From Chelativorans salis (lineage in GTDB: Bacteria; Pseudomonadota; Alphaproteobacteria; Rhizobiales; Rhizobiaceae): a stretch of DNA of 64,000 bases. How positions within the stretch are numbered: position 1 is the first letter of the stretch; each line of letters starts with the position of its first letter. Shown here piece by piece: positions 1-64,000 of this stretch. The position numbers and the translations under genes were made by a program. The DNA lies in the NCBI RefSeq assembly GCF_025336525.1, contig NZ_JAOCZP010000009.1, forward strand, positions 124,001 through 188,000. The letters are read 5' to 3'. A model generated the notes under the pieces. It had not been told where the DNA came from. It made no database searches and saw nothing but the letters and a program-made list of their open reading frames with translations.

Positions 1-714
1 ATGGGACTGTGCCTTGCCGGCTTCTTCGGTGCCATGTTCTGGGCCGCGCATCGCACCACTGCGCTGTCGATGGCAACTCTCTATGTCAGCGTCCCGCTGC
101 TCGCCTATTGCCTCGGTCGCGGGTTTGGCGTGGAAAGCCCTGCGTGGCGCCTGCTTGCCATCCTGGCTCTCGGCGCGATCGGCGCGATGGGGCTTGCCCT
201 GGCGGAAAGTGGCGCTGCGCTCGACGGGCTGCAGTTCGGCATCGCCGAAGCAGCATTCTTCCTCGGCTGCGTGGCTTCCGCACTGTACCCGGTCTTGAGC
301 AAGTGGGGGCTGGCGCGGGGCTGGCTTTCCGATCGGGCCGCACTGCGCACCTTCTGGAGCCTGGTTACCGGCGGCGTGCTGATCGGCTTGGTGGGGCTGG
401 TCGTGGAGGCGCCGAGGGCCCTCGCCTCCATGACGCTTTTCGATTTCCTGCTGGTGGCCTATCTGGGCGTATTCTCCAGCGGCGTCACCTTCTGGCTGAT
501 GCAGCGGGCGACCGCCGTGCTGACCCCCGGCGCGGTCACGGCTTACACCTATCTCGTTCCGTTCGTCTCCATGCTGCTCCTGTTTGCCGGCGAGCCCGAG
601 CGCATAGGCTGGCAGTGGCTGCCGGGCAGCCTGATGGTGGTACTGGCGATCGTGCTTCTGCTGCGCCGCACGCCATCCAAATCGTCCCGATGGCGGCCGG
701 CGCCGTCTTCCTGA
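1..714 (+). CDS. EamA/DMT-family transporter, 5' truncated by the window
   Basis: Polytopic inner-membrane protein of the drug/metabolite transporter superfamily, which exports small metabolites. Only 237 residues are visible against about 290-300 for a full two-EamA-repeat protein. The N-terminal helices are missing, so the in-frame ATG at base 1 is probably internal and the true start lies left of the window. About seven hydrophobic segments can be read, including the second repeat with a threonine- and valine-rich helix followed by a conserved proline region near residues 180-190. The C-terminus is short and basic. Substrate cannot be told from sequence. Confidence 0.75.
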   Translation: MGLCLAGFFGAMFWAAHRTTALSMATLYVSVPLLAYCLGRGFGVESPAWRLLAILALGAIGAMGLALAESGAALDGLQFGIAEAAFFLGCVASALYPVLSKWGLARGWLSDRAALRTFWSLVTGGVLIGLVGLVVEAPRALASMTLFDFLLVAYLGVFSSGVTFWLMQRATAVLTPGAVTAYTYLVPFVSMLLLFAGEPERIGWQWLPGSLMVVLAIVLLLRRTPSKSSRWRPAPSS

Positions 715-764
715 CGGCCTCCCGCCCACCTCCATCACCAACCAATCCGAGAGGAATTAGACCG

Positions 765-1403
765 ATGCGTATCACCGTCTTCGGAGCAACCGGCAACGTT
801 GGGCGCCACGTCGTGGCCGAGGCACTCGAGCGCGGCCACGATGTCACGGCGGTCACGCGGGACCCTGCACGGTCCGCCGACCTGCCCGCAGCGGCCACCG
901 CCCGTTCCGGCAATGCCGCAAATGCCGATCATGTCGCCACTCTGAGCGCCGGCCAGGATCTGGTGATCAGCGCCACCCGCCCGGCATCTGGCAGCGAGCC
1001 CGAGCTGGTTGCCACTGCCGAGGCGCTTCTGGACGGGCTCGCTCGCACCGGCGTGCGGCTGCTGCTCGTCGGCGGTGCCGGCAGCCTGATCGTTCCCGAT
1101 ACGGGCGGCTGCCTCGTGGACGATCCGCGATACATCTCCGCAGGCTTTCGGGATATCGCGCTGGCGTGCTGCGACCAGCTTGAGGTCTGCCGCGTCGACA
1201 CCGCAGTAGACTGGGCCTATCTAAGCCCGCCGGCACTGCTAGAGCCGGGGGACCGCACCGGCCGCTTTCGGCTGGGCGGCGACGAGTTGCTTGTCGACGC
1301 CGCCGGCCGTTCGGGAATTTCCGTGGCGGACTTGGCGGTGGCGCTGCTCGACGAAGCGGAGCGGCCGAGACACCGCAGGGCCAGGTTTACCGTTGCCTAC
1401 TGA
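765..1403 (+). CDS. NAD(P)-binding Rossmann protein (NmrA/YwnB-like)
   Basis: 212 residues starting with the dinucleotide-binding motif GATGNVGRHV at residues 6-15, typical of atypical short-chain reductases of the NmrA/NAD(P)H-binding type (BVR-B-like). A GAGSL segment in mid-protein fits the same fold. The classical SDR Tyr-x3-Lys pair is not evident, so it may sense or bind redox cofactor rather than oxidise an alcohol. The ATG is chosen because a purine-rich GAGGAA lies 8-9 bases upstream; reading the frame further back has no Rossmann homology. It lies 50 bp after the EamA gene and probably shares its transcript. Confidence 0.8.
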   Translation: MRITVFGATGNVGRHVVAEALERGHDVTAVTRDPARSADLPAAATARSGNAANADHVATLSAGQDLVISATRPASGSEPELVATAEALLDGLARTGVRLLLVGGAGSLIVPDTGGCLVDDPRYISAGFRDIALACCDQLEVCRVDTAVDWAYLSPPALLEPGDRTGRFRLGGDELLVDAAGRSGISVADLAVALLDEAERPRHRRARFTVAY

Positions 1404-1538
1404 GCGTGCTGAAGCCGCGAGTTGGCCGGGATGGCTCCGCCCACCGCACGACACAACTGCGGGAGGAGAACATCCATCTTGACGCCTCCTATGGCCGTGC
1501 GATCCTCTACAGGAACACTCGGTCTGGGGAGAAAGCAC

Positions 1539-2624
1539 ATGTGGCCCGACGCGCGAATTCTCGACCTCTTTTCGATAAAGCTACCCATCATCCAGGCGCC
1601 AATGGCGGGATCGTCGGGCGCGGAGCTCGCCATAGCCGTTTGCGAGGCGGGCGGGCTGGGATCGCTGCCATGCGCGATGCTGAGTGCGGACCAGATCCGC
1701 ACCGAGATGGACATCATACGCCAGAACACGCGCGGGCCGGTCAATCTGAACTTCTTCTGCCACATACCTGCCGCCGACACGGAGCGCGAGGCGGCATGGC
1801 GGCGGCGTCTGGCGCCATATTATCATGAGCTCGATCTCGACCCCGACGCCGCACCCACCGGATCGGGGCGCACGCCCTTCGACGAGGCTGCCTGTCAAAT
1901 CGTGGAGGAGTTCAGACCGGAGGTCGTGAGCTTCCATTTCGGACTACCGGAAGAGCCCCTCCTCGGCCGCGTAAAATCGAGCGGAGCGACCGTCCTCGCC
2001 TCGGCGACCACCGTCGAAGAAGCGCGGTGGCTGGAAGCGCACGGCTGCGACGCGATTATCGCACAAGGCGCCGAGGCCGGCGGCCACCGCGGCGTGTTCC
2101 TCGGCTCGGACATCGAATGCCAGCCGGGAACCTTCGCCCTTGTGCCGCAAGTGGTCGATGCCGTGTCCGTTCCCGTCATCGCCGCCGGCGGCATTGCCGA
2201 CGGGCGCGGGATCGCCGCGGCATTCGCGCTGGGCGCGACGGCGGTGCAGATCGGCACCGCCTATCTGCGCTGCCCGGAATCGCTGGCTGGCGAGGGCTAC
2301 CGCTTAGCACTATCGACGGCGCGCGACGACCAGACCGCGCTAACGAACATCTTCACCGGACGACCAGCCCGCGGGATCATGAACCGCTTCATGCGCGAGG
2401 TCGGCCCCATGAACGCAGAGGCGCCGGTTTTTCCCACCGCGACGGCGGCGATGATGCCGTTGCGACAGAAGGCCGAGGCCGCGGGATCAACCGGCTTCTC
2501 CCCGCTGTGGGCCGGACAGGCGGCGGCGTTGGCAAGACCCCTGCCGGCGGGCGCGTTGACACGAGAGCTTGCCGAAGAGGCACTCCAGGTATTGGATCGT
2601 ATCCGGGTCAGCACCCTGCCGTAG
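1539..2624 (+). CDS. nitronate monooxygenase (2-nitropropane dioxygenase family)
   Basis: FMN-dependent TIM-barrel enzyme of 361 residues that oxidises alkyl nitronates such as propionate 3-nitronate. Visible family features are the N-terminal PIIQAPMAGSS motif (FMN/phosphate contact), AGGHRG with the expected histidine in mid-protein, then AAGGIADGRG and GATAVQIGTAYL, the FMN-phosphate binding end of the barrel. The ATG at 1539 follows a GGGGAGAAA ribosome-binding stretch. An in-frame ATG 117 bases upstream would add a tail unrelated to the family. It is convergent with the ornithine cyclodeaminase gene, with only 17 bases between stops. Confidence 0.88.
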   Translation: MWPDARILDLFSIKLPIIQAPMAGSSGAELAIAVCEAGGLGSLPCAMLSADQIRTEMDIIRQNTRGPVNLNFFCHIPAADTEREAAWRRRLAPYYHELDLDPDAAPTGSGRTPFDEAACQIVEEFRPEVVSFHFGLPEEPLLGRVKSSGATVLASATTVEEARWLEAHGCDAIIAQGAEAGGHRGVFLGSDIECQPGTFALVPQVVDAVSVPVIAAGGIADGRGIAAAFALGATAVQIGTAYLRCPESLAGEGYRLALSTARDDQTALTNIFTGRPARGIMNRFMREVGPMNAEAPVFPTATAAMMPLRQKAEAAGSTGFSPLWAGQAAALARPLPAGALTRELAEEALQVLDRIRVSTLP

Positions 2625-2641
2625 TCCACCTGGAACGGCTC

Positions 2642-3721
2642 CTACAGGATCAAGCCCTTCTCCCTTTGCGCCAGCAGGGACGAGCCGGGGAAGCGCAGGA
2701 GCATGCCGAAGAGGTCGCGCGGCTCGTCGGGATCAGCCAAGAGATCGAGCTCGGTGTAGAGGCCGGTCTGTTCAATCTTGTCGCGCACGTATCGTAGCGC
2801 GGAAAAATCCTCGGTGGCGAAACCGACTGAATCGAACAGGGTGATCTGCCGCGCCTCGCACCGGCCGATAGCCTTGCCGGCAACCAAGCGCCACAGCTCT
2901 TCCACCGGATGATCCTTGTCGAGCTGCTGTATTTCGCCCTCAATGCGTGTTTGCGGCGGGTATTCGACGAAGATGTCGGAGCGCAGGAGGATGTCGCGGT
3001 GCAACTCCGTCTTGCCCGGACAGTCGCCCCCAACGGCGTTGATGTGGACGCCCGCACCCACCATGTTATCTGTCAGAATCGTCGCATACTGCTTGTCGGC
3101 CGTGGCAGTGGTGATGATCTGCGCTCCCTCCACCGCGTCCTCTCCGCTGGCGCAGGCCGTCATTTCGAAGCCCAGGCCGGCGAGATTGCGCCTGCATTTC
3201 TCGGTCGCCCCGCGGTCGATGTCGTAGAGACGCAGCTTGCGGATGCCGAGAAGCGCCTTGAACGCCATGGCCTGGAACTCGGCCTGCGCACCATTGCCGA
3301 TCAGCGCCATGCAATCCGCCCCCCTAGGCGCCAGATATTTCGCTGCAAGCGCCGAGGTCGCCGCAGTGCGGAGCGCCGTCAGGATGGTCATTTCCGAGAT
3401 CAGCAGCGGGTAGCCGTTGCCGACATCGGCGAACACGCCGAAGGCAGTCACGGTCTGCCGCCCCTCACGGGTGTTCTTCGGATGGCCGTTCACGTATTTG
3501 AAGCCGTAGTGCCTGCCGTCGCTCGTCGGCATCAACTCGATGACCCCTTCGCGGCTGTGCGAGGCGACGCGGGGCGTCTTGTCGAATTTCTCCCAGCGGC
3601 GAAAATCCTCTTCGAGATAGGCGGTAAGCTCGTCCATGAAGCGCTCGACGCCGATCTCGAGAACGAGCTGCATCATGTGATGCACGCTGACGAAGGGTAC
3701 GAGGTTGAGGTGGTCGGCCAT
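2642..3721 (-). CDS. ocd: ornithine cyclodeaminase
   Basis: NAD-dependent enzyme that converts L-ornithine to L-proline and ammonia. 359 residues, the usual length for the longer alphaproteobacterial form. The Rossmann motif LIGNGAQAEFQ, the preceding TALRTAATSALAAKYLA segment and the INAVGGDCPGKTEL block carrying the catalytic Asp are typical of the ocd/mu-crystallin family. It starts four bases after the stop of the arginase gene, so the two are translated from one message and form the pathway arginine to ornithine to proline. The divergent Lrp-type gene is the likely regulator. Confidence 0.92.
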   Translation of the reverse strand: MADHLNLVPFVSVHHMMQLVLEIGVERFMDELTAYLEEDFRRWEKFDKTPRVASHSREGVIELMPTSDGRHYGFKYVNGHPKNTREGRQTVTAFGVFADVGNGYPLLISEMTILTALRTAATSALAAKYLAPRGADCMALIGNGAQAEFQAMAFKALLGIRKLRLYDIDRGATEKCRRNLAGLGFEMTACASGEDAVEGAQIITTATADKQYATILTDNMVGAGVHINAVGGDCPGKTELHRDILLRSDIFVEYPPQTRIEGEIQQLDKDHPVEELWRLVAGKAIGRCEARQITLFDSVGFATEDFSALRYVRDKIEQTGLYTELDLLADPDEPRDLFGMLLRFPGSSLLAQREKGLIL

Positions 3722-3725
3722 GGGA

Positions 3726-4646
3726 TCAGTGGCTCCTTGTGGGGCGATCCATGATGCGGCGGCCCATCAGGCTTGCCGTGAGGTCGACGAGAAGGGTTGC
3801 CGTGCGCCCTCTTTCATCGAGGAATGGGTTTAGCTCGACGACGTCGAGACTGGAGACGAGGCCGCTGTCGTGCAGCATCTCCATCGCCAGATGCGCCTCG
3901 CGAAAGGTAGCGCCGCCGGGAACGGTGGTGCCGACCGCCGGTGCGAATGACGGGTCGAGGAAGTCGACGTCGAGGCTGACATGCAGGAGGCCGTTCGCCG
4001 CCGCCACCCGCTCCAGAAAAGTGCGGAGCAGCGACGCCACGCCGTGTTCGTCGATGGCGCGCATATCGTGCACGGTGACACCGGCGGCGGCAAGCGCCTG
4101 GCGCTCGGCGGGATCGACACTTCGCAGGCCGAAGGTGCAGACATGGCGCGGGTCGACCGGCGCCGCCAGCTTGGGGAAATAGCCTTCGAACCCCTTTTGG
4201 CCGCAGGCATAGGCAAGCGACACGCCGTGCAGATTGCCGCTTGCCGTGGTCTCGAGTGTGTGGAAATCGGGATGGGCGTCGAGCCACAGGACGAAGAGCG
4301 GCCGTCCCATCTCGGCCGCACGCCGCGCGACGCCGGAGACCGATCCCGCGGAAATACTGTGGTCACCACCCAGAAAGATGGGCATACCCTCGCCGCTTGC
4401 CATATACGCCGCCTCGGCGATGGCGGTTGTCCAGGCGACGATCTCCGGCAGCGCACGAAGCGCAGTGTTGTCGTGGATGAGCGGCTGCGGCGGTGCTGGT
4501 GTGACGGTACCGAGATCGCTCACCTCATGTCCGAGATCGGTCAGCGCCGCGACAAGACCCGCCGTCCGCAACGCGCTCGGCCCCATCTCGCAGCCCATCC
4601 GGCCAGCCCCGTCTTGAACGGGTATGCCCAGGATCTTGCAGTGCAT
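3726..4646 (-). CDS. rocF: arginase
   Basis: Mn-dependent hydrolase splitting L-arginine into ornithine and urea. 306 residues. All three metal-binding blocks of the ureohydrolase family can be read: GGDHSISAGS, DAHPDFHT and SLDVDFLDP. The start is set at 4646 because MHCKILGIPVQ begins the conserved first strand and GGCGGAG lies just upstream. An in-frame ATG at 4724 would add 26 unrelated residues and run into the promoter. It is the first gene of the arginase-ornithine cyclodeaminase pair and diverges from the Lrp-type regulator. Confidence 0.93.
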   Translation of the reverse strand: MHCKILGIPVQDGAGRMGCEMGPSALRTAGLVAALTDLGHEVSDLGTVTPAPPQPLIHDNTALRALPEIVAWTTAIAEAAYMASGEGMPIFLGGDHSISAGSVSGVARRAAEMGRPLFVLWLDAHPDFHTLETTASGNLHGVSLAYACGQKGFEGYFPKLAAPVDPRHVCTFGLRSVDPAERQALAAAGVTVHDMRAIDEHGVASLLRTFLERVAAANGLLHVSLDVDFLDPSFAPAVGTTVPGGATFREAHLAMEMLHDSGLVSSLDVVELNPFLDERGRTATLLVDLTASLMGRRIMDRPTRSH

Positions 4647-4778
4647 CGCCCAACTCCGCCAATGTTGCGAACGCCCGCCATTCGATCTCGATTTACCGTC
4701 AGAATGAACAAGCCAATTTGACATATATATCGAAACTATTTACCGATTTGGCAATGATCGCCACCATATCGGCTAACG
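4647..4778. promoter_or_regulatory. divergent promoter region, arginase / Lrp-type regulator
   Basis: 132 bp, markedly more AT-rich than the flanking genes. A TTGACA hexamer at 4718-4723 could be a -35 element for the regulator, with a weak -10 about 17 bases downstream. ATTTACCG occurs twice, at 4691-4698 and 4738-4745, spaced 47 bp apart. The second copy leads into the inverted repeat listed separately. Shared control of both arms by the Lrp-type protein is inferred from the arrangement. Confidence 0.55.
4743..4772. promoter_or_regulatory. candidate Lrp-family operator
   Basis: Inverted repeat CCGATTTGG (4743-4751), 12-base spacer, CCATATCGG (4764-4772), matching at 8 of 9 positions. It ends six bases before the regulator ATG and lies downstream of the candidate -35. 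That position would suit autorepression. Confidence 0.4.
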
Positions 4779-5216
4779 ATGGATCAGATCGACGAACGTC
4801 TCATCACGCTTCTTCGCCACGACGCGCGGCGGGGCATATCCGACCTGGCGCTCGATCTCGGCGTATCGCGGGCTACGGTGCGCGCGCGCATGGTGCGTCT
4901 CGAGCAGTCAGGCGCCATCATCGGCTACACCGTCGTCCTGCGCGCGGATGCGGTCGATTCTCCCGTGCGCGGCATCATGATGGTGGAGATCGAGGGGCGT
5001 ATGGCAGATCGAGTCATCCATTCGCTCAGCGGACTTGCGGAGGTCTCGGCGATCCACACAACCAATGGACGCTGGGACATCATAGTCGAACTCGGCACAG
5101 CGGCCCTCGCCGATTTGGACGCCGTGCTGCGGCGCATTCGCTTGATTCCGGGTATCATGGCCAGCGAGACAAGCCTGCTCCTGGCCACACCCCACAGCAC
5201 GAAGGCGCGGCTCTGA
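4779..5216 (+). CDS. Lrp/AsnC-family transcriptional regulator
   Basis: 145-residue DNA-binding protein. The N-terminal winged helix starts with MDQIDERLITLLRHDAR and has the recognition helix around LGVSRATVRARMVRLEQSG, ending in the family hallmark GAIIGYTV. The C-terminal RAM (AsnC_trans_reg) domain senses an amino acid; the TTNGRWDIIVELGT segment matches this domain. It is divergent from arginase and ornithine cyclodeaminase, which makes it the likely arginine- or ornithine-responsive regulator of that pair, in the way ArgR/OccR-like Lrp proteins work in other alphaproteobacteria. The effector is inferred. Confidence 0.9.
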   Translation: MDQIDERLITLLRHDARRGISDLALDLGVSRATVRARMVRLEQSGAIIGYTVVLRADAVDSPVRGIMMVEIEGRMADRVIHSLSGLAEVSAIHTTNGRWDIIVELGTAALADLDAVLRRIRLIPGIMASETSLLLATPHSTKARL

Positions 5217-5247
5217 TATTGGCGTTGCGAGTAATCGATCCTTCTCG

Positions 5248-7008
5248 ATGATCCTAGACGAAACAATTCCACGAACGCTGGAGACCCTCGTCTCCCAATT
5301 GACGCGGCCTGCCTATCGCGGAGCTCGGGTTGAAGCGTGGCTCTTCGAGGATGAAGCCGCACGGCGCGCGTGCGAAGACCGGCTTGCGGCCGCCGGCGTG
5401 GAAGCCCGCCTGCGCAGTGCCTACAAACCGCTTCTGCATTTCTTTCTGGAGGAGGTGGACCTGGCCGCCCTGTCGGGCGTCACGATCCGCTATCCCCGTC
5501 ATCCGAACGCACCGGGCCGACGCTTTCTCCTGGAGGCCTATCCTCTCGCCGCCCTCCTCAAGGATGCGGAGACCGTCTTCGAAACCAGCGACCAGGACGG
5601 GCTGGAGTATTTCCTCACCCTCGTCCGGAAGGATGGAGCGGTGGAGGAGCATCGCATTTTCGCTCCCAACCGGCTTCATGTCGATCCGCTCGGACAAACC
5701 CTGCTTTCACCGACAGGCTGGCTCAAGATCACCGGGGGAAAGGACGGCAGCGACACGGACTGCCGTCTTGCGACCGATTACGAAAGCGCGTTTGAGCTCG
5801 TGATTACCGCCGTCGGCACGCATTCCTGGCCGGCGCACGAGCCCTATTTCGAGGAGCTTCGCATCAGGATCGATCTGCCGGGGCAGGAGCGGCCGCTTGA
5901 CTGCGGCGACGAGGCGGTGAGCCTTCATGAGGCGTTGCACGAGGATGTCTGTTTTTCGCTCCTGCAGATTCTTCAGCACCATGCGGGACGCACGGCCGGG
6001 GACAGGACCTTCCAACCCGGACAGATCGTTCCCGATGTCCGCGCATACGGTGACACGCTGCGGGTGCGGGTTAGCGTCGAACCCTTGACGACCGGGGAGG
6101 CAGTCGTTCCCCGTCAGCCGCTCGCCACTGCATCCGCCCCGTTGGGTATTGCCCAGATCCAGTATGAGCTTGCCGCGCGCGGCGGAACGGGTTTCGAGGC
6201 GCGCTCCCGCGCCGGACGGGCGGTTCAGGGGGTTTATCGTCGCGGAACGGAAGCGGCCGTGCTGATCAGCGCAGGTCAACATGGCAACGAGACATCGGGC
6301 GTGGTGGGGGCGCTGCGGGCAGCCGATGCGCTTGCCGCGCGGCCCGGCACGCATTTCGCCGTCATCCCGCTCGAGAACCCTGACGGCTATGCCCTCCATC
6401 AGCGCCTGAGCGCGCATCAGCCGCGTCACATGCTCCATGCGGCCCGCTATACCGCATTTGGAGACGATATCGAATATCGGGTGAGCGAGCCGTTGCATGA
6501 ACTTGCCGCACGGCGTGAAGCGTTGAGGCTCACGGATGCGAAACTCTACATCAACCTGCACGGCTACCCGTCGCACGAATGGACGCGTCCGCTTTCAGGC
6601 TACATTCCGCGAAACTTCGAGACGTGGACGATTCCCAAGGGCTTCTTTCTGATCATGCGCCATCACGAGGGTTGGCGCGAACCCGCTTTGAAGCTCGTCG
6701 ACGCCGTGACCGCGAGGCTTGCCGCTCTTCCGGGGCTGATGGATTACAACCGGCAACAACTCTTCCTGTTTGAAACGCACGCCGGCGAGACCGGGTACAC
6801 CATGGTCAACGGCTTTCCCTGCCTGATCGGCGAAGAGGATCGTCATGCGGTGCCGATGACGCTGATAACGGAGTTTCCCGACGAGACGATCTACGGAGAG
6901 GCTTTCGTCTTCGCTCATACGGCGCAGATGGAAGCCGTGCTGGCCGCCTATGAGGCCTATAATACGCTTCAGGTGTCGGCCTCAGATAAGCCGCCGCGCT
7001 CCTATTGA
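5248..7008 (+). CDS. M14-family zinc carboxypeptidase-like protein
   Basis: 586 residues. A non-catalytic N-terminal half of about 330 residues precedes an M14 peptidase domain. Zinc ligands fit His345 and Glu348 (HGNE) and His438 (NLHGYPSHEW); Glu509 or Glu514 near LFETHAGETG could be the catalytic glutamate. The NPDGY motif typical of M14 enzymes is present (IPLENPDGY). No signal peptide is seen, so it is probably cytoplasmic. It starts 31 bases after the Lrp-type gene without a strong ribosome-binding site. The location suggests use on arginine-containing or modified amino-acid substrates, but the substrate is unknown. Confidence 0.8.
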   Translation: MILDETIPRTLETLVSQLTRPAYRGARVEAWLFEDEAARRACEDRLAAAGVEARLRSAYKPLLHFFLEEVDLAALSGVTIRYPRHPNAPGRRFLLEAYPLAALLKDAETVFETSDQDGLEYFLTLVRKDGAVEEHRIFAPNRLHVDPLGQTLLSPTGWLKITGGKDGSDTDCRLATDYESAFELVITAVGTHSWPAHEPYFEELRIRIDLPGQERPLDCGDEAVSLHEALHEDVCFSLLQILQHHAGRTAGDRTFQPGQIVPDVRAYGDTLRVRVSVEPLTTGEAVVPRQPLATASAPLGIAQIQYELAARGGTGFEARSRAGRAVQGVYRRGTEAAVLISAGQHGNETSGVVGALRAADALAARPGTHFAVIPLENPDGYALHQRLSAHQPRHMLHAARYTAFGDDIEYRVSEPLHELAARREALRLTDAKLYINLHGYPSHEWTRPLSGYIPRNFETWTIPKGFFLIMRHHEGWREPALKLVDAVTARLAALPGLMDYNRQQLFLFETHAGETGYTMVNGFPCLIGEEDRHAVPMTLITEFPDETIYGEAFVFAHTAQMEAVLAAYEAYNTLQVSASDKPPRSY

Positions 7009-7012
7009 GCGC

Positions 7013-8491
7013 TCAGGTGACACGATCCAGCGCCGTATCCCTGAGCTTTTCGTATTTTGCGCGCCGATCGCCTAAAAGGGCAGCGAGATCGGGTTCCGGC
7101 TCGATCATGCGGTCGAGCTCAGGTTCTGCCGCCAGGAGGTCTAGCGGATCTTCCGGCTGATATGCGGCGGCCATCGCCAGCTTTGCGGCCCCCATCGCGG
7201 CCGCATTCGCACGGCCCTTAGAGAGAATGATCGGTATGCCATACAAGGCGGCGATCATGCGCGGCCAGATACGTGACTGCGATCCGCCGCCGACCACCTG
7301 CAACTGCGAGCAGGTTATGCCGTGGTCGCGCTGGGTCTGGACCACTTCCGCGAAATGAAAGGCAACGCCCTCGAAGACCGCCCAAGCCAACATCTCCCGC
7401 GTTGTCGAGAGTGACAGCATGTCCGCCAGTCCGCGCAGGCGCGCATTCTTGTGCGGTGTGCGCACGCCGTCGAGGTAGGGCAGGATCACCGGCGCACCGG
7501 CGATCCGCTGGGGGTCGTTCTCAAGAAGTGTCTCGGCTTGGCCGTCCAGCTCGGCCTCGTGCGTCCCCATGATCGTCGCCATCCAGTTGACGGCGCTGGT
7601 CGCGCTCATGGCGACGCCTTGTGAGGAAAACTGGCCGGGGGCGGCGTGTGGCGGGGTTTGCACGCCTTTTCCGGGGATTGGCCGGAATGTCGGCGTCGAA
7701 ACGCACAGAACGCCCGAGGTGCCGATCGTCAGGACACCGCGTTCGGGACGGGCCGCGCCGACGCCGATCTTGCAGGCCAAATTGTCGCCGGCGCCGCCGG
7801 CAACGACGACGGGTCCCTGGATGCCCCACCGTTCACATAGTTCGCGCCGCAGCTCGCCCGCCGGCTCCCAGGCATTGATGAGCCTCGGCAATTTTTCCAG
7901 CGCGAAGCCTGCTGCCTCGGCGAGATCAGATGCGAAGGCCATCCGGCGGTTGTCGAAGAGAAGCGTGCCGCTGGCGTCACTGGGTTCGCTGGCCCGCTCT
8001 CCTGTCAGCTTCAGCCGCACATAATCTTTCGGCAGGAGAAGGCAGTCGGCCTTTTCGATCGTCTCCGGCTCGTGCCGTGCCAACCACATCAGCTTCGGAG
8101 CGCCGAAGCCGGGATCGGGATCGATGCATGAGCGCTGCCCCATGTCGGGCACGGCCACCTGCAAGCGACGGGCCTCCTCGACCGCCCGTCCATCGTTCCA
8201 GAGGATCGCGCGCCGGACCGGCCGGTCGTCCTTGTCGATGAGGACCGTGCCCAGCATCTGGCCCGACAGACCGATGCCGCTGAGCGCTGCCATCTCGGCA
8301 GGCCGCACCGCCGCAAGTTCATCGAAAACAGCGCACAAAGCGTCCCACCACTCGTCCGGGTGCTGCTCGGACCATCCGTCCTGCAGGCGTGTTACGGAGA
8401 GGTTTCTCGTCGCTGTCCCGAGCACCTGGTGATCGTCGTTGACGAGGATCGCCTTGACGCCCGAGGTTCCGATGTCGATGCCCGCAAACAT
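7013..8491 (-). CDS. xylB: xylulokinase-like FGGY carbohydrate kinase
   Basis: 492 residues. ATP-dependent sugar kinase of the FGGY family, with phosphate-1 motif GIDIGTSGVKA at the N-terminus and the adenosine region TIGTSGVLCV and VVGGGSQSRIW further on. Closest in look to D-xylulose kinase. The start at 8491 is preferred because GGAGGG lies about 12 bases upstream and FAGIDIG is the usual beginning; an alternative start at 8518 overlaps the previous gene. Last gene of the minus-strand sugar operon, seven bases after the SorC regulator. It presumably phosphorylates the ketose produced from the imported polyol or sugar. Confidence 0.85.
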   Translation of the reverse strand: MFAGIDIGTSGVKAILVNDDHQVLGTATRNLSVTRLQDGWSEQHPDEWWDALCAVFDELAAVRPAEMAALSGIGLSGQMLGTVLIDKDDRPVRRAILWNDGRAVEEARRLQVAVPDMGQRSCIDPDPGFGAPKLMWLARHEPETIEKADCLLLPKDYVRLKLTGERASEPSDASGTLLFDNRRMAFASDLAEAAGFALEKLPRLINAWEPAGELRRELCERWGIQGPVVVAGGAGDNLACKIGVGAARPERGVLTIGTSGVLCVSTPTFRPIPGKGVQTPPHAAPGQFSSQGVAMSATSAVNWMATIMGTHEAELDGQAETLLENDPQRIAGAPVILPYLDGVRTPHKNARLRGLADMLSLSTTREMLAWAVFEGVAFHFAEVVQTQRDHGITCSQLQVVGGGSQSRIWPRMIAALYGIPIILSKGRANAAAMGAAKLAMAAAYQPEDPLDLLAAEPELDRMIEPEPDLAALLGDRRAKYEKLRDTALDRVT

Positions 8492-8498
8492 GGCTTGA

Positions 8499-9488
8499 CT
8501 AGCCCTCCGCCGGCTCAAGGCCCGCCAACACGCCTTCCGCCGTCGCCTCGTCCGTGACGAGACCCACGAAGGCGCCGGTCAGAAGAGCGGCGCGGATGAT
8601 CGGTATCTTGCCGGGTCCTCCTGCGGCAAGGATCGCATTGCCGATGCGCCCGACATCGGCCGCCCCTATGCCGATGATGCGGTCGTTGATCGGGTGATCG
8701 ACCAGTTCGCCCCGGGCATTGAGAAACTGCCCCTGAATGTCGCCGACCGCACCGGCCTCTATCAATTCCTCGATGCTGACATCGGAGGGAAGCGCATAGC
8801 GGATCAACAGCGAATCGCGCGACATGTCGCCCGTGCCAAGGGCGCAGGCATCTACCGAGCGGATGCGCTCGAACACGTCGTCGAAGAATTCGGTATCGAT
8901 TATGGCGTCGCGCGCAGCCTTCGACGGCGCATAGATTGGTGCGGTGAAATAGGTGCGCTGCGCGTCGAACTGCGATGCGAAAGCCTTCACGATGTCGAAG
9001 GAATTGACGTCCGACCCCTGCGACAGCCCACCGAGCAACGAGACGAACTCAAGATCGGGCCGCGCTGTCGGGCGCAGGAAGCGCGAGGCGTTGTAGATGG
9101 TCATGCCCCAGGACAGACCGAAGCGCTTTACACTGGTGTCGGCCAGGAGGGGGGAGAGCTCCATGGCGAGCGCGGCGCCGACCGTCGTCTGCACCTTGGT
9201 CTTGTCCTTCGGGCTCGGCACAATTCGCACGCGCTCCAGGCCGAACCGCTCGCGCATCTGCGCTTCCAGCTCGACCGAGCGCAGGAAGGGCGATTCGATC
9301 GATATGCGCACAACGCCCTCCCGGCGCGCATCGCGCAGTGCCTGGTTGATGCGCAGCCTGTTCGTGGCCAACCGGTCGGCCACCGCCTGCTGGTTGATGC
9401 CCTCCACGTAGTAGTGCCAGGCGACGCGGGCCAGGAAATGCGCTTCCTCGTCGGGCGGGGTGGCTTCCTCGACCATCAGATCCTTCAT
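8499..9488 (-). CDS. SorC/DeoR-type sugar-binding transcriptional regulator
   Basis: 329 residues. An N-terminal helix-turn-helix (residues about 16-60, with QQAVADRLATNRLRINQAL as recognition region) is followed by the large SorC sugar-binding domain, which resembles a phosphosugar isomerase fold (FGLSWGMTIYNA, SLLGG, CALGTGDMS). Such proteins repress or activate pentose and polyol operons and respond to a phosphorylated intermediate. The gene overlaps the HAD gene by an ATGA junction. It sits inside the operon that it probably controls through the site between 13634 and 13790. Confidence 0.88.
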   Translation of the reverse strand: MKDLMVEEATPPDEEAHFLARVAWHYYVEGINQQAVADRLATNRLRINQALRDARREGVVRISIESPFLRSVELEAQMRERFGLERVRIVPSPKDKTKVQTTVGAALAMELSPLLADTSVKRFGLSWGMTIYNASRFLRPTARPDLEFVSLLGGLSQGSDVNSFDIVKAFASQFDAQRTYFTAPIYAPSKAARDAIIDTEFFDDVFERIRSVDACALGTGDMSRDSLLIRYALPSDVSIEELIEAGAVGDIQGQFLNARGELVDHPINDRIIGIGAADVGRIGNAILAAGGPGKIPIIRAALLTGAFVGLVTDEATAEGVLAGLEPAEG

Positions 9489-10285
9489 TTCCTGACCTCC
9501 AGCAGTGCCGCGGCAACCTCGCGGAACCCAGTAGCGTTCTTACTGGCGGTAATCCAGCGAGGAGGGGTTTGCAGCCGGAAGTCGCGCACGTTGGCGACGC
9601 CGATGCTGTTGCGGAAGAAGGCGAACATCGGTTGATCGTTAGGGCTGTCGCCGACGAAGACCGAAAGCGCGTTCGTGTCCGGATCGTCGATAGAGACGCC
9701 GAAATTCTCCTTGAGGCAGATGCGGGCCATGGAGAGCTTGTCATAGACGCCGAACCAGCCATTCACATGGATAGAAGACACCTTGGCGGTGGCGCCGCCC
9801 TCTTCGAAAAGCGTTACGATGCGTTCCACCGCCTTGTCGTCCAGCGGGGCGACGTCCTCGCGGAAGTCGATGGCGAGGTCGGCGACCCTATAGTCCTGGT
9901 CCGACGCGACCCCTGCTCCCTCGACCTCGGCGAGGATGCGGTGCCGCAGCGTCTCCAGGCGCTCCCTGTCCGCCTGCCGCTCCGCATCCGTTTTGGCAAA
10001 GCCACTGCGCATCTTCCGGTTCTCGCGGTCGTAGGCGAACCAGAATGCGCCGTTCTCCCCCACAACGGCATCAACGGGCCACATGCGCGCGATGTGATCG
10101 CACCAGCCGGCGGGCCGACCTGTAACGGGGATGACCTTCAGCCCGGCCTCCGACAGTGCCTCGAGGGCTGCAAGGCTGCTGCTTGGCAGAAGACCGTCGG
10201 TGGTCATCGTGTCGTCGATGTCGGTCAGGACGAAGCGCACCGCGGCACGTTCGGCGGTCGGAAACTCCCGCAGCGGCCGCATCAT
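9485..10285 (-). CDS. HAD-superfamily (IIB/Cof-like) sugar phosphatase
   Basis: 266 residues. HAD motif I LTDIDDTMTTDG, motif II VTGRPAGW, a cap domain, and motif III/IV FVGDSPNDQPMF all read clearly and place it near sucrose-phosphate or trehalose-phosphate phosphatases. Likely a cytosolic phosphatase of a phosphorylated sugar or polyol. The start at 10285 gives an ATGA overlap with the upstream permease; a second ATG follows immediately at 10282. Its place in a transport operon suggests that it removes a stalled or toxic phosphorylated intermediate, but this is inference. Confidence 0.85.
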   Translation of the reverse strand: MMRPLREFPTAERAAVRFVLTDIDDTMTTDGLLPSSSLAALEALSEAGLKVIPVTGRPAGWCDHIARMWPVDAVVGENGAFWFAYDRENRKMRSGFAKTDAERQADRERLETLRHRILAEVEGAGVASDQDYRVADLAIDFREDVAPLDDKAVERIVTLFEEGGATAKVSSIHVNGWFGVYDKLSMARICLKENFGVSIDDPDTNALSVFVGDSPNDQPMFAFFRNSIGVANVRDFRLQTPPRWITASKNATGFREVAAALLEVRK

Positions 10286-11112
10286 TTCACGGCGCCCATC
10301 GTCAGCCCGCGCACGAGCTGTTTCGAGGCGATCAGCGCAAAGATGATGACCGGCACGACAATCAGCGTCGAAGTGGCCATGATCTTGCCGTAGGGTAACG
10401 AGTAGCCTTCCATGAAAGACACGGCCACGGCGGGCGCCGTCTTGGCCACGTTGCGCGTCAGCACGAGCGCATACATCAACTCGTTCCACGAGAAGATGAA
10501 GGAGAAGATTGCCGACACGGCGATGCCGGGCGCGGCCAGCGGCAGGCACAGCGAGAAGAAGATGCGCCACTGTGAAGCGCCTTCCAGAATCGCCGCCTCG
10601 TCAATCTCGCGCGGGATCGAGCGGAACTGGTCGGTGCAGATCCATATGACGATTGGGAGATTGAACGTCAGATAGATGAGGATCAGCACGATGTGCGTGT
10701 CGAGCATGCCGAAGCTGCGCACGATCAGGAAGAAGGGCAGCGCCAGCACGATGGGGCTGACCATGCGGTTGGTGATGAACCAGAACCACAATTCCTTCTT
10801 GCCCCGAAACTCGAACCGCGCCAGCGCATAGGCGGCGGACGTCCCGAGGAGGATGGCCAGGAAGGTGGTGCAGACGGCGACGATGAGCGAGTTGATGAGG
10901 CTCCTGGCGACAGCGTCCTCGAACAGAACCTCGTAGTAATTCGAGAAAGACACGTCGAAGATCCAGGCCGGCGGCGTCTGCAGCGCGACGATCTGCGTTT
11001 TCAGGCTCGTCAGCACCATCCAGTAGAACGGAAACAGGCAGAACAGGATGATCGCTGCCAGAAGGACCACCTGGGCGGCAAGGGACGGCGTGGTGGTCGT
11101 GTGCTCACGCAT
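10282..11112 (-). CDS. carbohydrate ABC transporter permease (MalG type)
   Basis: 276 residues with six hydrophobic segments. The EAA loop that contacts the ATPase reads DEAAILEGASQWRIFF followed by a hydrophobic SLCLPL segment, the MalG/UgpE form. The first ATG, three bases after the partner permease stop, is used. Works with the MalF-type permease, the binding protein and the ATPase encoded on the opposite arm. Confidence 0.93.
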   Translation of the reverse strand: MREHTTTTPSLAAQVVLLAAIILFCLFPFYWMVLTSLKTQIVALQTPPAWIFDVSFSNYYEVLFEDAVARSLINSLIVAVCTTFLAILLGTSAAYALARFEFRGKKELWFWFITNRMVSPIVLALPFFLIVRSFGMLDTHIVLILIYLTFNLPIVIWICTDQFRSIPREIDEAAILEGASQWRIFFSLCLPLAAPGIAVSAIFSFIFSWNELMYALVLTRNVAKTAPAVAVSFMEGYSLPYGKIMATSTLIVVPVIIFALIASKQLVRGLTMGAVK

Positions 11113-11115
11113 CTC

Positions 11116-12042
11116 TCAAACCTCCCGGTAGAAGAAGCGGATATAAAGCCGGCTGAGAACGATCGTGATGACGAGGAGGATCATCGCCTGGGCGGAGGCC
11201 AGCCCCTGATCGAAAGCACGGAAGCCGACGCGCTGAATAAGCAGACTGATAAGTTCGGTGGAAGAACCAGGCCCGCCGCGCGTCATGGTGAACACCATGT
11301 CGAATTGCTTGAGCGTGTCGGCGGTGCGCAGGATGAGGACGGCGGTGAGGCCGGGAATAAGAAAAGGCAGTTGCACGTAGCGCAGCACGGTCCACCAGCT
11401 TTTCGTTTCCAGCCGCGCGGCCTCCTCGATCTCTCCGGGCACGGTGGTCAGCCCTGCCAGGAGCACCAGCGCGCAAAAAGGCGTCCATTGCCAGACGTCC
11501 CAGAAGACGATGGCCGCGAAGGCATTCGTCGGGTGACCTAGCCAGTTGACTGGCGCGATACCGACGAAACCCAGGAGTTGGTTCACGACGCCGTATTTCA
11601 GATTGAACATGATCTGGCCGAGAAGGCCGACGACAGCGTATGTGGTGGCCATGGGAATGACCAGCGACAGCCGCGCAATTGTCTTGAGAAACGTCAGCCC
11701 CGGACGGTGCAGGATAAGGGCGATACCAAGTCCCGCCGCAATCTGCACCGGGAGTGCCAGGATGAGCAGCAGAAAGGTGCGCCCCATCGCATCCCAGAAC
11801 ACCGAATCCGTGAGCACGGTCGCATAATTTTCCAGACCGACGAAGGGCGTACGCTGCAACCGCGTCAGATTGTAGTCCCGCATCGACGTCCAGATTGCGA
11901 AGACGAGCGGCGCTATGCCGATAACGGCCAGCGTGATCACGGCGGGGCTGAGAAAGCTGAACATTGTGCCACGAGAGGCGGTCCCGGCGTTCACCGTCTC
12001 TTCCGGCACCCCCCGTTCAAGATCTTGTGTCTTCTGCAGCAT
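11116..12042 (-). CDS. carbohydrate ABC transporter permease (MalF type)
   Basis: 308 residues, six predicted membrane helices after a cytosolic N-terminus of about 28 residues. The EAA loop is EAARLETKSWWTVLRYVQLP. Belongs to the CUT1 group, which handles oligosaccharides, glycerol phosphate and polyols. It follows the binding-protein gene after a 247-base gap containing two hairpins and is translationally close to the MalG-type gene. Confidence 0.93.
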   Translation of the reverse strand: MLQKTQDLERGVPEETVNAGTASRGTMFSFLSPAVITLAVIGIAPLVFAIWTSMRDYNLTRLQRTPFVGLENYATVLTDSVFWDAMGRTFLLLILALPVQIAAGLGIALILHRPGLTFLKTIARLSLVIPMATTYAVVGLLGQIMFNLKYGVVNQLLGFVGIAPVNWLGHPTNAFAAIVFWDVWQWTPFCALVLLAGLTTVPGEIEEAARLETKSWWTVLRYVQLPFLIPGLTAVLILRTADTLKQFDMVFTMTRGGPGSSTELISLLIQRVGFRAFDQGLASAQAMILLVITIVLSRLYIRFFYREV

Positions 12043-12208
12043 CTATATCCTGATCTCCCGCGCAGCGCTGGACATAGAACCCGCCTCCAGACCCCGCACT
12101 TCGTTCGTCACCGGGCATTGAACCCGTTCTCCCCCAACCCGGTAGCGAGAATGCACATATTACCGGAAGATGCGGTGCGTTCCGACCGGAGATCCGGCTT
12201 CGGGGAAT

Positions 12209-12240
12209 GCTCAGCCGGCAAGGAGGAGAACCGGCTGAGC
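12209..12240 (-). other. RNA hairpin, 10-bp perfect stem
   Basis: GCTCAGCCGG (12209-12218) pairs perfectly with CCGGCTGAGC (12231-12240) around a 12-base loop. No T-run follows on the minus strand, so a stabilising or attenuating stem is more likely than a plain terminator. Confidence 0.5.
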
Positions 12241-12249
12241 ACCACGCCG

Positions 12250-12273
12250 CGGCACGGCGCGACCGCCGTGCCG
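12250..12273 (-). other. RNA hairpin, 10-bp perfect stem, 17 bases after the binding-protein stop
   Basis: CGGCACGGCG (12250-12259), loop CGAC, CGCCGTGCCG (12264-12273). A very stable GC stem immediately 3' of the binding-protein gene in the direction of transcription. It lacks a T-run. Confidence 0.55.
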
Positions 12274-12289
12274 GAGAGTTGTTGCGCGC

Positions 12290-13633
12290 CTACTGCACCA
12301 ACGGCTTTTCACCGTCATAGTAGCCGGCTTCTTCCAGGACCGCTTCCATCCGGTCGCCGATTTCCTTGGCACCCTCTTCCGTGGAGACCTCGCCAAGCAT
12401 CATCTTGGTGCCCCACTCCTGCACGATCTCCGTGATCTCCGGCCATTCGGCGAAGCGGGGACGGAACTCCGGCACACCTTCCTGCCAGCTTTCCACGAGT
12501 GCCGGCACGAAGTCGTATTTCTCCGCAACGCCTTCCATCTCGTAGACGGACTGGCGCGCCGGCACGCCGCCGAGTTCCAGATATTCCGCCGCGTTCTCCT
12601 TCGAGGTGATCCATTGGATGAACAGCCAGGCGGCCGCCTGTTCGTTCTCGTCGGCCTGCGAGGCGACGGCTAGTGAGAAGCCGCCCAGCGCCGGCTTGCG
12701 GCCAGCCGGACCTTCCGGCTCGGGCGCGACCGCGAGGCAATCGCCGATGGTCGAGGTATCGGGGTTCTTCAGCGTCGAATAGAAGGACGACCACTCGGTG
12801 ATCATGGCCACATCGCCCTGCGCGAGCGCGTTGACAGCCTCTGCGTGGTCATAGGCGACAATGCCTTCCGGCATATACTGCATCAGGTCCTGCCGGAACT
12901 TGAGACCGGCCTGGCTTTCCTCCGACATCAGGTTGGACCTGAATTCGTCGTCGAGGAAGGAGCCGCCGAAGGGCCACAGCACGCGCGCGAAACTGTCCGC
13001 CGACTGCGTCTCATTTCGCTTCGACTGCAGCGCGAAGGCATATTTGCCGTCCTTGGTCAGCGCCGGACCGTATTCGTCCTTCAGTTCAGTCCAGGTCTGC
13101 GGAGGGCCGTCGAAGCCAGCCTCCTCCAGCATGCAGCTGTTGTAGAACAAAAGCCCGGAATAATTGTCGAAGGGCAGGCCGTATAGCGTACCACCCCATG
13201 ACCCGAAGGCGTCCAGCACCAGCGGGAAGAAGTCGTCCAGATCGAGATCGGGATCGGCGAGCGCCGGATCGTTGATGAACTTCTCGGCCGGCACGATCCA
13301 CTCGTTCTCGGCGAAGTTGCCGATCCACACGAGATCGACCAGCGCAATATCGAAGTCGCCGCCGGCGACGAAATCGCGCACCTGTTCGCCAAGCGCGTTC
13401 TCATAGGGCATGTCCGTGACATTGACCTTGATGCCCGTCTTTTCCTCGAACTCCGGCAGCATCTTCTTCGCTGCCTCGTAGCCCGGCCTCAGCAGGAAGA
13501 CGACATCCACCGTCGTGCCCGCATAAGGCTCGGCGGCTTCCTCCAAGGACCAGGCGAAAGCGGTAACGGGCGAAAGCGCAAGCGCCAGGGCGGCGCCTCC
13601 CATCAGCCCCTTGATCGTTGACTTCATACTCAT
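12290..13633 (-). CDS. extracellular sugar-binding protein of an ABC importer
   Basis: 447 residues, family 1 solute-binding protein (MalE/UgpB group). A Sec signal peptide is visible: basic MSMKSTIKG, a hydrophobic stretch of about 15 residues, and AFA at the likely cleavage site near residue 27. The GVPARQSVYE segment is typical of CUT1 binding proteins. The ATG at 13633 has GGAGG seven bases upstream. First gene of the minus-strand operon. It delivers the ligand to the two permeases; the ligand is not known, but neighbouring enzymes point to a polyol or glycerol-linked sugar. Confidence 0.92.
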   Translation of the reverse strand: MSMKSTIKGLMGGAALALALSPVTAFAWSLEEAAEPYAGTTVDVVFLLRPGYEAAKKMLPEFEEKTGIKVNVTDMPYENALGEQVRDFVAGGDFDIALVDLVWIGNFAENEWIVPAEKFINDPALADPDLDLDDFFPLVLDAFGSWGGTLYGLPFDNYSGLLFYNSCMLEEAGFDGPPQTWTELKDEYGPALTKDGKYAFALQSKRNETQSADSFARVLWPFGGSFLDDEFRSNLMSEESQAGLKFRQDLMQYMPEGIVAYDHAEAVNALAQGDVAMITEWSSFYSTLKNPDTSTIGDCLAVAPEPEGPAGRKPALGGFSLAVASQADENEQAAAWLFIQWITSKENAAEYLELGGVPARQSVYEMEGVAEKYDFVPALVESWQEGVPEFRPRFAEWPEITEIVQEWGTKMMLGEVSTEEGAKEIGDRMEAVLEEAGYYDGEKPLVQ

Positions 13634-13790
13634 CTGTTTCCTCCCAGAAGCGTCATACCAATCGATCTTTACATTTACATTTTTTCATTTACATTTGTAA
13701 AAGTCAATCGCGGAAACGCCGTTGCGCCACTACGATCGCGAATAGCCGCAGTGGGCTGTTTCAGGCGCTCAAAGCAGGGAGGAAGAGCGG
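13634..13790. promoter_or_regulatory. divergent promoter of the sugar/polyol unit
   Basis: 157 bp between the binding-protein gene and the ATPase gene. An AT-rich block at about 13660-13705 has three copies of TTTACAT (13668-13674, 13674-13680, 13688-13694) and one full inverted repeat. It is the only sizeable intergenic region separating the two arms and so probably carries the control site for both. Confidence 0.6.
13688..13701. promoter_or_regulatory. candidate SorC-type operator
   Basis: Perfect inverted repeat TTTAC-ATTT-GTAAA (arms of five bases), flanked on its left by two direct TTTACAT half-sites at 13668-13680. Binding by the SorC-type protein encoded at 8499-9488 is inferred. Confidence 0.45.
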
Positions 13791-14921
13791 GTGGCGTCCG
13801 TAAAAATGCGAAACATCAACAAGTACTACGGCGATTTCCATGCGCTGATCGACATCGACCTCGACATTGCCGACGGCGAATTCGTCGTCTTCGTCGGCCC
13901 GTCCGGCTGCGGAAAATCGACGCTCCTGAGAACGCTCGCCGGCTTGGAAGGCAGCTATACGGGCGTGATGGAGATCGGCGGGCAGGACATCAGCAAGGCC
14001 GCGCCCTCGGACCGCGGTGTCGCCATGGTCTTTCAGTCCTACGCGCTCTATCCGCATATGAACGTGCACGACAACATGGACTTCGGCATGAAGGTCAACA
14101 ACGTGCCCAAGGCCGAGCGGGAAGAGCGCATCGCCAATGCCGCGCGCATCCTGCAACTCGAACCGTATCTCGACCGCAAGCCTGCGCATCTTTCCGGCGG
14201 CCAGCGCCAGCGTGTGGCTATCGGCCGAGCCATCGTGCGCCAACCGAAGGTGTTCCTGTTCGACGAGCCGCTATCGAACCTCGACGCCAAGCTGCGCGTG
14301 CAGATGCGCATCGAGCTCGAGAGCCTGCACAAGCAGCTCGGCGCGACCATGATTTACGTCACGCACGACCAGGTGGAAGCCATGACCATGGCCGACAAGA
14401 TCGTCGTCCTGAATGGCGGCCGCATCGAGCAGATCGGAACACCGATGCAGCTCTATCACACACCGGCAACGCGCTTCGTCGCTGACTTCATCGGCTCGCC
14501 TTCCATGAACTTCCTGCCCGTTTTGCTGGGGAGTTCGGAAGGCAGCGCTCCGGTTGGACGCTACGGTGAAACCGAGATCAGGCTTCCCGAAGGCGTGCAG
14601 GGCAAGGCTTCAGGAAATATCACGCTCGGCGTCAGGCCGGAGCATCTGGATATCGCACCCGCCGATGCTGGGCCGGAGGTTGGCAGGAATGGGCGGGCCC
14701 ATGTTTCGGCCGGTGCGCTAGGCGGCACGGTCGCCGTCAAGGAAACCCTCGGCGGAGAAACGATCCTCTATGTGGACACGCGGGAAGGCGACCGCGTGAC
14801 CGTTAAGGTGGACGGTGATACGGCGATCGACCGGGGGACCGCGGTGACAGTGTCCATTCCCTTTGAACGTATCCATTTATTCGACGCCGGCGGCGCAACG
14901 CTGACCAATCGTGAAGGGTGA
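13791..14921 (+). CDS. sugar ABC transporter ATP-binding protein (UgpC/MsmK type)
   Basis: 376 residues. Walker [10 protein letters not shown] at 36-44, Q-loop [10 protein letters not shown], signature LSGGQ at 134-138, Walker B FLFDEP and H-loop THDQ, followed by a C-terminal MOP/TOBE regulatory domain of about 130 residues. Energises the importer encoded on the minus arm. The start is a GTG placed seven to eight bases after GGGAGGA. First gene of the plus arm, overlapping the next gene by 11 bases. Confidence 0.93.
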
Positions 14922-16338
14922 AATGAACGGACCGAGTTCCCAGCCAATTGAGGGAAAGGCACGCGCGGACGACGTAAGCGACCGGCGTTACACGATTCCT
15001 GCGGTCAAACATTCGAAGGCAATAGAAAGCGTGGTGGCAGGTCATGTGTGCCTACAGGAAGCCGGGGCGGTATTTCGCCGGCACTTCGGCGCAGCGCCGG
15101 CGCTGATCGTTGCCGATGAGAATACCTATCCGGTTGCCGGTGAGGCGGTGCGCGCTGCTCTTGTCGAAGCGGGCATCAACGTCGAAGCGGAGATATTGCC
15201 GGCGAAACCGCGCCTGGCACCTGATCGCCTGACCGCCGAGCGCATCGCGGCACGGGTCGGAGAAATGGGTGCCGCAAACAACGGGGGTAACCCGGTCCCT
15301 GTGGCGGTCGGTTCGGGTGTCATCAACGATCTGACACGCTATGCGGCTTTCTCCGCCGGTACCCGCTTCATGAGCGTGCCGACGGCGGCATCGATGGACG
15401 GTTACACGAGCGCCGGCGCTCCCCTGTCGGACGAGGGCTTCAAGATCACGATTCAGTGCGCCCCACCCCGTGTCATCCTAGCGGACCTCGATGTCATCGC
15501 CGGCGCGCCGGCCAGGATGAGCGGTTGGGGCTATGGCGATCTGGCAGGCAAGGTGCCGGCGGGGGGAGACTGGCTTGTCGCCGACGCGCTGGGGGTGGAA
15601 TCCCTCGACGATACTGCCTGGCCGATGGTGCAGAACGAGCTGCGCGGCTGGCTATCGGACCCGGAGGGCGTGCATCGTGGCAATGGCGCAGCCATCGCCG
15701 ACTTGTTCATCGGCTTGGCCGTCTCGGGCGTAGCCATGGAGGTCTACGGCTCATCGCGCCCTGCATCCGGTGCAGAGCACCAGATCGCCCATATATGGGA
15801 GATGGAGGATCTTTCCCACGAGGGGGAAAAGGTCTCCCACGGCGCCTGCGTTGCAATCGGCAGCCTGTCGATGCTGAGCCTGTACGACTGGCTGCTTGAT
15901 CAGGATATTTCAGCCATAGAACCGGCGGTGATTCCCCCTCGCGCTCCGGATTGGTCCGCCGTTGAAGCGGCCATCGACGAAGCCTTCCCCAACGCCAACA
16001 TCGCCCGGCGCGCAAAGGAGGAAATGCGCGAGAAATGGGTCGAGCGCGAAATCTTGGCTGGTCGCCTGGCAAAGCTAAGGGATGGCTGGCCAGCGTTGCG
16101 CGATGTGCTATCTTCCCATCTCATGCGCGAAAGTCAGATGCGCGACCTCCTGGCGGCCGCCGGCGCACCGGTCACCACGCGTGAAATCGGGCTTTCGCCA
16201 GAGCGGCATCGGGCCACTATACGCAATGCCCGCTGGATCCGCAGGCGGTATACCCTGCTCGACCTGCTCGCCGATGCCGGACTTCTTGAGCAAGCCGTGG
16301 AAGCCTGCTTTCCTGACGAAGCTCCACTCTATTCCTGA
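14911..16338 (+). CDS. sn-glycerol-1-phosphate dehydrogenase family protein (AraM-like)
   Basis: 475 residues, somewhat longer than bacterial AraM (about 400). Family blocks: [13 protein letters not shown] (NAD binding), [15 protein letters not shown], and metal-ligand regions HQIAHIWEM and [10 protein letters not shown]. AraM reduces dihydroxyacetone phosphate to glycerol-1-phosphate in a Zn/Ni-dependent way, but relatives act on other phospho-polyols. An alternative start is the ATG at 14923, which lies within the same reading frame and gives [10 protein letters not shown]. In this operon it may interconvert a polyol phosphate and a ketose phosphate derived from the imported substrate. Confidence 0.8.
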
Positions 16339-16363
16339 CTTCCGCGACTGAGGGAGGCACGCT

Positions 16364-16930
16364 TTGATCGACATCGCCGAGGCAGGTACAAAAGCCACAA
16401 GTGAAATCGCGCGATCGCTGGCGCAAATCGACGAGGATGCGGCAGCCCGCGCCGTCGCCATGTGCGCCGATGCGCGGCGCATCGCCCTCTACGGCGTCGG
16501 GCGCGAGGGGCTGATGATGAAGGGCCTCGCCATGCGGCTTTTCCATCTCGGCCTGGACGCACATGTGGTTGGGGACATGACCACACCCCGGCTGGGCGAA
16601 GGCGATCTCCTGATCGTCAGCGCCGGGCCCGGCTATTTCTCGACGGTCTCAGCGCTCGTGGCAACTGCGCGTGCGGCCGGCGCAAAGACCCTGTGCATCA
16701 CCGCACAGGCCGACGGCGAGAGTGCCCGCCTCTGCGATGCTGTTCTGGTCCTGCCTGCGCAGACGATGGCCGACGACACGGGCAGGGAGGCAGCAATCTC
16801 GATCCTGCCCATGGGAAGCCTCTTCGAAGGCGTCCAGTATCTTGCCTTCGAGCTCCTGATCATGGCGCTCAGGGAGCGGCTGGGCGAGAGTGCCGAGACC
16901 ATGCGGGCACGGCACACAAACCTTGAATGA
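16364..16930 (+). CDS. SIS-domain sugar isomerase (6-phospho-3-hexuloisomerase-like)
   Basis: 188 residues, one SIS domain. Readable features are ALYGVGREGLMMKGLAMRL (the phosphosugar loop; the usual Gly-x-Gly-x-Ser/Thr turn has Arg-Glu here), GLDAHVVGDMTTP, LLIVSAGPGYFSTV and the C-terminal LFEGVQYLAFELLI helix. Family members isomerise ketohexose 6-phosphates such as 3-hexulose 6-phosphate. The start is TTG at 16364, preceded by GAGGGAGG. Lies 25 bases after the AraM-like gene. Confidence 0.8.
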   Translation: MIDIAEAGTKATSEIARSLAQIDEDAAARAVAMCADARRIALYGVGREGLMMKGLAMRLFHLGLDAHVVGDMTTPRLGEGDLLIVSAGPGYFSTVSALVATARAAGAKTLCITAQADGESARLCDAVLVLPAQTMADDTGREAAISILPMGSLFEGVQYLAFELLIMALRERLGESAETMRARHTNLE

Positions 16931-16976
16931 CGTACCGCCCGTCTACCTTGGTTTCATGCCGGAGGCTTCTGCGCAG

Positions 16977-17747
16977 ATGAACGAATGGCACGAACGTTTT
17001 TCCATCGCCGGCAAGCATGCTCTCGTGACGGGCGCGAGCAAGGGTATCGGTGCGGAGGTTGCGCGTGTCTTTCTCGATGCCGGTGCCGATGTCGCCGCGG
17101 TCGGGCGCGATCGTGCCGGACTGGCTGCGCTTGAAGAAGATGCCGCTTCCGCCGGCCGTGACCTCTTCTGTATCGAAGCCGACCTTGCCGACACCGAGGG
17201 ACCAGTTTCGGCGGCGCAAGCGGCGCTTGATCACTTCGGCACGATCGACATCCTCGTCAACTGCGCCGGCGTCGCGCATGTCGCTCCGATCTTCGATCTC
17301 TCCGTCGAGGATTGGAACACGACGATGAATGTGAACCTGCGCGCGCCTTTCCTCATCGCGCGCACTGTCGCGCCTGCCATGATTGCCCAGCGCCGAGGTA
17401 AGATCGTCAACGTCTCCTCGCAGACGGGCGTCGTTGCGCTGGAGGATCATGCTGCCTACGCCAGTTCGAAGGCGGCACTCAACGCGCTGACAAAGTCGAT
17501 GACCGCCGAATGGGCGCGCCACAACATCCAGATCAACGCCATATGCCCGACCGTAGTCATGACGCCCATGGGACGGCGCGTGTGGAGCCCTCCGGAAAAG
17601 AGCGGCCCGATGCTCGCCAGGACGCCAGCCGGAAGATTCGGCGAACCGGTCGAGATCGCTGACTGTGCCCTCTACCTGTCCTCCCCGGCTTCCGACCTGA
17701 TCAACGGTGCGCTGATCATGATAGAGGGAGGTTACACCTCGCTTTGA
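16977..17747 (+). CDS. short-chain dehydrogenase/reductase (polyol or sugar type)
   Basis: 256 residues. Classical SDR: TGASKGIG cofactor loop near residue 16, NCAG, catalytic Ser in NVSSQTG, YASSK with the catalytic Tyr-x3-Lys, and the C-terminal INGALIMIEGGYTS. An acidic residue is not evident just after the second strand (AVGRDR), so NADP preference is possible. ATG 16977 is preferred because GGAGG lies 12 bases upstream; TTG 16923 and ATG 16956 are in-frame alternatives. Last gene of the plus arm; it may oxidise the imported polyol to the ketose used by the FGGY kinase. Confidence 0.88.
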   Translation: MNEWHERFSIAGKHALVTGASKGIGAEVARVFLDAGADVAAVGRDRAGLAALEEDAASAGRDLFCIEADLADTEGPVSAAQAALDHFGTIDILVNCAGVAHVAPIFDLSVEDWNTTMNVNLRAPFLIARTVAPAMIAQRRGKIVNVSSQTGVVALEDHAAYASSKAALNALTKSMTAEWARHNIQINAICPTVVMTPMGRRVWSPPEKSGPMLARTPAGRFGEPVEIADCALYLSSPASDLINGALIMIEGGYTSL

Positions 17748-17827
17748 GCAGTCATGCTATCGGGTCACCCACTGGAACGTGAAGGTCATGCTCGCGTTTC
17801 CATGGATAATCCGAAGGAGGAACAACC

Positions 17828-18293
17828 ATGGGCCACTCGTATCCCCGGGCGACCGCACAGATCGGTGGGCATCCGATCCATCCCATGCTCATTCCGTTTC
17901 CTATAGCCTTTCTGGTCTGTCTTTGTGTGCGACGTAATGTTCTGGTTCACCGGCGGCACCGGTTGGGCGACCGCCGCGACGTGGCTCCTCGGTGCCGGTA
18001 TAGCGACTGCGCTGCTCGCTGCCTTGGCCGGCTTTACCGATTTCCTGGCGAATGGCGAAGTGAGAGCTATAACTGCCGCGTGGCAACATATGATCGGCAA
18101 TCTGACGGCGGTCTTCCTTGTCCTCATAAACTTTCTCTTGCGCCTTGGCGGCGGCGCCGAGGCAGTTCTGCCGTGGGGGCTTTTGATCTCAACCGCGGTC
18201 GTACTGATTCTGCTGTACACTGGATGGAAAGGCGGTCATCTCGTGTACCAGCATCGTGTCGGGGTGAACCCGCCATCCGAAGAAACGCACTGA
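17828..18293 (+). pseudogene. DUF2231 membrane protein, interrupted by a frameshift
   Basis: A strong GGAGG site precedes the ATG at 17828. The first 30 residues (containing IGGHPIHPML) are the conserved DUF2231 start. The continuation, beginning VCDVMFWFTGG with three more hydrophobic segments and ending at 18293, is in the next frame. A one-base insertion (or two-base loss) around 17917-17925 separates the halves. Removing one T from the CTTTGTG run restores a full protein of about 155 residues. It may be a real recent pseudogene or a sequencing error. DUF2231 proteins are small inner-membrane proteins of unknown role. Confidence 0.75.
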
Positions 18294-18354
18294 CAGTCTT
18301 TGCACGACTCGCTCATCGCAGACGCTTGCGAACTCAGGACTTCGAGAAGACCGG

Positions 18355-19287
18355 TTAGGCCGCTCCAGGCGAATGAGCTCCATCCGGCATCAGATTTTCG
18401 GATTTGAGATGCCGAAGCCTGACCGCCTCCACGGCGGCGACCGCGCGTTCAGTCGCGCGTGCGATCGTCGTATCGGCGCTCAATTGCGGCTCCTGTTCTG
18501 CAAGCCGCTGCAGGCTGCGGGCGGCGGCATGCTTTAGGGCAAGGTTGAAAGGCCGCGCCACAACCGAGCGGTCGAAGCTGCGGCTCCTGCGGCCCGCTCC
18601 CTGACCGCCCGAGAGCGCCGACCAGGCCTCGCGCGTCGTGGAGGGAAAGAGTGCATGCGCCCTGAGTGGGATTTCCAGCGACTCGGCCCAGTCGGTCCAC
18701 TTGAAGCGGTGTATTTTTGCAATGGGTGTGACCGCTACCCACGGCGTTCGCAGGGCATCGGCCACGATCGCGCCGTGCATGGATTCGGTGATGACCAGGC
18801 GCGCGCCCTGTATCTCGCTGAGCACTGTCTCCACATTGCTCGACGGATCGACAAAGCGGATTCCGGCAAGCGCGCAAGTTTCCTGCCAATTGCCCCGGTC
18901 GAGACTCTGGAAATGCGGAATGAAAATAACGGGCGTTTCCGGCGCCGGCTGTGGAAGCTCCACCGCCCGCAAAAGCACCGCGCCGTCGGTGATGACTTTC
19001 TCGCGTGGTATCTTCAGAATATCCGCCGTACGTGGACCGCGCACGAAAGCGAGTTCCCAAGAGCCGTCATGCACATTGGGTGGGCCGGTATAGCCGCCAT
19101 AGCCGGAGCCGACGACGATCTTTAGGGCCTCTCGTGGATAGCTGTCGTAGAGGATCGAACCGATGCCTATGAAAAGCTCGCGCTCATCCTCGTCGAAGAA
19201 CCCTTCCTCCAGGAGGCGCGGCCAGACATATGCGTTGAGATCGTCGCCGAAATTCAGAATCTTGCACTGGAAGTAGGTGAGCTTCAT
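18355..19287 (-). CDS. polysaccharide pyruvyl transferase family protein (ExoV-like)
   Basis: 310 residues. Resembles PS_pyruv_trans (PF04230): MKLTYFQCKILNFGDDLNAY at the N-terminus, GIGSIL, VVGSGYGGYTGP, RGPRTADIL, and VITESMHGAIVADALRTPWVAV with the conserved Glu-Ser-x-His-Gly. S. meliloti ExoV, which adds the terminal ketal pyruvate to succinoglycan, has similar length and architecture. The start at 19287 has an AGGAGA site; ATG 19326 is an upstream alternative. It is outside the main exo operon but within the same region, divergent from the phosphatase gene with 233 bases between. Confidence 0.82.
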   Translation of the reverse strand: MKLTYFQCKILNFGDDLNAYVWPRLLEEGFFDEDERELFIGIGSILYDSYPREALKIVVGSGYGGYTGPPNVHDGSWELAFVRGPRTADILKIPREKVITDGAVLLRAVELPQPAPETPVIFIPHFQSLDRGNWQETCALAGIRFVDPSSNVETVLSEIQGARLVITESMHGAIVADALRTPWVAVTPIAKIHRFKWTDWAESLEIPLRAHALFPSTTREAWSALSGGQGAGRRSRSFDRSVVARPFNLALKHAAARSLQRLAEQEPQLSADTTIARATERAVAAVEAVRLRHLKSENLMPDGAHSPGAA

Positions 19288-19520
19288 CCACGTCTCCTGT
19301 GAGATGTCGCACCTGATTGCGCACACGCAGGCGTCTTCAATGCCATCATCACACCCATGACGCTTTCGAGCCCGGCCGCAACCTCTCTTAACGCCTGCAG
19401 CCGCCCGATGCGGTCAAACGCTGAAACCTCTGACTGGTCGCCCATCCGGCGTGCTTGGGATAAGAAGAAACCTGGTTCCGCGAAGGGGTGCCTGCCATAA
19501 CCGACCGTATGAGGATGCCG

Positions 19521-20336
19521 ATGAGCAAACTTGCCGGCTTTTTCAAGCTGAGTAGCCGTATGGCGCCAGAGCGGCGTGCGAGGCTGCGGCTGAACGAGTC
19601 GGATACGGCGATTTATGCCATCGGCGACGTGCATGGCTGCCTGGAGCAGCTTGTGGACCTGGAGGAAAAGATCATTGCGGACGCGCAAACGCTGCCAGGA
19701 AAAAAAATGATCATCATGCTGGGCGATTATATCGACCGGGGACCTGCATCCTCGCAAGTGCTCGACCATCTGGAGGGGCCGCCGCCGGAAGGCTTCGATC
19801 GCATCTGCCTTGCGGGCAACCATGAACTGCTCATGCTCGCTTACCTTAAAGGGCGCTGCGCGCTTTCGCAGTGGTTGGAACTCGGCGCTGACGCCACGCT
19901 CCTGTCTTACGGGATCGATCATGACCGCCTGGCGCACGTCTACCGGCAGCCAAGCGAGATCGATACGGTCATCCGCAAGGCAATACCGCGCTCGCATATC
20001 GCCTTCCTCCGGTCTCTGCCGGTGTTGGTCGAGACGCCGCGGCTCATCTTTGTACACGCCGGCTTTCGTCCTGAGGTTCCGCTCGACCGCCAATCGGATG
20101 ACCAGCTCGTCTCCATCCGCTCGGCCTTCTACGAGCGCTCGCATCTGCTCGAGCGAATTGTGGTGCACGGGCATACCCCGGTCTCGGAGCCTCGCCTCGA
20201 GGGCAGGCGGTGCGATATCGATACCGGCGCCTACCTCGGAGGGCCGCTGACGGCCTTGCGCATTTGGCGGGGCAAGGGACGCTTCCTGCAAAGCCGCGCA
20301 TCCAAGATGTCTCCTCATTCGAAACGGTCACCGTAG
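19521..20336 (+). CDS. PPP-type serine/threonine metallophosphatase
   Basis: 271 residues, calcineurin-like phosphoesterase close to bacterial PrpA/lambda-phosphatase. Metal and phosphate motifs are all present: GDVHG (35-39), GDYIDRG, GNHE and HGHTP. Probably cytosolic. Among several in-frame ATGs, 19521 has GAGG six bases upstream; 19509, 19515 and GTG 19488 are possible. Its 3' end overlaps the convergent exoP gene by 22 bases. A role in dephosphorylating proteins of the EPS machinery is suggested only by location. Confidence 0.82.
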   Translation: MSKLAGFFKLSSRMAPERRARLRLNESDTAIYAIGDVHGCLEQLVDLEEKIIADAQTLPGKKMIIMLGDYIDRGPASSQVLDHLEGPPPEGFDRICLAGNHELLMLAYLKGRCALSQWLELGADATLLSYGIDHDRLAHVYRQPSEIDTVIRKAIPRSHIAFLRSLPVLVETPRLIFVHAGFRPEVPLDRQSDDQLVSIRSAFYERSHLLERIVVHGHTPVSEPRLEGRRCDIDTGAYLGGPLTALRIWRGKGRFLQSRASKMSPHSKRSP

Positions 20337-22621
20337 TAGGCGGTGTAGCGGCCCATGTAGCCTTCCGCCCCGCCCGGTGCGGCATAGCGCGAGAGTTTCT
20401 TCATATCGGCCTTGTTGAGGATGACGCCGATCGCCTTCGAAGCAATCGGGCGCTCCGACTGGAGCGTGGAACGCAGCAGGGCGCGCGGCGTGGCGCCCCA
20501 TTCGGCCACGATGATGAAGCCATCGGCCATCGGCTCGAATGCCTTGGCGTCGATCACCGGCCCGAGTGGCGGCAGGTCGATGACGATATAGGCAAACATA
20601 CGCCGCGCTTCCTCGATGAGCCGGTGCATGCCGGGGCTCGAAAGCAGCTCGCTCGTGTGTGCGAAGTGCCTGCCGTTGGCGGGTAGAATGGCGAGCTGCA
20701 TGCTGCGGTCTATACGCACGTAACTCGGCCAGTGCTTCTCGCCCATGACTGCTTCGGCAAGCCCTCCGCCGGGTGTTCCCGAAAGGCCTCGGCTCAGGCC
20801 GCGGTGGCGCAGGTCGCCATCGATCAGCAACGTCTTGGCCCCACTGGCAGCCGCGAGGCTGGCGAAATTTGCCGCCGCCGTCGTCTTGCCCTCGTTGGGA
20901 AGAACCGAAACGAAGCCGATCACCTTGCAACTTGTGCCCTGCAGCAGAAGATCGGCCGAAAGCCGCGCGTTGCGCATGGTCTCGGCGAAGGATGATCCCG
21001 GCGCGTCCTTGGTGGCGCGCAGAATGCCAGGTGACATCGTGACCGCCTTGTCGCTCTCCGGCTTGCTCGCTCGGTCTTTTTTCCCTCTCCGAGCCGCCCC
21101 TTGGAGACGTGGCAGATAACCGAGAAACTTGAGGCCGAGCGCGTCCTTGACATCTTCACCGGTGCGGAAGAAGCGCTCCCGGAATTCCTGCAGCACCGCC
21201 ATACCGCCACCGGCGAAAAGACCCAGGACGAGCGACATGGCGAGCACCATCGTCCTACTCGGGCTCGAAGGCCCGACGGGGTCTTCGGCTTCCGAGATCA
21301 CACGCGCCTTGGCAATCGGCAGCGAACGCTGTTGCGAGGCTTCTTCGAAGCGTGCCAGATAGGTCTGATAAAGATTGGCGAGGGTCGTCGATCTCTGCTC
21401 GAGTTCGCGCAACCTGACCATGGCCCTGCCCGTCTGCGAGCTTTCATCGGCCATTGTTCCGACATTGCCGCCCAACGATTCCTCGCGGGCAAGAGCCACG
21501 TTGTACTCGTTACGATAGGACTCGGTGAGCTGCTGGAGTTCGCTGAATATCTGCCGCTCGAGCTCGGCTCTTTCGCGGCGCAGGTTGACGAGCTGCGGGT
21601 GATCCTCCCCAAATCGCCCTTCGACGTCCTCAGCACGGCTGCTGATCGTCAGATAGCGGGATTTCAGTTCGTTGATGAGAGCGCTGTTCGGCTGGTCCGG
21701 AGGGATGGTGGCATTGCGCACGGCATTCTCGGGACCGCTATCGATGATGGACTTGTATTGCTCGTAGCGCGCGCGCGCATTCGCCGTCTCGGCCCGCGCC
21801 AGAATCAACTGGCTGTTCAGGTCCGACAGCTGCTGTTCGGAGATCAGTTCGCCGCTGGCGGCGGTCAGTCCGTTCTCGGCCCGGAATTCCTCGACCTCGA
21901 GGGCGGCGGCCTGCGAGCTTTGCCGCAACTCGTCGAGCCGGCTCTGCAGCCACACCATGGCGCGCTGAGTGGCATCGAAATTGGCTTCGAGCTGATCGGA
22001 AAGATAGGCATCGGCATACGCACGCGCGATCGACCCGGCCAGTTTCGGATCATAGGCCTTGACAGACACTTCGAGAACGAAACTGCGCCCCGCCCGTTCG
22101 GCCGACATATATTGCTGAAGAAGCGCGGCAGCCTTGCCGATGGCCGCCTCCTCTGCCGCTGCCCCCGTCAACTCGGGCCTTGGTGACGCAAATATGCGCA
22201 GCGCCGCCTTGACCCTCGACTTCAGCCACGCCACAGGAGGCTGCGGCGGATTGAGGAAGACCTCATTCTCGTGCAGCCCCTCGGCGAGAACGACAGTGCG
22301 GGCGAGCCGTGCCGATCTTAGGATTTCCACTTCACTCAGGATCATGGAATCGTTCCGCATGCTGCTGGCTACAGACGGTTCCTCCTGCGTGAATTTCGCC
22401 AGCTCCTCATCGATCAGGATGCGGGTGACAGCGGTATAGACGGGCGGCGTAACGAGCAGATAAGCAACACCGAGCGCCAAGCCCAGCGCAGCGATGAGTG
22501 CGATCAGCCAGGCGCGCCGCCGCAGGGCGGCAAACAGGACGTCCAGATCGATGAAATTCTCTTTCTGCTCATCGCTCTGGAAAAGGCTGCTGTCCAATTG
22601 CTGACTTCTTTGATGCATCAA
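20315..22621 (-). CDS. exoP: ExoP, EPS chain-length/export protein with tyrosine-kinase domain
   Basis: 768 residues (S. meliloti ExoP is of similar length). N-terminal Wzz domain with a transmembrane helix near residues 35-60, a long periplasmic coiled coil (about 180-430), the PXXP-type region EDPVGPSSPSR before the second helix (about 450-475), then a cytoplasmic BY-kinase domain with Walker A PNEGKTT near residues 567-576 and Walker A' VIDLPPL. The C-terminus has a short tyrosine cluster (YMGRYTAYYGDRF), the likely autophosphorylation site. It controls polymer length and couples ExoQ polymerisation to ExoF export. Last gene of the exoKLAMONP set. Confidence 0.93.
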   Translation of the reverse strand: MMHQRSQQLDSSLFQSDEQKENFIDLDVLFAALRRRAWLIALIAALGLALGVAYLLVTPPVYTAVTRILIDEELAKFTQEEPSVASSMRNDSMILSEVEILRSARLARTVVLAEGLHENEVFLNPPQPPVAWLKSRVKAALRIFASPRPELTGAAAEEAAIGKAAALLQQYMSAERAGRSFVLEVSVKAYDPKLAGSIARAYADAYLSDQLEANFDATQRAMVWLQSRLDELRQSSQAAALEVEEFRAENGLTAASGELISEQQLSDLNSQLILARAETANARARYEQYKSIIDSGPENAVRNATIPPDQPNSALINELKSRYLTISSRAEDVEGRFGEDHPQLVNLRRERAELERQIFSELQQLTESYRNEYNVALAREESLGGNVGTMADESSQTGRAMVRLRELEQRSTTLANLYQTYLARFEEASQQRSLPIAKARVISEAEDPVGPSSPSRTMVLAMSLVLGLFAGGGMAVLQEFRERFFRTGEDVKDALGLKFLGYLPRLQGAARRGKKDRASKPESDKAVTMSPGILRATKDAPGSSFAETMRNARLSADLLLQGTSCKVIGFVSVLPNEGKTTAAANFASLAAASGAKTLLIDGDLRHRGLSRGLSGTPGGGLAEAVMGEKHWPSYVRIDRSMQLAILPANGRHFAHTSELLSSPGMHRLIEEARRMFAYIVIDLPPLGPVIDAKAFEPMADGFIIVAEWGATPRALLRSTLQSERPIASKAIGVILNKADMKKLSRYAAPGGAEGYMGRYTAYYGDRFE

Positions 22622-22672
22622 TCACCCGCATTGCGCTGCTTCGGCAATTCGCCGCCCGTCAACGCGCGATCT

Positions 22673-23569
22673 TCACGCCGCGTCGCTGCGGAGTTCCTGC
22701 GCCGATACCATTTCCGCGATCGGCTCGAGCACGAGATCGCGAATGTCCGCGCGAGCGAGTGCGAAAGCCACGTTCGCTTGGATGAAGCCATCCTTCGATC
22801 CGCAATCGAACATCCGGCCCTTGAACGGTGCTGCGTAGAATTTCTGCATCTCCATGAGACGATGCATCGCATCGGTCAGCTGGATTTCGTTGCCTGCGCC
22901 GCGCTTCTGGTTGCTTAGGAGCTCGAAAATGTCCGGCTGAAGGATGTAACGGCCGTTGATGTAGCTGTTCGAGGGCGCGACCGACGGGTCCGGCTTTTCC
23001 ACCATTTCGGTGACTTCGAACCCTGTTCCGATGGGCTTTCCCTTGCCGACTATGCCGAATTTATGGGTCTGAGCAGGGTCGCACTCCTCGACGGCGATCA
23101 CATTGCCGCCGGTCTCGGCGTAAAGCTCCATCGCGCCGGCGAGGCATCCCCGCACACCATAGGAGACCATGTCGGGCAAAAGGACGGCGAAGGGCTCGTC
23201 ACCGACCAGGTCGCGTGCACACCAGACGGCATGCCCCAGCCCATCGGGCGATTGCTGCCGCGTGAAACTTACCGCGCCGGCAGGAAGCTGCAGCTCATCC
23301 AGCTCGGCAAGCTGCTTCGATTTTCCTCCCCTCTTCAGCGTCTCGCTGAGTTCAGGCTGAATGTCGAAATAGTCGTCGATCGCGGTCTTGTTGCGCCCGG
23401 TCACGAAGACGATGTGCTCGATGCCCGCCTCCAGTGCCTCGTCGACCGCATATTGGACGACCGGCCGGTCGACGACCGTGAGCATCTCCTTTGGTACGGA
23501 TTTGGTCGCCGGCAGGAACCGCGTGCCAAGCCCCGCCACGGGGATCACTGCTTTTCTTACCTTCCGCAT
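22673..23569 (-). CDS. exoN: UTP-glucose-1-phosphate uridylyltransferase (ExoN/GalU)
   Basis: 298 residues. Makes UDP-glucose from UTP and glucose-1-phosphate, the precursor for EPS and other glycans. The nucleotide-binding N-terminus [18 protein letters not shown] and PKEML, followed by VEKP and the product loop, are diagnostic. Starts with ATG at 23569. It lies between exoO and exoP exactly as in S. meliloti, so exoN is preferred over galU as a name. Confidence 0.93.
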
Positions 23570-23585
23570 TGGCCTTTTTCTCCGT

Positions 23586-24557
23586 TCACGATTGTACTTC
23601 CCCGTGCCCTTGCGAAGTCCCCCAGCTTAACTGCGTTGCCATGCGGCGCAGCCTGACGCCAATGGGCATGCGCAAATGGCGCAGCGCCGCGGGATCGCGA
23701 ACCGCGGTCCGGACCGCCTTCAGGAGCGCCTTTTCCTTCAGGTGATGAACGACAGACAGAAAGGACGCTGCTTGGCGAAGGCTCCGACTGCGTTCTCGCA
23801 GCGCCTGCTGTGCTGCAGGGTCCAGATCGTACGCGCGCTCGAAGCCGGCATCGGCAGCCAGCATCGCCTCTATATGCCGTATTTCGAGAACGCGAGAGAT
23901 CGACCCGCCGCGCACATTGTAGACATAGCCGGCCTGCGGCTCGACCGCGCAGCGTGCGCCCTTGGCAAGGGCTGCCGCCAGGAAGAGATAGTCTTCGCCG
24001 ATGCGCAGGTTTTCGTCATAGCGAAGGCCGTGGGCTTCAAGGAACGCGCGCTGGAAGACCGGCTTTGTGTAGCCGAAATTGTACTTCGTTTTGAAAATGC
24101 GATTCGAGCGGATGAAATCGGGGAGTGTGAGTTGCCCGAGCTTCGCGAGATCCTGCGGAGAAAACATCATCTCGTGGCGCGCTTGGTCTTGCTCCGCCAC
24201 GAAAAGATTGTCGACGACCACCTGCGAGCTATCCCGCTTCGCCCGCTCGATCATCCGAACAAGCCTATCCGGCTGCATTGTGTCGTCGGAGTCGAGCACG
24301 GCGATCCAACGCCCCTGCGCCTGCTCCAGGCCGGCATTGCGCGCGCCTCCCGGACCGCGATTCTCGGCAAGGTCGATGAGCTTTACCGATGTATCGGGAA
24401 ACGTACGGACGACTTCCGCCGTCCGGTCATCGGAAGCATCGTTGACGACGAGAACCTCAACGGCGATCTCGCGCTGACCGAGCGCACTGCGGATCGCGCC
24501 GACAAGTGTCGCCTCGGCATTGAAGGCGGCGATAATGATGCTGACGTCAGGCTGCAT
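23586..24557 (-). CDS. exoO: GT2 glycosyltransferase, ExoO-like
   Basis: 323 residues. GT-A fold: [19 protein letters not shown], and the metal-binding [19 protein letters not shown] further on is the acceptor-side acidic motif. In succinoglycan synthesis ExoO adds a beta-1,6 glucose to the growing lipid-linked octasaccharide. The name rests on gene order between exoM and exoN. Start 24557 has GGAG seven bases upstream; 24563 and 24590 are alternatives. Overlaps the end of exoM by 11 bases. Confidence 0.82.
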
Positions 24558-25509
24558 TGCCATGCTCCGCCGCCGGAGAGACTCTGCCATATTGGTGAAT
24601 TTCGCGCAGACCAAGCAGGCCGGCTGTTACCCCGACATGCATAGTGCCGCGCAGGATGGATGGGTTCCTCAGGGTTGGGAACGGGCAGAGGGCGGAAGCG
24701 ACGGCGAAACAATATCCGGCTTTCAGGCTTGCAAGCCCGACATGAGCGAGCCGCTGCCCTGCCGCCGATCTGTCGGCCAGGAGCCGCCCGTGTGTTTGGC
24801 CGGTGCGAAAGCGGCGCTTGGCCAGCCACGAAAAGCGCGCTCGGTTTTCCGGCACGACCTCTTCGACCCAAGCTTTGGGTGCATAGGCGATTTTGCCGCC
24901 GGCCTCGTGAAGCCGCATGAAGAAATCCGTATCCTCGCCGCCCGAGCGCCCGAAGGACAAGACAAAGCGCCGCCCTTCCACGAGTGGCGAAGAAGCCTTC
25001 AAAAGAACGTTGCATGTATAGCCCGTACGGATTTCCCCCTTTACCCAGACGGGAAATGTCGAATGGCTGTCGGCATGCCGCATCCACCCCGGCGCATCGG
25101 GACCGTAGACTGCTCTGACTGGGCCGAGTACCGCGTCGGCGCCGGTCGCCAGGGCCACGTCCAGAAGGTGCCTTAGCCAGGGACGCGTGACGGTTTCATC
25201 GTCATCGATGAAAGCCAGAAAATCTCCCCTGCCCGCTTCGAGACAGGCATTGCGGGCGATGGAGATGTTCCGGGCGGGCGCATGGATATAAAGCAGCTCG
25301 TGCGGAAAGCTCTCGGCCATAGTGTGGACGCGGGCCCGAGCGCTCGGCTTCACATCATTATCCGCCACGATCACCCGCAGCCGGGCACGATGCGGTACGT
25401 CGAGCTTTGCAACGGAGGCCAGCGCGTCAGCGAGCACATCTCTGCGGAACGTGCAGATGCAGATGTCAATCAGCAGCGGCGGGGGCGCCATAGCAGATGC
25501 GGTGCTCAT
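24547..25509 (-). CDS. exoM: GT2 glycosyltransferase, ExoM-like
   Basis: 320 residues. Motifs ICICTFRRDVL, VADND, AFIDDDETV (metal site) and SGGEDTDFFMRL. ExoM in S. meliloti (about 309 residues) adds the beta-1,4 glucose after ExoL. The ATG at 25509 overlaps the exoA stop (ATGA), which fixes the start. The reading frame remains open for 62 more residues upstream, but that part overlaps exoA and has no homology. Confidence 0.85.
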   Translation of the reverse strand: MSTASAMAPPPLLIDICICTFRRDVLADALASVAKLDVPHRARLRVIVADNDVKPSARARVHTMAESFPHELLYIHAPARNISIARNACLEAGRGDFLAFIDDDETVTRPWLRHLLDVALATGADAVLGPVRAVYGPDAPGWMRHADSHSTFPVWVKGEIRTGYTCNVLLKASSPLVEGRRFVLSFGRSGGEDTDFFMRLHEAGGKIAYAPKAWVEEVVPENRARFSWLAKRRFRTGQTHGRLLADRSAAGQRLAHVGLASLKAGYCFAVASALCPFPTLRNPSILRGTMHVGVTAGLLGLREIHQYGRVSPAAEHGNAA

Positions 25510-26534
25510 GTCGTCCGCTTCCCTCGTCTGCGGGAATTGAGCACCTGCAGCCAGAAGCCGACTGACCATGCAAAATGCATGATCATGACGGCGATGCTCG
25601 CAAGCAGTGCGCGCGGATCGCGCTGTCCGATGCCCAGCGCCACGCCGTATGCAAGGCAGATGATAACCCATAGAGAGAGCGGCACGGCCGCCCACCAGCG
25701 AAACAGAGCGAGCAGCGCGCCCGCGGCGAGCGGCAGAACCATCGCCGGCAGAAGCTGCCGCAACTTCGGCATCGCACTGTGTTTGAGGATGTTGCGGGCG
25801 CGGCCCTGCCCATAGTTGAGATATTGGCGGAAAAGGCCGGCAACGGTGTCGCGCGGATAGTAGGTCATCCTGGTCTTGTCGGTCAGCCAGATGCGGTATC
25901 CGGACGCGCGCAGGCGATGATCCAGCTCTGCATCCTCGTTATAGCCGAAGGTCTCGTCATAGCCGCCCACGGCGCGGAAAGGCTCAATACGCATGAGAGC
26001 GTGGTGCCCATGGTCCACCCACTGCCCCTTCGCGCCTTGACGGTGTTTCGATCCGCCATTTCCGAGCCTGGAGTTCTGTGCGATAGCCGCTGCCCGCTGG
26101 AACAGGCTGCGCCCCTCGGTGACCATCGCGACCACGACAGAATCTGCGCCCGTCGTCTCGGCCTCTGCGATCAGGCGATCACAGAAATCGTCCGGGTAGT
26201 CCGCATGGGCATCGATACGGATCAGGCAATCGACCTCGTCACCAAGTTCCTCAACGGCTAGGTTGATTGCCGCCCCCTGACGCTTCCGCTCATTGTGAAG
26301 AACGACCACGCGCGGGTTTGTCTCGGCGATGCGGGCAAGGATTTCGAGAGTGCCGTCAGTGCTGCCGCCATCGGCGACGACGACCCGCATTCCCTGTCGG
26401 GCAGCCGCTGCCTCCAGTCCCTGAAGCAGGCGCCCTATATACGCCACCTCGTTGAGACACGGTATCACCACCATGGCACGCAGCCGCGCAACGGGCTCGG
26501 CTTTGCCTGCAATTACGGGTGCTTCACAATTCAT
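25506..26534 (-). CDS. exoA: GT2 glycosyltransferase, ExoA-like
   Basis: 342 residues. Catalytic GT-A domain VVIPCLNEVAYI, VADGGSTDGT, RIDAHADYPDDF (metal site) and FGYNEDAELDHRLR, followed by a C-terminal membrane part of two to three helices (about 265-330). This GT-A plus membrane tail layout is that of ExoA, which adds the first beta-1,3 glucose to the galactose-lipid. Overlaps exoL by four bases at its start and exoM at its stop. Confidence 0.88.
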   Translation of the reverse strand: MNCEAPVIAGKAEPVARLRAMVVIPCLNEVAYIGRLLQGLEAAAARQGMRVVVADGGSTDGTLEILARIAETNPRVVVLHNERKRQGAAINLAVEELGDEVDCLIRIDAHADYPDDFCDRLIAEAETTGADSVVVAMVTEGRSLFQRAAAIAQNSRLGNGGSKHRQGAKGQWVDHGHHALMRIEPFRAVGGYDETFGYNEDAELDHRLRASGYRIWLTDKTRMTYYPRDTVAGLFRQYLNYGQGRARNILKHSAMPKLRQLLPAMVLPLAAGALLALFRWWAAVPLSLWVIICLAYGVALGIGQRDPRALLASIAVMIMHFAWSVGFWLQVLNSRRRGKRTT

Positions 26535-27703
26535 GCTGCCGCCTCCAACAACGCATCCGCAGCCCTCGCCCGCTTAAGTCCCGCAAGCCGCGCTACCAGC
26601 GCACGGCAATCCCCAAGGCCGCAGATCCAGGTTTCAGTAGGTTTTGCCGATAGACGCGCACGGTGCTCGGCGAACGACGTTGCGTCCATGGAGCCGAGCA
26701 AGACCGCAAGCGCATCGGCGGATGGTTCCAAAAGCGAAAGGCCAATCCCCTGTTGTGTGAGAAACCGGCCGGTCTCCGTGCCCTCCATGGCAATCGGCAC
26801 CGCGCCGTGGCGGCAGCCCTCATAGAGCCGGTTCGGCAACAGCCATTTCGAGTTCAGCCCGGCCTCGAAGAAGTCGATGGTCCAGGCGAAGTGCACGGCG
26901 CCGTAGATCGCGGCGAGATCGTCAGGATTGCGGTACGGCCCCTCGAAACGCATATAAGGCTCGGCGGCGACCGTCGTTTCGAAATCATGGAACTCCGAAT
27001 ATGCGGGACGGCCGCGCAGGATGACCTCAAATCGCCCTTGCATGCGCCGCGTGAAGGCTGACAAAAGCTCGAGCGAGCGCCGGCATCGCAGAGCGCCAAA
27101 CCAGCCGATCTTCCACGGCTCACCAAGCGGCGGCACATTCGGCACCGATGCGGGCTGCATGTCGCTGAGTTCCAGAACCTTGTTTTCAAGGAGCAGGACC
27201 GGCGCATCGACCTGCCCGCGCGGCTCGAAATACTCGCGCAGAAAGGCCGGCGAGCTGGTGATGAGAAGCGCCGCAGCGCGGCCAAGCCGCCGCTCGGCCA
27301 TGCGCATGGCGCGACCGGCCGCATCCTGCCTGAGCAGCAGGCGGTGGATGTCGAGGCATTCGTAGACTATCGGGACATCACTCCCGAATTGTGTGCGCAG
27401 CCGTCTGGCGAGAGCCAGCATCTCCAGATTGCGCGCGACAATCACGTCGGGCTTGCGGATATGCTTGAACTTTGTCCCGAGTGCCAGTTTTGCGCGGGCA
27501 ATCGCGGCCAACCGTTGAGCGAACCTGCCGTCATGCGTCATACCGAGATCAACCGGCCTGACGCCTCCGATTTCGGGGATGGACTCGCGGCTGCGGCGGA
27601 AGCCGGCGAGCACCACTTCGGCGCCACCCGCCTGCAACATGGCCACGCGCCGCGCTGTCGCAGGGTCCGACAGGTCGTGCACGAGATAGAGGACGCGCAA
27701 CAT
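26531..27703 (-). CDS. exoL: glycosyltransferase, ExoL-like
   Basis: 390 residues with a GT-B-like layout: an N-terminal LRVLYLVHDLSDPA block and a C-terminal domain with GWFGALRCRRSLELL, NRLYEGCRHGAVPIA and PIAMEGTETG. ExoL adds the second glucose in succinoglycan assembly and is about 400 residues. The ATG at 27703 is used; a GTG at 27715 has a better-spaced G-run upstream and is a serious alternative. Position between exoK and exoA supports the name. Confidence 0.83.
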   Translation of the reverse strand: MLRVLYLVHDLSDPATARRVAMLQAGGAEVVLAGFRRSRESIPEIGGVRPVDLGMTHDGRFAQRLAAIARAKLALGTKFKHIRKPDVIVARNLEMLALARRLRTQFGSDVPIVYECLDIHRLLLRQDAAGRAMRMAERRLGRAAALLITSSPAFLREYFEPRGQVDAPVLLLENKVLELSDMQPASVPNVPPLGEPWKIGWFGALRCRRSLELLSAFTRRMQGRFEVILRGRPAYSEFHDFETTVAAEPYMRFEGPYRNPDDLAAIYGAVHFAWTIDFFEAGLNSKWLLPNRLYEGCRHGAVPIAMEGTETGRFLTQQGIGLSLLEPSADALAVLLGSMDATSFAEHRARLSAKPTETWICGLGDCRALVARLAGLKRARAADALLEAAA

Positions 27704-27827
27704 GGGCAAAATCACCGCGATCTGCCCCCCACTCAAACGTTATCGAAGATGATAGTGCAGCGCAACATTTCATCCTGCACCGCAGCAATCCAGTCCGCTA
27801 TTGCGGTGGCGGTACCCGACCGAGATA

Positions 27828-28613
27828 TCAATCCAGCGCACATACGACCGACTCCGGAAACTGACAATCATCACCCGCCGCCGTGAAGGCGACGCGCTCG
27901 AAATATGCAGACAGGGTGCCTTCCGGCGGCTCGAAAGAGCCCAGCCAGGACGACATGTTGTCGCTTGCCCAAAGGCTCAGATAGATCTTTGACGCGTGGG
28001 TCGGGACGAGGACAGGATCGCTCACCTCGTGAACGAGCTCGCCGTTGATGAACCAGCGAATTCGGCCCTCCTCCCAGACGAATGCGTAGTCGTTAAAATC
28101 CTCGTTCGCACCGCCGGGGACAGGCACGAACTTCTCATTTCCGCCCTTGCCCGAAATATATTGGTTGAGCTGTACCTTAGAGGGATCCTTGCCCAGGAAC
28201 TCGAAGTCGATTTCATCCCAGGGCTGGTCGTGTACCGGGCCGATATAAGTGAAGAAGGCGGTGTTCATGCCGGAGCCGGCGGCCGCCTTGATACGGGCTT
28301 CATAGGTGCCGTAACCGAAGCGCTTTTTGGTCTGTATCTCGCCACAGGCGTAGGCGCGGTCACCGGTCTCGCGCTTGGTAAAGTCGAGCCTCAGCGTGCC
28401 ACCGGAGACCTCAACCTGATCCTTCGACCAAGTGCAGTTCTGGTGCTCACCGTTGGCCCAGCCGTCCGCCACATACCAGCGGGCGCTATCCATGCTTTCG
28501 AAATCCTCCACGAAGGAGGTTCCGCCTTCCTGCGCCTGCAAAGATCCGGCGGTCCCGAAAGCACATAGAAGCGCGAGCGGCAGGCGAGTTAGGTGAATAG
28601 GCGAATTGTCCAT
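27828..28613 (-). CDS. exoK: ExoK, secreted GH16 endo-glucanase
   Basis: 261 residues. Signal peptide at residues 1 to about 28 (hydrophobic LALLCAFGTAGS, then LQAQEGG). GH16 catalytic motif DEIDFEFLG carries the nucleophile and acid/base glutamates. Preceding FGYGTYEARIKAA and GMNTAFFTYIG are typical of lichenase-like ExoK, which cleaves nascent succinoglycan to set its molecular weight. ATG 28613 has GGGAGAA upstream. First gene of the exoKLAMONP operon here; in S. meliloti exoH would come first, but it is absent. Confidence 0.92.
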   Translation of the reverse strand: MDNSPIHLTRLPLALLCAFGTAGSLQAQEGGTSFVEDFESMDSARWYVADGWANGEHQNCTWSKDQVEVSGGTLRLDFTKRETGDRAYACGEIQTKKRFGYGTYEARIKAAAGSGMNTAFFTYIGPVHDQPWDEIDFEFLGKDPSKVQLNQYISGKGGNEKFVPVPGGANEDFNDYAFVWEEGRIRWFINGELVHEVSDPVLVPTHASKIYLSLWASDNMSSWLGSFEPPEGTLSAYFERVAFTAAGDDCQFPESVVCALD

Positions 28614-28740
28614 TCTTTCACGTTCTCCCGTCGATACGGCCACGCTCGCAGTTGCGGTTGCGCTCGTCTCGGTCCGGCCGCAGGGTGGCTGATATTTCGA
28701 TCACAATGAGGCAAGAGCGGCTTGTCGGGCCACTTGCCGA

Positions 28741-29154
28741 TCAATCATGTGCAGGCTGAGCAACATTTCCTGATGAGGTGGAACCAGTACCTCCTTCCCG
28801 CTTTTCCGGATCGACGCCCGAAAGCGCGTCATGAAATGCTCTCGCTTCCATCTCGGCGCCTTCCACGAATGCAATCTGCTTTTCGAGCGCGGCAACGCGC
28901 GCGTGGTAGCGCTGCATCGTCACTGTCAGATTGTCGGCTTTTGAAGCCAGCTCCTCACCGCCGCCGTTCTCGAACGCTTCGAGCGCGAAGGCAGCCGAGG
29001 TCTGCGCCTTTTCGTAGCGTGCCTCGAGCCCGCTACGCTCTGCATCGATCTCCGCGTGTAGTTGACGGAGGAATTGAAGCAGCCTGTCTATACGGCCACG
29101 GTCGGTGTCGCGGTCGCGCTGCGGATTTCGGGTCCGAAAGCTGAGTAACGCCAT
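28741..29154 (-). CDS. hypothetical coiled-coil protein
   Basis: 137 residues, not recognised. Charged and helical, with heptad-like patterns from about 20 to 110, no signal peptide or membrane helix, and a Gly/Ser-rich tail. GAGGAA lies before the ATG. It sits between the exoK and sulfotransferase genes on the same strand, so it may be co-transcribed with exo genes. A cytosolic scaffold or regulatory role is possible but not shown. Confidence 0.65.
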   Translation of the reverse strand: MALLSFRTRNPQRDRDTDRGRIDRLLQFLRQLHAEIDAERSGLEARYEKAQTSAAFALEAFENGGGEELASKADNLTVTMQRYHARVAALEKQIAFVEGAEMEARAFHDALSGVDPEKREGGTGSTSSGNVAQPAHD

Positions 29155-29193
29155 GGAGTTTCCTCACGGTGGGCCGGAGAGCGTGTTCGACCG

Positions 29194-30024
29194 TCAGCTT
29201 CTGTCGGCATCTTCCCCGACTACGGCGTGGATCTCGGCAATCTGCTCCTCGGAAAGATCTTTCTTCCAACGACTGAGCGAATCAGACTTGACCTCGGGAT
29301 GTGGGATCGGCTCATCCAGCTTGAGAAATTCCTGCAGCCGCACGAGCTCCCGCGTCGTCTCAGTCTGGAGCTCGTGGTAGCGCATACGGATCATGCGATC
29401 GCCAAGAACGCCCTCCAGTTCGTCGAGCCGGTGCAAATGCGCACGCCATCTCACGGCACAGCGGCCGGCAAGCGACATTTGCGCATATGCTTCCCGGTTC
29501 TCCTCGCTGACACCAAGAAAGCGGTTCGGTACCGGGTAGGCGTCCCACTTTTCTGCCCAGTGGCGGACGCCCTCGTGGCGCAGGCTGCTTGCCACCGTTC
29601 CGAAAACGTCGCGCAGTACGCCGATGAAGCGAGCGGCAGGAAAGGCTTCGGCCAGCTTCTCGGCCAGCCAGATATTCGGATGGCTTTTATCGAGCAGCCG
29701 CTTCGGCCGCGCGCTCGCCGCTTCGAGCCGATAACGCCGCAGCAGAGAAGGCAGAAGCCGGTCCTCCGCTGTCGGGTCGATGGCCATTTCGGTGACCCAT
29801 TCAAAGATGGGCGGCTTTTCGATGAGGGTGTGCAATGCCGCATGCGGTTCGAGAATCCAGGCGACCCAGTGGGTACCCGAACGTCCCGTACCGAGCACGA
29901 AGACAGGATCAGGCTGGTAATGGGTATCGAATGCAAGGCGGGCGCGCTGACCTGCCAGGCGAAGGAAATCCGTAATGCTGTCGGGATGACCGCTGGATAT
30001 ATTTTGCGGCAATTGAATCGTCAT
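29194..30024 (-). CDS. sulfotransferase family protein
   Basis: 276 residues. A PAPS-binding P-loop GTGRSGT at residues 45-51 and a later FIGVLRDVFGTVASSLRH block, which fits the 3'-phosphate-binding region of sulfotransferases, support the call. No signal peptide. Such enzymes sulfate carbohydrates or lipids using PAPS. It sits within the exo cluster at a point where S. meliloti has exoH/exoI/exoT, so sulfation of the EPS repeat unit is plausible. ATG 30024 has GGAG eight bases upstream; GTG 30033 is an alternative. Confidence 0.8.
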   Translation of the reverse strand: MTIQLPQNISSGHPDSITDFLRLAGQRARLAFDTHYQPDPVFVLGTGRSGTHWVAWILEPHAALHTLIEKPPIFEWVTEMAIDPTAEDRLLPSLLRRYRLEAASARPKRLLDKSHPNIWLAEKLAEAFPAARFIGVLRDVFGTVASSLRHEGVRHWAEKWDAYPVPNRFLGVSEENREAYAQMSLAGRCAVRWRAHLHRLDELEGVLGDRMIRMRYHELQTETTRELVRLQEFLKLDEPIPHPEVKSDSLSRWKKDLSEEQIAEIHAVVGEDADRS

Positions 30025-30092
30025 GTGATGCACTCCGTTTCATATTGCCCTCCCCACCGCGCGGAACATCACGCGGCCCAAGTTGATCTCGT

Positions 30093-31109
30093 TCAATCCG
30101 GCATCGCCAAACGTCCCCGAAGCAGGTAGCGCGGCATTTTGGCCGGAACCGATTGCCGACGCCGGTCCTTACGCCTGCGCATAAGTCCTTCCGCCTTGTC
30201 GGCAAAAATCCCGCCGGCAATCCCCGGAAGAGACATCGGGTGTGCGCATGCATCCAGCATCGCGGCAGTCAGTCCCGACGCAGCCTTGACGTCGAGAAAC
30301 CGCCGCAGTTCATAACGAGCACGCACGTGGCGCGAATGGCGCTTGACGAGCTTGCTCGCGCAATCCGGCAGGGAAGGCGACTGGATAAGCGCCTGGTCTG
30401 CCTCCCACAGTCGCTTCAGATCGTCCGTGGAGTGCTGTCCGCTCAGTGAATCGGGCCGGACGACGGCACCGTAGCCGCAGGCGCGGACGACCTTATAACG
30501 AGCGCCTTTCACCAGCGCGCGCGCATAGAGGTCGTAATCCTCCCCGAGCCGCAACCGCTCATCATAGCGCAGACCATGACGATCGAGGAAAGCACGGCGC
30601 ATAACAGGTTTCAAAAACCCGATCTCACCACGACGCACACCGCGCCTGGCAATGTTGCCTTCTATGAACGCTCGCAAATCTAGGAAGTATGGCTCCGGCG
30701 CGAAACGCGGCACGTCCGGCTCACTGTCGTCGGCGTCGATGAACGTTATATTGTCCGCGACAAAGTCCCAGTCATCACCATCGAGAAGCGCTTCGAAGCG
30801 GCCCTTCAGGAAGAAATCGTCCGCGTCCAGGATGGCAATCAGAGGCGCCGTGGAGTTGGCTACAGCGTGATTGCGCGCGAAGGCGGGGCCGCAGTTCCGA
30901 GAAAGGCGCAGCACATGCAGACGGCCGCTTCCGTCATCAGACTGCTGCGCTGCGCCGGCGGTATCGTCGGTGGATGCATCGTCGACAACGATCACTTCGC
31001 CCACCTTCGTCTCGCGCAACGCAGAGGTGATGGCGCGGGCAATTGTATTGGAGGCGTTCCTGGCCGCGATGACCACGCACACCATCATCTCCGGAGCCGA
31101 TGAACCCAC
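30093..31109 (-). CDS. GT2 glycosyltransferase (ExoU/ExoW-like)
   Basis: 338 residues with GT-A motifs VCVVIAARNAS, VVDDASTDDT, AILDADDFF (metal site) and LGEDYDLYARAL. Close in pattern to the ExoO-like protein, and like ExoU or ExoW could add side-chain glucoses; next to exoX the S. meliloti gene is exoU. I leave the symbol blank because sequence reading cannot separate the paralogues. GTG 31109 has GAGG five bases upstream; ATG 31088 is the alternative and begins directly at MMVCVV. Confidence 0.78.
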   Translation of the reverse strand: MGSSAPEMMVCVVIAARNASNTIARAITSALRETKVGEVIVVDDASTDDTAGAAQQSDDGSGRLHVLRLSRNCGPAFARNHAVANSTAPLIAILDADDFFLKGRFEALLDGDDWDFVADNITFIDADDSEPDVPRFAPEPYFLDLRAFIEGNIARRGVRRGEIGFLKPVMRRAFLDRHGLRYDERLRLGEDYDLYARALVKGARYKVVRACGYGAVVRPDSLSGQHSTDDLKRLWEADQALIQSPSLPDCASKLVKRHSRHVRARYELRRFLDVKAASGLTAAMLDACAHPMSLPGIAGGIFADKAEGLMRRRKDRRRQSVPAKMPRYLLRGRLAMPD

Positions 31110-31299
31110 GTCAACCTCGTATAACGAACGTTGGACAGTGACCGCGCCACATAGGGCGCCACCACGCGCAAAGGATCGGTTCCTCCCAGAAAGTGGAGGT
31201 AGGGTGTACGCACAAAAGGGGGATTGCAATACGGCAGAGGTATGCTGCAGCAGCAGAATTGAATAGAGCGATACTCGCTGGGTGAGGGTCTCTATCTAT

Positions 31300-31596
31300 C
31301 TATAGTTGCGACGACCTCGTCACGCCGGAGACCTGATCCGGGCTTCCTACCGGCTTTCCGTGCTTCATGGAAGCCGCCGTTTTCTCGCCTTCGGGCACTT
31401 CACCGTCGCTCTCTCCGCCGCGAGACGGCCACAGGACCATTATCAAAATAGTTGCAAAATAGCCGGTCTGGATAATTACGGCGCATGCCAGTGTGGAGAG
31501 AAACGTCGTCCATGCAGATTGCGTCACGATATATGTCGTGATTGCAAACGCGGTAAGAGCGATGAGCATGCCGCGAAGGAAAAGTGGGAAAGACAT
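31300..31596 (-). CDS. exoX: ExoX, post-translational repressor of EPS production
   Basis: 98 residues, the same length as S. meliloti ExoX. Begins MSFPLFLRGM, has two membrane helices (about 7-27 and 33-58), and ends in a charged cytosolic tail. ExoX inhibits ExoY so that the ExoX:ExoY ratio sets EPS output. Divergent from exoY across 596 bases of AT-rich DNA, as in rhizobia. Confidence 0.88.
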   Translation of the reverse strand: MSFPLFLRGMLIALTAFAITTYIVTQSAWTTFLSTLACAVIIQTGYFATILIMVLWPSRGGESDGEVPEGEKTAASMKHGKPVGSPDQVSGVTRSSQL

Positions 31597-32192
31597 GTCT
31601 AAGCCCGGCTAAGCCTTGCGTGTTTGCGCCCGAGGCAGATCATCTCGCCATCCTCCCGCAGCAACGCTCATGTCTTCTTGCCGCCGTCAACGCCGCCAAT
31701 GAGTTCCACATTATCGACGCGGGCTCGAATACAAAGCGTCCGTTACTTTATATATGGAACCAAGAGGCGTGAGGCAATATGAGGCCGTGCTTTGCACGGG
31801 ATTCGCAACCCCTTTGTCAGATGGATTCCGTGCTCTGCCGCCTCCGCCGACGCAATGATGTCCTACTCGATTGAACATCTTGATCTAGTCTGAACAACCT
31901 ACTGGTGAGCACCGGCGAAGGATTCGCCATTCTCCTCATTATTACAGTATATTACATAAGCTCAATATGAAATTTCACAATAACTAAATGTACAGACCCG
32001 ATATATACACGAAATGCGCCAGTATCCGCCCTGCCTGTTCAAGTGCCCAAGAAATGTATCGATACGTTAGATAATATGATTCCGATTTTGTCATCCTGCC
32101 AAACTTTCATCGTGTGCTTTGCATAAACAGCAGGCTATCTTGCTGCATCGCAGCATTTGCCTCACACCCACCGCCACTGACTGGGGACGCAC
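31597..32192. promoter_or_regulatory. exoX-exoY divergent control region
   Basis: 596 bases without a supported gene. The stretch at about 31920-32110 is far more AT-rich than the rest of the window (for example TATTACATAAG and GATATATACACG segments). GTATCGATAC at 32056-32065 is a perfect 10-bp palindrome. In S. meliloti the equivalent region is bound by MucR, which favours AT-rich DNA. Its role here in exoY activation or repression is inferred from that. No terminator with a T-run was found. Confidence 0.6.
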
Positions 32193-32873
32193 ATGAAGCA
32201 TGCGACAGGGTCAGCCGATCTATCTGTTGGAATCCGATACAGCGCCGAAGCAAGACCCGTCCTGGGCGGCGGATTCAAACGCGGCTTCGATGTCGCCGCC
32301 GCCTTGATGGCCATCCTCTTCCTAAGCCCGCTACTCATTATGCTCGCCTTGCTGGTTAAGCTCTCCGACGGCGGGCGCGTGCTTTACGCCCATCCGCGCA
32401 TCGGCCGGAATGGCAACACCTTCAGATGCATGAAGTTTCGCACGATGGTCGAAAACGGCTCCGAGGTGCTCGCCGCCCATCTGAGCCGGAGCCCGGCTGC
32501 CCGCGCCGAATGGAATGCGACACGCAAGCTGCAGGACGACCCCCGCATCACCCAAGTTGGCGCGGTGTTGCGCAAATTGAGCCTCGATGAGCTTCCGCAG
32601 CTGTTCAATATCCTACGCGGAGAGATGAGCTTCGTCGGTCCCCGGCCGGTTGTGCTGGACGAGCTCCATATGTACGGCCCCGCGGCAGTCTATTATCTGC
32701 AGGCGCGCCCCGGGCTGACGGGGCTCTGGCAGATCAGTGGGCGCAACGATGTCTCTTATGGCCAGCGTGTGGATCTCGACCAGCACTATGTCGAAAACTG
32801 GTCGTTCGCTTTCGATCTGCTGATCATCATAAAAACCTTGCCTGCAGTTATTTCCTCGCGCGGGAGTTATTGA
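32193..32873 (+). CDS. exoY: ExoY, undecaprenyl-phosphate galactose phosphotransferase
   Basis: 226 residues, equal to S. meliloti ExoY. Transfers galactose-1-phosphate from UDP-galactose to the lipid carrier, the first step in the repeat unit. One membrane segment (about 30-58) precedes the catalytic domain with KFRTM, DDPRITQVG, RKLSLDELPQLFNILRG, SFVGPRP and ARPGLTGLWQISGRND. The ATG is supported by matching length. Followed four bases later by exoF. Confidence 0.94.
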   Translation: MKHATGSADLSVGIRYSAEARPVLGGGFKRGFDVAAALMAILFLSPLLIMLALLVKLSDGGRVLYAHPRIGRNGNTFRCMKFRTMVENGSEVLAAHLSRSPAARAEWNATRKLQDDPRITQVGAVLRKLSLDELPQLFNILRGEMSFVGPRPVVLDELHMYGPAAVYYLQARPGLTGLWQISGRNDVSYGQRVDLDQHYVENWSFAFDLLIIIKTLPAVISSRGSY

Positions 32874-32877
32874 CGCC

Positions 32878-34167
32878 ATGCTACATCGTATGGGTCCGTA
32901 TGCAGGAGAGGCTGCATCGAAGAGCTCCATCCCGCTCTTTCGTTCGCGGCTCGTCTCCGTGCTGGCCGCGATTATGACACTTCTGCTTCCGGTGGTTTCC
33001 GGAGCCGAGGAATATTTGCTCGGGCCCATGGACAAGCTGCACATCCGGGTCGCGGAATGGCAGAGTGCCGATGCTTCGGCACGCGATTGGTCGTCGGTGA
33101 GCGGTGACTATACCGTCGGTCCTTCCGGATCGATATCGATACCCTTCATCGGGGAACTCCCGGCAACCGGCAAGACCACCGCCGAGCTCGCCGCCACGAT
33201 CGGCGACGAACTGCAACAGACGCTCGGTCTGCTCACCCGACCCGACGCGTCGGTCGAGGTAGCGGAGTTCCGCCCCTTCTTCATTTCCGGCGATGTTCAG
33301 GCTCCTGGCAAATACGCCTATGATCCCGGCCTGACGGTGCTGAAGGCGATCAGCGTGGCAGGAGGCCTGCGCCGCGCGCAAAATGAGGGCATGCGGGTCG
33401 AGCGCGACTACATCAATGCGCACGGGAACCACGAGGTTTTGGCTGCGGAGCACAACAGGCTGATTGCGCGCCGCGCCCGGCTGATGGCCGAAGCCGAGGG
33501 CGCGACAGCAATCGAGCCTCCCGAAGAGCTTGCAGGAAGCGCCGAAGGCAAGCGATTGATCGCCAAGGAGACAGCCTTCATGAAGGCGCGCGAGGAGCAA
33601 ATGGAGCGTTCGCTCTCTGCGCTCGACGATCTGAAGAAGCTGCTCACGGGCGAGATCGAATCTCTGGAGAAAAAGATCGCAACGCAGAACCGCCAAATCC
33701 AGCTTTCGCGCGAGGAGCTCGAGGGGATCGGCGGCCTCGCTGAGCGCGGGCTTGTAGTCAATCAACGCATTCTAGGCGCTGAACGCTCGATTGCAGACTT
33801 GGAAGGCAAGGTTCTGGATATGGAAACCGCCAAACTGCGGGCCAGGCAGGATATCAGCCGAGCGGAGCGCGATGCGGCCACGCTCCGCGACGAACGCGAG
33901 GCGGAGATTGCCCGGCAGCTGCAGGAGACGGAGGCCGAGATCGAGGCGCTGGACCTGAAGATTGCGATGTATCGCGGACTGATGACCGAAGCGGCTTCGC
34001 TGGCTCCGGAGGCGGCTTTGAGCACGGCGACGGCCTCGGCCGAGGTCAGCTACCGGATCGTGCGCTCGGTCGACGAGGAAACACAGGAAATTGCCGCCGA
34101 CGAGAACACGGCAGTCCGCCCCGGCGATGTGATCAAGGTGGACGTCGTCCCGCCGTCGGTCCAGTAG
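32878..34167 (+). CDS. exoF: ExoF, outer-membrane/periplasmic polysaccharide export protein
   Basis: 429 residues. An unusually long N-terminal segment leads into a signal-type hydrophobic stretch (about 25-43, ending VSGAEE). A Poly_export domain (YLLGPMDKLHIRV) and a SLBB-like domain (FFISGDVQAPGKYAYDPG) follow, then a long coiled coil (about 195-375). No lipobox cysteine is seen, as in ExoF but unlike Wza. Works with ExoP and ExoQ in export. Lies between exoY and exoQ. Confidence 0.9.
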   Translation: MLHRMGPYAGEAASKSSIPLFRSRLVSVLAAIMTLLLPVVSGAEEYLLGPMDKLHIRVAEWQSADASARDWSSVSGDYTVGPSGSISIPFIGELPATGKTTAELAATIGDELQQTLGLLTRPDASVEVAEFRPFFISGDVQAPGKYAYDPGLTVLKAISVAGGLRRAQNEGMRVERDYINAHGNHEVLAAEHNRLIARRARLMAEAEGATAIEPPEELAGSAEGKRLIAKETAFMKAREEQMERSLSALDDLKKLLTGEIESLEKKIATQNRQIQLSREELEGIGGLAERGLVVNQRILGAERSIADLEGKVLDMETAKLRARQDISRAERDAATLRDEREAEIARQLQETEAEIEALDLKIAMYRGLMTEAASLAPEAALSTATASAEVSYRIVRSVDEETQEIAADENTAVRPGDVIKVDVVPPSVQ

Positions 34168-34199
34168 CTGCAGCCGCGGCTCTCCACGAAAACCGCGAA

Positions 34200-35438
34200 A
34201 TGAAGATTCCCGTTGCCCTCTTTGTCAACCCCGAGCGGAATTTCGCATACGGGTCCTTCGCGGTTGCCGTTTCGCTCTTTGTCTTTGCTTATTCGACGCG
34301 CTTTGGACAGGTGCCAATCCTCGTCTACTACGCCCTGTGGCTGCCCCTGCCTTTCATCGATCCGCAGCGCTATCTCAGGGGCAATGCGCATCTCCCCTGG
34401 ATCGTCGCCTTCGGCGTCTTCGCTCTCCTATCCGCCTTCTGGTCGGCAGCGCCAAGCGCGACCGCCCGGGCAGGTGTACAGTACCTGACCCACATCGCGT
34501 GCGCGCTGATCGCGGCGCGCAGCGTGAGCCCGCGCACGTTGACCCTCGGCGGGCTGGCCGGCGTTGCGCTGGTGCTCGCCTATTCGCTCGCCTTCGGCGG
34601 CTTTCATTACGACCCGATAGACGGCACCTACAGTTTCGTCGGTGCATTCTCATCGAAGAACCAGCTCGGCTTCTTCGCCTCACTCGGTATCTATCTGGCC
34701 TTCGCGGCTCTCCTCCTGCTGCGCGAGCGCGGTCTGACTGTGGTCATGGCGCTCTTCGTTGGCGCCTTGTCAGGCTATTGCCTGCTCGCCTCTCAATCCG
34801 CCACTTCCATCATCACCGTGACGATTGCGCTTGCCGCCAGCCTCGCCATGAACACGCTGCAGCTATTCGCACCCATACCGCGCAAGCTGCTCTTCATCGC
34901 CGGCACCGCCCTCGCACTTCTCGGCTTGTTTGCCGCCCTTCAGCTTGGTGCGTTCGATGCGGTTCTTAGCATCTTCGGCAAGGATGCAACCCTGACCGGC
35001 CGCACCTATCTCTGGTCGGAAGGTATGGCCGCCGCGCGCGAACACCCGCTGTTGGGTATCGGCTATCAGGCCTATTGGGTCCATGGCTTTCCGGACGCCG
35101 AACGGCTCTGGGAAGAATTCTACATCACCGCACGCACCGGCTTCCACTTCCATAACACCTATATCGAGACGCTCGTCGAAGTCGGCGCGATCGGCTTGGT
35201 CCTTCTCGTCATCCTGCTGATCGGCATTATCGCTGGCCACACCAGCAAATTGCTCGGTAACCGGCATGATCCCGCTGCGTGGCTTATGTTCGGCCTCAGC
35301 GTGATGCTGCTTCTCCGCTCGCTCTCAGAGGTCGACGTGATCACGCCCTATGTCGTCGGCTCCTTCCTTCTCTACTATGCGGCAGGCACAGCCTTCGACC
35401 TCTCCCGTCGCACAGCGCAAAGCCCCATCCCCAGTTGA
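34200..35438 (+). CDS. exoQ: ExoQ, Wzy-type EPS polymerase
   Basis: 412 residues with about 11-12 membrane helices. The long loop with EHPLLGIGYQAYW and FHFHNTYIETLVEVG is the Wzy_C/O-antigen-ligase signature. Joins the octasaccharide units in the periplasmic leaflet into high-molecular-weight EPS. 32 bases after exoF; ATG 34200. Last of the plus-strand exo genes; exoZ and exoB, which follow in S. meliloti, are not present. Confidence 0.9.
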   Translation: MKIPVALFVNPERNFAYGSFAVAVSLFVFAYSTRFGQVPILVYYALWLPLPFIDPQRYLRGNAHLPWIVAFGVFALLSAFWSAAPSATARAGVQYLTHIACALIAARSVSPRTLTLGGLAGVALVLAYSLAFGGFHYDPIDGTYSFVGAFSSKNQLGFFASLGIYLAFAALLLLRERGLTVVMALFVGALSGYCLLASQSATSIITVTIALAASLAMNTLQLFAPIPRKLLFIAGTALALLGLFAALQLGAFDAVLSIFGKDATLTGRTYLWSEGMAAAREHPLLGIGYQAYWVHGFPDAERLWEEFYITARTGFHFHNTYIETLVEVGAIGLVLLVILLIGIIAGHTSKLLGNRHDPAAWLMFGLSVMLLLRSLSEVDVITPYVVGSFLLYYAAGTAFDLSRRTAQSPIPS

Positions 35439-35516
35439 GCAACCGGTATCTTTTTCGGCTGCCACTACGTCGTCAAAGAAACCGCAATCGCCGATATCAA
35501 CCGCCTTTCAAAGCGG

Positions 35517-35531
35517 CGGCATGATATGCCG
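35517..35531. terminator. weak hairpin between convergent exoQ and ABC-like gene
   Basis: CGGCAT, loop GAT, ATGCCG. A six-bp stem in the 105-base gap between two convergent genes. No clear T-run. Confidence 0.3.
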
Positions 35532-35543
35532 GCTCTCAATAGC

Positions 35544-37148
35544 TCATTCCAGCGTCTGATCTGTCTCACCGGAACCTCTGTCCAGAAGCCATACCTTGTC
35601 GGCGGCGATCGTTTCACCACTCTGGCACGACACGATGACGATGGACTGTGCTGCTCTCGCGTAGGCTATGATTGTGTCGAGCAAGTCCTGATCGTTGCAG
35701 ACTTCATCATCGTCGATCAGCAGGACGGATGCTGAACGGATCATCGCTCGCGCAGCCCGGATACGGGACGCTTGCGCGGGGCTTGGTGCGTGAGAGGCTC
35801 TGGTATGCAGCTGAGGATTTTCCGAACCGCCATCAGCATCGACCCTGCACGATTTCGCAATGGAACCGATCTCTTCTTGAGATGTGCCCGAGGGTGCGCC
35901 GATCACGATATTCTCCATCGCGGTTCCGCGAACAAGCGGAATGGCCGGAGACAAAAGGCTGACCGCTCGCCGCCAGTCGCGGCGCGAGACCTGATGCAGA
36001 GGAACGCCGTCGAGAAAAACGGAAAGATCTGCATCCTCTTCCAGGCCGGCGACACTGGCGAGAAAGGCGCTGCGGCTTGTGCGAGTACCGCCGCAGAGCA
36101 AAACCAGTTCGCCTGGTGTGGCTTTCAGAACCACTAGCGACCCGCCATCCGGGCGGTGCTCGATACACAGCCGACGCCCTGCCGAGGTGCGCGGCAGAGG
36201 CATCGGCATCTCCGGGTCGGAAAGGACTGGCATCGCAAGGATAGAAGCGATCCGACGCCGGGACTCGACATAGGCAAGCCGATAATCGGCAGCGCGCGCA
36301 AGATCGGAGAGATACGCAACGATCAGGCTGGAAAGAAGGAGAAGCGCGCTCAGATCGGCCACAGGCATTGCCGGACCGGCAGCGACTGCATAGCCCACGA
36401 GAATTGCGATCATGGCCGGGGTGACGAGTTCGCTGGCTGCGCGGGCCACGCCCGACCAACTGGCCCGCCGGATGAGCCATGCATTCATCCTGTCCGATTC
36501 ACGGTCGACCTTGCGCATCACTGGCCCGCTTCTGCCGAAATGAGCAAAACTCGTCCGGCCAAGAACCACCTCCCCGAGATGACCCGCAAGCCGGCCACGC
36601 CACCGCCGACTCTCGCGAATGGCATGCTGTAGGAACGGCAGGGTGAGGATAGTGATGGCCAGCCACAGAAGAATGCCGGACAGCAGGTAGGGAGCGACGC
36701 TGGGGGCGAGCCAAAAGCCGCCCAGCGCTATCAGGATAATAGAAGGCCCCGCGACGAGAAACGAAGCGATCCCGTCAGCGAGCCAGGACCTGATGGCGGA
36801 AAGATCCGTGATGAGGCGGGTCATCACGAGGCCAAGCCGTGTCCGGCTCGCCGACGGCGGCAACGCGAGAAGGTGCCTCACCAATTGCCCTCGAACTTCG
36901 CGCACATACCCAAGCGCGAGCTTGGCTCCTTGTCGGCGCTGCATCACCCTCAAGACAAAGAGGGTGATGCCGAGAAAGAGGCTGGCAGCGGCGATCAGCC
37001 ATCCATGACCACCCGCCAGTCCACCCGAAGCCACCAGATCGACGACCCAAACCAGCGCAAGCGAGGCCGCTGCCTGGCTGAAGCCATTGGCGACGAGCCC
37101 CGCCATTGCGCCAAGGCGCCCACCGATCAGGAGACTTGGTGGGCGCAC
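35544..37148 (-). CDS. ABC-exporter-like protein with degenerate ATPase domain
   Basis: 534 residues. An N-terminal membrane domain of five to six helices (about 15-280) is followed by a nucleotide-binding-domain-like region. Architecture follows CydC/D- or exporter-type half transporters, including the TAMENIVIG segment after the Q-loop position. The catalytic motifs are altered: Walker A is GGTRTSRS at 353-360 (Lys to Arg), the signature is PSPAQ at 455-459 instead of LSGGQ, Walker B reads LLIDDD with the catalytic Glu changed to Asp, and Cys508 or Gln509 stands where the switch His belongs. The reading frame is intact. The GTG start at 37148 has GGGAGG upstream and overlaps the DUF1611-like gene by 22 bases. 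Possibly a pseudo-transporter or an export platform for the Gly-rich protein encoded divergently. Confidence 0.8.
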   Translation of the reverse strand: MRPPSLLIGGRLGAMAGLVANGFSQAAASLALVWVVDLVASGGLAGGHGWLIAAASLFLGITLFVLRVMQRRQGAKLALGYVREVRGQLVRHLLALPPSASRTRLGLVMTRLITDLSAIRSWLADGIASFLVAGPSIILIALGGFWLAPSVAPYLLSGILLWLAITILTLPFLQHAIRESRRWRGRLAGHLGEVVLGRTSFAHFGRSGPVMRKVDRESDRMNAWLIRRASWSGVARAASELVTPAMIAILVGYAVAAGPAMPVADLSALLLLSSLIVAYLSDLARAADYRLAYVESRRRIASILAMPVLSDPEMPMPLPRTSAGRRLCIEHRPDGGSLVVLKATPGELVLLCGGTRTSRSAFLASVAGLEEDADLSVFLDGVPLHQVSRRDWRRAVSLLSPAIPLVRGTAMENIVIGAPSGTSQEEIGSIAKSCRVDADGGSENPQLHTRASHAPSPAQASRIRAARAMIRSASVLLIDDDEVCNDQDLLDTIIAYARAAQSIVIVSCQSGETIAADKVWLLDRGSGETDQTLE

Positions 37149-38209
37149 ACCGCACCTCCCATAACTTTCACCGGCGATATCATCGGGCTTTCCGGAACCA
37201 TGCTCGCCGCAATGGTCGGATCCGAGAGCTCTTCGATCCCATAGACCGGCACATTGGCGATGCTTGCCTCTCGGCATGCCAGCGGCGAACGTGTCAATCG
37301 GCCGCTCATCCCGAGCACGTCGTAACCGAGGGAGCGCAAACGCTCGCATCCGGCAGCGGCTCCCATCGCGTCGCCGGCGGCAAAGAGTGCACCGCGGGCA
37401 AGCTTCCGGAATTCCAGCGACTTGGCGAGCGCTGCCGTTTCGGGCTGGAATAGCCCGTCTGCAACCTCCAGAACCGCGACATCAGCACCGGAACCAGCAA
37501 GGGACCGCAACAAACGCTCCGCGCCCCGGATGATGGCATCAACCGGTGTCAGATAGGTCGTGACGAAACCTGCATCGGTGAAATCGAGCGCCGCACAGGC
37601 ACCGGCGTCCGACATTGCCCAAAGATCGTTTCCAGCACCAGTGCCGGTCACCTTCGCCGCGCCGACAGAAAAACCAGCCCTCGCAAGCCCACGCACGAGG
37701 CTTGCGGCTGTTGTCGTCTTGCCGGCATTCATTGACGTTCCGAAGACCATGATAGCCGGCGGCAGGCGCAATGTGGGTTCGGGCGCTATGGCAAAGTCAG
37801 CGATGTTGACGACTTGGCCATCGACATCAGCGACCAAACCGATTGGTACGATTCCAGTCGGCAGCGCAATCCTATCGTGCCAGCCGGCGGCGCGAGACGC
37901 CACGCCTCCTGCGGCAACCATATCGCAGGGACCGAGATCGGACGGCACAAGGGCCTCAAACTGGTCGGGTGCATAGCGGTTGCCGTAGGCGAGAAGTACC
38001 TCGTCCCCGGGGGCAAGTGCCGCCTTGCGTCCCGAGGGCAGTTCGATCGCCTTGTGATGGCCGAGCGTGTCGATTCTGGCGAGGACCAAATCTCCCGACC
38101 TCGGCTCAGCAGGAGGAGGAACCAGAATCTGCATGTGCTTGGTGGGCACACGACGCGTGGTAAACGCCCGCTTGGCTTTGGTGATGCGTTTGCAATCAAG
38201 AAATTCCAT
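37127..38209 (-). CDS. DUF1611-like P-loop protein
   Basis: 360 residues. An N-terminal beta-rich domain (about 35-140) is followed by a P-loop domain with GTSMNAGKTT at 157-166, AAKVTGTGAGNDLWAMSDAG and later VLEVADGLFQPET, resembling the DUF1611/MobB-like NTPases. No membrane segment. Function unknown; the family contains proteins linked to amino-acid or peptide modification. ATG 38209 follows GGGAGA. First gene of a two-gene minus operon with the ABC-like gene, divergent from the Gly-rich peptide and kinase genes. Confidence 0.7.
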   Translation of the reverse strand: MEFLDCKRITKAKRAFTTRRVPTKHMQILVPPPAEPRSGDLVLARIDTLGHHKAIELPSGRKAALAPGDEVLLAYGNRYAPDQFEALVPSDLGPCDMVAAGGVASRAAGWHDRIALPTGIVPIGLVADVDGQVVNIADFAIAPEPTLRLPPAIMVFGTSMNAGKTTTAASLVRGLARAGFSVGAAKVTGTGAGNDLWAMSDAGACAALDFTDAGFVTTYLTPVDAIIRGAERLLRSLAGSGADVAVLEVADGLFQPETAALAKSLEFRKLARGALFAAGDAMGAAAGCERLRSLGYDVLGMSGRLTRSPLACREASIANVPVYGIEELSDPTIAASMVPESPMISPVKVMGGAVCAHQVS

Positions 38210-38462
38210 GGTGGTCTCCCGTGGATGCGCGTTGCGCCGGTACCCAGGGAGAACGTGCGCTGCGCAGCATTATTCCCGCGCAATCAAAACCCAATGTCTT
38301 TCGGCTCTTTCCAGCTTCATTGGCAGTACGGCGACAGCCCAATTCGAACGAGGGGAATAAGCGGCCTTCCCGCCCGTTCTCCTCGCGAGGCCGGCAAATG
38401 CGGACCTGCCAGACAGCATTGTCTTTCGCCGGACTCTCAACTGAAGAACGATGGAGGTTTCC
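38210..38462. promoter_or_regulatory. divergent promoter between DUF1611-like and Gly-rich peptide genes
   Basis: 253 bases without a gene. Contains a perfect 10-bp palindrome GCTGCGCAGC and a GGAGG ribosome-binding site at 38453-38457 for the peptide. No clear sigma-70 promoter can be named. It separates the two arms of the proposed peptide system and is the place to look for ECF-type control by the nearby sigma factor. Confidence 0.4.
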
Positions 38463-38840
38463 ATGAAAGACGACAACACAACACCTACCCTTGCGAACAA
38501 CGACGGGGCAATCGGACGCCGTCGCGCCCTAAGGCAGATCGGCCTCCTGGCCGCAGCCGCATATTCCGCTCCCGTATTGCTGCAGGTCAGCCAAGCACGA
38601 GCTTCGGGAGGCTCAGGAGGCGGATCCGGCGGTGGTTCGGGCGGCGGATCCGGCGGAGGCAGGGGATCTGGCGGAGGTAGCCGAGGCGGCTCCAGTGGCC
38701 GTGGCGGGCGCGGGTCAGGCGGATCCGGTGGATCCGGTGGATCAGGCGAACGCGGACGCCGTCGGGCGCACTCCGCCGACCCCGTCGGGCGCGGGCTACG
38801 AAAAATCGGGCATAGCATTGGCCGGATGTTCCGCCTCTGA
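38463..38840 (+). CDS. Tat-signal Gly/Ser-rich small protein, candidate precursor
   Basis: 125 residues. Residues 18-46 form a twin-arginine-type signal (GRRRALRQIG, then a hydrophobic stretch ending SQARA). Residues 48-95 contain only Gly (31), Ser (13) and Arg (4), mostly as GGGS units. The tail 96-125 is basic and ends in the likely amphipathic helix LRKIGHSIGRMFRL. ATG 38463 is fixed by GGAGG five bases before; ATG 38451 overlaps that site. It precedes the HPrK/PqqD gene by 64 bases. Not recognised as a known family. It could be a structural glycine-rich protein, or the substrate of the neighbouring kinase. Confidence 0.7.
   Translation: MKDDNTTPTLANNDGAIGRRRALRQIGLLAAAAYSAPVLLQVSQARASGGSGGGSGGGSGGGSGGGRGSGGGSRGGSSGRGGRGSGGSGGSGGSGERGRRRAHSADPVGRGLRKIGHSIGRMFRL
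38721..38747 (+). repeat. tandem 9-base repeats within the Gly-rich gene
   Basis: GGATCCGGT twice (38721-38729, 38730-38738) and GGATCAGGC (38739-38747). Encodes repeated Gly-Ser-Gly. Similar 12-base GGCGGATCC-type units lie at about 38615-38665. The length may vary between strains by slippage in multiples of three. Confidence 0.7.
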
Positions 38841-38904
38841 ACCCTTCGCGCATGAGCTGGAGGCAGCGAACTGCCTGCTGCCTCCAGTTCTTAGGAGAAC
38901 CGAA

Positions 38905-40113
38905 ATGCTTGCACGCTGTGCCCTGATCGAAAGACCGCTCCTTTTCGACGCCACTGAAGAGGTGTTTGAGGTGCTCCTCTCGATCACGGACGGATGGCAG
39001 TTTGAAAGCATACTGGAACCCGCCGAAGCGTTGATCCGTGTAGTGCGCGGCGGAAGCGGCTTTAGGATCGAGGAGGAAGACCACCAGCCTTTTTGCGAGG
39101 ATAGCGCCGTCAGCGCAGCGTGCTGCCTGGTCGCAATTCTCCTCAACCGTCTGGTCGAAAACGATGCGGACTGCCTGTGCCTCCATGCCGGCGCGGTTTC
39201 CATGGGTGGGCAGACACTCGTCTTTCCAAATACGCACCGCGCGGGCAAAAGCACGCTTGCCACGGCGCTGGCGTTCCAGGGCGCAAAGCTTGTTTCGGAC
39301 GACATCCTCCCGCTCGACTGCACAGGCGCGAAGATACGCGCCATTGCCTCCGGCGTCGCACCGCGGCTGAGACTGCCGCTCGCTCCTTCTCTGGGCCTGC
39401 GCTTTGGCTTTTCGGCCTGGCGCTTGGCTGGCGCGGATGACGGCTACTACCGCTACATCCGACTGCCTTCTTCGAGCCGCGCCCCGCTCGGCGCACGCCG
39501 CGAGCTGGGCGCCTTTATCTTTCTCGAACGCGGCGCCGAACATGCCAAGCGCCAGCTCTTTTCCGTAAGCAAGGCAAGCGCGATGCGCATGCTGCTCCTG
39601 CAGAATTTCGGTACCGCCGCACCCCCAGGGACAATTCTGGACCGCATCGACCGGCTGACCGACGATAACCCCGCCTTTCTGCTGCGCTATCGCGATCTCG
39701 CGGATGCCGTTTCGCTGCTCCGCCGCCATTTTCCAGGAACCGTGGCAAGCCGCACGCTGTGGTCGGGACTGAAACATGCCGAGCCAGCGCTCAGCGAAAC
39801 GGAGCGCCTCGAAGCCAGACAACCCGATCCCTTCCGCTTGGCCAACTGCGCCATCCGGCACAGCGAAGGCATAATTCTGCGGGAGGCTGAAGGCTTGATC
39901 TTTCTTGTCGATGGGGAGAACGGTGGGATTTTCGCCCTGGATCAGGTGGGCGCGGCAATCTGGAAGTTTCTGGAGGAAGCCGCCTCGCTGCGCGAAATCA
40001 CAGATGCGGTCAGCGCAGCCTATCCCGATATCGAACCTGGGCAGATTGCTACCGATGTGGAAAATCTGATCCGGGCACTATGGGCAAAGCAGTTGGTGCA
40101 GTTGGCAAACTGA
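38905..40113 (+). CDS. fused HPr-kinase-like / PqqD-domain protein
   Basis: 402 residues. The N-terminal two-thirds match HprK-related kinases: CLHAGAVSMGGQTLVF, then a P-loop RAGKST at 112-117, LVSDDILPL and PGTILDRIDRL. The first P-loop Gly is replaced (Asn-Thr-His-Arg-Ala-Gly-Lys), an oddity. The C-terminal 313-402 is a PqqD-like domain (IFALDQVGAAIWKFLEE and DVENLIRALWAKQLV), the fold that binds leader peptides in RiPP pathways. ATG 38905 has AGGAGA six bases upstream. The fusion suggests a kinase with built-in substrate-recognition domain. The preceding gene is the obvious substrate candidate; this is inference. Confidence 0.8.
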   Translation: MLARCALIERPLLFDATEEVFEVLLSITDGWQFESILEPAEALIRVVRGGSGFRIEEEDHQPFCEDSAVSAACCLVAILLNRLVENDADCLCLHAGAVSMGGQTLVFPNTHRAGKSTLATALAFQGAKLVSDDILPLDCTGAKIRAIASGVAPRLRLPLAPSLGLRFGFSAWRLAGADDGYYRYIRLPSSSRAPLGARRELGAFIFLERGAEHAKRQLFSVSKASAMRMLLLQNFGTAAPPGTILDRIDRLTDDNPAFLLRYRDLADAVSLLRRHFPGTVASRTLWSGLKHAEPALSETERLEARQPDPFRLANCAIRHSEGIILREAEGLIFLVDGENGGIFALDQVGAAIWKFLEEAASLREITDAVSAAYPDIEPGQIATDVENLIRALWAKQLVQLAN

Positions 40114-40132
40114 AAGCGCTGCCTTGCCGATC

Positions 40133-40924
40133 TCAGCGCAGATCAGCGAGCGCTTGCGCCTCTTCCTCTTCCGACAGAGCAGGCCCGGCATTGATCGCCG
40201 ACAGATAGGCTTCGAGGGCTTCCATCGAGGACGCAGGCGCGTATCCATCCTCGCCAAGTGGTGCCGTAACAGCAATTTTTGTTATCCACTCGCTGGCTTC
40301 GTGGCAGGAGACGGCCACCAGCGATGAACCTTGGGCCGGATCGATTTCATATTCGCGGCAGAAGGTGCCATCCTGATCCCTGAAGGAAGAAACAATGCGG
40401 ATCCGCCGCTCTTCTCCGGCAAGCTGGCGTTCCTCGCCGGAAGCCAGTGTTTGCAAGGCTTTCTGAACGGCCGGGTCGGTCACGCCCGCCACGCGGGCCT
40501 CTTCGGGATCACCCGCACTGCCGAGCTGATAGCCGACAATCCCGGCTGCGATCGCAGCGACCAGTGAGGCTGCGAGCGGCAGTGTCCAAGTCTCGGCGCG
40601 CCGGGCGGAGTGGTTTTTCCGCACGCTGCCAAGCTGCACCACCTGGCCGGGCTCAGCTTCGGCATCGTTTGCTGAAGCCTTACGGGACTCTTCGACCATC
40701 GCCCGCACGTCCTGTTCCAGCTTGTGCGGAACCGGCTGGTCGAGCAAAGACGCCATCTCTGCCTTCGCGCGTGCCCGGGTCTCCATGAACATGGCAACCC
40801 GCGCCATCAACTCATCGTCGTGATTGACAGCATCCTCGACGGCCGCGGCAGTGGCCTCGTCGAGTTCGCCATCGGCGAAGGCCATCAATGTCTCGTCGTC
40901 GAACGCGGGTTTCGTCATCACCAT
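40133..40924 (-). CDS. anti-sigma factor, membrane-anchored
   Basis: 263 residues. The N-terminal part has an anti-sigma zinc-finger-like pattern DDETLMAFADGELDEATAAAVE but without the His-x3-Cys-x2-Cys cluster. One membrane helix at about 118-137 (LAASLVAAIAAGIVGYQLG), then a periplasmic domain with two cysteines. It begins with ATG at 40924 overlapping the sigma stop (TAATG), which is typical of sigma/anti-sigma operons. Probably holds the ECF sigma at the membrane until an envelope signal arrives. Confidence 0.85.
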   Translation of the reverse strand: MVMTKPAFDDETLMAFADGELDEATAAAVEDAVNHDDELMARVAMFMETRARAKAEMASLLDQPVPHKLEQDVRAMVEESRKASANDAEAEPGQVVQLGSVRKNHSARRAETWTLPLAASLVAAIAAGIVGYQLGSAGDPEEARVAGVTDPAVQKALQTLASGEERQLAGEERRIRIVSSFRDQDGTFCREYEIDPAQGSSLVAVSCHEASEWITKIAVTAPLGEDGYAPASSMEALEAYLSAINAGPALSEEEEAQALADLR

Positions 40925-41457
40925 TAATCCCTTTGCTCGGGAGAACGGTCAGAGCTGGCATTTATTCCTGTGAGTTCCGCCAATCTTTTCCGTCCGCGCG
41001 CAAGCCGGCTCATAACCGTTCCGATCGGGACGCCGAGCACTCCGGCGGTTTCGCGATAGGACAGATCCTCCACGCAGACCAGCATGATCACCTCCCGCTG
41101 CTCGTCCGGCAAACGTTCGATGGCCCCGCTTACCGTAGCGAGCGTCAGCCGCGCTTCGGTCGTGCTATCGCCATCCTCACCGACGATGTCGACGCGCTCT
41201 TCAATGTCGTCGGTCGGGCCAGCAGTCTTCTCGCGCCGCAGGCGGTCGATCCACAGATTGCGTATAATGCGGAATATCCAAGCATCAAATCGCGTGCCAG
41301 CCTGAAAGCTTGCCGCGTTCGCGAGTGCCCGCTCGCAAGCCTGCTGGACTAGGTCGTCGGCCAGGTCGGGAATGCGCGTAAGCGATAGTGCAAACCGCCG
41401 CATGTTCGGCAGCAGGGCGATCAGCTGAACGCCGATGTCTTGCTCGCCTGCCGTCAT
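40924..41457 (-). CDS. ECF-family RNA polymerase sigma factor
   Basis: 177 residues. Region 2 (RFALSLTRIPDLADDLVQQA, FDAWIFRIIRNLWIDRLRR) and region 4 (IERLPDEQREVIMLV, LSYRETAGVLGVPIGTVMSRL) are clear; no region 3. Translationally coupled to the anti-sigma gene and divergent from the S8 protease gene. Likely targets are its own promoter, the protease, and perhaps the neighbouring Gly-rich/HPrK unit. This target list is inferred. Confidence 0.93.
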   Translation of the reverse strand: MTAGEQDIGVQLIALLPNMRRFALSLTRIPDLADDLVQQACERALANAASFQAGTRFDAWIFRIIRNLWIDRLRREKTAGPTDDIEERVDIVGEDGDSTTEARLTLATVSGAIERLPDEQREVIMLVCVEDLSYRETAGVLGVPIGTVMSRLARGRKRLAELTGINASSDRSPEQRD

Positions 41458-41595
41458 CGGCCTCCCAATCCAGTCGATGCTGAAAAATAATAGCCGACCG
41501 AGGAATAGAATAGCTCTTCGCCCGTTTCCAGTGCAGGTTTGTAGAACTCCATCGAAGATGGAAGAAAAGCCGTGGCGGCAACGGTGGAAGAGACG
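41458..41595. promoter_or_regulatory. sigma factor / S8 protease divergent region
   Basis: 138 bases, AT-richer than the genes. On the minus strand a GGAAAC at about 41527-41532 resembles an ECF -35 element, but I cannot confirm a -10. A small inverted repeat CCATC-GAA-GATGG lies at about 41550-41562. Confidence 0.35.
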
Positions 41596-43113
41596 ATGAG
41601 CGGACTATTCTTTGAGCGGTCACGGAAAGCGTTGACTTTCCTGCTGTTTCTCTCGGTGTTGGGCTCTTTCGCGCTGCCTGATCCGGGACCTTTTCAACTC
41701 ATCACGCCGGCACTCGCTGACGACGATGATGATGGCGACGACGATGGTGACGATGATGATGACAGTGGCGGTGGGAGCCGAGGATATGGCGGCAGTAGCT
41801 CATCACCTGTCTTTCGCGCGCCGAGCCCGCCACGCATTTTTCGCGAGTTGGTGCGTCCCTTTCGCAACCGCCCGGCCGCCCGTCCCCGCCGCACAGCGCC
41901 CCCGCCCCCGCAACCACGCTATGCGGAACGCCAGATCGTCGCGATGGGTCTTTCGGACGAGAACCTGGCCCAGCTGGAGGCCGATGGCTATGTAGTTCTG
42001 GAGCAAAGTGCCCTTCCTTCAATCGGCCAATCCATTGTGAAGCTTGAGGTACCTGCGGGTACGGATCTGGAAGCGGCGCGAGAAGAGGTGCGCGTGCTCG
42101 ACCCGACCGGCCAAGCCGATTTCAATCATTACTACCGCCCCGGACAAGCTGACGAGCAAGCACGCACCTGTCCCGATGGGCTCTGCTGGGCGCCTCTCCT
42201 GGTGAACTGGCCTGTCCGCAACGTCAAAGCGCGCAACGCCTGCGAAACGCCTGTACGCATCGGCATGATCGACACCGGAATTAATCCGGACCATGAAACC
42301 TTTGCCGAAAGCGCGATCGAGGTCATGCGTATTGGCGACGAGCAGGAACCTGCTTCCGGGCGCCAGCATGGCACCGCGGTCGCCGCGCTCCTTGTCGGCT
42401 CCCGGTCAAGCCGAACGCCCGGGCTTTTGTCCAACGCCGAACTGTTCGCCGTGGACGCATTCAAACAGGCAAGCAGCGGAAGCGACCGCGCCGAGGTCTT
42501 CGATCTCGTCATGGGGATCGACCATCTGCTTGCGAAAGATGTGTCCGTCGTCAACATGAGCCTTGCGGGCGATGCGAATGACCTGCTGCGCCATTCCATT
42601 GAATCGGCCATTGCAGAGAACAAGGTCGTCTTCGTCGCGGCCGTGGGCAATGATGGCCCGCGCGCTGAGCCCGTCTATCCCGCTGCCTATCCGGAAGTGA
42701 TCGCGGTAACGGCCGTCGATCGCCACAAACGTCCCTACCGGCGCGCCATCCAAGGCAAACACGTCGACATCGCTTCCCCCGGTGTCGATGTCTGGACCGC
42801 GGCCTCCATCCGCGGCGCGCGGCCCAAGACGGGAACCTCTTTTGCTGCCCCCTTCGTTTCTGCCGCGGCCGCTATAGTGAAGACCAAAACCCCCACCCTT
42901 ACGCACCAAGAGGTGGAGCAGCGACTTGCCGCCTCAGCCGAAGACCTGGGCGAGCGGGGTAAGGATCCCGTGTTCGGCTGGGGGCTTTTGAATACTTTTG
43001 AGATTTGCGGCTTTGAAAGCGAGAGCAGGCCGATCGACCGCAGTAGAATCAGATCATCCGCTCAGCCTTACAATGCGGACAGCGTGCGATCCAAAATGCC
43101 AATAAACCGTTGA
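41596..43113 (+). CDS. secreted subtilisin-like (S8) serine protease
   Basis: 505 residues. A signal peptide (about 1-35, ending PALADDD) is followed by an Asp/Gly run and a Gly/Ser stretch, then a Pro/Arg-rich linker to about residue 115, a propeptide-like domain, and the catalytic domain. Triad Asp226 (GMIDTGIN), His258 (RQHGTAVA) and Ser415 (GTSFAAP), with oxyanion Asn352 (AVGNDG). The protein has no C-terminal anchor. ATG 41596 is preferred over GTG 41572 because the signal starts there. Divergent from the ECF sigma pair, so it may be a sigma-dependent envelope protease; the Gly-rich secreted protein is a possible target. Confidence 0.88.
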   Translation: MSGLFFERSRKALTFLLFLSVLGSFALPDPGPFQLITPALADDDDDGDDDGDDDDDSGGGSRGYGGSSSSPVFRAPSPPRIFRELVRPFRNRPAARPRRTAPPPPQPRYAERQIVAMGLSDENLAQLEADGYVVLEQSALPSIGQSIVKLEVPAGTDLEAAREEVRVLDPTGQADFNHYYRPGQADEQARTCPDGLCWAPLLVNWPVRNVKARNACETPVRIGMIDTGINPDHETFAESAIEVMRIGDEQEPASGRQHGTAVAALLVGSRSSRTPGLLSNAELFAVDAFKQASSGSDRAEVFDLVMGIDHLLAKDVSVVNMSLAGDANDLLRHSIESAIAENKVVFVAAVGNDGPRAEPVYPAAYPEVIAVTAVDRHKRPYRRAIQGKHVDIASPGVDVWTAASIRGARPKTGTSFAAPFVSAAAAIVKTKTPTLTHQEVEQRLAASAEDLGERGKDPVFGWGLLNTFEICGFESESRPIDRSRIRSSAQPYNADSVRSKMPINR

Positions 43114-43190
43114 AACCATTAACCTGTCCTTCAGCGTGCCTAGCCTAGGTCTCTTGACGCAATGAGTGTGCGAGGCAAGCTGACCCAACC

Positions 43191-45101
43191 ATGGCCTTTG
43201 AGATAGAGGACGCGCTGGAAGGCAGAATTCTCAAGGATCAGCTTGCTGACCTGAGGCATGGCCTCTTCGTGTCCATGCCGATAAGCACCGTGTTGTCGGG
43301 GCTGATTTTGGCTGTTCAGGCGCTTTCCGGTAGCGGCTTTGCAGCCGCGATCTGGTTCCTGGTGGTCAATGCGATAAACGGTGCCCGCCTCGCCCTCGCC
43401 CTTCGGCCAGCACCCTGGGCAGGAAAGCACGAGGACGATCTGGAGGGTGTTTCACGGCGGCTTCGTCTCTATGGCATTCTCGCTCTTCTATCCGGCTTTG
43501 CCTGGTCCCTTCTTGCCGTCCTCACAGCTGGATATACGGTTCCTCAAGCACCACTTCATCTGATCATCCTTGCCGGAATCTCCGCTGGTGCGGTCACATA
43601 TGGCACTTCGTATGCCGCAGCACCGATCAACTTCATCACACCGCCGCTCTTGATCACGGCGGGGTGCCTCGTGGCGAAGGGGGGCTTTGAAGACTACATC
43701 CTGGCTTTTGCGGTCCTGCTTTTCCTCGGCGGATTGGCTAGAAGCTCGTTTGTCGGGCAAGCCCGCTTCCGCGAGGTAAGCCGCCTCAAACACGAGGCGG
43801 AGCAGATCGCCGCGGAAATGAAGCGGAAGTCCAGGGAGGATCCCCTGACGGGCCTTCTCAACAGGCGGGGGCTGGAAAACATTGTCGACCAGCTCGGGAA
43901 TGCCGGCGGTCCCTTTGCAACGATGCTGATCGATCTGGATGGGTTCAAATCCGTCAACGATACATATGGCCACAAGATTGGTGACGACCTGCTCGTTCAG
44001 ATCGCCCGCAGGATAGAGGAGGAAGCACAGGAGGGTGCAATACTCGCCCGCATCGGCGGCGACGAGTTCGTGCTGCTTCTTCCCTCAACTGAGCGTTCGC
44101 ATTCTCCGAGTGAGCTTGCATCCCGGATCATAGCTAGGATTGCCAGTCCCTATTCTGGGGTTGCGTCCGTCCAGATCGGCGCATCCATCGGAATCTATCT
44201 ATCAGAACGACCCAGGCTGACGGAGATGCTGTTGCGGGCGGATATCGCCCTTTACACGGCCAAACGTCGCGGCAGGAACGAATTCTGCCTGTTCGATAGC
44301 GAACTCGATGCAGAACTACAGCGGCGCCAGTGCATCGAACGGGATCTCCGTTCGGCGATCGAGGCAAAAAGCATTGGCACATGGTTCCAGCCCATCGTTC
44401 AGCTCGATACCGGTGCCGTGGTCGGTTTCGAGGCATTGCTGAGATGGTCCCACCCGCTTCACGGTGCGATTTCTCCACCCGAGATCGTGACGGCCGCGCG
44501 CGAAACCGGAATGCTTCAGCTGCTTACGGAAACGGTGTTCCTTGGTTGTTGCGCCCTGATCGACGGTCTCGCGAAGGCTGGCCGCCAGGAAATTCGTGTC
44601 GCAATGAATGTGTCGCCGCGTGAACTGGAGGCCGGCAATATCGACGATCTGATATTGAATGGCCTGGACTCGAAGGGACTTCCTGCGACGATGTTCGAAA
44701 TCGAGATCACCGAAGAGGCCCCGGTGGACCGGGACAGGGTGGACGAAAAACTCGGTCGTCTTTCACATGCCGGCATTTCGATCGCGCTCGACGACTTCGG
44801 CACCGGTTTTTCCACGCTGGCATCGCTCAAGGACGGTCGTATAGGCAAGGTCAAAATCGATAAGGGATTCATCCGCGGCCTGGCCAAATCCCCGGAAGAC
44901 CAACTGCTTGTCAAAGCGGTTGTCGATCTCGGCCGGACCCTCGGCATAGAAGTCATGGCGGAGGGGGTCGAAACAGAAGAGGATCGGCAATCGCTGCAGG
45001 CGCTTGGCTGTAGAATGGCTCAGGGCTTCCTGTTCTCAAAGGCGATGCCTCCAAGGTGGGCACTCGAGTTGACGATGACAGAGCACGCGAAGCAGTTGTG
45101 A
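43191..45101 (+). CDS. membrane-bound GGDEF/EAL c-di-GMP protein
   Basis: 636 residues. N-terminal membrane module of about five helices (residues 25-190), a short coiled coil, GGDEF domain with intact GGDEF at 289-293, and EAL domain with EAL at 414-416 (EALLRW), EITEE, DDFGTG and AEGVET. No inhibitory RxxD is seen just upstream of GGDEF. Both active sites look intact, so it could make or degrade c-di-GMP. It follows the S8 protease by 77 bases. A link to EPS control through c-di-GMP is plausible only by location. Confidence 0.92.
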   Translation: MAFEIEDALEGRILKDQLADLRHGLFVSMPISTVLSGLILAVQALSGSGFAAAIWFLVVNAINGARLALALRPAPWAGKHEDDLEGVSRRLRLYGILALLSGFAWSLLAVLTAGYTVPQAPLHLIILAGISAGAVTYGTSYAAAPINFITPPLLITAGCLVAKGGFEDYILAFAVLLFLGGLARSSFVGQARFREVSRLKHEAEQIAAEMKRKSREDPLTGLLNRRGLENIVDQLGNAGGPFATMLIDLDGFKSVNDTYGHKIGDDLLVQIARRIEEEAQEGAILARIGGDEFVLLLPSTERSHSPSELASRIIARIASPYSGVASVQIGASIGIYLSERPRLTEMLLRADIALYTAKRRGRNEFCLFDSELDAELQRRQCIERDLRSAIEAKSIGTWFQPIVQLDTGAVVGFEALLRWSHPLHGAISPPEIVTAARETGMLQLLTETVFLGCCALIDGLAKAGRQEIRVAMNVSPRELEAGNIDDLILNGLDSKGLPATMFEIEITEEAPVDRDRVDEKLGRLSHAGISIALDDFGTGFSTLASLKDGRIGKVKIDKGFIRGLAKSPEDQLLVKAVVDLGRTLGIEVMAEGVETEEDRQSLQALGCRMAQGFLFSKAMPPRWALELTMTEHAKQL

Positions 45102-45420
45102 AAGGCAGCCCCTGCCACTGCGCATTCCAGCGCAATTCCTGAGATACCTTAGGCATCGACAGTCGTCATATAATCGGCCGGCGAACGTCCGCATCATGAC
45201 TTCGTTCCACCGAATGCCGGCTTCCGACTTGCGATTCCACATCGCCCACGCGGTGGTCCGAAGTGTGGTGGATTTGAACCAAACGTGAGATGCCGCGAGC
45301 CCCTCAAAAAGCTATGGCTTTGAAATGAAGCCATTTTTCCAGTTGGCGCGTCGATTGCTCCTCCATTTTGCGTCCCGGGGATTCAGGGACATTTGCCCAG
45401 CAATTAAGGAGAAGCATGCG
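45102..45420. other. 319-base spacer
   Basis: No credible gene. Contains the terminator-like hairpin at 45314-45338 and a TGGTGGATTTGAACCA motif at 45266-45281 that recurs with one change at 55625-55640. An open frame from 45325 joins the next gene but starts inside the hairpin, so it is not used as the start. Confidence 0.5.
45314..45338 (+). terminator. possible intrinsic terminator after the GGDEF/EAL gene
   Basis: ATGGCTT (45314-45320), loop TGAAATG, AAGCCAT (45328-45334), followed by T5 at 45334-45338. The stem is short and only moderately GC-rich. It lies 213 bases after the stop, before the YfdX/Sel1 gene, so it could be a terminator or attenuator. Confidence 0.4.
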
Positions 45421-47064
45421 ATGCAACGGGATATCCGGAAGATTACAACCACCCCTATAGCGGCGCTCGCCGTTGCTGTCTTGATGGCCACGACGGCGAT
45501 AACGGCCCCGGCCCAGGCAGCGCAGGTTCAGGAAAATGCGAAGGAGGCCAAGGCCGCCTCCGCCGGGCAGGCGGGCGACGCCGCCGTTTCCTCGGCAGCC
45601 GCCAGGACCTTACGCCTTATTGAACAGGCAAGAGGAGAACTGGCGAAGAAGGACGTCGACGGCGCCGACCGAAAGCTCGGCAAGGCGCTCGGCCTCCTGG
45701 ACCTCGCTCAGTCCTCACTCCCGGGCAGGACCATGAAGGATAAGGCGTGGACCACGCACCACGGGACCCATGTCTATCGGGAGGTGGACTTGCCGCTGAA
45801 CACGACACGCCGCCTGGTCATAGAGGCGCAGGAAGCCTTGCGCGGGAACGACATCGACGCCGCAGAAGCGGCGCTGACGGCCGCCGAGGACAACGCCGTG
45901 TATCTGTCCGTCACGGTTCAGGAGCCGCTGGTAAAGGCGCACCAGTCTCTCTGGCGGGCTGCGAAGGAGTATGCCGCTGGTGCCTTTGGTGCGGCAAAGT
46001 CCGATCTCGATCAGGCGATCGGATACCTCAACCATGCCGGGCAGAACATGAATGAGGAGACGCACAAGGCTGCGCAGGCGTTGTCTGATCAGGCACAGTC
46101 GCTGAAAGCGGATATGGAGACGAAGTCTTCGGACGTGCCCTCACGGCTGGACGAGTTGTGGCAACGAGCAAAGGCTGTTTCGGAGCGAAGCATGGATTAT
46201 CTCGCGGCCGGACTGCAGCGCGCCGCCACCCAGTCCGACATGAAGGCGGACCTGATCGAGGCAAAGCTGCACCTTTCCTATGCTCAAATTGCCCGCTTCA
46301 CGACGCACGATCCTCAGCAGGCGGCGGAGGAGCTGGGGCTGGCGCTGAGCTATATGGATCGGGCGGACGATCGCGCACCCGAAGCCCAGGCCACGAAAAT
46401 TCTGGCCTTGCGCAACAGCATCGAGAAGGTCGCGGCGGAGCCTCCGGCAGGCCAGAAGGAATCGCAGTTCTCCGACCTTCGGGGCGAACTCGGCCGCATC
46501 ATAGAGGCGCGAGCGGGCTCGGAGGATGACACGGTCAACGGCGGAATAGCTGCCCTGACGGCACAAAACTACGACGTAGCGCTCCAGATACTGAAGCCAC
46601 TGGCAGAGGCAGACAACGCGGAAGCAGCCTTCTGGCTCGGCGATGTGTATGAAGAAGGCCTTGGCGTACCCAAAGACGTCGACACCGCTCTCACGTGGTA
46701 CACGAAAGCCGCCGAGGGCGGGTGGACCGCCGCCGACAGCCGGCTGGGCCAGCTCTACTTCAATGGTACGGAGACGCTGCAGGATTTTGCCAAAGCGCAC
46801 AAATGGCTGGAGCGGGCGGCCCATGAGGGCGATTCCACTGCGCAGCAAAATCTCGGGGAACTCTATGCCAATGGCTGGGGTGTGAAGAAGGATCCGATCT
46901 GGGCCTATGTCTGGTACGAGATCGCTGCCCGCGAAGGCAATTATGAAGCAGCGCAGTTGCGCGACACGCTGGTCAAAACGATGAGCGAGAAAGACATCGC
47001 AGAAGCGCAAATACTCACCCCGCAGGTCGTGTCTGACGTGCTCCATCAGGCGAGCGCCGGCTGA
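45421..47064 (+). CDS. YfdX-like protein fused to Sel1 repeats, periplasmic
   Basis: 547 residues. Signal peptide at about 1-35 (ALAVAVLMATTAITAPAQAA). Residues about 50-280 resemble YfdX, a mostly helical periplasmic stress protein induced by acid and EvgA in E. coli. Residues about 400-530 contain three to four Sel1-like repeats (AAFWLGDVYEEGLGVPKD, AADSRLGQLYFNG, AQQNLGELYANGWGVKKD). ATG 45421 has GGAG nine bases upstream. The fusion is unusual in my reading and suggests a periplasmic scaffold. Role in the cell unknown. Confidence 0.72.
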   Translation: MQRDIRKITTTPIAALAVAVLMATTAITAPAQAAQVQENAKEAKAASAGQAGDAAVSSAAARTLRLIEQARGELAKKDVDGADRKLGKALGLLDLAQSSLPGRTMKDKAWTTHHGTHVYREVDLPLNTTRRLVIEAQEALRGNDIDAAEAALTAAEDNAVYLSVTVQEPLVKAHQSLWRAAKEYAAGAFGAAKSDLDQAIGYLNHAGQNMNEETHKAAQALSDQAQSLKADMETKSSDVPSRLDELWQRAKAVSERSMDYLAAGLQRAATQSDMKADLIEAKLHLSYAQIARFTTHDPQQAAEELGLALSYMDRADDRAPEAQATKILALRNSIEKVAAEPPAGQKESQFSDLRGELGRIIEARAGSEDDTVNGGIAALTAQNYDVALQILKPLAEADNAEAAFWLGDVYEEGLGVPKDVDTALTWYTKAAEGGWTAADSRLGQLYFNGTETLQDFAKAHKWLERAAHEGDSTAQQNLGELYANGWGVKKDPIWAYVWYEIAAREGNYEAAQLRDTLVKTMSEKDIAEAQILTPQVVSDVLHQASAG

Positions 47065-47378
47065 GCAAGCCTCTGGATCTGCGAAGAGTGGAGATGGCGT
47101 CTTCACGACGATAAGCGTGGAGGCGCCATCTCGCGTTGCAGCAGGGCTTCCGCCAGCCCTGGCCGATTTCACACTGGCGGTGGTTTATATCGCCCGTCAC
47201 CGGCTCCCCGTTGATTCCTATCGCGGATTTTCCGCTTACTTATCAATGGAATACGGATTGGCCTGCGCTTTGCTTTGATTGAACTGAGGCGATGCGACGG
47301 CTCTGCGGGACGGTCCAATCTACCGCGCTCTGTGGAACCGCGCCTTCAACGACAATGCAACGCAAAGAGGGTCCGATC
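47065..47378. other. 314-base spacer
   Basis: No gene seen. A 17-bp hairpin at 47091-47132 lies near the left end; the remainder is moderately AT-rich before the next gene. A smaller GCGGA-TTT-TCCGC stem lies near 47223-47235. Confidence 0.45.
47091..47132 (+). terminator. long hairpin, probable transcription or message end
   Basis: GAGATGGCG, TCTTCACG pairs with CGTGGAGG, CGCCATCTC around an eight-base loop (47108-47115), with two G-T pairs. It starts 26 bases after the YfdX/Sel1 stop. No T-run, so Rho-dependent or protective. Confidence 0.5.
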
Positions 47379-48083
47379 ATGCACACGAAATACAGCCCAA
47401 GCACAGCAGAGAGCCGGCACCACAGTGTGGGAAACGGCGACGTGCTGGTTTCTTATGGTTCGCCGGAGGTGGTGGGCGTGCTTCCGACAGAGAACGAGCT
47501 CGAGGCGGCCGTCGACGAGCTGTTGCTCTCAGGCTTCGACCGGCAGCAAATAAGCGTCTTGGCAAACCGGCCAAGCCAAGGCGACGGGAACGATCCCTCT
47601 GCGGAAATCCCCTCGGTCAGCGCGCTGGAGGACGATCCACGGACGCGCCTCGACGCATTCGTCTCATCCGATTCGCGCGCCGAGATCGAGGCCGCCGCGG
47701 TCGGCCTGCCCCTCTACGCGGCAGCCGTTGGCGGTTATGCCGCGGTGGTGGCGTCCGGCGGATCGCTTGCGCTGGCCCTGGCTGCGCTGCTCCTTGCGGG
47801 CACAGCGGGAGGTGCTCTGGGTGGATTTTTGACCCATACGGTCTCGCAGCGCCATCACGACGCCATCGGCGCTCAGATCGCCAGAGGCGGTCTCCTGCTT
47901 TGGGTGCAAGCGCGCAACCTCGCTCAGGAGAACAGGGCTATCCAAGTGCTCAATGCGCATCACGGCCGTCACGTGCATGTCCATAACATCGAGCGCGCAT
48001 GGGGGATCGAGGACGTGCCGTTCCATGACGCTCAGCCCGATCCCTTCCTCGAGCACCGGCCTGTAAAGAGCAGAACCCGCTGA
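47379..48083 (+). CDS. glycine-zipper membrane protein, general-stress type
   Basis: 234 residues. A soluble N-terminal part (VGVLPTENELEAAVDELLLSGF) resembles the GSP17M N-domain seen in general stress proteins. Two glycine/alanine-rich helices (about 110-165) follow, then a soluble C-terminal domain with several histidines (NAHHGRHVHVHNIE). ATG 47379 with GAGG upstream. Related in layout to the protein at 57284-57817. It may sense or buffer membrane stress; exact role unknown. Confidence 0.7.
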   Translation: MHTKYSPSTAESRHHSVGNGDVLVSYGSPEVVGVLPTENELEAAVDELLLSGFDRQQISVLANRPSQGDGNDPSAEIPSVSALEDDPRTRLDAFVSSDSRAEIEAAAVGLPLYAAAVGGYAAVVASGGSLALALAALLLAGTAGGALGGFLTHTVSQRHHDAIGAQIARGGLLLWVQARNLAQENRAIQVLNAHHGRHVHVHNIERAWGIEDVPFHDAQPDPFLEHRPVKSRTR

Positions 48084-48125
48084 ACACGCGCAACGACGCA
48101 CGTCGCGAACACCCGAGAACAATCA

Positions 48126-49349
48126 ATGACGAACGGTAATGAATATCCTCGTCCGACCGAAAAGTCCGCGCGTGGCGAAACGGCAAGCATCAGGCACCGC
48201 CGGCTACTGCCGGCCGTCTCAGGCGTGGTTGCCGTCGGGCTGATCGTTGCGGGGGCCGGCTACTGGTTCCTCACCCGCAATCAGGAGACGACCGATGATG
48301 CCTTCGTCGCGGCTGATGTCGTCCAGATCGCCCCGCGCGTGGCAGGCACCGTCCGGGCGATTCACATCAACGACAATCAGAGGGTCAGTGCTGGAGACCT
48401 GCTCATCGAGCTCGATTCGCGCGACTATGCCTCCGCCCTCGCCCAGGCCAAAAGCGCGCTCAATGCAGCAAAGGCGAACGAGGAGGTGGCGCGGCGCGCC
48501 CTGGAGTTCACGCAACAGACCACGGCAGCTGATCTCGAGCAGGCGAAGGCCGGCGTCGCGCTTAGCGAAGCCGCGGCGAAGGAAGCCGAGGAAAAGGTTG
48601 CTGCCAGCCGGGCGGCGGCAAATTACGACAACGTCAAAGCTGGGCGTTACGGAACGCTTGCCGCCGACACCTTCGCTTCGCGGGATCAGTTCGATCAGGC
48701 CAAGGCTGCGCTTGCAAGCGCCGAGGCCGAATTGAAGGCCAATCAGCAGGCTGTCGTGGTCACACAGGCGCAGCTTGTCCAGGCGAGGTCGCAGCTCGAT
48801 GCCGCCAACGCCGCCGCCAAGCAGGTTGCGGAAAAGCGCGCGCAGCTCGATGCGGCCGTGGCCAACGTAGCCTCCGCTGCGGCCGCCCTGCATACGGCGG
48901 AGATCAACCTCTCCTATACGAAAATCCGCGCGCCGAGCGACGGCTTTGTCACCGGTCGCTCCGTCAATCCGGGGGATGCGGTGGAGCCCAGCCAGACGCT
49001 TTCCTTACTCGTCACAGGCAGGCCCTGGGTTGTGGCGAATTTCAAGGAAACGCAGCTGGAGCGCATGCGGCCCGGCCAGCCGGTGGATGTCGGCGTGGAT
49101 GCCTACCCAGGAACGGTGCTCCACGGCCACGTCGACAGCATCCAGCACGGAAGTGGTGCAGCATTCTCGCTCCTGCCGCCGGAGAATGCCACGGGTAACT
49201 ACGTGAAGGTCGTGCAGCGGGTGCCGGTGAAGATCGTCATAGATGACCCGATTGACTCCACAATGGTGCTAGGCCCCGGGATGTCTGTCGAGCCGACCGT
49301 AGATGTCGGCGCAGCACCTTCCAACCTCGGGGAGCAGGCACGGCCATGA
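48126..49349 (+). CDS. HlyD/EmrA-type membrane-fusion protein
   Basis: 407 residues. N-terminal cytosolic part, one membrane helix at about 30-52, biotinyl-lipoyl-like half motif (DAFVAADVVQIAPRVAGTV) and its partner half (IRAPSDGFVTGRSVNPGDAV) around a long alanine-rich coiled-coil hairpin. Bridges the MFS pump to an outer-membrane channel. Overlaps the MFS gene by an ATGA junction, as emrA-emrB. Confidence 0.92.
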   Translation: MTNGNEYPRPTEKSARGETASIRHRRLLPAVSGVVAVGLIVAGAGYWFLTRNQETTDDAFVAADVVQIAPRVAGTVRAIHINDNQRVSAGDLLIELDSRDYASALAQAKSALNAAKANEEVARRALEFTQQTTAADLEQAKAGVALSEAAAKEAEEKVAASRAAANYDNVKAGRYGTLAADTFASRDQFDQAKAALASAEAELKANQQAVVVTQAQLVQARSQLDAANAAAKQVAEKRAQLDAAVANVASAAAALHTAEINLSYTKIRAPSDGFVTGRSVNPGDAVEPSQTLSLLVTGRPWVVANFKETQLERMRPGQPVDVGVDAYPGTVLHGHVDSIQHGSGAAFSLLPPENATGNYVKVVQRVPVKIVIDDPIDSTMVLGPGMSVEPTVDVGAAPSNLGEQARP

Positions 49350-50917
49350 CGGTGTCCGACGCTCCCATCGCCCCGCTTGCGGCTTCCTTCGTCCTTGCGC
49401 CGGTTGTTGCACTCGCGGCTTTCATGGAAGTCCTCGACCTCTCGATCGCCAACGTCGCGCTTCAGAACATCGCCGGCGAACTCGGCGCGAGCGCCGACGA
49501 GGCGACCTGGATCCTGACTTCCTATCTCGCCACCAATGCCATTGTGTTGCCGATGAGCGGCTGGCTTGCCACTGTACTCGGCCGCAAGCGTTACTATGTC
49601 GGCTGCATTCTCGGCTTCGGCGCGAGTTCGCTTTTGTGCGGGTTGGCACCGAGCCTGGCGATCCTCGTGCTTTCGCGCGCCCTACAGGGGCTGATCGGCG
49701 GCGGGCTGCAGCCGGTCTCCCAGGCGATCCTCGCCGACAGCTTTCCGCCGGCACGGCGCGGGATGGCCTTTGCCTTCTACGGAATGGCAGTTGTCGTGGC
49801 TCCGGCCATCGGTCCGACGCTCGGCGGCTGGATCACCGACAATTTTGACTGGCGCTGGGTGTTTCTCATCAACGTACCGGTCAGCATCGCGCTGTCACTG
49901 CTCATCGGCCAGTTGATCAAGGACCCGCCGCACCTCATTGCCGAGCGATTGCGGCTCAGCGCAAGCGGGGTCAGGATCGACTATGTCGGTTTCGCGCTGC
50001 TCGCGCTCGGCTTCGGCTTCCTGCAGATCGTGCTCGACCGCGGCCAGCAGCAAGACTGGTTCGCCTCGCACTTCATCCTTGCCGCCGCCCTCCTCTCGGC
50101 CTTCGGCCTGATCTCCTTTGTTGTCTGGGAACTGAGAAGCGAATATCCAATCGTCGATCTGCGGCTGCTCGCCAACCGTAATTTTGCGCTTTCGAACGCG
50201 CTCATGTTCATGCTCGGCTTCGTCCTGCTGGGCAGCACGGCAGCACTGCCGCAGTTCACACAGCGGCTTCTCGGCTACACCGCGATGGAAGCCGGCATGG
50301 TGATTTCGCCTGGCGGCTTGGCACTGATCCTCGTCATGCCGCTGGTGGGCCGGATGACGGGGCGCATCGACGCGCGGCTGATGATCGCCTTCGGTCTCGC
50401 CGTCGCCGCCTGGTCGCTCTATCACATGTCGCGCTTCGATTTTTCCGTTGACTACTGGTCTATCGCCGATGCCAGGGTCGTGCAGGCGGTCGGGCTTGGC
50501 TTCCTCTTCATCCCGATTACGACGCTCGCCTATGTCGGGCTGCCCCCGGAGAAGAGCAACAGCGCCTCCGCCCTCATCAACGTGTCGCGCAATATCGGCG
50601 GCAGCATCGGCATCTCGTTCCTGACCACAATGCTGCAGCGGCACGTGCAGGCGCACCAGACCGCGCTCGTCGCTCACGTAACGCCGGAAAACCCGACCTA
50701 CCGGGCATTGGCCGCCGGGCTGCAGGAGCATTTCATGGAGGCGGGTTCGAGCGGGCAGAGCGCACTGCATCAGGCGCAAGCAACGATTGCGGATACCGTC
50801 GCCAAACAGGCGCTGACCCTATCCTTCCTCGACAACTTCCTGCTGCTTGCGGTGATCTTCGCAAGCCTTATCCCCTTCGTCTTCCTGATGCGCCCAGAAA
50901 GCGGCGCACAATCATAG
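49346..50917 (+). CDS. DHA2-family MFS drug exporter (EmrB type)
   Basis: 523 residues with 14 predicted helices. DHA2 motifs include the early acidic helix EVLDLSIANVALQNIAG, GWLATVLGRKRYYVG (motif A), GLIGGGLQPVSQAI (motif B) and GPTLGGWITD (motif C, antiporter). Exports hydrophobic drugs or uncouplers with its HlyD-type partner. No TolC homologue is encoded nearby. Confidence 0.94.
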   Translation: MTVSDAPIAPLAASFVLAPVVALAAFMEVLDLSIANVALQNIAGELGASADEATWILTSYLATNAIVLPMSGWLATVLGRKRYYVGCILGFGASSLLCGLAPSLAILVLSRALQGLIGGGLQPVSQAILADSFPPARRGMAFAFYGMAVVVAPAIGPTLGGWITDNFDWRWVFLINVPVSIALSLLIGQLIKDPPHLIAERLRLSASGVRIDYVGFALLALGFGFLQIVLDRGQQQDWFASHFILAAALLSAFGLISFVVWELRSEYPIVDLRLLANRNFALSNALMFMLGFVLLGSTAALPQFTQRLLGYTAMEAGMVISPGGLALILVMPLVGRMTGRIDARLMIAFGLAVAAWSLYHMSRFDFSVDYWSIADARVVQAVGLGFLFIPITTLAYVGLPPEKSNSASALINVSRNIGGSIGISFLTTMLQRHVQAHQTALVAHVTPENPTYRALAAGLQEHFMEAGSSGQSALHQAQATIADTVAKQALTLSFLDNFLLLAVIFASLIPFVFLMRPESGAQS

Positions 50918-50923
50918 AGGGGT

Positions 50924-50946
50924 GACGCTCCCTTCTCAGGAGTGTC
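50924..50946. terminator. hairpin between convergent MFS and histidine-kinase genes
   Basis: GACGCTCC (50924-50931), loop CTTCTCA, GGAGTGTC (50939-50946), one G-T pair. It reaches into the last codon of the minus-strand gene and could end both transcripts. Confidence 0.4.
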
Positions 50947-52021
50947 AGAGCGCCTGTCGGACCGGTGCCGACGCAGAGGAGAACTCCAGCACCACGCGGG
51001 TGCCACGATGGGCGCCGTCGTACACCGTTGAGGCGCCCAGCCTCTCTGCCATGGCGTCGATGATGAGATGCCCGATGCCAGTCGAATCCAGTGATGGCGG
51101 CGTCGCGCCGACACCATCGTCCTCCACCGAGAGCCGAATGCGACCCTCCTCTTCCCGGAGGAAGATGCGGACCGGACCGGTGCCTCCCGGATAAGCGTAC
51201 TTCACCGCGTTGAGGATGAGCTCCGTCACGATGACGCCGACAGCGACCCCGCGGTCCGGGTCGATGTCGACCGGATCGGCGGCAAGCGCGAGCCACCCGC
51301 CGGCAGCCCCGGCCGAGGAAGCCTCGATATCGGTCACGAGGGAGCGCAGATACTGGTCGAGCGAGACCGAGCGCACGTCGTCGGAGGTGTAGAGCCGCTT
51401 GTGGATCTGCGCCACGGCGAGCACACGGCCGTGGGCGGCGGTAAGGGCCGCGCCGGCTTCGGGTTCGCCAATCGAAGAAAGCTGCATATGGAGGAAGGAG
51501 CAGACAAGCTGAAGGCTGTTGCCGACGCGGTGGTTGACCTCGCGTAGGAGCATCGCCCTCTCGACCGCCAGCGCCTCGAAGCGGTCGCGCGCGGCCCGCA
51601 CTTCCGCTTCCGCCGCCTCCTTTTCGCGTTTGAGCCGGGCCTCGGCCATGGCGCCCTCGATGGCCGCCTGCAGGAGAGGAAGGAAATCGCTTCCCAGATC
51701 TTTGATGACGTAGTCAGCCGCTCCCGCCTTCAGCGCGGCGATGGCGACGCGGCCCTCCTCGCTTCCCGTGACATAGACTACGGGGGGCGGGTCCGGCTCG
51801 GCCTGGATGGCGGCGAGTGTTTCGAGGCCGTCTCGGCCCGGCATGTAATGATCGAGTGCAATGACGTCGAAGCGTGCGGCCTTGAGGCAGGCAAGCCCCT
51901 CCTCACCGCTCACTGCCGTTTCCACGGCATAGCCCTGCCGCTCGAAATGCCTGCGGACGAGGCTCGCTAGCGCCGGGTCATCGTCGATATAGAGGAGGTG
52001 GATCGGATCAGACGCCGTCAT
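50945..52021 (-). CDS. REC-HisKA_2 sensor kinase (soluble)
   Basis: 358 residues. Receiver domain 1-120 with phospho-acceptor Asp57 (ALDHYMPGRDG) and a switch Lys in YVIKD, then a coiled coil and a HisKA_2 kinase domain with phosphorylatable His164 (EVNHRVGNSLQ), typical of alphaproteobacterial general-stress and light-type kinases, and an ATPase domain with LILNAVKYA, EDDGVG and GTRVVLEF. An inverse hybrid in which a receiver controls a kinase. Overlaps the RR gene by an ATGA junction. Confidence 0.9.
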   Translation of the reverse strand: MTASDPIHLLYIDDDPALASLVRRHFERQGYAVETAVSGEEGLACLKAARFDVIALDHYMPGRDGLETLAAIQAEPDPPPVVYVTGSEEGRVAIAALKAGAADYVIKDLGSDFLPLLQAAIEGAMAEARLKREKEAAEAEVRAARDRFEALAVERAMLLREVNHRVGNSLQLVCSFLHMQLSSIGEPEAGAALTAAHGRVLAVAQIHKRLYTSDDVRSVSLDQYLRSLVTDIEASSAGAAGGWLALAADPVDIDPDRGVAVGVIVTELILNAVKYAYPGGTGPVRIFLREEEGRIRLSVEDDGVGATPPSLDSTGIGHLIIDAMAERLGASTVYDGAHRGTRVVLEFSSASAPVRQAL

Positions 52022-52455
52022 TTCGTCTCGGGAACCTGCATGACCGAGAAAAAGAGGCCGAGTTGGCGGATGGAATTCGCGAAGCTCTCGTAGTCCACCG
52101 GCTTGGTGATGTAGACATTGCAGCCGAGGTCGTAGCAGCGCTTGATTTCATGCTGATCGTCCGTGGTGGTGAGAACGACGACCGGCGCCCGCTTCAGGTG
52201 CTCGTGCTCCTTGATCCGCTTCAGAATTTCGACGCCGGACATATCCGGCAGATTGAGGTCGAGCAGGATGAGGAGCGCCTGGCCGACATGCCCCGCGCCA
52301 GCGCCGTCCGGTCCGAAGAGGTGGGCGAGCGCGCTCGTGCCGTCGGAGAAGGCGACGATCTCGTTGCGCACACCGGCCCGCCGGATGTTCTTCTCGATGA
52401 GGCGGGCATGACCCTCATCGTCCTCAATCAGGATGATGGTGACGTGTTCTGCCAT
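52018..52455 (-). CDS. single-domain response regulator (Rcp1-like)
   Basis: 145 residues, one receiver domain with acidic pocket IEDDEGH, phospho-acceptor Asp66 (LLDLNLPDMSG), Thr near 97 and Lys118 (YITKP). Larger alpha4-beta5 loop as in Rcp1/phytochrome partners. Overlaps the CHASE3 kinase gene by 28 bases and probably shuttles phosphate between it and the REC-HisKA_2 kinase. Confidence 0.92.
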   Translation of the reverse strand: MAEHVTIILIEDDEGHARLIEKNIRRAGVRNEIVAFSDGTSALAHLFGPDGAGAGHVGQALLILLDLNLPDMSGVEILKRIKEHEHLKRAPVVVLTTTDDQHEIKRCYDLGCNVYITKPVDYESFANSIRQLGLFFSVMQVPETK

Positions 52456-53921
52456 GGATCTGTCTCCGAAGTGGATGCCGGCGGCCGGCTGGGGAACGTC
52501 ACCTGGAAAGTGCTCCCCCGGCCAGGCTCGGAACGAACCGCGATGCTGCCGCCCAGACGGCGGACGAGGGTTCTGACATGGGTGAGGCCGATCCCCTCCC
52601 CCGGCCTGTCCTGCGGCCCTGAACGGCGAAAGATATCGAATATGCGCTCGAGATCCTTCTCTTCTATTCCGCGCCCGTTGTCCTGAACCTCATAGACGAT
52701 TTCTCCATTCGTGGCACGGCCCGTAACGCGGATTTGCCCCGGCATATCGTCGCGCAGGTATTTCAGTGCATTGTCCAAGAGATTGCTGAAAACCTGCTCC
52801 AGCGCCAGGCGGTCACCGTGGAAGGACGGCAAGGGGTCGACCGTGATCGCAACACCCTTCATCTGCGCCTGATAGCCGAGTCCTTCGGCGATGGAGCGGA
52901 CCAGCTCGGTCATGTCGATCAATTCTAGGCGGAAGTCGCGGCGCCCCTCGCGTGTGAGCTTCAGGATGGCCTTGATAAGCCGGTCCATGCGCGCAATTGA
53001 ACTTTTGATGAAATGAAGCGCCTCATCGAAATCCCGGTCGAGCGCCTCCTCTCCCTCCGCATCCTCGGCCTTTGCCTCGTCTGCCGATCGGCGGTCGCGA
53101 AGCTCTTTGCGGATGATTTCGATTTCGCTCGTGAAACCCATGATGTTGACGAGTGGCGCGCGCAGATCATGACTTACCACGTAGGCGAAATTCTGGATTT
53201 CCTGATTGGCTTGGCGCAGTTCGGCGGTGCGTCTGGCGACGGTTTCCTCCAGCGACTCGTTGGCCTCCTTGAGCGCCTTTTGTGCAGCAATCATCCGGCC
53301 CGTGGAGCGGCGGACGATGAAGATTGAGATCGCCGCAAGGAGAAGGATCAAGACGACACCGGAAAGGCTCGCCGCAAGCAGCAGCTTTGCCGTCCGGCTG
53401 GAGGCAGCGAGCTCCTCTGCAAGCAGTCGCTGTTCCTGCTGGATGAGCTGGCCGATCATGGCCCGTATCTCTTCGGCCCTCGAGCCCTCCAGGAAGTTGG
53501 GTGGTGCCGTGTCCAGCCCCTCCCTCTCGCGCCATTCCCCGGTCTGTTCCAGCATGGAAAATTCATCGGTAATGGCCTGCCGGAGTTGCCGGAAAAGCGC
53601 CCTTCCTGCGCCCGCAAAGGCGTTCTCGAGCTGCCCCATCGTCGCTGCCACCGCGTCTGCATCGGAGCGAAAGGCCTCCCGATATCGTTCATCGCCCACC
53701 AGGAGGAAGCTGCGCTGATTGCTTTCGGCACGCCATATAAGGGCCTGGAGCCGCGTGAGCCGCTCCTTCACTTCGAGCGTTTGCACAGCGCGGGCCGCAT
53801 CAGTATCCGTCTGCCTGACGAGCCAAACGGAGGTTCCGCCGATCAGAACGAGGAGCGCGAAGCCGAGCGCCAGGAGGAGCGGCTGGATTGACGGAGAAAG
53901 GGGCGACAGTCGCGGGATCAC
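52428..53921 (-). CDS. CHASE3-domain membrane histidine kinase
   Basis: 497 residues. Two membrane helices (about 12-34 and 184-206) flank a periplasmic CHASE3 domain (RAVQTLEVKERLTRLQALIW and SNQRSFLLVGDERY). A coiled coil with the RRTAELRQANQEIQNF motif leads to HisKA His251 (VVSHDLRAPL) and HATPase_c (NLLDNALKYL, DNGRGIEEKDLERIF, GIGLTHVR). Heads a three-gene minus operon with the two receiver proteins. Signal unknown. Confidence 0.92.
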   Translation of the reverse strand: MIPRLSPLSPSIQPLLLALGFALLVLIGGTSVWLVRQTDTDAARAVQTLEVKERLTRLQALIWRAESNQRSFLLVGDERYREAFRSDADAVAATMGQLENAFAGAGRALFRQLRQAITDEFSMLEQTGEWREREGLDTAPPNFLEGSRAEEIRAMIGQLIQQEQRLLAEELAASSRTAKLLLAASLSGVVLILLLAAISIFIVRRSTGRMIAAQKALKEANESLEETVARRTAELRQANQEIQNFAYVVSHDLRAPLVNIMGFTSEIEIIRKELRDRRSADEAKAEDAEGEEALDRDFDEALHFIKSSIARMDRLIKAILKLTREGRRDFRLELIDMTELVRSIAEGLGYQAQMKGVAITVDPLPSFHGDRLALEQVFSNLLDNALKYLRDDMPGQIRVTGRATNGEIVYEVQDNGRGIEEKDLERIFDIFRRSGPQDRPGEGIGLTHVRTLVRRLGGSIAVRSEPGRGSTFQVTFPSRPPASTSETDPWQNTSPSS

Positions 53922-54098
53922 GGCCGAAAGACCTCGGGATCGTTTGGGAGAAGGCGTGTTCCATAGGAAATGCCGGAGAGCAAGATGTTTAAGTGGGCGC
54001 CACCCCTTTCGGAGGCGGTCAGGTGCATGCCGAAATCAATCATCCTTCTTCCCGGGCTTGCGACCGCGGGTTGCCTGCGGGCGCATCCCGTCCTCCTG

Positions 54099-55397
54099 TT
54101 AATGGACATTTAGAGATCCGCCGGTGACGGCACTGGGCGGTGGCTTCGGTCGTCCGCTGTGAGGCTTGCCGGCCTCACGCCCTCTGCCGAAGGCGATCCC
54201 CTTCGCCTCGACGCCGAGGCCGGCCAGAAGCGCAACCACGATGGCAACGACGGCGATCACAAGGGCAAGTGCGAAGGCATAGTCGTTGCCGTAGTGCTCG
54301 GCGAGGCCGGCCTGCATGGTGGCGTTGGCGGAAGCGAGCAGATTGCCGAGCTGATAGGTAAAGCCGGGGAAGGTGCCGCGGATGTTGTCGGGCGACAGCT
54401 CGTTGAGATGGGCGGGGATGATGCCCCACGCGCCTTGGACGGCGAACTGCATGAGGAACGCGCCGGCCGCCAAAAGCACCGGCCCGGATGAATAGACCCA
54501 CAACGGGATGACTGGCAGCGTAAGCAGCGCCGCAATAATGATGCCGCGCCGACGGCCGATCTTCTCCGACAGCATCCCGAAGGTGATGCCGCCGAGGATC
54601 GCTCCGATATTGTAGATAACGGCAATGGTGCCGACCGTGGTCGTGGAAAGGTTCCTCTGCACTTCGAGGAACGTTGGGTAAAGGTCCTGTGTGCCGTGGC
54701 TGAAGAAGTTGAAGGCGGTCATCAGAAGCACGGCATAGACGAAGAGACCGGCGTGCTCCCGAATCGTGGCCCATATCCTGCCCCGCTCTGCACTGTGCTG
54801 GCGCGCCAGGAAGACGGGGGATTCGTCCACCGTCGAGCGAATGTAGAACACGACGAGCGCCGGCAGCGCACCCAGCATGAACATGCCGCGCCAGCCGACG
54901 TACGGAAAAAGCAGGAAGAAGACGAGCGAAGCGACGAGATAGCCCGCCGGATAGCCCGCCTGCAGGAGGCCGGACACGAGCCCGCGCATTTTCGGCGGGA
55001 TCGTCTCCATGGTCAGTGAGGCGCCCACGCCCCATTCGCCGCCCATGGCGATGCCGTAAAGAGCGCGCAGGACGATGAGCGCCGTGAGCGAGGGCGCGAA
55101 ACCCGAAGCAAATTCAAGCGCCGAATAAAGCAGGATGTTGACCATCAGGGTCGGCCGCCGCCCGAACCGGTCGGCCACGTAGCCGAAGAGAAGCGCACCC
55201 ACCGGTCGCATTGCGAGCGTGAGCGTGATGGCAATGGTGACGCTCGCAACGTCCGTGCCGAACTCGGTGGCGACGTACTTCAGGACGAAGACTAGAATGA
55301 AGAAGTCGAAAGCATCGAGCGTCCAGCCAAGGAAGCTTGCAACGACGGCGTTGCGCTGCTGCCTGGTGAGCGATCGCAGATCGGATAGGGCTGACAC
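54099..55397 (-). CDS. MFS carrier, carboxylate/sialate:H+ symporter type
   Basis: 432 residues, 12 predicted helices. SHS-like motifs: LGWTLDAFDFFILVF in helix 1, GYVADRFGRRPTLM (motif A), RALYGIAMGGEWGVGASL and ELSPDNIRGTFPGFTYQLG. Family members import lactate, pyruvate, aromatic acids or sialic acid. GTG 55397 has GAGGAG seven bases upstream; an ATG at 55529 would add 44 residues without homology. Divergent from the sigma-54 regulator. Confidence 0.87.
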   Translation of the reverse strand: MSALSDLRSLTRQQRNAVVASFLGWTLDAFDFFILVFVLKYVATEFGTDVASVTIAITLTLAMRPVGALLFGYVADRFGRRPTLMVNILLYSALEFASGFAPSLTALIVLRALYGIAMGGEWGVGASLTMETIPPKMRGLVSGLLQAGYPAGYLVASLVFFLLFPYVGWRGMFMLGALPALVVFYIRSTVDESPVFLARQHSAERGRIWATIREHAGLFVYAVLLMTAFNFFSHGTQDLYPTFLEVQRNLSTTTVGTIAVIYNIGAILGGITFGMLSEKIGRRRGIIIAALLTLPVIPLWVYSSGPVLLAAGAFLMQFAVQGAWGIIPAHLNELSPDNIRGTFPGFTYQLGNLLASANATMQAGLAEHYGNDYAFALALVIAVVAIVVALLAGLGVEAKGIAFGRGREAGKPHSGRPKPPPSAVTGGSLNVH

Positions 55398-55706
55398 GGT
55401 TTTCTCCTCGCGGCGGGACGGTGATTTTCCGGCGAGGACAGCTCGACGTGCTCGCCAGTTTGCTTTGCAAAAACTGCGGTTCAAGAATCGGGCCAGAAGC
55501 GGCCCTCGCCGCCGAATGTGGCTGGCCATGAGCTAACCGGTTGTTCTTGCTTTCTTATCGAGAGCAGCGCCTAAGTCTCAACGTCTTTGAACTGAGCCTT
55601 GAGACGTGGTCGGAAACGCCGATCTGGTGGATTTCAACCACCGCTTGGTGGATATTGTTATAGACAATGTGTAAGCCGCCGCTCATGTCACGGGAGATGC
55701 CGTTCA
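55398..55706. promoter_or_regulatory. divergent region between MFS carrier and sigma-54 regulator
   Basis: 309 bases without a gene. It contains a possible -24/-12 element for the MFS gene, an inverted repeat GTCTCAA (55574-55580) / TTGAGAC (55598-55604), and a GGTGG-ATTTCAA-CCACC stem near 55626-55642. These are candidate regulator sites; none is proven. Confidence 0.4.
55480..55495 (-). promoter_or_regulatory. weak candidate sigma-54 promoter for the MFS gene
   Basis: Minus-strand TGGCCCG-ATTC-TTGAA. The GG of the -24 box is present, but -12 has GA instead of the nearly invariant GC, so the match is imperfect. The adjacent sigma-54 activator makes it worth testing. Confidence 0.25.
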
Positions 55707-57098
55707 ATGGGCGAGGAATTACTGATCATCGAGGACGACACCATGCTCGGCATCGACCTCAAGCGCCATTTCGAGCGGGGTGGGCGCAGTACTCGACTGG
55801 TCCGCAGGCTGCGCGATGCGGAGCCTTACGTCTATGGGCCCGGCTACGAGGGATTGGTCGTCCTGTCCGACCTGCATCTGCCGGACGGCAACGCGCTTGA
55901 CCTCCTCGAGCGTGCCCGCGAGGAAGGCGACAAGCGCGAGTGGATCTTCCTCACCGGCTTGGGCGAGGCGCCTGACGCTGAAAGGGCCAGGCGGCTCGGC
56001 GCCTTCGACTTCCTGACCAAACCCATGGACCGCGACCGGCTCGACCGCATCCTCGCCGCAGCCTATCGCGGGGCGCGGGCGCAGCGGCGTCTCGCCGACG
56101 AGACACAACAGCGGCAGGGCCGTTACAGCCCCTCGGCCTTCATCGGCCGCAGCAAGGCGGCAGCACGCGTGCGCGACACGCTCACACGGCTCTGCCAGGT
56201 GCCGCTGAGCGGGATCGTCATTGTCGGTGAGACGGGATCAGGCAAGGGCCTTGCCGCGCGGATCCTCCACCACAGCGGCCCGCGCGCCGGCGGCCCGCTC
56301 GTCGAGGTGAATTGCGCAGCCCTGCCGCGCGAGCTCCTGGAATCTGAACTCTTCGGCCATGAGGCCGGCGCGTTTACCGGCGCCAAGGGCAGCCATCGCG
56401 GCCTGATGGAGCAGGCGCACGAGGGAACACTGTTCCTCGACGAGATCGGCGAGCTTCATCTCGACCTTCAGGCGAAGCTTCTGAAGGCGCTGGAAGACAA
56501 GGCCATCCGCCGCCTCGGCGGCGAGCGGCTGATCCCCGTGGACGTGCAGATCATCACGGCGACGAACCGAAACCTGCGCGACCTAACGGCAGAGAAGGCA
56601 TTCCGCGAGGACCTCTACCACCGGCTCGGCGTCTTTCAGCTCGAGCTGCCACCGCTGCGTGCTCGCAAGGAGGATCTGGACGCGCTCGTCGAAGAGCTGA
56701 TCCGCGAGTTCAATGCCGTTTCCGGCAAGCATGTGACGCGCGTGCCCGAGGCCGCGCGCGAGCGTCTTGCCGCTTATGATTGGCCGGGCAATGTGCGCGA
56801 GCTGCGCAACGTGATGGAGCGCTCCGTGCTTCTGTCCATGGGCGAAGAACTGCCGACCGAATGGCTGCAGATCCGACCGGGCCACGCCGCGCCGGTGGCT
56901 GAATCAGGCGATTCCGTCCGCCTGCCCCTGGATGGCTCGATGAGCTTCGACGCCATGGAGAAGCTGATCATCGAGGCGGCGCTTCAGCGCGACGGGAACA
57001 ACGTCATGGCGACAGCCCGCCGGCTCGGCATGACGCGCGAGACGCTGCGATACCGCATGGCGCGGCACGGGTTGCAAAGGACCGCTTCACGCGCATAG
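55707..57098 (+). CDS. sigma-54-dependent response regulator (NtrC/DctD type)
   Basis: 463 residues. Receiver domain 1-120 with Asp55 (SDLHLPDG), AAA+ domain with Walker A GETGSGKG near 174-181, intact GAFTGA sigma-54 loop at about 221-226, Walker B TLFLDEIGEL and R-finger region, and a C-terminal Fis-type helix-turn-helix (NVMATARRLGMTRETLRYRM). Activates sigma-54 promoters upon phosphorylation. ATG 55707 is preferred; an upstream frame from 55599 lacks homology. No dedicated kinase is adjacent; the CHASE3 kinase is the nearest candidate. Confidence 0.93.
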   Translation: MGEELLIIEDDTMLGIDLKRHFERGGRSTRLVRRLRDAEPYVYGPGYEGLVVLSDLHLPDGNALDLLERAREEGDKREWIFLTGLGEAPDAERARRLGAFDFLTKPMDRDRLDRILAAAYRGARAQRRLADETQQRQGRYSPSAFIGRSKAAARVRDTLTRLCQVPLSGIVIVGETGSGKGLAARILHHSGPRAGGPLVEVNCAALPRELLESELFGHEAGAFTGAKGSHRGLMEQAHEGTLFLDEIGELHLDLQAKLLKALEDKAIRRLGGERLIPVDVQIITATNRNLRDLTAEKAFREDLYHRLGVFQLELPPLRARKEDLDALVEELIREFNAVSGKHVTRVPEAARERLAAYDWPGNVRELRNVMERSVLLSMGEELPTEWLQIRPGHAAPVAESGDSVRLPLDGSMSFDAMEKLIIEAALQRDGNNVMATARRLGMTRETLRYRMARHGLQRTASRA

Positions 57099-57283
57099 CG
57101 CGGCTGATTTCGCCCACCAGCGAGGTGCATTTCCCCCAACCCAGGCTCCATGCCTGTCGGGCACGGCTGGAATTTTCCTTTCACTGCCAATGATTTGCGC
57201 GGCTGGCCCGAGGCTTGCAAAGAGCCAAGCGAGCAGCATCGCAGCTGCTTTGCCGCTGTACCAAAGGCAAAAAGGAGAAAGTC

Positions 57284-57817
57284 ATGCCCAAGACAGCCAC
57301 AGCCAAGGAAGACGCCATCATCGCCGTGTTCGAGAGCCATGAGAAGGCGGAAGAGATCATTAAGGACCTCCAGCGGTCGGGCTTCGACATGAAGAAGCTG
57401 TCGATCGTCGGCAAGGGCTATCATAGCGAGGAGCAGCCCGTCGGCTTCTACACGACGGGCGAGCGGGTGAAGTTTTGGGGCGGCACCGGCCTGTTGTGGG
57501 GTGGCCTGTGGGGCATGCTCGTCAGCGCCGCCTTCTTTTGGGTGCCGGGCATCGGTCCGCTTGCGGTGGGCGGACCGCTCGTCAGCATCCTCGTTGGCGC
57601 GCTCGAGGGCGCAGTCGTGGTCGGCGGCTTCTCGGCCATGGGAGCGGCGCTCTACAGCCTCGGCGTGTCGAAGGAGAGCATCATCCAGTACGAGATGGCC
57701 CTCAAGGCCGACAAATTCCTCGTGATCGCCCATGGCGACGCAAACGAGATCGAGCGGGCCCGCAGCATCATGGAGCGGCTCAACGCTACATCGGCGCAGG
57801 TTCTGAAGGCCGCGTAG
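57284..57817 (+). CDS. general stress protein, GSP17M/DUF1269-like membrane protein
   Basis: 177 residues. N-terminal domain AVFESHEKAEEIIKDLQRSGFD and LSIVGKGYH (GSP17M N-type), followed by a glycine-rich double membrane segment (about 68-125), then a C-terminal domain VIAHGDANEIERARSIM. ATG 57284 is preceded by AAGGAGAAA. Resembles proteins induced by envelope or desiccation stress. Layout is shared with the protein at 47379-48083. Followed by the carbonic anhydrase gene after 128 bases with a hairpin. Confidence 0.75.
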   Translation: MPKTATAKEDAIIAVFESHEKAEEIIKDLQRSGFDMKKLSIVGKGYHSEEQPVGFYTTGERVKFWGGTGLLWGGLWGMLVSAAFFWVPGIGPLAVGGPLVSILVGALEGAVVVGGFSAMGAALYSLGVSKESIIQYEMALKADKFLVIAHGDANEIERARSIMERLNATSAQVLKAA

Positions 57818-57838
57818 CGTTGGGCCTTCCAAGGCCAA

Positions 57839-57867
57839 GCCCCGCGTACTCCCCTCCGGCGCGGGGC
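57839..57867 (+). terminator. GC-rich hairpin after the general-stress gene
   Basis: GCCCCGCG (57839-57846), 13-base loop, CGCGGGGC (57860-57867), a perfect eight-bp stem, without T-run. Lies between the stress and carbonic anhydrase genes. Confidence 0.4.
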
Positions 57868-57945
57868 CTGGCCCCGGTCGCCCCTCGCACAGGGCGACCT
57901 CCAGTCAAAGCCAAGAACACGAATTCCATCAAGGAGCAAAACCAC

Positions 57946-58698
57946 ATGTATCGTCGTCATCTGCTCAAAGGGTTCATCGCGCTCGGCGCCTGCCCCATCT
58001 GCGCGCAGGCAGCCCGGGCGGCAAGCGGCCATTGGGGCTATGAGGGTCAGGAAGGCCCGGCACACTGGGCCGATCTGGACTCGAGCAACTTCGTGTGTTC
58101 CGGCGGCACACGGCAATCGCCGATCGATATCGCCAGCGCCGTCAGGGCCGACATTCCGCGCATCGCCGTCGGCTGGAAGAAGGGCCGCGGGACGATGGTG
58201 AACAACGGCCATACGATCCAGATCAACGTGCCGGAAGGCAGCACGCTGAGGCTCGGCGACCGTGTCTACGAACTGCTGCAGTTCCACTTCCATGCGCCGA
58301 GTGAGCATCACGTGGATGGCACGACGTTCCCCATGGAGGCGCACTTCGTGCATGCGGATGCCAGAACCGATGCGCTCGGCGTGCTCGGCGTCTTCCTGAA
58401 ACCCGGGCAAGCCAATGCCAGCTTCGCCGGCCTTGCCGCCGCTTTCCCCGCGCAAAAAGGCGAGGAAGTCGAGGTCGAAGATGTCGATCCCAACGGACTC
58501 CTGCCGGCCTCGCTCGGCTACTGGACCTATAGAGGATCCCTGACGACGCCACCCTGTTCCGAGGGCGTCGATTGGATGGTGGCAATGGAGCCGGTCGAGG
58601 TGGACGCGGCGGATATCAAACGCTTCACCAAACTCTACCCGATGAACGCCCGACCGATCCGCTCGCCTAACCGGCGCTTCATTCTGAGTCTCGGCTGA
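57946..58698 (+). CDS. alpha-type carbonic anhydrase, periplasmic
   Basis: 250 residues. Hydrates CO2 to bicarbonate. N-terminus YRRHLLKGFIALGACPICAQ has paired arginines and a hydrophobic stretch, suggesting Tat or Sec export, with cleavage probably after ARA near 26. Zinc ligands His114, His116 (FHFHAPSEHH) and His133 (EAHFVH); SPIDI and TTPPCSEGV are further alpha-CA hallmarks. ATG 57946 has AAGGAG upstream. Confidence 0.93.
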   Translation: MYRRHLLKGFIALGACPICAQAARAASGHWGYEGQEGPAHWADLDSSNFVCSGGTRQSPIDIASAVRADIPRIAVGWKKGRGTMVNNGHTIQINVPEGSTLRLGDRVYELLQFHFHAPSEHHVDGTTFPMEAHFVHADARTDALGVLGVFLKPGQANASFAGLAAAFPAQKGEEVEVEDVDPNGLLPASLGYWTYRGSLTTPPCSEGVDWMVAMEPVEVDAADIKRFTKLYPMNARPIRSPNRRFILSLG

Positions 58699-58789
58699 GC
58701 CTGCGCCTTCAGCCGAAATCAGTGCTGAATCCGGCAGAAATGCTCTGCGGCGAAGGACGTTCTGCGTTTCGCCGGCTGGGAGGCAGGTT

Positions 58790-60559
58790 ATGAAAGAGCA
58801 TTCCAAGCTGGAAGATTTTGTCGGCCCCGCCGCCCGGTCTCTACTGCGGATCATGGAGTTGGGTGGCCTTGGGCCGGTCATCGGGGCCGCCGTGCACGGC
58901 ACGGCGGCCCCGGCGATCCATCGCCTTTCGGGCGGGCTTCACACGGCTTCGGGAAAGACGCTCGCTTTAGCGCGCAGGATCGTTCCTCCGCTTGCCGCGA
59001 TTCTCGTCTTCTTCGGCGGGGCCGTCCTACTGCTATCCGGCGATCTGCCTGCCGAAGGCGCTCGCGTGAGCGTGCTGCGCGATTTCCTCCCCCTCCCCTT
59101 CGCCGAGGCCTCGCACATGCTGGCGAGCATCATCGGCCTGCTGCTCATCGTGCTTGCGCGCGGGCTCTATGCCCGCATCGCGCTCGCCAGGAGTGTGGCC
59201 ATCCTCCTGCTTGTTGCGGGAGCGGCCTTTTCGCTCGCCAAGGGGCTCGACTGGGAGGAAGCCGGCATCCTTCTCGCCATCGCTACGATGCTGGCCGGCT
59301 ACAGAAGCGCCTTCTATCGCAAGGGCGACTGGCGCGCCTTTCGCCCGACGCCCGTCTGGCTAGGGCTCATCGCCGTCACCCTGATTTCACTAACGTTCGT
59401 GGGATTCCTGGCCTACCGCAGTGTCGAATATAGCCAAAACCTGTGGTGGGCCTTCGCCTGGCACGGCGATGCGCCACGCTTCCTACGGGCCACACTCGCG
59501 TTCGCCGTCGTTGCGAGTGCGATCGCAGCCGACGCGCTGATCAACCGGCCGGTGCAGGGCAGGATCGGCCGCGTGCGGATCCCTCCCCCGGTGCGGCAGC
59601 TTTTGGCAAGATGCCCGCAGGCGCAGCCCAACGTCGCGCTCCTCGGCGACAAGAGGTTTTTGGTGGCCGAGGACGAGAGTGCGTTCCTCATGTACGGCAT
59701 TTCCGGCCGAAGCTGGATCACGATGGGCGATCCGGTGGGCGAGGCGGAAGCGGGGCGCCGTCTCATCTGGCGGTTCGCCGAGGAAGCCAACAAGGCGGGT
59801 GCGCGCGCCGTCTTCTATGCCGTCCGGCCGGACATGCTGCCGGTCTACCTCGATTTCGGCCTTGCCATCCTGAAGATCGGTGAAGTCGCACGGGTCGATC
59901 TTTCAACCTTCACGCTCGAAGGACACGACCGGCAGGATTTCCGCTATGCCGATCGCAGAGCGAGCCGGGAAGGCCTTGACTTCGAAATCCTGCCTAGGGC
60001 CGAGGTACGCGCCGCCCTGCCGCAGCTGAGGGCGGTCTCGGACGCCTGGCTCGCTACCAAAATCGGCAGGGAGAAAAGTTTCTCGCTCGGCCGCTTCGAC
60101 AGCGCCTATCTCTGCGAGTTCGACTGCGCCGTCATGCGCAGTGAGGGCGAGATCGTCGCCTTTGCCAATCTATGGCGCAGCGCCGGCCGCGACGAGCTTT
60201 CGATCGACCTCATGCGCTATAGGCCGGGCGTCTCCAAAGTCATGATGGATGCACTGTTTGCGCGTCTGCTGATCTACGGCAGGGATGAAGGCTATCGCTG
60301 GTTCAATCTGGGCGCCGCCCCGCTGGCCGGTCTCGCCGACCATCCGCTTGCCTCGACCTGGAACCGGCTCGGCACCTTCATATACCGCCGTGGTGACGAG
60401 TTCTTCGACTTCGAGGGGCTCAGGGCTTTCAAGCAGAAGTTCGGCCCAGTCTGGATCCCGCAATACATCGCCTGTCCTAGCGGGCTCGCTGTGCCGCGGG
60501 TCCTGTTCGACGTCGCCAGCCTGATCTCCGGCAATCCAGTCGGCATTCTCCGGCGGTGA
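58790..60559 (+). CDS. short MprF-like protein (DUF2156, lysyl/alanyl-phosphatidylglycerol synthase domain)
   Basis: 589 residues. About six membrane helices (residues 60-260) precede a C-terminal DUF2156 domain of about 310 residues with GDKRFLVAEDESAFLMYG, MGDPVG, EKSFSLGRFD and WFNLGAAPLAGLADH, the aminoacyl-tRNA-dependent phosphatidylglycerol acyltransferase fold. Full-length MprF/LpiA is about 850 residues with 14 helices, so the N-terminal flippase half is missing here. GGGAGG precedes the ATG. Aminoacyl-lipid synthesis would reduce membrane negative charge and resist acid or peptides. Confidence 0.83.
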   Translation: MKEHSKLEDFVGPAARSLLRIMELGGLGPVIGAAVHGTAAPAIHRLSGGLHTASGKTLALARRIVPPLAAILVFFGGAVLLLSGDLPAEGARVSVLRDFLPLPFAEASHMLASIIGLLLIVLARGLYARIALARSVAILLLVAGAAFSLAKGLDWEEAGILLAIATMLAGYRSAFYRKGDWRAFRPTPVWLGLIAVTLISLTFVGFLAYRSVEYSQNLWWAFAWHGDAPRFLRATLAFAVVASAIAADALINRPVQGRIGRVRIPPPVRQLLARCPQAQPNVALLGDKRFLVAEDESAFLMYGISGRSWITMGDPVGEAEAGRRLIWRFAEEANKAGARAVFYAVRPDMLPVYLDFGLAILKIGEVARVDLSTFTLEGHDRQDFRYADRRASREGLDFEILPRAEVRAALPQLRAVSDAWLATKIGREKSFSLGRFDSAYLCEFDCAVMRSEGEIVAFANLWRSAGRDELSIDLMRYRPGVSKVMMDALFARLLIYGRDEGYRWFNLGAAPLAGLADHPLASTWNRLGTFIYRRGDEFFDFEGLRAFKQKFGPVWIPQYIACPSGLAVPRVLFDVASLISGNPVGILRR

Positions 60560-60567
60560 TGTTCTTT

Positions 60568-60586
60568 TCCTGAAGGGGCCTCAGGA
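60568..60586. terminator. hairpin between convergent MprF-like and cyoD genes
   Basis: TCCTGA (60568-60573), loop of seven, TCAGGA (60581-60586). Lies in the 38-base gap between convergent stops. Short stem, no T-run on either strand. Confidence 0.35.
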
Positions 60587-60597
60587 GTCCGGCACCG

Positions 60598-60936
60598 TCA
60601 GCCATCCACACTCATCCACGGCATCATGTGCTGATCGAGCTCGTGGATGACCCAAGTCGAACCGACCACGATTACCAGAACGAACAGGCTCGCCAGGACC
60701 AGCGCGATCAGGCTCCACCGCCCCTCCACCGAGCCGTTGACGTGGAGAAAACAGCGCAGGTGCACACCGATCTGCACACCCGCAAGCGCCAGAACGGCGA
60801 CGAGGAGAACAGGCGCCGGCGCCGCCTCGGCCTTGACCAGCCAGAAGGCAGTGATGGTAAGCGCAAGGGAGAGCAAGAAGCCCGTGAAATAGGAGCGGAG
60901 ACTCCCGCGCCCGGCACTGGTCTCTATGCGGTCCAT
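60598..60936 (-). CDS. cyoD: cytochrome bo3 quinol oxidase subunit IV
   Basis: 112 residues with three membrane helices (about 17-36, 41-62 and 77-100), the normal CyoD form (YFTGFLLSLALTITAF, HLRCFLHVN). Assists CuB binding and assembly. ATG 60936 overlaps the cyoC stop (TAATG) and has GGAG eight bases upstream; ATG 60951 is an alternative. Confidence 0.92.
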   Translation of the reverse strand: MDRIETSAGRGSLRSYFTGFLLSLALTITAFWLVKAEAAPAPVLLVAVLALAGVQIGVHLRCFLHVNGSVEGRWSLIALVLASLFVLVIVVGSTWVIHELDQHMMPWMSVDG

Positions 60937-61550
60937 TACATTACTCCCCATAGATAGACGGTGGTGAATACACCCACCCAGACGATGTCGAGAAAGTGCC
61001 AGAACAGGCTAAAGCACATGAGCCGCGTTTCGTTGGTCTCTGTCAGGCCGTTCCGCACCACGAGAACCATGAGCACCGTTACCCAGACGAGACCGGCGGT
61101 CACGTGCAGGCCATGCGTACCCACCAGGGTGAAAAAGCCTGTCAGGAACGCGCTGCTGTCAGGCCCTGCCCCATCTGCAATCAATCCATGGAACTCATAA
61201 AGCTCCATGCCGATGAAGGCGAAGCCCAGAAGAAAGGTGACCGCTAGCCAGGCGACCACGCCGCCTTTGCTCCCTCTGGGTATGGCCAGCGTGGCGAGCC
61301 CGCAGGTGAAACTGCTGACAAGCAGAAGGAACGTCTCGACGAGGGCATAGGGGAGATCGAACAGTTCCCTGCCCGTCTGGCCGCCGGCGACGGCGTTGCT
61401 CAGCACCACATATGTGGCAAACAGCGCCGCGAACAAAATGCAGTCGCTCATGAGGTAAATCCAGAAGCCCAGGAGCGTCGTGGACCGCGTGTCGTGGTCC
61501 TCTTGCAGATCCAGGCCCGCCGATGGAGTGATCAGGATACTTTGTTGCAT
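60936..61550 (-). CDS. cyoC: cytochrome bo3 quinol oxidase subunit III
   Basis: 204 residues with five helices ([60 protein letters not shown]). Supports the catalytic subunit. Starts at 61550, four bases after the cyoB stop. An in-frame start further upstream lies inside cyoB and is not used. Confidence 0.94.
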
Positions 61551-61554
61551 CGGT

Positions 61555-63528
61555 TCATTCCTGCCAGACGAGTTGGCGGAAGTGGCGTACCTCAGCGCGC
61601 GTGACCTCCTCGGCGGGCACGTTGTAGCCGTGATCGGCGTTCCATGAGTGGGCGATAGTTGCGCCGATGATCGCGGCGGCTGCGACGATCGCCAGCCACC
61701 AGATGTGCCAGACGAGCGCGAAGCCCAAGGCAACACTGAAGGCGCTGATGAAAAAGCCGGTGCCCGTATTGTTCGGCATGTGGATCGGCTGGAAGGTAGT
61801 GGGCTCGCGGCGAATGTCTTCCTGCTTCATACGCCACCAGGCATCACGTGCGCGGATGACGGGCAGTTCGGCGAAATTATAGGTGGGCGGCGGAGAAGCC
61901 GTCGCCCACTCCAGCGTGCGCCCATCCCAGGGGTCGCCCGTGACGTCGCGGTTTTCCTCACGTTTCCTGATGCTGACGACGAGCTGCGCGATCTGGAAGA
62001 CGATGCCCGCCAGGACCACCGCCGCGCCGACAGCGGCAAGGATCAGCCAAGGCTGCCATGCCGGATTGTCGTAGTGGTTAAGCCGCCGGGTCATGCCCAG
62101 GAAGCCGAGCACGTAGAGTGGCATGAAGGCGAGATAAAAGCCGACAAACCAGCAGCCGAAAGCCCAGCGGCCGAGCCGCTCGTCGAGGCAGAAGCCCGTC
62201 GCCTTCGGGAACCAGTAGGCAAACCCGGCGAAGCAGCCGAAGACGACGCCACCGATAATAACGTTGTGGAAATGGGCAACCAGGAACAGGCTGTTATGCA
62301 GCACGAAATCCGCCGGCGGGATCGACATCAGAACGCCGGTCATGCCGCCGAGGGTGAAGGTGATGATGAAACCTACGGTCCATAGCATCGGCGTGGCGAA
62401 GCGGATGCGCCCCCGGTACATGGTGAACAGCCAGTTGAAGAGCTTCACGCCCGTCGGGATCGAGATAACCATTGTCGTGATGCCGAAGAAGGCATTCACG
62501 TCACCGCCGGCGCCCATGGTGAAGAAGTGGTGCACCCAAACCAGGAAGGAGAGCACGGTGATGGCAACCGTGGCGTAGACGATGGAGTTGTAGCCGAAAA
62601 GCGGCTTTGCGCTGAAGGTGGCCACGACCTCCGAATAGACACCGAAGAGCGGCAGGATGAGGATGTAGACCTCGGGATGGCCCCAGGTCCAGATGAGGTT
62701 CACATACATCATGGCGTTGCCGCCGAGATCATTGGTGAAGAAGTGCATGCCGAGATAGCGGTCAAGCGCAAGCATCCCGAGCGTGGCAGTCAGCACCGGA
62801 AAGGCGGCGACGATCAGCACATTGGTGCACAGCGAGGCCCAGGTGAAGATGGGCATGCGCATGAGGCTCATGCCCGGCGCGCGCATCTTAAGGATGGTGG
62901 CGATCATGTTGACGCCGAAGAGCAGCGTGCCCACACCTGCGATCTGCAGGGACCAGATGTAGTAGTCGACGCCCACGTCGGGGCTATAGGCGAGCTCCGA
63001 CAGCGGCGGATAGGCAAGCCAGCCGGTGCGGGCGAAGGAGCCGATGGCGAGCGACATGTTGATGAGAAGCGCACCCGCCGCCGTCAGCCAAAAGCTTAAG
63101 TTGTTGAGATAGGGAAAGGCGACGTCGCGCGCCCCGATCTGCAAGGGCACGACGAAGTTCATCAGCCCAACGATGAAGGGCATGGCCATGAAGAAGATCA
63201 TGATCACGCCGTGGGCGGTGAATATCTGGTCGTAATGTTCAGGCGGCAGGTAGCCTGGCGAGTCCGCGGAGGCGAGCGCGAGCTGGGTGCGCATCATGGC
63301 GGCGTCAATGAAGCCGCGCAAAAGCATGACCTGCGCCAGTATGACGTACATCACGCCGAGCCGCTTATGATCGACGGAGGTCAGCCACTCCGACCAGATG
63401 TAGCCCCACTTTCCGAACCAAGTGATCATGGCCAGCACGGCCGCAACGAGAACGGTCATGAAACCAACCCCGCCCATGATGATGGGGTTGGTGTAGGGAA
63501 TTGCCGAAAGCGTGAGTTCGCCCAGCAT
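61555..63528 (-). CDS. cyoB: cytochrome bo3 quinol oxidase subunit I
   Basis: 657 residues (canonical CyoB is about 660). Heme-copper oxidase core that reduces oxygen and pumps protons. CuB and heme ligands are readable: [24 protein letters not shown] and [14 protein letters not shown] 63528 has GAGG upstream; an upstream extension to 63717 would overlap cyoA and is rejected. Two bases separate it from the cyoA stop. Confidence 0.96.
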
Positions 63529-63530
63529 TG

Positions 63531-64000
63531 CTACCTCTTCATCTCGGAGGACTGACATGGATCGGCCGCGGCAAGGCAGCCGTGAAGGATCGCCTGGAAA
63601 AGATGCGGGTCGGCCGAGGAATAATATGTTGCCGCCGCGCTCCGGCTCGGCTGTTCCAGTGCCCGGTAGGCCTCGACCTCGAGCGGCCTCTTCGACCGCC
63701 TGGCATCCTCCACCCATCGGTCGAAATCCGTCGGGGACATCGCCCGTGCCCTGAACTTCATGTCTGAGAAGCCGGCGCCGCTGTAATTGGCGGAGATGCC
63801 TTCATAGCTACCGGCCTCTCCCGCAACGAGACTGAGCCGCGTTTCCATGCCGGCCATGGCGTAGACCTGGCTGCCCAGCTCGGGGATGAAGAAGGAATTC
63901 ATCACCGAGCCGGAGGTGATCCGGAAATCGACCGGGGTATCCACGGGGAACGCGATCTCGTTGATCGTCGCGATGTTCAGCTCGGGATAGATGAACAACC
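63531..64000 (-). CDS. cyoA: cytochrome bo3 quinol oxidase subunit II, 5' part outside the window
   Basis: The last 156 residues of CyoA; the gene enters from the right edge, so its start, lipobox and two membrane helices are not visible. The segment [20 protein letters not shown] and the following AGMETRLSL are diagnostic. No CuA Cys-x3-Cys is present, as expected for a quinol rather than cytochrome c oxidase. First gene of the cyoABCD operon. Confidence 0.9.

Follow-up and report, generated by a model that had tools for sequence, protein, structure and literature searches.

The locus lies at positions 35,544 to 43,113 of the window, i.e. the whole 64,000-nucleotide stretch of Chelativorans salis DNA that was analyzed. 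All open reading frames named in an earlier note on this DNA were present at or near the positions given for them, which confirms the gene set, and other genomes contain parts of it. The features are as follows.

35544..37148, minus strand: exporter-like pseudo-ABC protein that has lost Walker A and the signature, about 534 aa if started at GTG 37148
37127..38209, minus strand: DUF1611-like P-loop protein, 360 aa
38252..38276, minus strand: ECF26-type promoter of the DUF1611-like/pseudo-ABC operon, GGAATA-N15-CGTT match
38354..38378, plus strand: ECF26-type promoter of the peptide-kinase operon, GGAATA-N15-CGTT match
38463..38840, plus strand: Gly/Ser/Arg protein with predicted Tat leader, 125 aa (leader 1-47, core 78 aa)
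38562..38579, plus strand: YSAPVL, residues 34-39, fitting YxxPxL within the Tat hydrophobic region (alignment A3)
38905..40113, plus strand: HPrK-like kinase with fused C-terminal PqqD/RRE domain, 402 aa
39238..39255, plus strand: Walker-A-like RAGKST of the kinase, residues 112-117, AGKS invariant in 6/6 rows of alignment A1
39901..40098, plus strand: PqqD/RRE domain, kinase residues 333-398 (PF05402, E 2.7e-13; profile match to the lasso RRE TbiB1, 2.6e-8)
40133..40924, minus strand: anti-sigma factor, by eye with one transmembrane stretch and an FCREYE-containing C-terminal part
40924..41457, minus strand: ECF sigma factor in an ECF26/RpoE6-like context
40944..40968, minus strand: ECF26-type promoter within the sigma gene, upstream of the anti-sigma gene, GGAATA-N15-CGTT match
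41502..41526, plus strand: ECF26-type promoter of the S8 protease, GGAATA-N15-CGTT match
41596..43113, plus strand: secreted S8 protease with an Asp- and Gly/Ser-rich linker and Asp/His/Ser motifs visible in the sequence

As called, the pseudo-ABC frame spans 35544-37349 on the minus strand, with a likelier start at GTG 37148 (534 aa) or ATG 37106 (520 aa). The S8 frame starts at 41572 or 41596 and ends at 43113 on the plus strand; its product was identified by Pfam scan (PF00082, E 1.4e-34).

The window contains four matches to GGAATA-N15-CGTT where 0.12 would be expected, and none of 100 shuffles reached four. One site each stands upstream of the operon for peptide and kinase, the operon for the DUF1611-like and ABC proteins, the anti-sigma gene and the gene for the S8 protease. 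In the genome as a whole (5.66 Mb) there are seven such sites, four of them at this locus; a reversed-pattern control gave five, and the remaining three matches are at chance level. The shorter GGAAT-N16-CGTT was the top pattern over 24 sigma-side regions, being present in 14 of them (5 or fewer in five shuffled sets), in a search where an unrelated GC-rich pair reached 12 out of 24. Out of 71 promoter sites distributed over 36 loci, 18 precede anti-sigma, 17 S8, 15 DUF, seven sigma and three peptide genes, while 11 precede none of these. The exact promoter lies upstream of the peptide gene in three of the seven peptide-bearing loci (the window, L055 and L057); in L021 the peptide gene is found downstream of S8, behind a promoter, and in L022, L067 and L102 it has no exact promoter. 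The DUF gene has an exact promoter upstream in 10 of the 21 loci holding both sigma and S8 genes.

The ECF26 consensus consists of GGAATA at -35 and GT at -10, and RpoE6 (ECF26) of Sinorhizobium meliloti drives a divergent serine protease, which is a common ECF26 arrangement; a promoter inside rpoE6 has been suggested for ecfR6 (PMC6180224). Since the promoter found here fits this consensus and ECF26 also drives a divergent serine protease, the sigma/anti-sigma/protease core is already known. Two features of an ECF26 unit were identified at the locus, namely promoters with a GGAATA -35 element at sigma-linked genes and a divergent serine protease gene adjoining the sigma/anti-sigma pair. ECF control, as proposed in the earlier note, is thereby supported by the four promoters and their recurrence in other loci, and judged from its sequence the locus looks like one regulon. 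Because RpoE6 shares 27 of 40 targets with the general-stress factor RpoE2 (PMC6180224), recognition of these sites by a sigma factor other than the one encoded here is conceivable.

In the 125-aa protein a twin arginine is followed by a hydrophobic stretch, ARA/S and a (GGGS)n/Arg core whose 78 residues include 36 Gly, 15 Ser and 12 Arg; a relative in G047 is 65% identical. The sequence features of a Tat substrate are thus all found (twin-Arg, hydrophobic region and AxA in the protein, TatC encoded in the genome), and the protein's own leader points to Tat as its predicted export route. YxxPxL is a leader motif of lasso peptides (PMC10368454, PMC12710340), and the YSAPVL of the Tat leader fits it. 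RR, L, G, Y and P are invariant in the 26 rows of the leader alignment, the invariance of P and partly that of Y being built in by a search pattern that required [YA]xxP. A looser check sorted 84 Tat-like frames from loci preselected for kinases, leaders or DUF genes: YxxP occurred in 44, of which 42 were judged to belong to the leader family (L011 and L040 were excluded), and was absent from 40, several of which are not real genes.

The kinase region resembles TIGR04352 (HprK_rel_A, HprK-related kinase A) at 55.2 bits and 5.5e-15, yet far under the family cut-off of 200 bits. When relatives with a separate PqqD were scanned against the same model, G128 matched at 46.6 bits and G310 gave no match at 1e-10. 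His94, AGKS and Asp133 are invariant in the six-row kinase alignment, and the His, GKS and DD motifs are spaced as in the lasso-peptide kinase BsfK; two P-loop glycines conserved in lasso kinases are replaced here by Asn109 and Arg112. A single-sequence fold of the kinase reached a pLDDT of 36, and this model was discarded. In the profile search with the RRE, the best solved relatives were lasso RREs (besides TbiB1, TfuB1 at 1.5e-5), as against 0.13 for a PQQ-type PqqD.

RRE domains are marks of RiPP pathways, and what was found here is an RRE domain with an adjacent candidate precursor carrying a recognition motif. Among the 385 genomes searched from the window's class, the leader profile identified 35, of which 33 had a strong kinase/RRE match at E<=1e-17, a threshold chosen after the kinase scan results were known and with G412 counted as strong on a PqqD-only match; the two exceptions are G214 and G475. 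In the independent subset, i.e. genomes giving no row to the leader profile, the figure was 17 out of 19 (Fisher 2e-24). Conversely, three of the 36 strong-kinase genomes had no leader. At E<=0.001 the kinase scan gave 159 of the 385 genomes, including PqqD-only matches and other kinases. In a tabulation by hand, 19 of the 35 genomes have a leader gene no more than 1.5 kb away from the kinase gene. The kinase was found in none of 15 relatives from the genus.

Given YxxPxL in the leader, a lasso-type RRE and this co-occurrence, the PqqD domain probably has its partner in the 125-aa protein, as the earlier note had supposed. The HPrK-like phosphorylation that it proposed is likewise the probable chemistry, by analogy: BsfK phosphorylates Ser3 of its precursor, and the RRE BsfB1 accelerates the reaction (PMC10368454). 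YxxPxL need not be the determinant of the kinase, because alanine changes in this motif of BsfA (single Y or L, double YP, triple YPL) did not stop phosphorylation (PMC10368454). All in all, the pairing speaks for a Tat-exported protein that is phosphorylated under RRE guidance, with binding, phosphorylation and export as predicted steps. Similar pairs of tag and enzyme exist in other bacteria of the class, apparently unrecognized as a system.

In seven genomes the kinase and leader genes are 25-43 kb apart. The intervening stretch was read in five of these (G400 and G477 were left out), with exopolysaccharide matches in G128, G186, G310 and G398 and none in G317. Distant kinase and leader genes can thus flank an exopolysaccharide cluster (four out of five stretches), which, under the tentative new class proposed below, would suggest phosphorylated matrix proteins. 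For the fused-kinase class such adjacency was rejected, as the other five-gene loci (L055, L021 and L022) have no matches to the exo proteins of the window.

The four divergent genes, for which the earlier note had looked to co-occurrence elsewhere, were seen together only at this locus. Elsewhere the peptide/kinase pair and the DUF1611-like/ABC pair are separate, and in some genomes either one accompanies the sigma/anti-sigma/S8 core. Neighbor clustering mixed genuine genes with antisense frames and was used only for families of clear homology; loci L063 and L127, and likewise L062 and L137, overlap and are the same stretches. The DUF1611-like protein scores 18.1 bits against PF07755, below the gathering cut-off of 25, and has its own N-terminal region with an RYAPDQ motif. 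Foldseek placed SRP GTPases, CTP synthases and dethiobiotin synthetases in the first rows for its model; a second fold comparison covered residues 147-342 only. The partner is, as previously described, shaped like an ABC exporter and devoid of catalytic residues. Because Walker A is absent from all 15 ECF/S8-type ABC rows (sorted into classes by hand, the window included and two rows from one contig), it probably does not work as an ordinary exporter. The earlier proposal that this pair exports the 125-aa protein could draw on the promoter common to both operons and their divergent arrangement. It was rejected for the missing Walker A and is made quite improbable also by the Tat leader of the protein itself and the company that the pseudo-ABC keeps: it goes with the DUF1611-like gene, and of 80 DUF1611-like loci fetched, 21 had sigma and S8 and none the kinase. 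The DUF1611-like/ABC pair is a second, separate module under the same promoter type.

We lean, by a modest degree, towards an ECF26-type regulon in which the RRE-kinase phosphorylates the Tat-exported protein and the DUF1611-like/pseudo-ABC module stands apart. Relief of the anti-sigma factor would let sigma activate four transcripts from the conserved GGAATA-N15-CGTT sites, i.e. peptide-kinase, DUF1611-like/pseudo-ABC, anti-sigma (feedback) and S8 protease. The 125-aa protein would be the precursor, its Tat leader doubling as carrier of YxxPxL; the lasso-type RRE of the kinase, to which motif and co-occurrence point, would grip this leader and retain the precursor in the cytoplasm while the HPrK-like domain phosphorylates serines of the (GGGS)n/Arg core. 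After release, the modified chain would exit by Tat and be trimmed at ARA/S. The RRE would then resemble a Tat proofreading chaperone, e.g. DmsD or TorD, coupled to the modifying enzyme. Processing of the 125-aa protein by the S8 protease is possible; outside the cell it may cut this protein or a different surface protein under ECF26 control. A separate accessory module, answering to the same sigma factor, would consist of the DUF1611-like NTPase and the pseudo-ABC.

Rather unlikely, if worth keeping in mind, is a regulated set of surface proteins with an unmodified secreted Gly/Ser/Arg protein, comparable to the rhizobial (NSSS)n proteins under ECF26-type promoters, and a kinase that senses metabolites or targets another protein. 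Secreted-looking Ser-rich (NSSS)n proteins do lie behind the same promoter in eight out of 12 ECF26-S8 plasmid loci read, and for six of the eight no PqqD or HPrK-like gene is listed where the record is annotated (the PLSDB tables are incomplete, and the other two records are unannotated). These proteins, however, lack the RR...YxxP leader, and leader and kinase/RRE occur jointly in 33 out of 35 genomes. A cationic-peptide precursor, with (GGGS)n as linker and S8 freeing a membrane-active C-terminal helix (VGRGLRKIGHSIGRMFRL), is more doubtful still. The hydrophobic moment of the tail was reached by only 0.02% of 5000 shuffles (0.16% for the tail of the G047 relative), and the S8 gene is under the same promoter, but by eye the tail is not conserved in other leader proteins, and no immunity gene was recognized among the proteins scanned. 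Lastly, lasso-type RRE, YxxPxL leader and HPrK-like kinase are all present, as in a lasso-peptide cluster or its remnant, an origin that we nevertheless hold to be extremely improbable. The core is 78 aa long and of low complexity, no asparagine-synthetase-like cyclase was matched among the 16 neighboring proteins scanned (seven from the locus and nine upstream), and the B2 leader peptidase (PF13471) had no match in the genome, in a search whose control matched two out of 14 genomes. Membership in a lasso cluster was rejected on the latter ground.

More tentatively than the regulon itself, we propose a new RRE-dependent class, in which a Tat signal would serve as RRE leader and one RRE-kinase would both phosphorylate a secreted, low-complexity Ser/Gly/Arg/Lys-rich cargo and license its Tat export. 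Candidate members come from several families of the taxonomic class to which the window belongs. No text joining RRE domains to Tat signals was found in the open-licence PMC literature, a body that mostly leaves subscription journals outside. If true, the proposal would assign substrates to one group of HPrK-like kinases, give a reason why short proteins with Tat leader and low-complexity tail adjoin them, and offer a testable case of quality control, where the modifying enzyme itself reads the Tat signal. Biochemists would gain a likely and easily expressed enzyme-substrate pair, and the ECF26 regulon, whose role for RpoE6 in S. meliloti is described as undefined (PMC6180224), further modules.

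Among known systems, the ECF26 unit of S. meliloti (RpoE6, EcfR6, SMa0142) shares the divergent S8 protease, the GGAATA -35 element, a promoter (suggested in the case of S. meliloti) that lies within the sigma gene and serves the anti-sigma gene, and a secreted-looking Ser-rich protein nearby, whereas the regulon described here adds the RRE-kinase with its Tat-leader protein and the DUF1611-like/pseudo-ABC pair. The latter differs from DUF1611/dethiobiotin-synthetase-like P-loop proteins in its sub-threshold Pfam score, its N-terminal region and its ABC-like partner. The lasso precursor kinases with an RRE partner (BsfK/BsfB1 and the paeninodin kinase) likewise combine an HPrK-like kinase with a lasso-type RRE and a YxxPxL leader, with Ser as likely target; in contrast to these, the RRE is here fused to the kinase, the leader is a Tat signal, the core is long and of low complexity, and B2 is absent. 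As with DmsD and TorD, a cytoplasmic protein would hold the Tat signal until maturation is complete, but here it is of another family, fused to a modifying enzyme, and its binding is predicted.

The open reading frames that the earlier note had claimed at this locus proved to be real. Two gene pairs run divergently away from 38210-38462, with regulatory and protease genes next in line and an exopolysaccharide cluster adjoining:

Features of the locus in the window
18355-35438: exopolysaccharide cluster (pyruvyl transferase, Wzz/kinase, sugar transferase, export protein, O-antigen ligase, GH16 glycanase)
35544-37148, minus strand: ABC-exporter-like protein
37127-38209, minus strand: DUF1611-like P-loop protein
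38463-38840, plus strand: 125-aa Tat-leader peptide
38905-40113, plus strand: 402-aa kinase-PqqD fusion
next, minus strand: anti-sigma and ECF sigma genes
then, plus strand: S8 protease

Using Pfam, a PqqD domain was identified in the kinase fusion at 2.7e-13, and ABC_membrane, Peptidase_S8 and sigma domains were recognised among the locus proteins; the P-loop protein scores below the DUF1611 cut-off. In NCBIfam, the kinase part is nearest to HprK_rel_A and the C-terminal domain to lasso PqqD chaperones, both below cut-off, and no convincing match was found for the 125-aa protein. Ten other leader proteins gave no Pfam match at E 0.1 and none above an NCBIfam cut-off, the best being TIGR02811 (27.7 bits vs 48.45). 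Among solved structures, the PqqD half is nearest to lasso RREs (TbiB1 2.6e-8, a lasso PqqD chaperone 1.7e-7, TfuB1 1.5e-5), with 0.13 for PQQ-type PqqD; for the kinase half, HPr kinase/phosphatase is matched at 3.6e-3. The ORF at 43191-45101, which follows the S8 gene, was judged by sequence alone to encode a GGDEF/EAL protein.

Of the 26 kinase loci that were scanned, 16 have short same-strand ORFs with the leader RRxALxRLGLxxxxAYxAPxLL (18 proteins); the filter used missed at least L105, where a leader was later found by profile. YxxP occurs in all 18, which were chosen by eye from a filter without Y or P requirement. In an alignment of 26 leaders R, R, L, G, Y and P are invariant, the P and partly the Y being built in by the collecting pattern. 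YxxP was present in 44 of 84 Tat-like ORFs, 42 of them judged leader-family; none of the ordinary Tat signals listed, those of solute-binding proteins included, has it. Tails vary (GSR, SRPSRP, KSRSRS, GGG), and the window peptide has 15 Ser within 78 core residues. Its C-terminal tail VGRGLRKIGHSIGRMFRL (38784-38837) is cationic and strongly amphipathic, with a similar tail in genome G047. The S8 protease itself bears such a leader at three loci, namely Shinella L021, Paracoccus L022 and L068 of G039.

In 385 genomes spread evenly across the Alphaproteobacteria, the kinase/RRE profile matched 159 at E<=0.001, mostly weakly, and 36 at E<=1e-17, a threshold picked after the data were seen. The leader profile matched 35 genomes, 33 of them with a strong kinase. 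Among the 19 that contributed no row to the profile, 17 had a strong kinase (Fisher 2e-24); the leader of one of these genomes, G481, is nearly the same as one used in the profile. By hand tabulation of the 35, leader and kinase lie within 1.5 kb in 19, 25-43 kb apart in seven, about 119 kb apart in one and on different contigs in six; two lack a strong kinase.

The four divergent genes, which the earlier note had treated as one unit, were not seen to recur as such: both pairs were found together in the window only. G047 (L055), Shinella and Paracoccus each group the peptide and kinase genes with those for sigma, anti-sigma and S8, the latter two with the consecutive order S8, peptide, kinase. 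The kinase was found in none of 15 genus relatives, nor in the fetched Mesorhizobium loci harboring the closest DUF1611-like relatives (71-73%). The DUF1611-like/intact-ABC pair is a cross-phylum module; such pairs stand with response regulators in cyanobacteria and Aromatoleum (L152, L153, L176, L183 and similar) and in HlyD-type loci in Paracoccus. In Paracoccus albus, a secreted-looking protein with DDDDD repeats (L019:5477-5929) lies near DUF, ABC and S8 genes.

The gene order of the window exopolysaccharide cluster resembles that of the rhizobial exo cluster. This neighbourhood is not common to the other five-gene loci. Of the seven 25-43 kb leader-kinase stretches five were read, and relatives of the window exo proteins were found in four (G128, G186, G310, G398) and not in G317; an undecaprenyl-phosphate glucose phosphotransferase is encoded in G310 as well. 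A calcineurin-like phosphatase (19488-20336) has relatives (36-41%) in the same four stretches.

A paired-word search over 24 sigma-side upstream regions from related loci returned GGAAT-N16-CGTT in 14 (five shuffled sets: maximum 5), where a GC-rich pair unrelated to promoters also reached 12. The window count is the stronger test: GGAATA-N15-CGTT occurs four times against 0.12 expected (0/100 shuffles reaching four), once before each of four transcripts. The 5.66-Mb genome holds seven sites, and since a reversed-pattern control gives five, the three outside the window are at chance level. The shorter form, GGAAT-N16-CGTT, gave 71 sites over 36 loci, among which L063/L127 and L062/L137 each duplicate one stretch; downstream lay anti-sigma (18), S8 (17), DUF (15), sigma (7), peptide (3) or none of these (11). 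The promoter precedes the DUF gene in 10/21 loci with sigma and S8, 0/2 with sigma only and 4/57 without sigma. It precedes the peptide gene in the window, L055 and L057, and L021 runs promoter-S8-peptide-kinase; no exact site was found before the peptide gene in L022, L067 and L102. The locus looks like one coherent regulon with an already known core.

That core, likened to ECF26 by promoter and gene arrangement, is explained by the literature on this group. PMC6180224 places the gene of the Sinorhizobium meliloti ECF26 factor RpoE6 divergent from a serine protease, describes this arrangement as widely conserved within ECF26, and gives the consensus as -35 GGAATA, -10 GT. It also suggests a possible separate promoter for ecfR6 within rpoE6, a position equal to that of the window site 40944-40968. 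As 27 of 40 RpoE6 targets are shared with the stress factor RpoE2 (PMC6180224), another sigma factor could also read these sites.

Small, secreted-looking (NSSS)n-repeat proteins lie downstream of GGAATA-N15-CGTT in 8 of the 12 ECF26-S8 loci that were read, including two from S. meliloti (L259, L261-L265, L269, L270; on plasmids from Sinorhizobium, Agrobacterium, Rhizobium and Shinella). The S. meliloti protein may be SMa0146, one of two hypothetical RpoE6 targets; at L259:4817-5206 the record annotates an antisense ORF in place of the gene. Promoter-linked DUF6065, glycerate kinase and SLC13 permease genes, not each everywhere, occur in rhizobial loci L261-L264 and L266, the last unannotated and judged from sequence. 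DUF4956, polyphosphate-polymerase-domain and phytase-like genes come after the S8 gene in Aminobacter (L260:8301-10613, promoter motif at 8166).

As for mechanism, the RRE domain would bind the YSAPVL stretch of the Tat leader, core serines would be phosphorylated by the kinase ahead of export, by analogy with BsfK, Tat would export the product and the S8 protease would act outside the cell. TatC is encoded in the genome, where no match to the lasso leader peptidase B2 was found. The motif has lasso counterparts, YxxPxL being described as the conserved precursor leader motif (PMC10368454) and YxxP as a lasso recognition sequence (PMC12710340). Two points cast doubt on this mechanism: two of BsfK's three P-loop glycines are replaced in the window kinase, and BsfA phosphorylation survived even a triple YPL change (PMC10368454). 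Searches of open-licence literature found no link of this RRE-kinase type to a Tat precursor and no use of "HPr-rel-A", nor "HprK-related kinase" among the matches listed. The spacing of His94, GKS114-116 and DD132-133 equals that given for BsfK, which phosphorylates its own precursor aided by the RRE BsfB1 (PMC10368454). The pair of RRE-kinase and Tat precursor, present in several alphaproteobacterial families, seems to represent a variant of such RRE-guided peptide phosphorylation that has gone unrecognised.
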